Made by a program: the position numbers and the translations under genes. A stretch of 26,138 nt of DNA from a virus: positions 1-26,138 of the IMG/VR virus record IMGVR_UViG_3300036861_000877; one strand, given 5' to 3'. Shown one piece after another: positions 1 through 26,138 of this stretch. Numbering within the stretch: the stretch's first letter is position 1; each line of letters starts with the position of its first letter. The notes below the pieces were generated by a model that worked only from the letters and a program-made list of their open reading frames with translations, was not told the origin of the DNA and made no database searches.

Positions 1-1
1 C

Positions 2-160
2 GTCGACGAGTTCGCGGTGCAGCTCGTCCGTCGACCGGACGGCGCCGTCGACCAAGTGCCCGGAACCGATCCGGCTGATGGTGACGACGGTGAGGGGGAC
101 GCCGAATCGGAGCCGGTCGACGACGAGCTCGCCGCGCAGCTCGACAAGGTGTTCGCGTAG
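2..160 (+). CDS. C-terminal fragment of an unidentified phage protein
   Basis: An open frame enters from the left edge and stops at TAG 158-160, leaving 52 residues. The visible part is strongly acidic, with an Asp/Glu/Gly-rich stretch in the middle and the ending DDELAAQLDKVFA. The stop is followed directly by the ATG of the next gene (TAGATG), so it belongs to the same tightly packed + strand operon. Acidic C-termini are common in phage single-strand-binding and recombination proteins, and the neighbourhood (resolvase, helicase) would fit, but no domain is visible here and I do not assign a function. Confidence 0.7.
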   Translation, partial: VDEFAVQLVRRPDGAVDQVPGTDPADGDDGEGDAESEPVDDELAAQLDKVFA

Positions 161-541
161 ATGGGCGTCCTCGACGACGTCAAACCGTCGAAGGCCCTGA
201 CAGTCCGCTGTCCGCAATGCCGGAGCGCGAAGCATCAGCAGTGTTCCGGGCATGGCTGCGAATGCGAATGCCGTGCCGTGCGGAACGCGATCCGATGGGA
301 AGACCCGCCACGCGCAGGCCGTGGTCGTGGAGGTGGCTGGGAGCCGCCACCATTGATCATCAACGAACTCGAGACGAATCCGGGGCGGTGGGCACGCATC
401 GGCGAATTCCCCAGACCGTCGACGGCCGGCGCGGTCAAATTCCGGCTGGCGAAGACGTACACCCCCCCCCGCTGGGAACTGACCGCCCGGCGGACACCGA
501 CCGGCTCGACGTTGTATATGCGGTACCGGAAGAGCAGCTAG
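161..541 (+). CDS. Cys-rich small phage protein, putative zinc-binding
   Basis: 126 aa; the ATG abuts the previous TAG. The N-terminal third carries a dense Cys/His cluster (C17, C20, H25, C28, H31, C33, C35, C37), consistent with one or two zinc sites. The centre is Gly/Pro/Arg-rich and the C-terminal third ends in Arg- and Tyr-rich sequence (LYMRYRKSS). A run of nine C at 462-470 lies in the frame, but the sequence after it still reads as plausible protein and the frame ends at a TAG that abuts the next ATG, so I see no frameshift. Family not recognised. The overlapping frame at 217-552 is a shadow. Confidence 0.72.
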   Translation: MGVLDDVKPSKALTVRCPQCRSAKHQQCSGHGCECECRAVRNAIRWEDPPRAGRGRGGGWEPPPLIINELETNPGRWARIGEFPRPSTAGAVKFRLAKTYTPPRWELTARRTPTGSTLYMRYRKSS

Positions 542-730
542 ATGCCTGCTGATCTCGGTCTCGCGCTCTACGAGCTGGTCGCCGAACATGGCCTCGACCG
601 TGTCTACGAGACGCTCCGTGAAGGCTGGCAGGACGAGTTCTGTGGGAACTGCGGCACCCCGATCCTCGCCGCCGATGCGCATATCCCCGACAGCTTCGGC
701 CGCTGCCTGATCCGACGGACCGGTTCATGA
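542..730 (+). CDS. Small zinc-ribbon-like protein
   Basis: 62 aa, starting directly after the previous stop (TAGATG) and ending in an ATGA overlap with the resolvase gene. It has an N-terminal helix-rich part (ALYELVAEHGLDRVYETL) and a CGNCG knuckle at about residues 34-38; a further Cys lies near residue 55, so a full four-Cys site is not certain. It is likely translationally coupled to the downstream resolvase. Function unknown; a DNA-binding or accessory replication role is only inferred from position. Confidence 0.72.
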   Translation: MPADLGLALYELVAEHGLDRVYETLREGWQDEFCGNCGTPILAADAHIPDSFGRCLIRRTGS

Positions 731-1233
731 AGATCGTCGGCCTGGATCTCTCCTTAACCGCTACGGGCGTCGCAGACGATCAGGGCGCCCGAGAAGTGCG
801 CAGCAACGGTCTCCGAGGTGTGGAACGTCTCGAACGGCTCTGGCGGGCCGTGATCGCCGAATGCAGCCACGCCGACCTTGTCGTCATCGAGGACTACGCC
901 TACCGGGCCGGCGACGCCCATGCCCATGAGCTCGGCGAGCTCGGCGGTGTCGTCCGGGTCGCGCTCCATGCCCGCCGAATCCGGCAGGTCGCGGTACCGC
1001 CAGCCAGCTTGAAGAAGTACGGGACCGGACGCGGGAACGCGAAGAAAGAACAGATGCTCGCCGAGGCGATCCGCCGGCTCGGCTACACCGGTTCGAGCCA
1101 TAACGAAGCCGACGCGGCCTGGCTTCGTGCGATGGCGCTCGACCAGTACGGCGAACCCCTCGTCGAGCTCCCCAAATCTCACCGGGACGCCCTCACCGGT
1201 GTCCGCTGGCCTGCATTGGAGTCCGTCGCATGA
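727..1233 (+). CDS. RuvC-like Holliday junction resolvase
   Basis: 168 aa. The fold signature of the RuvC/RNase H-like nucleases is visible: strand 1 with Asp7 (IVGLDLSLTATGVA), the second acidic residue Glu55 in VVIEDYAY, a Lys-rich segment (LKKYGTGRGNAKKEQM) as in phage and bacterial RuvC homologues, and a C-terminal acidic motif NEADA (126-130, Asp129). Length matches the family. In phages such enzymes cleave four-way or branched DNA made during replication and recombination so that DNA can be packaged. The ATG overlaps the upstream stop (ATGA), and the stop overlaps the start of the next micro-gene in the same way, next to the helicase gene. Annotation as crossover junction endodeoxyribonuclease is fairly secure; the exact substrate is not. 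Confidence 0.88.
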   Translation: MKIVGLDLSLTATGVADDQGAREVRSNGLRGVERLERLWRAVIAECSHADLVVIEDYAYRAGDAHAHELGELGGVVRVALHARRIRQVAVPPASLKKYGTGRGNAKKEQMLAEAIRRLGYTGSSHNEADAAWLRAMALDQYGEPLVELPKSHRDALTGVRWPALESVA

Positions 1234-1313
1234 TCCTCGTCTTCCTGCTCTGCAGCAGCGCCTCGATCTTCCTCGCCGGCTACCTACTCCGCGGCTGGCT
1301 CGATTCCGGCTGA
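1230..1313 (+). CDS. 27-aa putative membrane micro-protein
   Basis: A short frame starting with ATG at 1230 that overlaps the resolvase stop (ATGA) and ending at TGA 1311-1313. The product, 27 residues, starts MILVFLLCSS and continues as one hydrophobic helix with a charged end (LLRGWLDSG), i.e. a single-span peptide with the positive charge after the helix. The exact stop/start coupling and the all-hydrophobic composition argue that it is translated, but at this length chance cannot be excluded. Function unknown. Confidence 0.5.
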   Translation: MILVFLLCSSASIFLAGYLLRGWLDSG

Positions 1314-1363
1314 ACAGTCCTCCGCCGCTCGTACCCGTACCAGCAGCGTCACGGAGGAACCCA

Positions 1364-1582
1364 ATGGCCGGCGGCACAGCCGAACGCCCCGACAGATGGC
1401 CGACAAGCCTGGCCCGCCGCCATCATCTCCTCGCGATCATCACTCACGTCTCCGCGACCCTCGATCTCGCCCGGGACGGCGACCTGCCGATCGACGAAGC
1501 GGTCGCCACCGCGCAGACCTATCTCAACGTCGCGCTCCAAGACATCCTCCGGTACGGCCAGCCGCCGGAATCCGCGCCGTGA
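1364..1582 (+). CDS. Small helical protein of unknown function
   Basis: 72 aa. The start ATG 1364 is chosen because a clear Shine-Dalgarno GGAGG (1353-1357) lies six bases upstream; a longer frame reaches back to 1127 but would overlap the resolvase. The product is mostly helical (LLAIITHVSATLDLARDGDLPIDEAVATA). The stop TGA 1580-1582 overlaps a GTG (GTGA) that lies in the first copy of a 23-bp tandem duplication preceding the helicase start. Family not recognised. Confidence 0.72.
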   Translation: MAGGTAERPDRWPTSLARRHHLLAIITHVSATLDLARDGDLPIDEAVATAQTYLNVALQDILRYGQPPESAP

Positions 1583-1617
1583 CCGACCGGATACCCGCGC
1601 CGTGACCGACCGGATAC
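1572..1617 (+). repeat. 23-bp tandem duplication over the helicase start
   Basis: Two exact copies of a 23-bp unit lie head to tail at 1572-1594 and 1595-1617. Each copy contains a GTGA start/stop overlap and codes for MTDRIP in a different frame. The first GTG (1579) opens an eight-codon peptide whose TGA (1603-1605) overlaps the second GTG (1602), the start of the helicase. Seen directly in the sequence. Confidence 0.95.
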
Positions 1618-3089
1618 CCCGAGCCGTCGACACCGAACGGGCCTTACTCGCGGCCAGCCTCACCCTCGACGCCGCGGCCATCTATCTCGCCGGCCATGTC
1701 CCCGCCGAAGCGTTCTTCCACACCGGCTACGCCAGCATCGCCCGAGCGATCACTGACACCGTCAACACCGGACAGCCCGTCGACCGCATCGCCATAGCCG
1801 CCAAAGCAGCCGCCAACGGCGCCGCCGACATCATCAAGAACGACCCGCGGCTCTACAAGCTCTGCAACGACGCCGGCACCCCACTCAACTACCGGATCTA
1901 CGCCGACCTGATTTGCAGTCTTCACCGGCGACGTAACCTCATCGGCCTTTCCGTCGACCTGAAAGAAGCCGCCGAAGAAGACCTCGCGGTCGAACCGATC
2001 CTTGAGCGGGCACGAAAAGAACTCGCATCCGGGCACGGCCATCCCGAAACGCTCCTCGAAGACGTCGCCGCCGCGCTCGACCAGACGGATGAATCGCTGC
2101 CCACCATGCTCGTCCGTAGCGACGGCAGACGCCTCCTCTACCGGGAAGCCGTCAACGTCCTTCAAGGCGAACCGTCCGGCGGGAAAACCACCGTCGCGCT
2201 CATCGCCGTCCGCCAGGTCCTCGACGAAGGCGGCACCGTCCTGTACCTCGACTTCGAGGACGTCATCATCAAAGTCACCGCGCGGGCCCGCGCCGTCGGC
2301 TGCAACCGTTACGAGCTCGTCGAACGGTTCCATTACAGCCGGCCGAACATCAACGGCAGTGAACCGGCCGCGGTCGTCGAACTCGCCCGCCACGTCAAAC
2401 CCGACCTCGTCGTCGTCGACGGTGTCGCCGAAAGCATCGCGAGCCTGAATCTCGACGAGGACGAAGCCAGCGAAGTGACTCGCTGGTGGACTGCTCTGCC
2501 ACGGGCGCTCGCCAACCTCGGCGCCGCCATCCTGCTCCTCGATCATGTCACCAAATCGAAGGAGAACCGGGGCCGCTGGGCTCGGGGCAGCGGCGTGAAA
2601 CTCGGCGCCGCCGACGGCACCGTCCTGAGTGTCGACGCCCCCGAACCGTTCTCCCGTAAACGTGCCGGCCGGATCCGTCTCACCGTCGCGAAAGACCGTG
2701 CCGGTCATGTCGGCGCCATCGGCGACACCGCCGCCATCATCCCGATCCGCCCTCGCGACGACGGCATCTACATCGACTGGACCGTCAACCCGCCTCACGA
2801 TTCGGACACGGACAGTGACGAACCGGGTGGGCCGTCGATCCGTTTCGAGCTGCTCGACAGCATCGTCGACATCCTTGAAACCTTCGTCGCGGAAGGTCCG
2901 TTGAGCCGCAACCGGATCGCCGACGAGCTCCGCGGTCGCAACATCAGATTCGACAACAACTCGATCGGCGGGGCTCTCGCCAGGCTCGTCCAGCAGGGCC
3001 AGATCGTCCGTCTTCCGGGGCCGCGCAACTCGCATCTCCATGCTCTTCCGAACCGTCAGCAGACCCTCGAACCGGAGCTAACCACATGA
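1602..3089 (+). CDS. Replicative helicase / RepA-like AAA ATPase with DnaB N-terminal domain
   Basis: 495 aa from GTG 1602. The N-terminal ~110 residues resemble the DnaB helicase N-terminal helical domain (AVDTERALLAASL, then AGHVPAEAFFHTGYASI). The centre is a RecA-type ATPase of the RepA/AAA_25 kind: Walker A GEPSGGKT (189-196), a strand VLYLDFED (213-220), Walker B-like LVVVDGVAE (269-277) and LLLDHVTK (311-318). The C-terminus (about 425-480) looks like a winged helix (RNRIADELR, then SIGGALARLVQQGQIVRL). It probably unwinds DNA at, or loads onto, the phage origin; a helicase-loader role is possible. The start is coupled through an eight-codon peptide made by a 23-bp duplication, and the stop is followed by an iteron-like region, which supports an initiation role. 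Confidence 0.85.
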   Translation: MTDRIPRAVDTERALLAASLTLDAAAIYLAGHVPAEAFFHTGYASIARAITDTVNTGQPVDRIAIAAKAAANGAADIIKNDPRLYKLCNDAGTPLNYRIYADLICSLHRRRNLIGLSVDLKEAAEEDLAVEPILERARKELASGHGHPETLLEDVAAALDQTDESLPTMLVRSDGRRLLYREAVNVLQGEPSGGKTTVALIAVRQVLDEGGTVLYLDFEDVIIKVTARARAVGCNRYELVERFHYSRPNINGSEPAAVVELARHVKPDLVVVDGVAESIASLNLDEDEASEVTRWWTALPRALANLGAAILLLDHVTKSKENRGRWARGSGVKLGAADGTVLSVDAPEPFSRKRAGRIRLTVAKDRAGHVGAIGDTAAIIPIRPRDDGIYIDWTVNPPHDSDTDSDEPGGPSIRFELLDSIVDILETFVAEGPLSRNRIADELRGRNIRFDNNSIGGALARLVQQGQIVRLPGPRNSHLHALPNRQQTLEPELTT

Positions 3090-3284
3090 CCGCTCTGCAC
3101 CGTTCTGCGACCGTTCTGCGACCGTTCTGCAGAGCACCGGTCTTCCCGGCCTGTCGACTGTTCTGCACTGCTCTGGCCCCCCCCCGCTTAAGCGGGGGGC
3201 CAGTGCAGAACGGTCAGACAGGGTGGAGACCCACAAGGCGCGGTCTGCACCGGACGGGAGAGGTCATCAGCGAGCAGAACAGTC
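3088..3284. repeat. Iteron-like array: seven copies of GACYGYTCTGC-type element
   Basis: This region of about 200 bases between the helicase and the next gene is not convincingly coding. It holds repeats of the 11-mer GACCGTTCTGC: direct copies at 3088-3098 (C for T at one position), 3098-3108 (first G replaced by C), 3109-3119 and 3120-3130, spaced 10-11 bp (one helical turn). A further direct copy GACTGTTCTGC is at 3156-3166, and inverted copies are at 3205-3215 (exact) and 3274-3284 (exact inverse of the 3156 copy). Helical phasing and mixed orientation suggest a bound protein. Origin iterons or repressor/operator sites are the two main readings. Confidence 0.7.
3160..3211. other. Large GC hairpin within the iteron region
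   Basis: The inner arms are CTGG plus nine C (3173-3185) and six G plus CCAG (3194-3203), around the palindrome GCTTAAGC (3186-3193). The stem extends outward after a five-base bulge by GTTCTGCA (3160-3167) pairing with TGCAGAAC (3204-3211). No U-run follows, so it is not a classic intrinsic terminator. It could be an origin structure, a cruciform or a factor-dependent terminator. Confidence 0.65.
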
Positions 3285-3296
3285 GGGAGGCTTCAC

Positions 3297-3479
3297 ATGA
3301 CCGCACATTGCGCGCACCCCGAATGCACCCAGCTGGCCTACTGGCCGGCTGAGCACTGCCGGGTCCATGCCGCCGAACATCGACGTGCCCGCCGCCGCCG
3401 TCGGCTCGACTCCCAGCAGACCTACATCACCCCAGCCGAACCCGAACCCGCCGACACCGACCCGGAACCGGCCGCATGA
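3297..3479 (+). CDS. Small Cys/His protein with Arg-rich centre
   Basis: 60 aa with a strong Shine-Dalgarno GGGAGG (3285-3290) six bases before ATG 3297, which fixes the start. The N-terminus holds Cys5, Cys10, Cys20 and several His (HCAHPEC, HCRVHAAEH), followed by a run RRARRRRR and an acidic Pro/Glu/Asp tail. It may bind zinc and nucleic acid. It ends in an ATGA overlap with the next gene. Family not recognised. Confidence 0.72.
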   Translation: MTAHCAHPECTQLAYWPAEHCRVHAAEHRRARRRRRLDSQQTYITPAEPEPADTDPEPAA

Positions 3480-3895
3480 CGGTCCCGCGACCCGACCAGC
3501 TCACCGACCAATGGGGTTACCTCACCGACAACGTCTTGCCACGCACCGTCGACAACTACCGGTGGGCGTATCCGCTCGGCTACGAACATCGGACGGGCAG
3601 CAGCATCCGTGGCAGCGGGACATCAGCTCCGACCGAGACCGCGGTCATCGCCCGTGAAGCGATTCGGTCCCATACCCAGCTCGCTGCCCGGCTCCTCGAG
3701 AAGGCCGCCGCATGCATCCGTGGCGCCGACGCCGCGCTCGCCCGGGCCCTCGACGCCGACGACCCCTCCCGTGAACACACCCCCGACCCGTACCACGACG
3801 GCCGGCTCCGTCTCGTCGCGAACAGCGAGCTCGAGGCGGCACGGCAGGCGCAGACACGTCGTGGTCGGCGCGGCGAGGGCTGGGGCAGCTCATGA
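3476..3895 (+). CDS. Hypothetical phage protein
   Basis: 139 aa starting in an ATGA overlap. The first 60 residues are polar with several aromatics (WGYLTDNVLPRTVDNYRW), then comes a long helical stretch (REAIRSHTQLAARLLEKAAA) and a basic, Gly-rich end. No catalytic motif is visible. The stop overlaps an ATG that opens a seven-codon micro-frame inside the first start-associated repeat. Not recognised. Confidence 0.68.
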   Translation: MTVPRPDQLTDQWGYLTDNVLPRTVDNYRWAYPLGYEHRTGSSIRGSGTSAPTETAVIAREAIRSHTQLAARLLEKAAACIRGADAALARALDADDPSREHTPDPYHDGRLRLVANSELEAARQAQTRRGRRGEGWGSS

Positions 3896-3931
3896 CCAGT
3901 CGGGCGAGAAAGTGAGCGGTGACTAGTGAAC
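3894..3931 (+). repeat. Start-associated repeat, copy 1
   Basis: Shares the pattern GACCAGTC-x-GGCGA-AAGTGAGCG-(x)-GTGACT with 4257-4293; it differs by two extra bases (GA) before the core and lacks the ACC insert. It sits exactly on the junction of two genes and contains stacked overlapping stop/start codons. Confidence 0.7.
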
Positions 3932-4078
3932 ACTTTCGTGTGGACGGAGACGGGCAAGACCGTCCACATCTCGCCGCCATACGACGAGGGATACACACGG
4001 TGCGGGCGTGTTGCCGTTGGTGTGGTTGACGCTCTGGATGTTCTCTACTACCCGGTGTGCCGGAAGTGCCGTCGCTGA
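3926..4078 (+). CDS. 50-aa zinc-knuckle type phage protein
   Basis: GTG 3926 to TGA 4076-4078. The product begins MNTFVWTETGKTVHIS and has a Cys in YTRCGR and a C-terminal VCRKCRR, an arrangement seen in many small actinophage proteins thought to bind zinc. An alternative start, GTG 3919, gives a different, less protein-like 36-aa frame and is not preferred. The start base is the last base of a TAG (TAGTG), and the upstream region is start-associated repeat copy 1. Function unknown. Confidence 0.6.
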   Translation: MNTFVWTETGKTVHISPPYDEGYTRCGRVAVGVVDALDVLYYPVCRKCRR

Positions 4079-4290
4079 GTAGGTGGGTTGCGTTCATCGA
4101 ACGGATCACCCTCAGGTTCGCCCGCGACGACCGCCGCCACCAGGCAACCTGCGACTGGAATCTCTACCGCGAGCAGCGATTCACCAACCGGCGGGAGTTG
4201 TGCAACATTGACTGTCGCAGCAGACCCGAGCAGATCAAGGCGTCATGGGCCAAGCCGACCAGTCAGGCGAAAGTGAGCGACCGTGACTGA
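4066..4290 (+). CDS. Hypothetical basic protein, some Cys
   Basis: 74 aa from GTG 4066 (GTG 4057 would add three residues); both overlap the previous gene by 13-22 bases. The sequence is rich in Arg and Asp and aromatic residues (WVAFIERITLRFARDD), with three Cys (TCDW, LCNIDC). G/C third positions support coding. The last ten or so residues are encoded by start-associated repeat copy 2, so the C-terminus may be incidental. It overlaps the next gene by eight bases. Confidence 0.5.
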   Translation: MPSLSRWVAFIERITLRFARDDRRHQATCDWNLYREQRFTNRRELCNIDCRSRPEQIKASWAKPTSQAKVSDRD

Positions 4291-4293
4291 GCG
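4257..4293 (+). repeat. Start-associated repeat, copy 2
   Basis: The best-matching partner of the copy at 3894. It contains the core CGAAAGTGAGCG, and its GTGACT is the start codon and second codon of the following gene (GTG 4283). Confidence 0.72.
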
Positions 4294-4684
4294 TAACTTT
4301 CTGTGGGGCGGCTGCTCCGAGTGCGGCGATACCGCGCTCATGGTCAACGCCAAGGTGGCTCACTCGGTTGCCGAACCCTGCGCGCACTGCCTGGAGATGG
4401 CAACCGAGGCGATGGAGTCGGGGCGGGTGCAGGCTGAGATTGGCTGGTGTGGCTGTGGGACGGACCGTACCGACGAAATGATGCTCGCCTACCTTCGCTC
4501 GCGTGAAGTGGACGGGTTCCCGAAACCCGCCCCTGATGGCGTCCATGCCGATGCGGTCGAACTGCTGGCGTACATGGCCGACGACCTTGGGTGGACTGAG
4601 CACGGCGGCGGTGTCGGCGGTGCGTGGCTCACGGACGCTGGCCGCGAGGCATTAGCGAATCTGTCGAGCGAAAGTGAGCGGTAG
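4283..4684 (+). CDS. Cys-rich protein, putative zinc-binding with C-terminal helical domain
   Basis: 133 aa from GTG 4283. The first half has paired Cys: CSECG (about 11-15), CAHC (about 33-36) and CGCG (about 55-58), likely one or more zinc sites. The second half (LLAYMADDLGWTE, then AWLTDAGREAL) looks like a small helical, possibly winged-helix, domain. The final residues SSESER are encoded by the start-associated repeat core. Lower third-position GC than the structural genes suggests an accessory gene acquired separately. Function unknown. Confidence 0.65.
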   Translation: MTERNFLWGGCSECGDTALMVNAKVAHSVAEPCAHCLEMATEAMESGRVQAEIGWCGCGTDRTDEMMLAYLRSREVDGFPKPAPDGVHADAVELLAYMADDLGWTEHGGGVGGAWLTDAGREALANLSSESER

Positions 4685-4690
4685 CGATGG
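4668..4690 (+). repeat. Start-associated repeat, copy 3 (core only)
   Basis: GCGAAAGTGAGCGGT at 4668-4682 shares the core with copies 1 and 2 and again lies on a gene junction: the upstream stop TAG is at 4682-4684 and the downstream ATG at 4687. Confidence 0.6.
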
Positions 4691-4899
4691 TCGCTAATGC
4701 CCTGTGCCCGCTCTGCCGTCCTGGGTTCTTCATGGGTGACCCGAACCTGCCGTACGAGCCATCGCATCACTACGGGCGGAAGGTCGGGAACACGACGCCT
4801 GGCGTTCTTGGCGGATGGCGCTGTCCGTGCGCCTGTTCACAACGGGTCGACTCTGACGCTCCCGCCGACCAACCATCCGACTCCCTCGGGCCAGAATGA
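4687..4899 (+). CDS. Small Cys-rich protein
   Basis: 70 aa. Cys pairs CPLC (about 7-10) and CPCAC (about 46-50) flank a loop with HH, suggesting a zinc ribbon. The tail is acidic and Pro/Ser-rich. The start is two bases after the previous stop, and the stop overlaps an ATG (ATGA) that opens a ten-codon micro-frame leading into the next gene. Function unknown. Confidence 0.6.
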   Translation: MVANALCPLCRPGFFMGDPNLPYEPSHHYGRKVGNTTPGVLGGWRCPCACSQRVDSDAPADQPSDSLGPE

Positions 4900-4924
4900 G
4901 TCGCTGTCGTACCCCCATGCGAAC

Positions 4925-5218
4925 ATGAGACACCGCGTCGAGCTCACCTACGACGAGATGCGCCAGCTCCTCACCGCCGGCACCGTCGCCAGGAGCTACG
5001 AACCCAGCCCGACTCTCCACCGGGCGCTCCGACGGCTCGGCAAGACCATGGACGCCGCATTGTGTAAGCACTGCCACGAACGGCCATACCGGCGCAGCAA
5101 CCGACTCTGCGACCGCTGCAACGCCTACCTTCACGCCTACGGAACGCTCCCATCAGAGCCAACACTCCGCCGCACCGCCGGTCGAATACTTGACAACAGC
5201 CGAATCCCAAGCGTGTAA
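4925..5218 (+). CDS. GATA-like zinc-finger protein
   Basis: 97 aa from ATG 4925. A single finger CKHC-x12-CDRC followed by NAYLHAYGTLPSEPTLRR resembles the GATA-type treble-clef finger, in which the last Cys pair is followed by a helix and a short basic tail. The N-terminal half has a helical segment YDEMRQLLTAGTVARSY. A sequence-specific DNA-binding role (regulator of phage genes or host-protein modulator) is plausible but unproven. A promoter -10 overlaps its stop codon, so it closes the early-type operon. Confidence 0.7.
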   Translation: MRHRVELTYDEMRQLLTAGTVARSYEPSPTLHRALRRLGKTMDAALCKHCHERPYRRSNRLCDRCNAYLHAYGTLPSEPTLRRTAGRILDNSRIPSV

Positions 5219-5219
5219 T
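5190..5219 (+). promoter_or_regulatory. Sigma70-like promoter at the early/late boundary
   Basis: TTGACA at 5190-5195 and TGTAAT at 5214-5219 (5 of 6 to TATAAT) with an 18-base spacer, within a very GC-rich sequence where such matches are rare. Initiation would fall near 5226. It would transcribe the tRNA-like element and the terminase and structural genes. Confidence 0.6.
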
Positions 5220-5232
5220 CGTTTGTTGAGTG

Positions 5233-5264
5233 CCGCTCTCTACCCTCCTGGTGGGGAGCGGTTT
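5233..5264 (+). terminator. 12-bp hairpin followed by TTT
   Basis: A stem of 12 pairs (5233-5244 with 5250-5261, two of them G-U) with a five-base loop CTCCT, followed by TTT then GC-rich DNA. It fits a weak intrinsic terminator for the left operon. Because it lies about 8 bases after the predicted +1 of the promoter at 5190, it might instead act as an attenuator or 5' stabiliser of the late transcript. Confidence 0.5.
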
Positions 5265-5268
5265 CGCG

Positions 5269-5337
5269 TGCGGGGAGCAAGGCGCCAACCCGGGCCCATA
5301 ACCCGCGGCTGATCAGGTTCGAATCCTGACCCCGCCA
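5269..5337 (+). tRNA. tRNA-Met(CAU)-like element, degenerate or 3' half only
   Basis: The T arm is perfect (TCAGG, TTCGAAT, CCTGA at 5313-5329), followed by acceptor strand CCCCGCC (5330-5336) and discriminator A. The anticodon arm has loop CCCATAA (anticodon CAU) on three G-C pairs, as in initiator tRNAs, plus a fourth C-G pair. TGCGGGG (5269-5275) pairs with the acceptor strand except at position 1-72. Against a functional tRNA: loop position 33 is C instead of the universal U, the anticodon stem has a C-C end mismatch, and only 14 bases remain for the D arm. It may be a decayed tRNA or the tRNA-derived core of an attachment site. Confidence 0.4.
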
Positions 5338-5363
5338 CTCTCGAGCTCCCAGAGGGGCAGCCG

Positions 5364-5438
5364 ATGACCATCGAACGCGCGCTGACGATCGTGATCCTCG
5401 TCGTGCTCACCGTCTGGCTCGTGAACCGGCTCCTCTGA
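5364..5438 (+). CDS. 24-aa putative membrane micro-protein
   Basis: ATG 5364 with Shine-Dalgarno-like AGAGGGG (5351-5357) six bases upstream; stop TGA 5436-5438. The peptide has a short polar start (MTIERALT) and then a continuous hydrophobic helix (IVILVVLTVWLV) ending NRLL. A single-pass membrane peptide just before the packaging genes; function unknown. Confidence 0.5.
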   Translation: MTIERALTIVILVVLTVWLVNRLL

Positions 5439-5495
5439 TTACCCACGCCAACAATCCGGGTCGGGGAGAGATGCTGACTGTGAGAGTCGGGCGGC

Positions 5496-5804
5496 GTGCG
5501 GCCGCACAGAAAAACTGGCGGTGAGGTGGCGTCGCGTGGTTCGACGACGCGGCGCGGGTATGGGCATCGGTATCAGGAGGCGCGTCGTCGGATCCTCGGC
5601 CCGGCTGGTGGTGGTCTGCTCGCGAAGGATCCGGTGTGCCACTGGCGGGGTCCGCACTGCACGGGCGTGGCGACGACGGCTGATCATGAGCCGCCGATGT
5701 CGGTGGTCGGAGGTCCGCATCTGAATCTTGTGCCTGCGTGCGCGGTGTGTAACAAGGGTCGGTTCCGGCCGCCGCGTTCGCCTGGACCGTCGAGGGTGTG
5801 GTGA
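5496..5804 (+). CDS. HNH endonuclease
   Basis: 102 aa from GTG 5496, the first start after in-frame stops upstream. The HNH core is visible: a Cys before the first His (PVCHWRG), ADHEPP giving the first catalytic His, NLVPACAVCNKGR with the Asn and the second Cys pair (two zinc-knuckle Cys pairs are C48/C55-like and C-x2-C). HNH proteins beside the terminase in HK97-type phages are needed for cos or pac cutting together with terminase. A 17-codon frame (ATG 5471) with a better ribosome-binding site lies just upstream and overlaps it, possibly a leader. The stop overlaps the GTG of the small terminase (GTGA). Confidence 0.85.
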   Translation: MRPHRKTGGEVASRGSTTRRGYGHRYQEARRRILGPAGGGLLAKDPVCHWRGPHCTGVATTADHEPPMSVVGGPHLNLVPACAVCNKGRFRPPRSPGPSRVW

Positions 5805-6082
5805 CACGGGCGCCCTCGAATGTGAGGGCGGTGGCCCGGGCGGTGAGAGCGTTGGGTCTCGGGCCTGAGCATGATGCGTTGGTGGCATTGGCGCGTTCGT
5901 TGGCGGTGGCGGTCGACATGAGCCTGGAGCAGGACGCGGGGTTGTGGCGTGAGTATCGCCAGGCGCTAAAGGCATTGGCTGAGGCGGGTGTGTCCGGTGG
6001 CGATGACGGTGGAGCAGCAGCATTTCTCGTCTCGATCTCGACACCTCGCCGAGCCGAGATGGGCGACTCCGAGACGTCCTGA
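5801..6082 (+). CDS. Terminase small subunit (probable)
   Basis: 93 aa from GTG 5801, in a GTGA overlap with the HNH stop. All-helical sequence with LVALARSLAVAVD and LWREYRQALKALAEAG, a pattern frequent in small terminases of actinobacteriophages. It lies between HNH and large terminase, the usual place. It would recognise the packaging site on phage DNA and recruit the large subunit. The last ~80 bases are read in two frames because the large subunit starts inside it. Assignment relies on position and composition, not on a clear motif. Confidence 0.7.
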   Translation: MTRAPSNVRAVARAVRALGLGPEHDALVALARSLAVAVDMSLEQDAGLWREYRQALKALAEAGVSGGDDGGAAAFLVSISTPRRAEMGDSETS

Positions 6083-7478
6083 GCGGCTGTCGTTCGGGGA
6101 CGGCATTGTGGCGGTGGCCCGCCAGTTGGGGTCGCCGTTGATGGCATGGCAGGAGCAGGTCGCGCTCGTCGGCGGCGAGTTGGTTGAGCATCCGTCCGGG
6201 ATATTGGTGCCTGCGTATCGGGAGGTCGTGTTCACCGTTCCTCGTCAGAACGGCAAGACGCTGCTCCTGTTGGCGTGGGAGCTGCAGCGAGCGTTGGGTT
6301 GGGGTGCGGCGCAACGGATCGCGTACTCGGCGCAGACGGGTGCGGATGCTCGCAAGAAGCTGCTCGAGGATCAGGTGCCGGTGTTGGAGCCGCGCCGGCG
6401 ACTGTTGGGGATCCGGACGATCCGGCGTGCGAACGGGAGTGAGGCGATCGAATTCCGCAACGGATCGCGGATCGGCTTGTTGGCGTCGACGGAGGACGCC
6501 GGCCACGGCAAGACGGTCGATCTCGCGGTGAAGGACGAGCTCTTCGCCGATGCGGATGATCGTCGGGACCAGACGTTGGTGCCGGCCATGGCGACCCGGC
6601 CGGCCGCGCAGGTGGTGGCATGTTCGACGGCGGGTACCGACGAGTCGCTGCCTTGGAACGCGGCTGTGGAGCGGGGCCGCGCCGCGGTTGATTCGGGGCG
6701 GTCGACGGGCACCGCGTATTTCGAATGGTCGGCGGTGGCGGACGCGGATGCGGATGATCCGGCGGTGTGGCGGTCGGCTATGCCGGCGTTGGGTCTGACG
6801 ATCGACCTCGAGGTGGTCCGTCACGCTCGCGCGACGCTCAAGGACGGCGAGTTCCGGCGGGCGTTCATGAACATTCCGACCCGGTCGGAAGTTCGGGTGA
6901 TCCCCGCTCAGATGTGGACGGCGGTGTGTTCCGAGACGGCGGTGCCGGACGGCAGTCTGGTGTTCGGGTTGGATGTGAATCCGGAACGATCGTCGGGGTC
7001 GATCGCGGTGGCGTCACGAGCGTCGTTGCCGGTGGTGGAGCTGGTCGAGCATCGGGCGGGGGTCGGCTGGCTGATCGACCGGGCCGCCGAGCTCGACCGC
7101 CGGCACGGTCCGACCGAGTGGTGTGTGGATGGTTCGGGGCCGGCCGGATCGTTGATCGCCGATCTCGAGCGGGCCGGACTGAACGTCCGGGCGTTCTCGT
7201 TGAAGGAGCTCGTCGCCGCGTCAGCCGGGTTCTACGACGCGGTGATCCAAACCCGGATCCGGGTGCGAAGTCACGCGGCGTTGGATGAGGCGGTCGCGGG
7301 TGCGGTGCGCCGCACGGTTGGGGATGCGTGGGCGTGGGCACGCCGGTCGGCTTCGGTGAACGTGTCGCCGTTGGTGGCTGCCACATTGGCGTTTGCGGGG
7401 GCGCGTCTCGATGTGGAGCCAGCCGGTCCGGCCCGGGTGATCCTGCTCGACGACTACCTCGACGACGATGAGGAGTGA
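6003..7478 (+). CDS. terL: Terminase large subunit
   Basis: 491 aa from ATG 6003 (GTG 5988 would add five). ATPase: Walker A PRQNGKT (80-86), Walker B-like region TVDLAVKDEL (171-180) with acidic Asp178-Glu179, and a coupling motif ACSTAGT (206-212). Nuclease: FGLDVNPE with Asp324 and CVDGSG with Asp376, the acidic residues of the RNase H-like fold, plus a late acidic segment (ALDEAV). Length is normal for the family. It pumps DNA into the prohead through the portal and cuts the concatemer. It overlaps the small subunit by 80 bases, which indicates coupled translation. Confidence 0.93.
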   Translation: MTVEQQHFSSRSRHLAEPRWATPRRPERLSFGDGIVAVARQLGSPLMAWQEQVALVGGELVEHPSGILVPAYREVVFTVPRQNGKTLLLLAWELQRALGWGAAQRIAYSAQTGADARKKLLEDQVPVLEPRRRLLGIRTIRRANGSEAIEFRNGSRIGLLASTEDAGHGKTVDLAVKDELFADADDRRDQTLVPAMATRPAAQVVACSTAGTDESLPWNAAVERGRAAVDSGRSTGTAYFEWSAVADADADDPAVWRSAMPALGLTIDLEVVRHARATLKDGEFRRAFMNIPTRSEVRVIPAQMWTAVCSETAVPDGSLVFGLDVNPERSSGSIAVASRASLPVVELVEHRAGVGWLIDRAAELDRRHGPTEWCVDGSGPAGSLIADLERAGLNVRAFSLKELVAASAGFYDAVIQTRIRVRSHAALDEAVAGAVRRTVGDAWAWARRSASVNVSPLVAATLAFAGARLDVEPAGPARVILLDDYLDDDEE

Positions 7479-7481
7479 ACC

Positions 7482-7661
7482 GTGGTACGTGCGTTCGCTG
7501 CCATCGTCGGTTCGTTGCGGCGTGCCTGGCTCGTCGAACTCGCCGGCGCCGGGCTGCTGATCGGCGGGTTGTATGCAGCGTGGGGGACGGCGGCGGCGCT
7601 GATCGGCGGTGGGGTCGCGTTGTTGCTCAAAGCGTTCGAGCTCGATGTCGGTGAAGCATGA
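7482..7661 (+). CDS. Small two-helix membrane protein
   Basis: 59 aa from GTG 7482, three bases after the terminase stop and ending in ATGA overlap with the portal. Two hydrophobic segments (LAGAGLLIGGLYAAW and AAALIGGGVALLL) joined by a short turn, with a charged ending. It is just short of 60 residues. Small membrane proteins between terminase and portal recur in actinophages, but the role is unknown. Confidence 0.7.
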   Translation: MVRAFAAIVGSLRRAWLVELAGAGLLIGGLYAAWGTAAALIGGGVALLLKAFELDVGEA

Positions 7662-9142
7662 CGGTCCTCAAGAAGCTGGTCGGCGGTCAACGTACGGTGC
7701 AGGCGACGACCTGGGGGACCTGGCCGGGTGACATGCCGGCGGGCGCATGGTCGGGTGTGTCGTTGGACAGCGCCCAGTCGGTACAGCAGCTCCTCACCGT
7801 GTACGGCTGCAACCGGTTCATCTGCGACGGGATTGCCACACTGCCGGTCGATGCCCTGCGTGATACGCCGGCCGGGACACTCGAGGTCACCAAGCCGGGA
7901 TGGCTGATCCAGCCGACCATCGACCTCGACTTCATCGCTTGGGTTACTCAGGTCTTGACGTCACTGCTGCTCGACGGCAACGCGTACTGCTGGATCCGCC
8001 GGTCGCCGCTCGCGCAGATCGAAGAGCTCGTCCCGCTGAACCCGGCGAAAGTCAAGGTGACCCGCGAGCAGGGCACGCGCGTGTACCGGATCGGCGGTCA
8101 GCCGATCGACCGGTATGACCTGCTGCACATCCCGGCGGTCATGTTTCCTGGCGCTGAGATCGGCCTGTCGCCGATCGAGGCCGCGCGCCAGACGGTCGGC
8201 AAGGGCATGGCGACCGAAGAGTTCGCCGCCCGGTTCTTCGGCCAGGGCCTGAACATGTCCGGGGTCATCGAGACGCAGGACGACATCACCGACGAATCGG
8301 CCCGCGCGATGGCGAACACATTCGCCCGCCGCCACTCCGGCAAGACCAAATCCCATCTCCCGGCCGTCCTGACACGGGGCGCGAAGTGGACAGCGACCGG
8401 CGTGACGAACGAACAGGCCCAGTTCCTGCAGACCCAGCAGTTCACCGCGGCGCAGATCTGCGCGTTCCTGTTCCTCATCGACCCGACCGAGTTCGGTGTG
8501 TCGATGGACAAAGGATCCAGCGTCACCTACGCGAACCTCGAGCAGCGCAACGCCCGTAAGGTACAGGTGACGTTCCTGCCATGGATCATCCGGATCGAGA
8601 ATGCGCTGTCGAGTCTGATCCGCCAGTCGAACCGTTACGTGAAGTTCAACGTCAACGGCCTGTTGCGTGCCGATCTGTCCAGCCGATACGAGTCGTACAA
8701 GACCGGCATCGAGGCTGGCTTCCTGTTGCCGAACGAGGCGCGCGACTTCGAGGATCTCCCGGCGCTCGACGGCGGCGACAGTTTCCCGGCACCGGCAACA
8801 CCGCCGGCACCTACGACGAACAGCGCACCGGTGATCCACAACCATGTGCAACCAGCACAGGCACCGGTCGTGAACAACCGGTTCGAGATGCCACCGACAC
8901 CGGCGGCGACAGTACACAACCACGTCTCGCCACCGGTCGTGAACAACCGCTTCGACGTTCCGGTCCCCGAGGTGCATGTCGATGCGCCGATCGTCACGGT
9001 CGAAGCGCCGGCGGTGACGGTTGCCGCGGCGGAGATCCCGGCGCCGGTCGTATCGGTTCTGCCCGCCCCGGAACGTTCGAAGCGTCTCGAATACAACGAG
9101 CTCGGCGACATCGTCCGGGTCGTCGTCGAAGAGGGGGACTAG
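7658..9142 (+). CDS. HK97-type portal protein with repetitive C-terminal extension
   Basis: 494 aa. The body (about 1-370) has the HK97 portal features: VYGCNRFICDGIATLPV, LTSLLLDGNAYCWIRR, EELVPLNPAKVKV, LHIPAVMFPGAEIGLSPIE, and the crown/wing region FFGQGLNMSGVIE. The dodecamer forms the DNA channel and terminase dock. From about residue 385 the protein becomes Pro/Val/Ala-rich: HNHV and PVVNNRF each occur twice, then VxVxAP runs, ending RSKRLEYNELGDIVRVVVEEG. Similar C-terminal tails ending in an 'R-x-DIVRV' type strand occur in actinophage portals. The insert is probably flexible or beta-structured inside the head. Confidence 0.9.
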   Translation: MTVLKKLVGGQRTVQATTWGTWPGDMPAGAWSGVSLDSAQSVQQLLTVYGCNRFICDGIATLPVDALRDTPAGTLEVTKPGWLIQPTIDLDFIAWVTQVLTSLLLDGNAYCWIRRSPLAQIEELVPLNPAKVKVTREQGTRVYRIGGQPIDRYDLLHIPAVMFPGAEIGLSPIEAARQTVGKGMATEEFAARFFGQGLNMSGVIETQDDITDESARAMANTFARRHSGKTKSHLPAVLTRGAKWTATGVTNEQAQFLQTQQFTAAQICAFLFLIDPTEFGVSMDKGSSVTYANLEQRNARKVQVTFLPWIIRIENALSSLIRQSNRYVKFNVNGLLRADLSSRYESYKTGIEAGFLLPNEARDFEDLPALDGGDSFPAPATPPAPTTNSAPVIHNHVQPAQAPVVNNRFEMPPTPAATVHNHVSPPVVNNRFDVPVPEVHVDAPIVTVEAPAVTVAAAEIPAPVVSVLPAPERSKRLEYNELGDIVRVVVEEGD

Positions 9143-9508
9143 GTGCCGCACGTTTTCATCGATCAGGACAGCTATTACGACTGGGTGTTGACGCCGAAGG
9201 ATCGGGTGCCGCCGAAGGCTGTAGTGACCGATTCGCAGTTCGAGGGGATGGTGCTCGTCCGCACCCTCTACAACGAGCCCACGCGCACGGAAAGCCACAT
9301 CCCGGACGAGTTCTTGGCGCAGAACGCTGCTGACCGTGCCGCCGCCGGTCTCGAACCGGATCCCCTTGGCGTGCTGGTACGCCATTTCGCCGATGCCGTG
9401 ATGCCGGCGCATTGCCCGCCGGGCTCGGTACGCAAGGTCACGTCCCCCGACTTCCCGGAGCTCGGTAAGGCGCTCGACGCAGTATTCGCGACGAAGGCGG
9501 CAACATGA
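9143..9508 (+). CDS. Hypothetical head-region protein
   Basis: 121 aa from GTG 9143, directly after the portal TAG. Rich in aromatics at the start (DSYYDWVLTPKDRV), then a polar centre and a Cys/Pro segment (MPAHCPPGSVRK). No recognised domain. It ends in an ATGA overlap with the next structural gene. Position suggests a head-associated or assembly role; nothing else supports one. Confidence 0.68.
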   Translation: MPHVFIDQDSYYDWVLTPKDRVPPKAVVTDSQFEGMVLVRTLYNEPTRTESHIPDEFLAQNAADRAAAGLEPDPLGVLVRHFADAVMPAHCPPGSVRKVTSPDFPELGKALDAVFATKAAT

Positions 9509-10338
9509 GCGAGAGTACGGTCCTCGACGATCTGTGGACACCCGCTAAGACGCCGTTGTATGCGCCGTCGCGGGCCTTCACGTCGCTGTTCTCTAACCGG
9601 GTGCGGGACCGTCACGGACGACTCAAGCATGTGTCGCCGTGGCATCGCAACGTGCGTACCGACTCCGGTGACGATTGGCAGGCGATGATCATGGAAGGCG
9701 GCCCGGACGCCACCGGTTTCACCACCGCGAACGGTGCCGCCACCTCAGTCACCGCCACATCACTCACGACGGGGACGGGTTTCCCGACGACCGCCCGGAT
9801 CAACGGCGCGACCGGCGCGCTCGCAGGACGTTGGGTGGCGGTCGGGCCGAACTCGGCTGGCGCCGGTACGACGGTCATGGGGATCATCCTGTCGAATACG
9901 GCGACAGTCCTCACCGTCGAACGCTGGGTGACAGCCGCGGCACCCTTCACGACCGCCACCACTCCGAACGGGACCGGCACCTATCAGATCCTTCCGGGCG
10001 CCTGCCCCGCCTGGTACATGGGCCTTTCGACCACCGTCCAGTCCGGCACCGCGACAGACACCGTTCTCGCCGGCGAGCTCACCACTGGCGGCATGACCCG
10101 CATCCAATACACCACCCTGACCCACACGCTGGCGTCGGCGTCGTATTCGTTGGCGAACACCTTCACGGCGTCCGCGACGAACACGATCAACAGCGAGGCG
10201 ATCTTCACGGCGCAAGGCACCGCCGGTGTGGGTGCCGCCGCGACCTCCGGGGTGATGGTGTTCGAGAATGCGGAGCCGAACGCCCCGACCCTCGTCTCCG
10301 GTGACACACTCGCCCAGACGGTCTCGGTATCGTACTGA
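9505..10338 (+). CDS. Putative virion structural protein, Thr/Ala/Gly-rich
   Basis: 277 aa. The first ~65 residues are charged and basic (SNRVRDRHGRLKHVSPWHRN); the rest is very rich in Thr, Ala and Gly with few charges, typical of beta-structured virion proteins such as fibres or decoration proteins. Phrases like TTGTGFPTTARINGATG and TLTHTLASASYSLANTFTAS recall surface-exposed beta-strands. Located between portal and protease, unlike the common order. Family not recognised; a minor head or fibre protein is the likeliest reading. Confidence 0.72.
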   Translation: MSESTVLDDLWTPAKTPLYAPSRAFTSLFSNRVRDRHGRLKHVSPWHRNVRTDSGDDWQAMIMEGGPDATGFTTANGAATSVTATSLTTGTGFPTTARINGATGALAGRWVAVGPNSAGAGTTVMGIILSNTATVLTVERWVTAAAPFTTATTPNGTGTYQILPGACPAWYMGLSTTVQSGTATDTVLAGELTTGGMTRIQYTTLTHTLASASYSLANTFTASATNTINSEAIFTAQGTAGVGAAATSGVMVFENAEPNAPTLVSGDTLAQTVSVSY

Positions 10339-10347
10339 GCCCTGGCA

Positions 10348-10575
10348 ATGACGACCTGGACGAAGACGACAACCAGTAGCCGGATCATCTATGACAACGG
10401 TGCCGGTCACCGCTATGTCGTCCACACCGACTGTCTCACGGCCGAAGGCGTCGATCATTGGCATGCCGAAGAATCCTTTCCATGGGATCAAGATGCGGCG
10501 GGCCGGGCGACGGTGGGTGGCATCACGTCATGGTGGGAGGAGTACGTGGTCGGTCTCGGTGACACGATCGCCTGA
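10348..10575 (+). CDS. Small hypothetical protein
   Basis: 75 aa from ATG 10348, nine bases after the previous stop. Trp-, His- and acidic-residue-rich (HWHAEESFPWDQD, SWWEEYVVGL). No known motif is visible. It lies inside the structural operon between two putative structural genes. Ribosome-binding site is weak. A four-codon ATG frame (10577-10588) lies between its stop and the next start. Confidence 0.58.
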   Translation: MTTWTKTTTSSRIIYDNGAGHRYVVHTDCLTAEGVDHWHAEESFPWDQDAAGRATVGGITSWWEEYVVGLGDTIA

Positions 10576-10591
10576 GATGAGTCGATAAGCG

Positions 10592-12325
10592 ATGGCGTAC
10601 GCGAGCCCGACGAACACACTGTTCCCTGCCCCTTCTGTTGTCGGGTATGGCGCGAACAACCGGAAGCTCCAGGACACGCAGCTCGGCGCCCACGATGATC
10701 AGACGAAAGCCGACTACGGCACCGCCGGCGCGACGAATCCTTGGATTCTCTGCAAACCGCAAGCCTCGAACTCGACCCGTCAGGCGGACCCTCCACCCAC
10801 GACTGGCCAGGATTTCGGGTACGACGCGCTGCAAGCCGACATGAACGTCAGCGGTGTGAACGGTGCCCTATCAACCGACGCCCGCTGGCTGACCGGCGAC
10901 CGGACGTTCCATCTGAGCCTCAACAACTCCGCCGCCGATGTGGCACCCGGCGCGGGTGTCTGGCAGATCAAGGTGATGGAGTTCAAACGGGACTCGGCGG
11001 GGGCTCTCACCAACCTCAGCGTCACCGCGAAGGACATCCCGCTGACGGCCGGGAACCTGCCGGTCGGCAACATCGCGATGGACATCACGGTCACGACCGA
11101 CATCTCGGCGACCAAGTTCGAGGTCGACGAGGTCTACTACGTCGAGTTCTGGATGAAAGGCCAGGGGTTAGCGGTCACGGGCCGTAACGTCGCGCTCGGT
11201 GCCGGTACCGCTCCTGCGGTCGGCGGACAGGCCACGTCGTTCGCCTGTTCGCTTCGCATCGCGTTCCGACGTTCACCGACGACAGAGACAACGGCGACGC
11301 AGCCGGCCGCCGCTACGGTCAGCCGTGTCCTCGTGCTCGGCCGCACACGTACCGAAACGCTGACTGTCGCCGAGACGGTCACCCGGATCTACAACGGATC
11401 TCGCACCGTCACGGTCACGACGCCTACACAACCCACCGCCGATACCATCACTCGAGGCGGCTCAGGATTCAACCGTTCACCTAGCGCCGAAACGGTCGGG
11501 CCCGCGGCGGACACTGTCACACGCATCTACGGTGCGGTACGCAGCCGAACCGAAGCATTGACGCCGAGCGAGCTCATCACCCGCGTGTTCACCGGTGCCC
11601 GTACGGTGACCGAAACTGTCGGTACCGCGGCAGATGTCATCAGCCGGATCGTCAACTTCCCGCGGCTCATCACCGTGACGGTCGGCGCCGCAGCCGACAC
11701 GATCGCCCGAGTGTTCTCGGGTGCCCGGACCCGAACCGAAACCGTCGGTCCGGCCGCCGACACGGCGACCCACACGTTCACCGGGGCTCGTACGGTCAGC
11801 GAATCCTTGACTGCCGCCGACACAATTGCCCGCGCGTTCATCGGTGCCCGGACCGCCACCGTGCCGCTGAGTGCCGCGGCAGATGTCGTCACACGGCTCG
11901 TCACGTTCTTCCGGACCCGTACCGAGACGCTGTCGCTCAGCGACACGGTCGCGCGGGTCTTCACAGGTGCCCGGACCCGAACCGAGACAGTCGGTCCGGC
12001 CGCAGATTCCGCCACCCGGATCCTGACCGCGAACCGAACCATCGGCGAAGGGCCGGGCGACTATCCGCTCAACGACGGAGCTCGTGCCATCGCGGGGATC
12101 GTCAAAGACGAGGACACCGGCGCCGCCGTCTCCGGCGTGACCGTCTACCTGTTCCGTACCTCCGACCTCCAATACGTAGGTCGCAGCACCGTCACCGACG
12201 TCAACGGGAACTATTCGTTCCCGCGCGACACCGGCGACAGCAACACCTACTTCACGGTCGTGGCAACAGATGGCGGGGCACCCCCCCGCCATGGCATCTC
12301 CGACCAGGCACTCGTCCCGGCCTAA
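10592..12325 (+). CDS. Tandem-repeat structural protein with C-terminal carboxypeptidase-regulatory-like domain
   Basis: 577 aa. Residues 1-240 look like a beta-rich virion domain (ADVAPGAGVWQIKVMEFKRD, VDEVYYVEFWMKG). Residues about 245-485 are about a dozen tandem units of 20-21 residues with pattern R-T-x-T-E-T-V/L-x-x-A-A-D-T-V/I-x-R-x-F-x-G. Residues about 495-577 form a beta-sandwich like carboxypeptidase-regulatory or SdrD-B domains (GIVKDEDTGAAVSGVTVYLF, DVNGNYSFP). The layout (anchor, repeat shaft, end domain) is that of a fibre. Ser/Thr content makes it a conceivable glycan acceptor. Start context lacks a good Shine-Dalgarno. Family not recognised as a whole. Confidence 0.75.
   Translation: MAYASPTNTLFPAPSVVGYGANNRKLQDTQLGAHDDQTKADYGTAGATNPWILCKPQASNSTRQADPPPTTGQDFGYDALQADMNVSGVNGALSTDARWLTGDRTFHLSLNNSAADVAPGAGVWQIKVMEFKRDSAGALTNLSVTAKDIPLTAGNLPVGNIAMDITVTTDISATKFEVDEVYYVEFWMKGQGLAVTGRNVALGAGTAPAVGGQATSFACSLRIAFRRSPTTETTATQPAAATVSRVLVLGRTRTETLTVAETVTRIYNGSRTVTVTTPTQPTADTITRGGSGFNRSPSAETVGPAADTVTRIYGAVRSRTEALTPSELITRVFTGARTVTETVGTAADVISRIVNFPRLITVTVGAAADTIARVFSGARTRTETVGPAADTATHTFTGARTVSESLTAADTIARAFIGARTATVPLSAAADVVTRLVTFFRTRTETLSLSDTVARVFTGARTRTETVGPAADSATRILTANRTIGEGPGDYPLNDGARAIAGIVKDEDTGAAVSGVTVYLFRTSDLQYVGRSTVTDVNGNYSFPRDTGDSNTYFTVVATDGGAPPRHGISDQALVPA
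11335..12045 (+). repeat. Coding tandem repeats, 60-63 bp period (first protein)
   Basis: About 12 degenerate units. The best-conserved pair, 11720-11760 and 11966-12006, is nearly identical over 41 bases, indicating fairly recent duplication; others keep the protein pattern only. Confidence 0.8.
12270..12292. other. 9-bp perfect hairpin within a coding region
   Basis: ATGGCGGGG (12270-12278) is inverted at 12284-12292 (CCCCGCCAT) with a five-base loop; it contains a run of seven C. It lies near the end of the repeat-protein gene, 33 bases before its stop. Confidence 0.6.
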
Positions 12326-12334
12326 GGCGGCCCG

Positions 12335-13210
12335 ATGCCGCAACACCCCGACGTCTTCATCTCCACGCGGCTGACATCGAACGCAGCCGACGTCCTCATC
12401 TACACGTCCTCAGCCGGGACCGGCACGAACTACGCGCGAACCGTCACCGAGACTGTCGGTGCCGCGGCCGACACGGTCACGAGAGTGTTCGCGGGTGCGC
12501 GGACCACTACGGAGACGCTCGCCGCCGCCGAGACCATCTCGCGTGGCTTCATCGGCTCACGCACCGTTACCGAGACCGTCTCGTCGTCGCAGACGATCAC
12601 CCGCGCCCTCATCACGGCCCGAGCGAACAGCGAGTCCGTCGCCGTCAGCGACACGGTGTCACGCGTCTTCGCCGGTGCCCGCACAATCAGCGAGACCGTC
12701 TCGCTGTCTGAATCCATCGCGCGGGTCCTCGTCCTCGCCCGCACTCTCTCCGAGACGCTCACCGCGACCGACACGGTCAGCCGTCTCGTGTCCGGTACCC
12801 GAACCGTCACGGAGCTCGTCACCTTCGCCGAGACCGTCACTCGACTGTTTGTCGGGGCGCGGACAATCACCGAAACCGTCGGCCCGGCGGCCGACACGGT
12901 CACCCGTCAAATCACACCGGGTGCGGGGCAAGCGGAATCGTCGAGCAGCGCATCTGGCCGACTTCCGTATCCGCTCGGCCGAGCTGTACGACTGCCGGCG
13001 AAGTTCAAAAAGCCGCTACCTGAGGATGAATGGTTCAAGGTCAAAATCGACCTCGAAGCCAGGGAACTGGCCATCCTCGAGCGAGCAAAACGGCAGACCC
13101 GCGTTCGCGCCAGGCTGCACCGGCGGCGCACCATCACCAATCTCGTCGCATGCGGCGCATTGACGCCCATGTCATCGCCTGCGTCGGACTTTGAGGAGCC
13201 ACCAACATGA
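12335..13210 (+). CDS. Second tandem-repeat protein with basic helical C-terminus
   Basis: 291 aa from ATG 12335. After about 34 residues come eight 20-residue units (about 35-197) of the same RTxTETVxxAADTVTRVFxG pattern as the preceding protein, showing common descent. The remaining ~90 residues differ: a Ser-rich linker, Pro/Lys segment (RLPAKFKKPLPEDEWF), and a basic helix (LEARELAILERAKRQ, then RARLHRRRT) that could attach to DNA, head or another protein. It ends in ATGA overlap with the protease. Probable fibre/decoration protein; exact role unknown. Confidence 0.75.
   Translation: MPQHPDVFISTRLTSNAADVLIYTSSAGTGTNYARTVTETVGAAADTVTRVFAGARTTTETLAAAETISRGFIGSRTVTETVSSSQTITRALITARANSESVAVSDTVSRVFAGARTISETVSLSESIARVLVLARTLSETLTATDTVSRLVSGTRTVTELVTFAETVTRLFVGARTITETVGPAADTVTRQITPGAGQAESSSSASGRLPYPLGRAVRLPAKFKKPLPEDEWFKVKIDLEARELAILERAKRQTRVRARLHRRRTITNLVACGALTPMSSPASDFEEPPT
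12436..12920 (+). repeat. Coding tandem repeats, ~60 bp period (second protein)
   Basis: Eight units in register with those at 11335-12045, each starting with an Arg-Thr-like dipeptide and ending with an Arg plus hydrophobic/Gly motif. Confidence 0.8.
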
Positions 13211-13995
13211 CGATCACCGAACCGACGGAACAGGAACGGCAACGGCTCGCCCCCAAACGAGGCTTGGCGCCAATCGTGCGCGGCTACCTCGTCAGCGATG
13301 TCGAGATACGGGCGCAGGCCGGCGAGTCGACGCTCATCGACTTCGTCGGCCACGCATCCGTCTACGACAAGGGTTACGACATGTACGGCGGCCCCGATAA
13401 GGGCGGCTGGACTGAGTTCGTCGACGGCGGTGCCGGCAAGAAGACCTTGTCCGAGAATCCGGATGTCGCGTTCCTCGTCAACCATGAAGGCTTGACGCTC
13501 GCCCGTACCAAGGCGGGCACCCTGAAACTGTCGGAGGACAAGATCGGCCTCGCGGTCGCCGCGACGCTCGATACGCGGGTGTCGACGGTGAATGACATCG
13601 CCATCCTGATGGATGCCGGCGCGCTCGACGAGATGTCGTTCGCCTTTCGCATCACGAAACAGAAGTGGTTGGACGCGGACGGCGAAGAGGTGCCGTGGTG
13701 GGATCTGTCGGGCATCGAACGGCACATCTCCGAATACAACCTGCATCGTGGCGACGTCTCGATCGTCAACCAGGGCGCCAACCCGTACACCGACGCGAAG
13801 ATGCGGTCGCTCACCGAACTGTTGCGTGACGCCACCGCGCAGCCTGACGACCTCGACGAGGAAGAGCTCCGCCAGGCGGTCGCCTACCTCGAAGAGCTCC
13901 TCAACCGTGACGCCACCGACGCCGACCCGGCGATGCTCGTCACGATCAACCTGGCGCAACGCCGCCAGTTCGTCGCCAAACACGACTTCCTGTAA
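13207..13995 (+). CDS. Prohead maturation protease (HK97 gp4 / S78-like)
   Basis: 262 aa; a GAGGAGCC ribosome-binding site precedes ATG 13207, in ATGA overlap with the previous gene. Catalytic His93 in FLVNHEGLTLAR and nucleophile Ser144 in DEMSFAFRI are in the usual contexts; DVSIVNQGANPYTDA is the conserved strand after them. The C-terminal acidic helix (DDLDEEELRQAVAYLEELL) is probably self-cleaved or scaffold-binding. The enzyme digests the capsid delta domain after assembly. Protease followed by capsid is the HK97 order. Confidence 0.92.
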   Translation: MTITEPTEQERQRLAPKRGLAPIVRGYLVSDVEIRAQAGESTLIDFVGHASVYDKGYDMYGGPDKGGWTEFVDGGAGKKTLSENPDVAFLVNHEGLTLARTKAGTLKLSEDKIGLAVAATLDTRVSTVNDIAILMDAGALDEMSFAFRITKQKWLDADGEEVPWWDLSGIERHISEYNLHRGDVSIVNQGANPYTDAKMRSLTELLRDATAQPDDLDEEELRQAVAYLEELLNRDATDADPAMLVTINLAQRRQFVAKHDFL

Positions 13996-14004
13996 CACCC
14001 GCGT

Positions 14005-14038
14005 AGCCGGAGCCCAAGCCGGAGCCCAAGCCGGAGCC
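14005..14038. repeat. 12-bp tandem repeat (AGCCGGAGCCCA), ~2.8 copies
   Basis: Copies start at 14005, 14017 and 14029; the last is cut one base into a mismatch. It lies in the untranslated stretch between protease and capsid. Confidence 0.85.
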
Positions 14039-14047
14039 GCAACGGCG

Positions 14048-14086
14048 GCCACCACTCGGAGCCACCACTCGGAGCCACCACTCGTG
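14048..14086. repeat. 13-bp tandem repeat (GCCACCACTCGGA), three copies
   Basis: Copies at 14048-14060, 14061-14073 and 14074-14086 (last two bases altered). Adjacent to but unrelated to the 12-bp array. Confidence 0.85.
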
Positions 14087-14129
14087 ACAACCCAAACCAT
14101 CGGGCCGCCGTCGCGCGGCTTGTTGTCAC
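14084..14129. promoter_or_regulatory. Inverted repeat before the capsid gene
   Basis: GTGACAAC (14084-14091) and GTTGTCAC (14122-14129) form the outer arms; inside, GCCGC/GCGGC-type bases can pair further. The loop region ends 14 bases before GTG 14144. It could be a capsid mRNA 5' stem-loop (stability or translation control) or an operator. No T-run follows. Confidence 0.55.
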
Positions 14130-14143
14130 CTGAAAGGTGCATT

Positions 14144-15454
14144 GTGACCGACATTCTCGAATACACGAAACGGCTCCGCGAGGAGCGGATGCGTCTCATC
14201 GACGAAGCCAAAGGCGTCTACGACGAGGCCATCGAAGCCAAACGGGCCGTCACCAGCGAAGAGACCGCCAAAGTCGATCAGCTCGACGCCCGCATCGATG
14301 AGATCGAAGCCGAAGTCCGCACCCTCGACGAGCGGGAACGCCGCGAACGTGAAGCGGCGACCAGCCGGGAAGCGTTCGAACGGCAACACGGCACCCAAGG
14401 CGCCCGCCGGCAGGTCGAGAACGAAGCAGAGATGATGCGTCGTTGGGCACGCGGCGAGCTCGGCAAGGAACTCGAAATCCCGATCGCCGGGGCAGCCGAA
14501 GAACTCCGGATGATCCGCGGTGGCGCCACCGCCGCCGACATCGCCGAATACCGGGCGCTCGCCTGGGACACCGGCAACGTCGCATCCGCGGTGCCAGTCA
14601 CCACCGCCCGGTCGTTGTACGAGATCCTCGAAGCAACGATCGCCATGTTCCGGGCGCCGACGACGAAGATCAACACGTCGTCGGGTGAGCAGATGAAGTT
14701 CCCGAAGATCACGGCACATGGCATCGCCACCCAGGTATCTGGTCAGGGCACCGCCCTCGCGGGTACCGATCCGGCGTTCAACTCGGTGGCCCTCGACGCG
14801 TTCAAGTACGGCGAGCTCGTCCGGATCGCCTCCGAAGTGATCAGCGACGCGGCGATCGACATCATCGGGTTCATCACCCGTGACGTCGGCCGTGCCCTCG
14901 GCCGCAACATCGACATCGACCTTGTCGTCGGATCCGGTACCGGAAAGCCGCAAGGTGTCATATCAGCGGCGATCACCGGCGCGTCAGGCACGATCGCCAC
15001 CGGCGGCTCACTCATCACGCCCACCTACGAGAACCTCGTCGACCTCGCCTACTCGGTGAACGACGCCTACCGGGCAGGCGGCAGTGCCGCGTGGTTGATG
15101 CGTGACGCGACCGCTGGTGTGCTCCGCAAGCTCCGTGATGGCGCCGGCGGCACCATCGGCGCCGTCCTGTGGGAACCGTCGCAGGTGTCCGGCATCCAGT
15201 TCAACCAGCCGGACCGCCTCCTCGGCTTCCCCGTCTACACCGACCCGAACGTCGCGTCGTTGGCGTCGAACGCGAAGGTGATGGTGTTCGGCGACTTCTC
15301 CGCCTACTACATCCGGACCGTCGGGCCGGTCGTCCTCGAACGTGACGACAGCCGGTTCTTCGACACGGACGAGACCGCGATTCGCGGCAAGTGGAGGGTC
15401 GACGGGGACGTCGTGGACGTCACGGCCTTGAACCTCTTGAAGCAGTCAGTCTGA
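14144..15454 (+). CDS. Major capsid protein, HK97 fold, with N-terminal delta domain
   Basis: 436 aa from GTG 14144, with AAAGGTG about five bases upstream; the frame is open further upstream, but only across the protease gene and repeat leader. Residues 1-100 are a charged coiled coil (KRLREERMRLIDEAK, DQLDARIDEIEAEV), the delta/scaffold domain removed by the protease. The rest follows the HK97 fold: WDTGNVASAVPVTTARSLYEIL, PTTKINTSSGEQMKFP, DIIGFITRDVGRALGRNIDIDLVVGSGTGKPQG (spread over about 240-275), and a C-terminal FGDFSAYYIRTVGPVVLERDD strand. It forms the icosahedral shell. Confidence 0.93.
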   Translation: MTDILEYTKRLREERMRLIDEAKGVYDEAIEAKRAVTSEETAKVDQLDARIDEIEAEVRTLDERERREREAATSREAFERQHGTQGARRQVENEAEMMRRWARGELGKELEIPIAGAAEELRMIRGGATAADIAEYRALAWDTGNVASAVPVTTARSLYEILEATIAMFRAPTTKINTSSGEQMKFPKITAHGIATQVSGQGTALAGTDPAFNSVALDAFKYGELVRIASEVISDAAIDIIGFITRDVGRALGRNIDIDLVVGSGTGKPQGVISAAITGASGTIATGGSLITPTYENLVDLAYSVNDAYRAGGSAAWLMRDATAGVLRKLRDGAGGTIGAVLWEPSQVSGIQFNQPDRLLGFPVYTDPNVASLASNAKVMVFGDFSAYYIRTVGPVVLERDDSRFFDTDETAIRGKWRVDGDVVDVTALNLLKQSV

Positions 15455-15461
15455 GGTAGTT

Positions 15462-15479
15462 GTCCCCCTCGCAGGGGAC
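15462..15479 (+). terminator. Short hairpin after the capsid gene
   Basis: GTCCCC (15462-15467) pairs with GGGGAC (15474-15479), loop of six. It starts eight bases after the capsid stop. Confidence 0.5.
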
Positions 15480-15480
15480 T

Positions 15481-15524
15481 AGGGGCCGGCACAGACAACC
15501 TTTCGTGTCTGTTGCCGGCCCCTT
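15481..15524 (+). terminator. Strong hairpin, probable (partial) terminator of the capsid transcript
   Basis: AGGGGCCGGCA (15481-15491) pairs with TGCCGGCCCCT (15513-15523), and CAGACA (15492-15497) with TGTCTG (15506-15511), one bulged T; loop ACCTTTCG. Followed by TTCT. Typical of a partial terminator that keeps capsid mRNA abundant over downstream genes. Confidence 0.65.
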
Positions 15525-15565
15525 CTGCGAGGGACCTTCCCCCCCCTGCGAGAAACGAGCTGGTC

Positions 15566-15730
15566 ATGCCTGTTCATCGTGTACCGGTCAGCGAGGTCGA
15601 GGCGTTCGTCGCCGATCTCGAGCAGCGTGAACGGATCGTCTCGACGGAAGTGGTGGGTGACGGTGCCGTGCTGATCTTCACGGAACCGAAGGATCAGCGG
15701 CGCGCGCCAGGTGAGCAGGAAACACGATGA
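15566..15730 (+). CDS. Small hypothetical protein
   Basis: 54 aa; ATG 15566 is used because the longer frame from 15512 would start inside the hairpin. The product has a helix-plus-strand look (VSEVEAFVADLEQ, then GDGAVLIFTEP), like a small alpha/beta binding domain. It ends in ATGA overlap with the glycosyltransferase. Upstream it shares CCCCCCTGCGAG with the leader of the tail chaperone gene. Function unknown. Confidence 0.62.
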   Translation: MPVHRVPVSEVEAFVADLEQRERIVSTEVVGDGAVLIFTEPKDQRRAPGEQETR

Positions 15731-17628
15731 AGTTCCTGCTACACGGCAACGCGCCCCATGTCCGTACCGGGTATGGGGTGCAGATCGCCAACCTCGCGGA
15801 ACGGCTCGTCCGTGCCGGCCATGACGTCGCGATCTCCTCCACCTACGGTCAGCAGGGCGGCGCCGGCATATGGATCATCCCATCCACCCAACAACCCGTC
15901 GTCGTCTACCCCTGCGGCTACGAAGTGAACTCGAACGACATCATCCACGGCCATGCCCAACACTTTTTCGATGGCGACCCGAAGGGCGGATGGATCATCA
16001 CCTGCCTCGACGTATGGGCGATGCCGAACCCGCTCCTCGCCGACTATCAGGTCGCGGCGTGGACACCGGTCGACCATTTCCCCGCGCCACCTGATGTGAT
16101 CAAGTTCTTCCATCGGACCGGCGCCATCCCCGTGACGATGAGCCGGTTCGGGGAACGACTGCTCTTCAATGCCGGGCTCGACCCTGTCTACATTCCGCTG
16201 TCGGTCGACACCCGGGTTTACAAGCCGACCCCGATGCTCACTCTTGCTGACGGCCGTGAATTGACCGCCCGCGCGTTGTGCGGTATCCCTGAGGATGCGT
16301 TCGTGGTCGGCATGGTCGGGATGAATAAAGGGTGGGCGCGGGACCGTAAAGGGTTCAATGAGGCGTTCCGGGCGTTCGGCCGGTTCTGGGTTGCTCATCC
16401 GGAAGCGGTTCTTTACATGCATGCGGAGAAGTTCGGTGGGGCGGAAGGGATCAACCTCGTCGAGCTCGCCGAGCATGCCGCCGTTCCTGAGCATGCGTTG
16501 ATCTGGTGCGACCAGTATGCCTACCGACTCGGTGTCCCCGCCGAGGTGATGGCCGCGACCTACACGGCCATGGACGTGCTGCTCGCCCCTTCGCACGGCG
16601 AAGGGTTCTGTGTCCCGCTCATCGAGGCGCAGGCATGCGGGACGCCGATCATCGCGACGGACTTCTCGTCGCAACCGGAACTTGTCGGCGCCGGGTGGAT
16701 GGTGACCGGCCAGCCGGAATGGGATCCGGCGCAGCATGCGTCGTACGTATGCCCGTCGATCGTCGACGTGCTCGACAAGCTCGAGGAGGCATACGCCGCC
16801 GACCGAGAAGCGATGGGCGAGACCGCGATCACGTTCGCGTCGGGCTACGACGCCGACCGGGTGTTCGCCGACTATTGGCAGCCGTTCCTCGCCCGCCTCG
16901 AACCTGCGCCGATACCGCCACCGAGCTATGACCGCCAGCCGATCCCGGAGACCGACGGGGTGGCGGTCATCGTCCCGGCGATGCGTCCCGAGAATCTCGT
17001 TCGGCTCATCGGCTCGTTCAATGAGACGAACGACGGATCCGCCGAACTCGTGATCGTCGCCGACAGGCAGTCGGGGATCAGCGGCGATGTGATCCTCGAC
17101 GAAGGTCGGATAACGAGCTTCGCGGAGAAGGTGAACGCCGGCTTCGAAGCAACCCTCCACTCATGGGTCTTGCTCGTCGGCGACGACGTCGTGTTCCGGC
17201 CCGGCTGGATCAAGGCGGCCCGCACGCTCTCCGACCGGTTCGACGTGATCGGCACCAACGACACTGCTGGGGAACCGAAGAACCCGGATGTCGCCGCGGG
17301 TCGCCACGCCGACCACTTCTTCGTGCGGCGTGCGTACGTCGAAGCGGAGGGCGGCTGCCTCGACGGGCCTGGCGAGCTCGCGCCGACCGTGTACGGCCAT
17401 TGGCACGTCGATCGGGAAATGATCGAGCTCGCCCGGGCCCGCGGGGTGTTCACCCCCTGCCTCGAATCCGTCGTCGAACATCTCCATCCCGGATACGACG
17501 GTCGCGAAGACCTACGCCAAGCCGACGCGGTCTATCTGAAAGCGCTCGACACTGCGGAGGCGGACGCGAAGACGTTCCGGTCGCGGTTGCCGTTGATCCA
17601 CATGCAGCGGGTCGGGGCGAGACGGTGA
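15727..17628 (+). CDS. Bifunctional glycosyltransferase: GT4-like plus GT2-like domains
   Basis: 633 aa. Residues 1-385 are GT-B: N-terminal KFLLHGNAPHVRTGYGVQ with the glycine loop, and a C-terminal Rossmann half with PSHGEGFCVPLIEAQACGTP (from about 287), the E-x7-E nucleotide-sugar motif of GT4. From about 413 a GT-A domain begins (VAVIVPAMRPENLVRLIGSF), with VGDDV (about 485, the D-x-D-like metal site) and HFFVRRAYVEAEGG, WHVDREM and HLHPGYD late motifs. Both halves look intact. It would transfer sugars from nucleotide sugars to an acceptor, plausibly a virion protein since it sits just after the capsid gene. Sugar and acceptor cannot be read from the sequence. Confidence 0.88.
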   Translation: MKFLLHGNAPHVRTGYGVQIANLAERLVRAGHDVAISSTYGQQGGAGIWIIPSTQQPVVVYPCGYEVNSNDIIHGHAQHFFDGDPKGGWIITCLDVWAMPNPLLADYQVAAWTPVDHFPAPPDVIKFFHRTGAIPVTMSRFGERLLFNAGLDPVYIPLSVDTRVYKPTPMLTLADGRELTARALCGIPEDAFVVGMVGMNKGWARDRKGFNEAFRAFGRFWVAHPEAVLYMHAEKFGGAEGINLVELAEHAAVPEHALIWCDQYAYRLGVPAEVMAATYTAMDVLLAPSHGEGFCVPLIEAQACGTPIIATDFSSQPELVGAGWMVTGQPEWDPAQHASYVCPSIVDVLDKLEEAYAADREAMGETAITFASGYDADRVFADYWQPFLARLEPAPIPPPSYDRQPIPETDGVAVIVPAMRPENLVRLIGSFNETNDGSAELVIVADRQSGISGDVILDEGRITSFAEKVNAGFEATLHSWVLLVGDDVVFRPGWIKAARTLSDRFDVIGTNDTAGEPKNPDVAAGRHADHFFVRRAYVEAEGGCLDGPGELAPTVYGHWHVDREMIELARARGVFTPCLESVVEHLHPGYDGREDLRQADAVYLKALDTAEADAKTFRSRLPLIHMQRVGARR

Positions 17629-18377
17629 CCGTCTTTGACACGTTCATGATCAACAACGAGCTCGACATGCTGGAATGTCGTCTCGTCGAACTGGAAGACG
17701 TACCGAACCTAATGCACATCGCCGTCGAGGCCGACGTCGACCACCAGGATCATCCCAAGCCCTACTACCTCACCGAGAATCGTGATCGGTTCGCACCCTG
17801 GAAAGAACGTGTGGTCGTCGTACGGGTTACCGGCCTGCCATCCGCCGTTGACGCGCCGGATCCATGGGCACGCGAACATGCCCAACGTGAACATGTTGCC
17901 GACGCTCTCGGCTACGCCGCGGCGGACGATGTGGTGTTGCACGGCGATATCGACGAGATCCCCACCGCGCTCGTCGCACGTAACATCCGTCCGCAAGGCA
18001 TCGTCGCTCTCGAGCAGCGAGGCCATTTCTGGTCGTGCCGCTGGCAGTATCCGATCCCATGGCGCGGCACCGTCGCCGGCCGGGCCGGTGATATCACCTC
18101 GTTCGCTCGGATGCGTGACGCCCGCAACGTCGCCAAACCGCTCCCCGATGCCGGGTGGCATCTCTCCTGGCTCGGCGGCCCCGATATCGCCATGGCGAAG
18201 ATTGGGTCGTTCTGCCATCCGGAGGTCCGGGATCGGATCATCAAGGGTCTTGCCGACAACCAGTTCCTGCGCGACGGCGTCCATGTCGACGGCGTCAAGA
18301 TGCAGCGTTGCGAGATCGACCGGACCTTCCCCCGCTACGTGTACGAGGGCCGGTGCCCTGATTCATGGACACTGTGA
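17625..18377 (+). CDS. GT17-like glycosyltransferase
   Basis: 250 aa from GTG 17625 in GTGA overlap with the previous stop; the frame is open further upstream, but only inside the first transferase. Family 17 (N-acetylglucosaminyltransferase III-like) hallmarks are present: VFDTFMINNELDMLECRL, IAVEAD, ENRDRFAPWKERVV, REHAQREHV, VLHGDIDEIP (about 104-113, acidic metal-binding motif), and LSWLGG with KIGSF late. The family adds N-acetylglucosamine-type sugars in eukaryotes; bacterial and phage members have varied substrates. It overlaps the methyltransferase start by 13 bases, so all three cassette genes are translationally linked. Confidence 0.85.
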   Translation: MTVFDTFMINNELDMLECRLVELEDVPNLMHIAVEADVDHQDHPKPYYLTENRDRFAPWKERVVVVRVTGLPSAVDAPDPWAREHAQREHVADALGYAAADDVVLHGDIDEIPTALVARNIRPQGIVALEQRGHFWSCRWQYPIPWRGTVAGRAGDITSFARMRDARNVAKPLPDAGWHLSWLGGPDIAMAKIGSFCHPEVRDRIIKGLADNQFLRDGVHVDGVKMQRCEIDRTFPRYVYEGRCPDSWTL

Positions 18378-19444
18378 CCGTCCCGGTCTTCACGGAAGAC
18401 TGGTTTGGGGAGGCGTCGCAGGAGGCGCTCGCCGATCTGTATCGGCGGGTCGCTCATCTCGACGGTGACATTGTCGAGGTCGGGTCGTGGGAGGGCCGGT
18501 CGACGATTGTGCTTGCGAACGCGGCGGCGCCGGCGCTGGTGCATGCGGTCGATACCTGGGAAGGGTCGCCGGGTGAGATCAGCGCCGGACTCGCCGCCGA
18601 ACGTGACGTGTACGCGACGTTCGTCGCCAACATCGAAGCGGCGACCGCGGGGAACGTCGAGGCGCACCGATCTGATTGGCGTGCTTACTTCGCTGACCAT
18701 CGCGCGCCGGTCCGGTTCGTGTTCATCGATGCCGCCCATACTTACGAGGAGGTGGCCGACAACATCGCGGCTGTCCTGCCGCTGCTGGTGCGGGGCGGGA
18801 TCATCTGCGGCGACGACATGCATCATCGTCCCGTCCGTGAAGCGGTCCTCGCCCTGCTTCCCGACGCTCAGGCAATTGCCACGTTGTGGTGCTGGCAGAA
18901 GCCGACGCTCGCCGAGCGGTACCGGCAGTTGTGCAGCACGCCCTCGGACATTTACGAGCATCTCCCGACGTTCGTGCGGCTCGTCGAACGGCTGGATGCA
19001 CAGCATGTGATTGAGCTCGGTACTCGTACCGGCGTTTCCACGGTCGCCTGGCTTTACGGGCTCGACAAGACCGGCGGGCGGCTGACATCGGTCGACATCG
19101 ACCCGGCCCCGGACATCGGCGGGTGGCCACACTGGACGTTCCGCCAATCCGACGATCTCGCTCCCGAGCTACTCGCCGAACTCGAGCCGGCCGACATCGT
19201 GTTCATCGACACATCGCACCAGTACGACCACACACTGATGGAGCTGCACGTGTACCGCCATCTTGTACGGTCCGGCGGTCTGCTCGTATGCCATGACACC
19301 GAACTTGCCCGCCCCCAGGGCACGCCGCCGGGTGACCCGCAGTTCCCGGTGAAACGAGCCATCGAGGCGTTCTGTAGAGCCGAGCAGCTCGACGCGACGT
19401 TCGACCTTCGCTGCTGGGGGTTGGCAACAATCGAGGTGCCGTAA
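18365..19444 (+). CDS. Tandem-duplicated class I methyltransferase (Methyltransf_24-like x2)
   Basis: 359 aa comprising two homologous SAM-dependent halves. Half 1: IVEVGSWEGRST (about 36-47, motif I) and VFIDAAHTYEEV with GGIICGDD. Half 2: VIELGTRTGVST (from about 215) and VFIDTSHQYDHT with SGGLLVCHDTE. The shared order shows internal duplication. Such enzymes often methylate glycans or sugar rings in cell-surface or glycan-modification clusters. Here they follow two glycosyltransferases, so O-methylation of the transferred sugar is the natural guess. It ends TAATG into the head-tail connector gene, placing the cassette inside the morphogenesis operon. Confidence 0.85.
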   Translation: MDTVTVPVFTEDWFGEASQEALADLYRRVAHLDGDIVEVGSWEGRSTIVLANAAAPALVHAVDTWEGSPGEISAGLAAERDVYATFVANIEAATAGNVEAHRSDWRAYFADHRAPVRFVFIDAAHTYEEVADNIAAVLPLLVRGGIICGDDMHHRPVREAVLALLPDAQAIATLWCWQKPTLAERYRQLCSTPSDIYEHLPTFVRLVERLDAQHVIELGTRTGVSTVAWLYGLDKTGGRLTSVDIDPAPDIGGWPHWTFRQSDDLAPELLAELEPADIVFIDTSHQYDHTLMELHVYRHLVRSGGLLVCHDTELARPQGTPPGDPQFPVKRAIEAFCRAEQLDATFDLRCWGLATIEVP

Positions 19445-20094
19445 TGGCCGATGCGACCGTCGATCTCGTAACCCTCGCCGAGATCAAACCCGGGCTGAAC
19501 ATCACCGCCACCGACACTACCTACGACACTGAGCTCGCCACCGTCATCACGGCCGTCTCCCAACGATTCCGAGATGTGTGCGGCGCGATCATCAACACCA
19601 CGTATACCGACGAGGCAAACGACGGTGGCGCCAGCGACATCGTCCTGCGGCGAGCGTCAGCAGTCTCCGACACCGTAACGACCACGATTGGCGCGGTGAA
19701 GGAATACGACACGTCGGGTGCCCTTACCACCCTCACCGCCGAAACGGTCACCATCAAACCCGACACCGGCTACCTGCTCTCCAACGAGATCGGCGAACGC
19801 AATCGGCTCATCCGCCGCTCCGCCGCCGGCGACGCCTACTTCGCCTGGGGACGAGCCAACATCCTCGTCACCTACACGACCGGTCGGGCCGCCAACACCG
19901 CCGCTGTCGCCGCCAACTTCAAGCAGGCGGCGATCATCACCATCAACCACATCTGGTCGTCGTTGGGTGCCCAATCCGGCGCGGCGCGGCCCGGCCAGGT
20001 CGACGGGCTCGCCTACGGCATCCCGAGCTTCTCCATCCCGAAAGCTGCACTCGATCTCATCCGCGACGAGGTCAACCCGCCGGGCATCGGCTGA
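19444..20094 (+). CDS. Head-tail connector protein (gp6-like)
   Basis: 216 aa starting in a TAATG overlap. The start is typical of the HK97 gp6/phage connector family (LVTLAEIKPGLNITATDTTYDTELATVITAVS: helix-turn-helix region), though an inserted beta-rich stretch (about 55-140) makes it longer than the usual ~100 residues. The end (FKQAAIITINHIWSSLG, then IPSFSIPKAALDLI) is also family-like. It would form the ring under the portal. Confidence 0.8.
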   Translation: MADATVDLVTLAEIKPGLNITATDTTYDTELATVITAVSQRFRDVCGAIINTTYTDEANDGGASDIVLRRASAVSDTVTTTIGAVKEYDTSGALTTLTAETVTIKPDTGYLLSNEIGERNRLIRRSAAGDAYFAWGRANILVTYTTGRAANTAAVAANFKQAAIITINHIWSSLGAQSGAARPGQVDGLAYGIPSFSIPKAALDLIRDEVNPPGIG

Positions 20095-20534
20095 TGGCCA
20101 CGACCTCGACAGTACCCTCGGTGAAGACCGCGCTCGTCACATTGATCGGCTCGGCGTTGAGCGGGATACAAGTCACCTATGGCCGGCCTGCCGACGACAA
20201 ACTGAACCGTGAATGCGTCTATGTGGCCGAAGCCATCGGCACACATCGCGTCCCCGTGTTCAAGGCTGGCCGCAAACCCCGTGAGGAACGGTACAGCGTC
20301 GAAGTGGTCGTCGCCGTCATCAAGGGGCGCGGTGATGTCACTGACAGCGAATCCCGTGCGTTCACGTTGCTGGCCGCTGTCGAAGACGCCGTCGCGAACG
20401 ACCCGACATTGGGTGCGGTCGATGGTCTGGTCCACGCGACCGCCGGCAGTTGGGAAACCGCCGCCGAACAAACCGCCGAAGGTCCTGCCGCGGTCATCCG
20501 GTTCAACGTCGATTGCCTCGCCCGCATCGCATAG
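20094..20534 (+). CDS. Tail terminator / tail completion protein (probable)
   Basis: 146 aa starting in TGATG overlap. ALVTLIGSALSGIQVTYG at the start, a mid-strand pattern (VYVAEAIGTHRVPVFKAG, YSVEVVVAVIKG) and AVEDAVANDPTLGAVDG resemble the gpU/tail-terminator fold of siphophages: small alpha/beta with long beta hairpin. It would cap the tail tube and join it to the connector. Confidence 0.72.
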   Translation: MATTSTVPSVKTALVTLIGSALSGIQVTYGRPADDKLNRECVYVAEAIGTHRVPVFKAGRKPREERYSVEVVVAVIKGRGDVTDSESRAFTLLAAVEDAVANDPTLGAVDGLVHATAGSWETAAEQTAEGPAAVIRFNVDCLARIA

Positions 20535-20549
20535 CCAAGGAGCAACGCA

Positions 20550-21491
20550 ATGCCGACAGGAAGCGGCCTCTCCGGCCAGCTCGGTTTGAAGGCGGAGACC
20601 ACATGGGGCACAGCAGTCACAGTCGATCGGTTCTATGAGATTGTGTCGGAGAAGATCGACCTAAAAATCGACCGCACCGAGTCGAAGGGGATCCGCACCG
20701 GTCAACGTGTCGTTCGTTCCGACGACTGGGTTGCCGGTGTCCGCAAAGTCGCCGGACCTGTCGAGTTCGAGCTCTCGACCCGCAACGCGGCGTTGTTGTT
20801 GCAGCATGCGTTCGGGACGATCCAAAACCTCGGTACCACCACCCCCGGCACTGTCATCCCCAACGACCTCACCGGTCTTGGTCTCACAGTGCAGGTCGGC
20901 CGGCCCGATGTTGCCGGCACCGTCATCCCCTACACGTTCAACGGCGGGAAAGTTGGTTCATGGGAGTTGGCGTGCAAGGTCGGTGAGGTGGCGATCCTCA
21001 CCCTCGACATGGTGTTCAAAGATCAGACGACCGCCACCGCGCTCGCCGCCGCCAACTACACGTCCGGACTGGGCCTGTTCACGTTCGTGCATGGCGCGGT
21101 GACGATCGCCGCTGCGACGGTGAACGTGCGGAGCCTCACCTTGAAGGGTGACAACGCACTCGACGCCGAACGCTTCTATCTCGGCGGATCGGTCACTGCC
21201 GAACCGCTCGAGGCGGGCCGCCGTGAATACACCTTCGACATGGAGCTCGACCATTCCGGGACCGTGATCCCCGGCCGGATCGACTCCGGTACCGAAGCGG
21301 CGTTGGTGGCGACGTTCACGTCGGCCGGTTCGATCGTCAAATTCACGACGAATGCCCGGTTCGACGCGGGCTTCGCGGGGCTGTCCGGCATGGACATCCT
21401 CACCCAACCTCTTTCGGGGAAGTGCGTCGCGACCGCGGCGGATTCGACGGCGATCACCGGCACCATCACGTCAGGTGAGGCGACCCCGTAG
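20550..21491 (+). CDS. Major tail (tube) protein
   Basis: 313 aa with AAGGAG nine bases upstream of ATG 20550. A tube-protein signature: start GLSGQLGLKAETTWGTAVT, beta-rich core (VVRSDDWVAGVRKVAGPVEF), and GSWELACKVGEVAILTLDMVF typical of the phage tail tube fold. The gene is next to the tail terminator and the chaperone. Stop abuts the next ATG (TAGATG). It polymerises around the tape measure. Confidence 0.85.
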   Translation: MPTGSGLSGQLGLKAETTWGTAVTVDRFYEIVSEKIDLKIDRTESKGIRTGQRVVRSDDWVAGVRKVAGPVEFELSTRNAALLLQHAFGTIQNLGTTTPGTVIPNDLTGLGLTVQVGRPDVAGTVIPYTFNGGKVGSWELACKVGEVAILTLDMVFKDQTTATALAAANYTSGLGLFTFVHGAVTIAAATVNVRSLTLKGDNALDAERFYLGGSVTAEPLEAGRREYTFDMELDHSGTVIPGRIDSGTEAALVATFTSAGSIVKFTTNARFDAGFAGLSGMDILTQPLSGKCVATAADSTAITGTITSGEATP

Positions 21492-21902
21492 ATGCCGATC
21501 CAGCCGCATATCGAGATCCGCGGTCTGAAACAGCTCGCCCGCAAGCTGCGTGGCATCGACCGTGACCTCGCCCGTGAGCTGCAACGCACGAACAAGACCA
21601 TCGCCGAGAAGGTCGCCGCCGAAGCTCGTTCGCAAGTACCGGTACGGACGGGGCATGCAGCCGGATCGGTGAAGGCACGGGCGTCGGCGCAACGCTCATC
21701 GGTGGTCGGCGGCGGCCCGACCGTGCCGTACTACCCGTGGTTGGAGTTCGGCGGCACGATCCGTCCCCGTGGCACACCGATCGTCCGGCCCCGCGCCCCC
21801 GGCCGCTACATCCTGGCCGCCGTCCGCAAGGAACGAGAAGTCGATGTCGACACCTACGTCGATGCGCTCAACGACATTCTGCGTCGCGCCGACCTGATCT
21901 GA
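21492..21902 (+). CDS. HK97 gp10-like protein (head-tail joining / tail assembly)
   Basis: 136 aa. IRGLKQLARKLRGIDRDLARELQ, VAAEARSQVPVRTGHAAGSVKA, YYPWLEFGGTIRP match the HK97 gp10 family (helix, then PVRTG-x-x-x-SV, then W-x-EFGG). In HK97-type phages it is encoded before the tail tube; here it comes after it. Likely role: neck or tail-completion factor. Confidence 0.8.
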   Translation: MPIQPHIEIRGLKQLARKLRGIDRDLARELQRTNKTIAEKVAAEARSQVPVRTGHAAGSVKARASAQRSSVVGGGPTVPYYPWLEFGGTIRPRGTPIVRPRAPGRYILAAVRKEREVDVDTYVDALNDILRRADLI

Positions 21903-21903
21903 A

Positions 21904-21915
21904 CCCCCCTGCGAG
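21904..21915 (+). other. CCCCCCTGCGAG start-associated motif
   Basis: An exact 12-base match to 15541-15552. Each lies upstream of a start codon (20 and 25 bases). Its GAGG part at 21911-21916 could be the ribosome-binding site of the chaperone gene. Confidence 0.4.
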
Positions 21916-21923
21916 GCAATCGA

Positions 21924-22253
21924 ATGGCTGACATCGAGTTTCGTATCAACGCGGGCCCGTACGAAGGGAACTACGCGTTGGATCTCGGTGACATCACCGC
22001 GAACGATGTCGGTGATCTCCTCGCCCAGCAAGGCCCCGACCTCGATGCGATCTTGGTGGGTGACGCAGCGAAAGGTACCCGGCTCATCGCGGCGCTTGTA
22101 TGGGTCGTACGCCGCCGCGGGAATCGTGGTCTGACTTACCGGGCTATCGCCGATCACATCACCATCAACATCGTTGAGCCGGTTGTATCGGCAGGGGAGG
22201 CGGCAGTGTCACCGGCCGGGCTGGTGGACCCTTCACAATCCGGAAACGGCTGA
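21924..22253 (+). CDS. Tail assembly chaperone, short form (gpG-like)
   Basis: 109 aa. Begins DIEFRINAGPYEGNYALDLGD, with a helical segment GTRLIAALVWVVRRRGNRGLTYRAIADHI in two parts. The sequence and place (between tube/gp10 genes and tape measure) match tail assembly chaperones, which bind the tape measure during assembly and are absent from the mature virion. The second frame continues from this gene by -1 frameshift (see next entry). Confidence 0.82.
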   Translation: MADIEFRINAGPYEGNYALDLGDITANDVGDLLAQQGPDLDAILVGDAAKGTRLIAALVWVVRRRGNRGLTYRAIADHITINIVEPVVSAGEAAVSPAGLVDPSQSGNG

Positions 22254-22372
22254 GGCAGGTGCTCCCCGGGTTCGCGTACCACTTCGGTATCCGTCCGTGG
22301 GAGGTCGAGCTGCTCACATTCGACGAGATCGACGAGTTGATCCGCCAGTTGCGTCGCATCGCGAAAGGGTGA
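22178..22372 (+). CDS. Tail assembly chaperone, -1 frame extension (gpGT-like C-terminus)
   Basis: Open in the -1 frame relative to the short form, from just after a stop at 22175-22177 to TGA 22370-22372, overlapping the end of the short form. Conserved T-type residues are visible: RLRQVLPGFAYHFGIRPWEV and ELLTFDEIDELIRQLRR. Frame position fits the -1 programmed frameshift of lambda-type G/GT. No perfect X-XXY-YYZ heptamer exists; near-candidates are CCCTTCA (22229-22235) and GGAAAC (22242-22247), both a few codons before the zero-frame stop. GTG 22259 alone would give 37 aa, which lacks the start of the extension. Confidence 0.75.
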   Translation, partial: AGCIGRGGGSVTGRAGGPFTIRKRLRQVLPGFAYHFGIRPWEVELLTFDEIDELIRQLRRIAKG

Positions 22373-22375
22373 CCG

Positions 22376-23905
22376 ATGGCTAGGGGCACCACCGTCGAGG
22401 TTGTCTTCACCGGTGACACCACCGGGTTTCAGAAGGCTGCTGCGACGATCGAAACCCGAACCGCGTCGTTCGGGTCGAAGATGGGGACGGTGTTCGGCGC
22501 GATCGGCGGGGTCGCGGCGGCGAAGGGTGTGTTCGACTTCGCGAAGGGCAGCATCGCTGCATTCACCGACGCGGAGCAGTCAGCAGCGAAACTCGACGAT
22601 GCGTTTCAGCGGTTCCCGAAGCTGGCGGACACCAACGCCGCCGCGCTCCGCAAACTGAACTCGGCGCTCGAGCGGAAAACGAAGTTCGATGATGACGCCA
22701 CCGCCTCCGGACAAGCCGTGCTGGCCCAATTCAATCTGACCGGCACACAGATCCAAACGTTGACGCCGCTCCTGCAAGACTATGCGGCGAAAACCGGCCA
22801 AGACCTGCCCGCGGCAGCGGATGTGCTGGGCAAAGCATTGCTGGGGAAGGGGAAGGCGCTCGCCGCCGTCGGTATCAAGTTCAAGGATGCCGGATCGGTG
22901 GCAGCCAACTTTGATCAGATCATCGGCGGGTTGCGTACCCAGGTGGGTGGATTCGCGGAGAAGGAAGGCGCCACCGCCGCCGGGAAAGCCGCCATCCTCA
23001 AGAACCAGTTCGGCGAGTTGCAGGAGAAGGTCGGCGAGAAGCTCTTGCCGGTGTTGACGAAACTGTCCGAGATCGGGTTGAAGATCGTCGAGTTCTTCTC
23101 GAACTTGTCGCCGGGAATGCAGACCGCGATCGGGGTCGTCGGCGGGTTGCTCGTCGTCGTGTTGGCGATCACCAAGGCAACGCAGGCGTGGACCGCGGTA
23201 CAGGCGGCGTTGAACGTGGTGATGGACGCGAACCCGATCGTGTTGATCGGTTTGGCGATCGCCGCTCTGGTCGTTGGGATCATCTACGCCTATCAACACT
23301 CCGAAACATTCCGCGACATCGTGAAGGGCGCGTTCCACGCGGTCGGCGAAGCAGCCGGGTTCATGAGAGACCTCGTGGTCGGAGCGATCCAGTTCGTCGT
23401 CGACAAGTGGCTCGCAGCCGCCGAATGGATCGTCAGAGCCGCCGCGACCGCCTTCGGATGGGTTCCCGGGATCGGCGGCAAACTCAAAGACGCCGCGAAA
23501 GACATGGAGGACTTCCGCGACAACGTCAACCGCGCACTCGACGGCATCAAGTCGAGCCATGACATCAAACTCAACATCGAAACCGTCGAAGTCATCAAAG
23601 GTACCGGCGGGAGAACGATCGAGGCTCGGGCGGCCGGCGGACCGGTCACCGCCGGCCGGCCCTACATGGTCGGTGAGCACGGACCGGAAGTGTTCTGGCC
23701 GGAAGCCTCCGGGATGATGATCCCGGCGGGCGGCGGGCCGTCCGGAGCGGGCGGCCTCACGAACGTGACCTTCGGTCCCGGTGCGGTCACCATCGTCAAA
23801 GCGGCCGGCGACCCGGTCAACATCGAGGATGGTCAGCGGATCATCGACGCCATCTCGCGCGCCGCGAACCGCGGCTACAAGCTCCCAGCCGGTGCCGTGG
23901 CATGA
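22376..23905 (+). CDS. Tape measure protein
   Basis: 509 aa. Starts with a TMP-type domain (GTTVEVVFTGDTTGFQKAAA, then TASFGSKMGTVFGAIGG), a helical middle, two hydrophobic segments (about 250-265 and 287-305, VLIGLAIAALVVGIIYAY), and the usual C-terminal AAGGPVTAGRPYMVGEHGPE (about 421-440). It is short for a TMP; the usual rule of about 0.15 nm per residue gives a tail near 75 nm. It sets tail length and enters the host membrane. Stop overlaps the next ATG. Confidence 0.9.
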   Translation: MARGTTVEVVFTGDTTGFQKAAATIETRTASFGSKMGTVFGAIGGVAAAKGVFDFAKGSIAAFTDAEQSAAKLDDAFQRFPKLADTNAAALRKLNSALERKTKFDDDATASGQAVLAQFNLTGTQIQTLTPLLQDYAAKTGQDLPAAADVLGKALLGKGKALAAVGIKFKDAGSVAANFDQIIGGLRTQVGGFAEKEGATAAGKAAILKNQFGELQEKVGEKLLPVLTKLSEIGLKIVEFFSNLSPGMQTAIGVVGGLLVVVLAITKATQAWTAVQAALNVVMDANPIVLIGLAIAALVVGIIYAYQHSETFRDIVKGAFHAVGEAAGFMRDLVVGAIQFVVDKWLAAAEWIVRAAATAFGWVPGIGGKLKDAAKDMEDFRDNVNRALDGIKSSHDIKLNIETVEVIKGTGGRTIEARAAGGPVTAGRPYMVGEHGPEVFWPEASGMMIPAGGGPSGAGGLTNVTFGPGAVTIVKAAGDPVNIEDGQRIIDAISRAANRGYKLPAGAVA

Positions 23906-26138
23906 CCCAGCCGATGCCGACGGTGCAAGCCGCGTTCGGTGTGAACCCGGGGACGGTCCCGACCGTCGCGCAGTGGACCGACATCACCGATTACGTGGAG
24001 GTGGCGGGCTGTCAGCGGGGACGGTCGTCGGAGACGGATACGTTCGCACCAGGCACGTTCTCGGCGTTGTTGAAGAACCGGGACCGCCGCTTCGATCCGG
24101 ACTATACGAGCAGTCCCTACTATCCGAATATCAAGCCGATGGTCCGGTTGCGGTACGGGCTCGGCTACATGCCGTTGATCCTCGCCGACAAGCCGGTGTC
24201 GTACTGGCGGCTCGGCGAAGCATCCGGCACGACCGCCGCCGACGAGCTCGCTGCCTTCAACGGCACATACGTCAACACGCCGACGTTAGGTATCGCCGGA
24301 CGGATCACCGGGAACACGGCCGTCACCTTCAATGGCAGCACGCAAGCTGTGACCGCGGGGGACACGCATCTCGGTGGGACGACGGCGTTCACCTGGGAGG
24401 CGTGGATCAAATATACGGTCTCGCACTCGGGGGTGATCTTCTCCGAGTCGGATACGTCGACGACGAACAAGTATGTCACTCTCCTGCTGGCGTCGAACAA
24501 ACTCGAGATCGACATGCGCAACGACGCCGGGACGGAGTCGTTCTTCGATGCGACCAGCGGCTCCGCACTCAACGACGGGAACTGGCATCACGTCGCCGTA
24601 ACCCGCTCTGGTTCGACCTACACACTGTTTCAAGATGGTGTGTCGGTCGGCTCCACCACGCTGACTCCCGGCACCATCACATCGGCGACCTCAACGATCG
24701 GCGCTCTGCGCCGTACCACGAACACCGGGTTCTTCAACGGCACGATCGACGAGGTCGCCGTCTACAGCCGAGCTCTCTCCGCCGCGGAGATCCTCGAGCA
24801 TTTCAACGAGGGGACGGCCGGCTATCCGGACGGCTGGCGGTTCGTCGGGTTCGTGGAACGTTGGCCGCAAACCTGGCCGACGCAGGTCAACGAAGCGAAA
24901 GTGCCGATCACCGCCGTCGACGGCTTTCGCGCGTTGGAGAAGGCACGGTTGAAGCGGTCGGTCTACGAGAAGGAGATCCGGGCGGACAGCCCTCTCTTCT
25001 GGTGGAGGCTCGGCGAACCTGACGGAACGACTGCGTCCGCGACGGTTGGGACGATCACCGGCACCTACCGCGGGACCGTAACGCTCGCCGCCGACGGCCT
25101 CATCGCCCAGGACACCGACACGGCGCTCAACCTCGACGGCACCGCAGCCAACTATGCGAGCACCGGCGACCGGGTCGATCTCGGCAACACATTCTCAGCC
25201 GAATGCTGGATCCATCCCGGTACACAAACGGCAGCCGACGCGGTGCTGCTCCGCCATGTGCAACTCGGTACCGGCGCGCCGATCTTCCAACTGTTCCGAA
25301 CGAACGCGGCATCGACCCTCGACTTCGGGATCACCAGCGCCGCAGGCGACACGACCATCTACCGGAGCACCGCCACCGTCTTCGACAGCAACATTCACCA
25401 CATTGTCGTCACCTACACCGGCAGCACCATGAAGCTCTACGTCGACGGTGTGGAAGGCGGCAGCATCGTCTTCGGGTCGGCGCAGACACTCAGCTTCCTG
25501 AACGGAACACTCGCGGTCGGAAGCGCCCATGGAAGCAGCGGCGGATACGTCGGCACGATCGATGAGGTCGCCATCTATACGACCGTGCTGAGCGCGGCCC
25601 GTGTCCTCGCCCACTACAACGCCGGTCATGCACCATGGAACGGTGATACGACCGGCACCCGAGTCGGCCGATATCTCGACGAAGCCTCCTGGGCGGCCGG
25701 CGACCGGAATATTGATACGGGACAGTCGACGATGCCTTCGGTCGCGCTCGCCTCGAGCGCCCTGTCGCTGATCCAAGCAGCGGAGAAGGCGGAGCAAGGC
25801 GCCTTCTTCATCCAGAGGGACGGCATCGCCCGATTCCGGCAACGCCACAAGGTGCTCACCGCCGCTGTGCATGTGACCTCGCAGGCGACGTTCGGGGATG
25901 GTGGTGGCAGCGAGATCCCATATACGGAGCTCGGCGAATTCGCGTTCTCAGTCGACAGGATCATCAACGAGGTGCATGCGAGTCGGCGGGGCGGCACCAC
26001 CTACACGGTGACCGACTCGGCGAGCCAGACATCACACCTCGCCCAGGTCGACGATTCGTCGCTCACCGACATGGAACTGTCGTCGGACACCGAACCGTTG
26101 TATGCGGCGCAGTGGCGGCTCGCACATTACAAGGATCC
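23902..26138 (+). CDS. Minor tail protein with two LamG-like lectin domains (3' end missing)
   Basis: ATG 23902 opens a frame with no stop for 745 codons, to the edge. Residues 1-95 resemble distal-tail/minor tail starts (WTDITDYVEVAGCQRGRSSE, KNRDRRFDPDY). Two concanavalin A-like (LamG) modules follow: about 102-306, start YWRLGEASG, with DGNWHHVAVTRSG and GTIDEVAVYSRALSAAEI; and about 368-576, start WWRLGEPDG, with YVDGVEGG and GTIDEVAIYTTVLSAARV. Between them a minor-tail strand set (RWPQTWPTQVNEAKVPITAVDG, in parts) continues, so the lectins look like insertions. It would bind cell-surface polysaccharide and is a likely receptor-binding or hub protein. Confidence 0.85.
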   Translation, partial: MTQPMPTVQAAFGVNPGTVPTVAQWTDITDYVEVAGCQRGRSSETDTFAPGTFSALLKNRDRRFDPDYTSSPYYPNIKPMVRLRYGLGYMPLILADKPVSYWRLGEASGTTAADELAAFNGTYVNTPTLGIAGRITGNTAVTFNGSTQAVTAGDTHLGGTTAFTWEAWIKYTVSHSGVIFSESDTSTTNKYVTLLLASNKLEIDMRNDAGTESFFDATSGSALNDGNWHHVAVTRSGSTYTLFQDGVSVGSTTLTPGTITSATSTIGALRRTTNTGFFNGTIDEVAVYSRALSAAEILEHFNEGTAGYPDGWRFVGFVERWPQTWPTQVNEAKVPITAVDGFRALEKARLKRSVYEKEIRADSPLFWWRLGEPDGTTASATVGTITGTYRGTVTLAADGLIAQDTDTALNLDGTAANYASTGDRVDLGNTFSAECWIHPGTQTAADAVLLRHVQLGTGAPIFQLFRTNAASTLDFGITSAAGDTTIYRSTATVFDSNIHHIVVTYTGSTMKLYVDGVEGGSIVFGSAQTLSFLNGTLAVGSAHGSSGGYVGTIDEVAIYTTVLSAARVLAHYNAGHAPWNGDTTGTRVGRYLDEASWAAGDRNIDTGQSTMPSVALASSALSLIQAAEKAEQGAFFIQRDGIARFRQRHKVLTAAVHVTSQATFGDGGGSEIPYTELGEFAFSVDRIINEVHASRRGGTTYTVTDSASQTSHLAQVDDSSLTDMELSSDTEPLYAAQWRLAHYKD

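Follow-up and report, generated by a model that had tools for sequence, protein, structure and literature searches.

Two adjacent genes of an uncultured phage, here called A and B, encode proteins built from the same Thr/Ser-rich repeat of about 20 residues and lie among genes for the head and packaging machinery, which raises the question of what such proteins contribute to the particle. The window (the whole stretch of DNA analysed, 26,138 bases) contains a head and packaging cluster with, in order, genes for a terminase (5988-7478), a portal protein (7658..9142; PF04860, E 3.5e-66), X (9143..9508), Y (9505..10338), a 75-residue open frame (10348..10575), A (10592..12325), B (12335..13210), an S78 prohead protease (13207..13995; PF04586, E 6e-23), an HK97-type major capsid protein (14144..15454; PF05065, E 4e-48) and a glycosyltransferase and methyltransferase cassette (15727..19444; PF00534, 2e-11; Glyco_transf_17, 1e-12; Methyltransf_24, 7e-34). 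All features from the portal gene to the cassette are on the plus strand. X, a small conserved partner, has 121 residues, a GTG start and a 4-bp overlap with Y, which encodes 277 residues and is the proposed fibre adaptor. The 75-residue frame has no Pfam or PHROG family and no match among the relative loci compared (E ≤ 0.01).

A syntenic relative of the window, IMGVR_UViG_3300049584_000018 (L001), contains both repeat genes, with 8 units in its A protein (L001:6595-8094) and about 16 in its B protein (L001:8096-9475). Its portal protein also has a C-terminal tail similar to that of the window portal, which extends past the Pfam match (ending at residue 366 of 494) and is abundant in short Val/Pro/His strand-like motifs (8760-9139). 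The closest portal protein is that of a Pontimonas phage, so that a planktonic actinobacterium is a tentative guess for the host. Two short tandem repeats, with units of 12 bp and 13 bp and each with 2.8 copies at 100% match, occupy the gap between the protease and capsid genes (14005-14084). A tail-region protein truncated by the window end (23902-26136) carries two LamG/ConA-like lectin domains (PF13385, 3.6e-52).

Proteins A and B and their repeat unit

Protein A (577 residues) consists of a shaft between two end domains. The N-terminal domain (10592..11269) has no relatives among the loci compared and no Pfam match, while the C-terminal domain (12041..12322) is 62% identical to its L001 counterpart and resembles CarboxypepD_reg/SdrD B-like domains at a sub-threshold level (PF13715, E 9e-4, 19.6 bits, cut-off 32.2). 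The shaft of A (11270..12034, residues ~227-481) comprises about 12 units of 20-24 residues, some degenerate. Protein B (291 residues) has a shaft of 8 units (12437..12919, residues 35-195) and a C-terminal part (12920..13207) in which AlphaFold2 predicts a long helix (residues 230-272). Nearly all units of the two proteins are 20 or 21 residues long. The first-pass annotation, made from the DNA letters, had described both frames, these unit counts and the consensus R-T-x-T/S-E-T/S-V/L...D-T-V/I-x-R-x-F-x-G, and each of these descriptions is correct. Identity autocorrelation detects the period in B at lag 20 (62 matches versus a maximum of 41 in 500 shuffles) and in A at lags 41 and 21 (84 and 81 versus a shuffle maximum of 71); B also has a weaker half period of 10 residues (48 versus 41).

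The make-up of the unit was derived from 188 units in nine proteins with a pattern anchored on R1, E/D5, D12 and R16, so that these four positions are conserved by construction. Positions 2, 4, 6, 13 and 15 are mainly Ala, Ser or Thr; positions 3, 7 and 14 are mainly Val, Ile or Leu; position 18 is mainly Phe or Tyr, and Pro is frequent at position 10. A looser pattern finds at least three units in 35 of 38 repeat proteins, with Glu or Asp at position 5 in 80-100% of the units, and fewer than three in the remaining proteins (L038, L041 and L065). In nearly all counted units, the stretch from position 7 to position 12 holds either three or four intervening residues, which accounts for the two lengths of 20 and 21. 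A single loop thus absorbs the change in unit length, and constant length with indels confined to a loop is as expected of a beta-solenoid repeat.

The repeat arrays vary greatly between phages. Counts in relatives range from 2 to 54 units and some arrays carry inserted domains, in agreement with the earlier idea of an exchangeable shaft with differing end domains. The L064 repeat protein has a ConA-like lectin domain inserted. Globular domains also occur within the repeat arrays at L013:7099-9471, L019:7633-12237 and L020:6619-12132, and in L013 a second repeat protein with a different 20-residue SDSVxVTD repeat adjoins the first (9554-11011). Contigs of 41-194 kb were found by profile scans to encode long repeat proteins. 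Active repeat turnover, which had been read from a near-identical 41-bp pair, finds little backing: the pair exists (11720-11760 and 11966-12006, both within A, 38 of 41 bases identical), but units are 56-60% identical in nucleotides within a protein versus 55-57% between proteins or phages, with no clear excess. The 13-residue peptide shared by the pair is identical at 36 of 39 bases versus 30.8 expected from the codon usage of the window, a difference whose P of 0.004 refers to a pair selected as best. Because of this selection, and because likeness within a protein barely exceeds that between proteins, the pair is weak evidence for turnover.

The family had not been recognised on first reading, and profile searches of A and B likewise gave no Pfam or PHROG family above cut-off. 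For the relatives L013, L018 and L064, hits to DUF6651, PilS, CreS_N, Mce4_CUP1 and others sum to values over or near the cut-offs, but single stretches mostly fail. A, B and four Y proteins had no match among 50,697 phage records, scans of genome contigs found no relative, and a search of solved structures by sequence gave nothing useful. The B protein of L001 drew 22 weak records from the phage collection at E ≤ 10, the best of which, cyanophage C48C1, has a different repeat; the repeat protein of L014 drew six, also weak (tape measure proteins and Caulobacter phage Seuss), and that of L013 none. Cyanophage C48C1 encodes a giant protein of another short repeat, of the Y-x-G-x-Y-x-R type (L010:1-8690). 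DNA pattern matches in L008 and L009 were rejected as chance. A narrow literature search found no report of the 20/21-residue repeat or of Y, and we do not claim that they are unpublished.

Linkage of gene Y with the repeat

The linkage between Y and the repeat is strong across unlike phages, so that the proposed adaptor and fibre genes form a genetic pair. Genes related to Y, 38-61% identical, lie upstream of the repeat gene in all strong repeat loci; the weak repeat loci L022-L024 have no Y match. A divergent variant of the repeat (SDSLSIADAIAK) is found at L022:293-1375. A scan with Y alone found 48 loci, 43 after removal of near-identical ones, of which 35 extend at least 4 kb downstream. 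A gene with 20-22-residue repeats follows Y on the same strand in 34 of the 35. When records first found through the repeat are excluded, this holds for 28 of 29 independent loci, and in the 29th, L062, a similar repeat gene lies immediately upstream of Y, so that a repeat gene stands beside Y in 29/29. Among the 28, L065 has 20-residue repeats of different sequence; L041 has two units only. Comparable periodicity was found in none of 373 other plus-strand ORFs of at least 150 residues at these loci, the 374th being the L062 repeat gene itself. Eight other Y loci stop too early to judge, including L038, which has the repeat.

A match to the X profile (E < 1e-3) immediately precedes Y in 17 of the 48 Y loci, at a distance of 30-228 nt from the Y match; these 17 are also the top-ranked loci of the Y scan. 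Profile searches with X against Pfam and PHROG gave no family. The Y protein may bind the repeat protein encoded beside it. The partnership with Y and the breadth of the repeat family are new here; the partner genes X and Y lie just upstream of positions 10592-13210, to which the first-pass annotation was confined. Y can serve as a marker gene: in dozens of uncultured phages, small to very large, it predicts a long candidate fibre built of repeats, and it gives a handle on proteins left blank by the searched libraries.

Predicted fold of the shaft and the role of its Thr and Ser residues

The AlphaFold2 model of B has two strands per unit, with a pLDDT of about 80 in the shaft and a pTM of 0.53. 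A structure search with this model listed mainly beta-helix folds at the top ranks (3lyc: Z 14.2, 2.5 Å over 161 residues), and Foldseek returned no match at E ≤ 0.001. The early suggestion of a beta-solenoid is therefore upheld as regards the two predicted strands per unit and the leading beta-helix matches, but the weight of the model itself is reduced by the tendency of AlphaFold2 to overpredict beta-solenoids for repeats (PMC11795689). In the account of Pratt et al. (2025), perfect repeats were folded by AlphaFold2 into unreal beta-solenoids and diverged natural repeats fared better (PMC11795689).

This bias is one reason to consider that the repeat is instead alpha-helical or largely disordered. 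A unit of 21 residues equals three heptads, R1-E5 and D12-R16 could form i,i+4 helix salt bridges, Ala-rich variants occur in L072 and L014, and the repeat has profile-level contacts with helical families (DUF948, Mce4_CUP1). The two modelled strands per unit and their pLDDT, the Pro/Gly-containing loop and the beta-branched residues of the unit all run counter to a helix, and with a mean identity of 46% in A, and likewise in B, the units are diverged and belong to the class for which methods agreed in that study (PMC11795689). A helical or disordered repeat is therefore unlikely, and on the model the shaft is probably a two-stranded beta-solenoid. The alternation of residues along the unit suggests which side chains would point inward.

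The Thr/Ser content of the repeat invites another reading, namely that A and B are glycan display proteins, glycosylated by the downstream cassette to give a sugar-coated particle. As had been noted, the cassette starts 2.5 kb past B, with the protease and capsid genes between, and it contains GT4-type, GT17 and methyltransferase genes; in L001, a similar cassette follows the capsid gene, and a glycosyltransferase-like gene precedes A. In mycobacteriophages the capsid and tail tube of the virion carry glycans, and the system has glycosyltransferase and methyltransferase genes, as in the window (Freeman 2023, cited in PMC11600133 and PMC12619734). However, the acceptors named in those citing texts are the capsid and tail tube and not a repeat shaft (PMC11600133, PMC12619734). 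At the five small positions, Ser and Thr make up a share of 0.66 in nine genomes with a glycosyltransferase match versus 0.55 in 24 without, with P = 0.09 per genome and P = 0.39 without the window pair; the value of 0.02 obtained per protein arises from counting A and B of one genome twice.

As a general role, glycan acceptance is not supported by the variation at these positions: the Ser/Thr share ranges from 0.29 to 0.91 over 35 proteins, with Ala as the replacement, so the hydroxyl groups are not conserved. Matches to PF00535 or PF00534 occur in 10 of 43 records and in one of seven records of at least 100 kb; the former count covers two glycosyltransferase families and records not all of which show a repeat gene, and it is a lower bound because many records are fragments. 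Pontimonas phage phiPsal1 has such a cassette at the same place, with glycosyltransferase, methyltransferase and glycosyltransferase genes after the capsid gene (L011:6979-9351), but lacks repeat proteins, and the phage collection in which it is included has no match to Y. Glycan display is thus improbable as the function of A and B. The cassettes of the window and L001 may modify the shaft, the capsid or the tail tube. The richness in Thr and Ser looks like small-residue packing and not like a sugar scaffold, which corrects a tempting reading of such sequences.

A candidate fibre module and its known counterparts

The AlphaFold2 model of Y (42 sequences, pLDDT 80.2, pTM 0.72) gave its best PDB alignments with phage virion parts: the HFTV1 tail (Z 10.1), A511 gp105 (Z 9.0) and the GP4 fibre-tail adaptor (Z 8.9), followed by the phi812 arm (Z 8.7), the Bas63 connector (Z 8.1), chain K of the Sf14 neck (Z 7.9) and T4 gp8 (Z 7.6). 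These matches are of moderate quality: the seven leading entries align at rmsd values of 2.2-4.0 Å over 82-120 residues. Foldseek found no PDB match at E ≤ 0.001 and six matches at this threshold among predicted viral proteins, one a named tail protein and the rest unnamed or uncharacterised. As modelled, Y looks like fibre adaptors, baseplate arms and neck whiskers.

We favour, with a probability of roughly 0.68, the interpretation that X-Y-A-B is a virion fibre module in which Y anchors a fibre with a repeat shaft. Y would be the adaptor docking on the particle. A and B would be the fibre proteins, with a shaft of stacked 20/21-residue units whose number would set its length. End or inserted domains, such as the carboxypeptidase-regulatory/SdrD B-like end of A or the lectin domains of relatives, would contact the host surface. 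The lectin-like insertion in L064 and the sub-threshold Ig-like end of A fit a binding role. The fibre would sit on the virion, probably at the neck, and aid adsorption.

The module lies between the portal and protease genes, kilobases from the tail genes, in the window, L001 and L031, and the L031 order (TerL-portal-X-Y-repeat-protease-like gene) is as in the window. A and B might instead decorate the head or act as scaffold proteins there, without taking part in adhesion; their location between portal and protease and the putative head-tail connector genes beside the L022 repeat gene could be cited for such a role. Their linkage to an adaptor-like gene, the appended lectin and Ig-like domains and arrays of up to 54 units, long for a decoration protein, argue the other way and make such a role quite improbable. 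A stronger competitor is a tail or baseplate fibre whose genes lie in the head operon by accident. Y also resembles the baseplate arm and adaptor proteins A511 gp105, phi812 arm and T4 gp8, and in L038 X and Y come after baseplate hub genes. Among 19 records with a portal match, the portal gene is at most 6 kb upstream of Y in ten, further upstream in three, downstream in five and 34 kb away in one; it is thus outside the 6 kb upstream of Y in nine, where it lies either downstream of Y or more than 10 kb from the module. The portal-protease setting shared by the window, L001 and L031 speaks against an accidental place, and a tail fibre is the less likely reading. Since placement is mixed, the product is best called a candidate virion fibre; the neck is the likelier site in the window phage, and a tail site may apply in others.

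We consider it an evenly balanced proposition that uncultured phages share a widespread and undescribed fibre system. It would consist of Y, often with X, and one or two repeat proteins with as many as 54 units of a single 20/21-residue design, in a virus like that of the window, with its 26-kb record, and in viruses with records of 100-190 kb, with unit number setting reach and swapped domains setting binding.

The neck assignment is based on the gene place between portal and protease, which is that of the Sf14 whisker proteins gp30 and gp31 (FDI99_gp127 and FDI99_gp126); other Ounavirinae also have such neck whiskers. Chain K of the Sf14 neck is FDI99_gp126, which appears in the Sf14 paper as whisker gp31 (PMC11821841). 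Residues 166-277 of Y align with this protein (Z 7.9, 2.7 Å over 91 residues), but the Y profile has no sequence match to gp126 or gp127 (E 0.05 and 0.3 in a two-protein search, with scores below zero). The Sf14 whisker proteins, of 166 and 110 residues, are too short to hold such a tandem array, whereas the window has a long repeat protein after Y. As described for Sf14, there are two whisker proteins and a separate adapter, gp37, that links whisker and neck (PMC11821841); Y may therefore resemble the whisker itself and not its adapter.

The GP4 fibre-tail adaptor (8jou), A511 gp105 and the phi812 arm align with Y at Z 8.7-9.0. Entries 8jou and 9fko are fibre or arm parts by title, and A511 gp105 is presumably one as well. 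Only part of Y aligns in these cases, and theirs is a baseplate or tail setting whereas that of the window is a head operon. The neck fibre of Anabaena phage A-1(L) (gp82-gp81-gp80), compared by description only, is likewise anchored, with many repeated parts and a distal carbohydrate-binding module; its shaft is described as built from a separate protein, gp81, present in many copies, whereas the shaft of the window is made of units within one chain (PMC10966104).

Follow-up and report, generated by a model that had tools for sequence, protein, structure and literature searches.

A glycosyltransferase-methyltransferase cassette coupled to one lineage of major capsid proteins probably decorates the phage head

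Virion glycosylation in tailed phages has, within the literature found, been shown for only few mycobacteriophages. In these phages, the capsid and the tail tube are both modified (PMC12363180; PMC12619734), and the reported glycans sit at C-termini (PMC12619734). Glycosylation of virions by phage glycosyltransferases was reported by Freeman 2023, as cited in PMC12363180 and PMC12619734. For the cassette of cluster O (Corndog gp35-38; Catdawg gp33-36) a modification of the capsid was proposed (PMC4351075), and glycosylation of virion proteins was later reported for Corndog, according to the citation in PMC12363180. Beside these, the Pontimonas phage phiPsal1 (MG835450) possesses the order major capsid protein (MCP), GT4, methyltransferase (opposite strand), GT2 and neck, and the genes concerned (010-012) are not discussed in the phiPsal1 paper. 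In Microcystis phage Mae-JY09 (PP395641) the MCP gene is followed by a small gene, GT4, a GT2-like gene, an epimerase, one more gene and the adaptor.

The sequence analysed here (the window) covers a complete IMG/VR virus record, which is a linear fragment of 26,138 bases. PHROG matches revealed the genes for terminase (5988-7478), portal (7658-9142), protease (13207-13995) and an HK97-type MCP (14144-15454 with approximate start, plus strand; phrog_10, 4e-57). Further downstream, a head-tail adaptor (19444-20094, plus strand; phrog_442, 1e-15) is followed by tail genes. Between MCP and adaptor, the initial annotation had placed a glycan cassette of three overlapping genes at 15727-19444, and both this position and the genes themselves were confirmed, since all three frames are open and the junctions are real. 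An ATGA link at 15727-15730 combines the stop of a 54-aa ORF (15566-15730) with the start of a GT4-GT2 fusion glycosyltransferase (15727-17628; 633 aa), and a GTGA link at 17625 joins the latter to a GT17 glycosyltransferase with a GTG start (17625-18377; 250 aa). This gene overlaps by 13 bases (18365-18377) with that of a double class-I methyltransferase (P0003; 18365-19444; 359 aa), and TAATG at 19441-19445 forms the junction to the adaptor gene; all of these genes lie on the plus strand. The enzyme classes named at that time agree with the Pfam domains, but the 54-aa ORF, which is conserved in relatives, had been overlooked. As in virion-glycosylation cassettes of the Corndog/Che8 kind, the glycosyltransferases are encoded by the phage, inside or next to the block of virion genes.

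The comparison with cluster O was made with Catdawg and Firecracker, and the likeness is that genes for one O-methyltransferase and three glycosyltransferases follow each other closely within the head operon. However, the order in cluster O is portal-MT-GT-GT-GT-protease, whereas the cassette described here lies between MCP and adaptor, and no GT4, GT17 or fusion was found in the cluster O cassette. In searches with sequence profiles alone, the Catdawg glycosyltransferases gave no significant HMM match to those of the cassette, and the Catdawg methyltransferase showed a weak similarity (E about 1e-4). The phiPsal1 genes occupy the same MCP-to-neck slot. Their GT4 is homologous to that of the cassette (1e-125) and their GT2 weakly so (9e-4), but both are separate genes, and the methyltransferase on the opposite strand belongs to another subfamily. 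No GT17 match was obtained for phiPsal1, whereas the related IMG/VR contigs L257, L259 and L260 have one; in these contigs the MCP gene is followed by GT4 and, further downstream, by GT17, which is perhaps an intermediate between phiPsal1 and this clade. In Mae-JY09, GT4 (about 1e-127) and, weakly, the GT2-like protein (8e-5) match the cassette families but are likewise unfused; the phage has an NAD-dependent epimerase and lacks GT17 and a homologous methyltransferase. Tetrasphaera phage TJE1 and Synechococcus phage S-EIVl also gave GT4 matches, which were disregarded because they are not located behind a capsid gene. As far as the literature search shows, the combination of a fused GT4-GT2 with GT17 and CmcI-type methyltransferases, its slot and its near-fixation in one MCP lineage are new. 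The kind of system is already known from mycobacteriophages.

The fusion protein matches PHROG 2170, and its GT4 half (about residues 1-390) matches Glycos_transf_1 (2e-11) and Glyco_trans_1_4 (3e-11) in Pfam. With an EX7E pair (E292/E300) that is invariant in the alignment and a GT-B fold, this half corresponds to CAZy family GT4. The structure search proposed with the initial annotation confirmed the fold: in the model of the fusion (pLDDT 90) the GT4 half matches retaining GT-B enzymes, and Foldseek returned MshA first (9e-18), followed by glycosyltransferase 3oy2 of chlorovirus NY2A. The latter, which matches the GT4 domain model with 5.5e-17 and a TM of 0.76 on the target, belongs to the capsid-glycosylation enzymes of chloroviruses; this is a similarity of fold only, and, unlike this phage, chloroviruses are eukaryotic algal viruses. 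Chloroviruses glycosylate their own MCP. For the second half (about residues 410-630), the match to Glyco_tranf_2_3 (0.0046; 17.4 bits) lies below the cut-off of 27, so that it is referred to as GT2-like only, on the basis of this weak match and a conserved acidic motif. The assignment is strengthened by the residues D486-D487, D562 and H585, which are invariant in 29 aligned relatives. The two halves are also encoded as a single reading frame in 34 of 35 relatives.

The GT17 protein matches Glyco_transf_17 (PF04724, 3e-19) with 69.6 bits at a curated cut-off of 26, and its DxDE motif (D108, D110, E111) is invariant in the alignment. This family is best known from the branching of eukaryotic N-glycans. 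The model (pLDDT 96) has a GT-A-type fold, in agreement with the class assigned initially, and viral GT17 models match it at a TM of 0.85. Since many GT-A and nucleotidyltransferase folds were tied in VIA-align (Z 9.3-10.5), neither a single relative nor a sugar donor can be named for this enzyme. A PDB sequence search revealed no relative of GT17, and no solved GT17 member was recognised among the VIA-align matches listed, which excludes nothing. Donor and acceptor are not readable from the predicted structures of the fusion and GT17. The "initiation/extension-type" roles ascribed earlier to the transferases, like any sugar identity, found no support. In Gordonia phage GMA2, a structural match of GT17, no gene in the first 50 kb is annotated as a glycosyltransferase. 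Distant viral contigs (L052-L082) contain GT17 genes in a different context, often as tandem pairs, with GT4 on the opposite strand.

P0003 comprises two Methyltransf_24 stretches (PF13578, 6e-34; 117.4 bits versus a cut-off of 26.3), and its C-terminal half is RMNT_CmcI-like (PF04989, 7e-10; 39.4 bits versus a cut-off of 23.2). With both models above their cut-offs, it belongs to the class-I O-methyltransferases. A search with P0003 against INPHARED found nothing. The two methyltransferase domains (MTn and MTc) lie in one frame in 17 of 32 relatives and occur elsewhere as separate genes or as a single domain; MTn is absent from some relatives, and in L094, L230, L242 and L243 the order is reversed, with MTc before MTn.

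Scans of IMG/VR with GT17 and methyltransferase yielded about 45 contigs which, as far as each of them extends, have the order MCP, GT4, GT2, GT17, (MTn), MTc and adaptor. To avoid picking only carriers of the cassette, a search starting from the MCP was also run. Of the 66 MCP-related contigs that continue for 1.1 kb or more beyond the MCP gene, 65 carry GT4 as the next gene, and GT4, GT2, GT17 and MTc are all present in each of the 29 that continue for 5.5 kb or more; it has to be considered that cassette-bearing contigs supplied most of the MCP query alignment. Seven further contigs have an MCP that is only remotely related (28-38% identity over the segment matched), and none of them possesses the cassette. 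Many of the MCP-related contigs are near-duplicates, and the MCPs were therefore clustered at 90% identity, which gave 42 clusters with GT4 downstream and 4 without it (three remote MCPs and L131). L131 (7309-8592) is the single close MCP relative with sufficient downstream sequence in which no GT4 could be detected within the 1.3 kb that follow the MCP gene. Conversely, a search that started from the GT4-GT2 fusion gave an MCP upstream in all 59 loci that are long enough to show one, a set made up of GT4-GT2 loci, phiPsal1-type GT4 loci and MAG contigs. As essentially every member carries the cassette, comparison phages without it hardly exist in the MCP clade. Of the two cassette-bearing MAG contigs, one is labelled Actinomycetota and one Gammaproteobacteria, and either is possibly misbinned; the cultured relative nearest by its portal infects a Microbacteriaceae host.

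The cassette enzymes are under purifying selection, with dN/dS values of 0 to 0.44 between close pairs for all cassette genes. These values of at most about 0.44, together with the fact that 65 of 66 MCP-related contigs conserve the arrangement, exclude chance. In all 13 relatives inspected, GT2 and GT17 overlap at their junction by 1 or 4 bases. Among 20 non-redundant loci, Mantel correlations with the MCP distances were higher for GT2 (r 0.79) and GT17 (0.78) than for the protease (0.52), to which GT4 (0.56) and MTc (0.48) were similar. In comparison to distant relatives, portal, MCP and cassette retain an identity of 44-68%. For the adaptor, tube and tail genes there are short matches or none, so that similarity drops right after the cassette. 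As judged from these sequence comparisons, the retained identity and the co-divergence with the MCP favour the head over the tail as the probable target. The tight linkage to the MCP could also stem in part from co-inheritance of the head block rather than from function.

Almost every phage with a related capsid carries this block at this position, which makes it very probable that the cassette decorates the virus particle, and we are highly confident that it modifies the virion in some way. That a glycan is made for the virion, as proposed in the initial annotation, is now better supported by the reciprocal linkage to the MCP, the homologues in the same slot, the lack of membrane parts and searches of 17 records that found neither GtrA nor a thymidylate-synthase-type hydroxymethylase; for the target, the proposal still falls short of proof. 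It is likely that this late-operon cassette decorates the head with an O-methylated oligosaccharide and that the acceptor belongs mainly to the head, above all the MCP. The small ORF, GT4-GT2, GT17 and the methyltransferases would be translationally coupled just behind the MCP gene, and, because of this coupling, enzymes and capsid would be produced together. The fused GT4 and GT2 domains and GT17 would work in the cytosol and add sugars from nucleotide-sugars of the host, and the methyltransferase domains would O-methylate the glycan. The product would be a short oligosaccharide with methyl groups, attached to a virion protein and most likely to the MCP. In this scheme, we infer the order of action, the sugars used, the methylation of the sugar rather than of the protein, the MCP as acceptor and the benefit, which may be shielding, stability or adsorption. 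It counts against this explanation that no obvious Ser/Thr-rich tail was detected at the C-terminal end of the MCP, in contrast to the C-terminal glycans reported from mycobacteriophages (PMC12619734), and that the Corndog-type transferases show no detectable homology to those of the cassette. A further-reaching reading, whose chances we consider slightly below even, is that of an obligate, MCP-coupled coat of methylated oligosaccharides throughout the clade, in which a self-contained multi-domain cassette acts with a small partner protein not described before (15566-15730) and capsid and glycan machinery evolve as a unit.

The cassette might instead glycosylate mainly another virion protein than the MCP, such as the tail tube, head-fibre-like proteins of the portal-protease gap or the two Thr-rich repeat proteins encoded at 10592-13210 (plus strand), which contain 15-16% Thr as well as repeats of about 20 aa and are candidate alternative acceptors in this phage. 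The combined Ser/Thr content of the repeat proteins is 22-25%, the C-terminus of the tail tube contains 8 Ser/Thr in 20 residues, and the mycobacteriophages set a precedent with a modified tail tube beside the capsid. However, within the clade the tube and tail genes have been replaced but the cassette has remained linked to the MCP, and the repeat proteins have no match in relatives and therefore cannot be the general acceptor, which makes this explanation unlikely. The degenerate repeat unit of about 20 aa reads RTxTETVGPAADTVTRxFxGA, and the slot between portal and protease, in which these proteins lie, is filled in relatives by a tail-fibre-like or other variable protein.

GT4, GT2 and methyltransferases also occur in surface-polysaccharide clusters, and one relative with a tyrosine integrase makes lysogeny possible, so that the cassette might alter surface glycans of the host for receptor masking or superinfection exclusion, like the phage gtr clusters. 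Such a function is very improbable for a cassette that in the relatives, too, immediately follows the MCP gene. The marks of gtr seroconversion clusters are a GtrA flippase and membrane-bound transferases. GtrA was not found in 17 records, several of them fragments, in which the positive controls worked, and the cassette enzymes are soluble, with no membrane-like stretch in any of them. The name of the PHROG closest to P0003, "DNA methyltransferase", and the ability of phage glycosyltransferases to glycosylate modified DNA bases (Pyle 2024, as cited in PMC12619734) would fit a hypermodification of phage DNA with a glycan, but this is hardly credible in view of the RMNT_CmcI match, the absence of a [DNS]PP[YFW] motif from P0003, the location in the head operon and the failure to find a thymidylate-synthase-type hydroxymethylase in 17 records, several of them fragments, with working controls. 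A search for Tet/JBP in these partly fragmentary records also gave no match, but its control was silent as well.

Decoration of the head, as the preferred explanation, has consequences beyond this phage. The cassette is nearly universal in one MCP lineage and occurs in dozens of environmental contigs, which suggests that capsids coated with glycans are a common phenomenon in nature, and GT17 becomes a candidate enzyme for capsid glycans in phages. Test systems are provided by the MCP-cassette pairing, by members that naturally lack one methyltransferase domain and by the fused versus unfused state of GT4 and GT2. Some clade members are probably temperate, as the tyrosine integrase mentioned above (L182:16052-17194; PF00589, 6.9e-24) lies at the end of a 34-kb relative.

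The 54-aa ORF has no PHROG match, but an s54-like small ORF was found in 81 of 91 MCP-GT4 intervals (e.g. L003:5307-5471 and L094:5288-5434). These relatives align with high divergence and follow a pattern of about MPVHRVPxxxLxxxLxxLExxGExxVxVxxxGxxxVVTxxxETR. In some relatives, Cys/His-rich ORFs, which by eye only resemble HNH-type homing endonucleases, are located between MCP and GT4 (starts at L031:2812, L099:1970, L129:7216, L149:932 and L158:2592).
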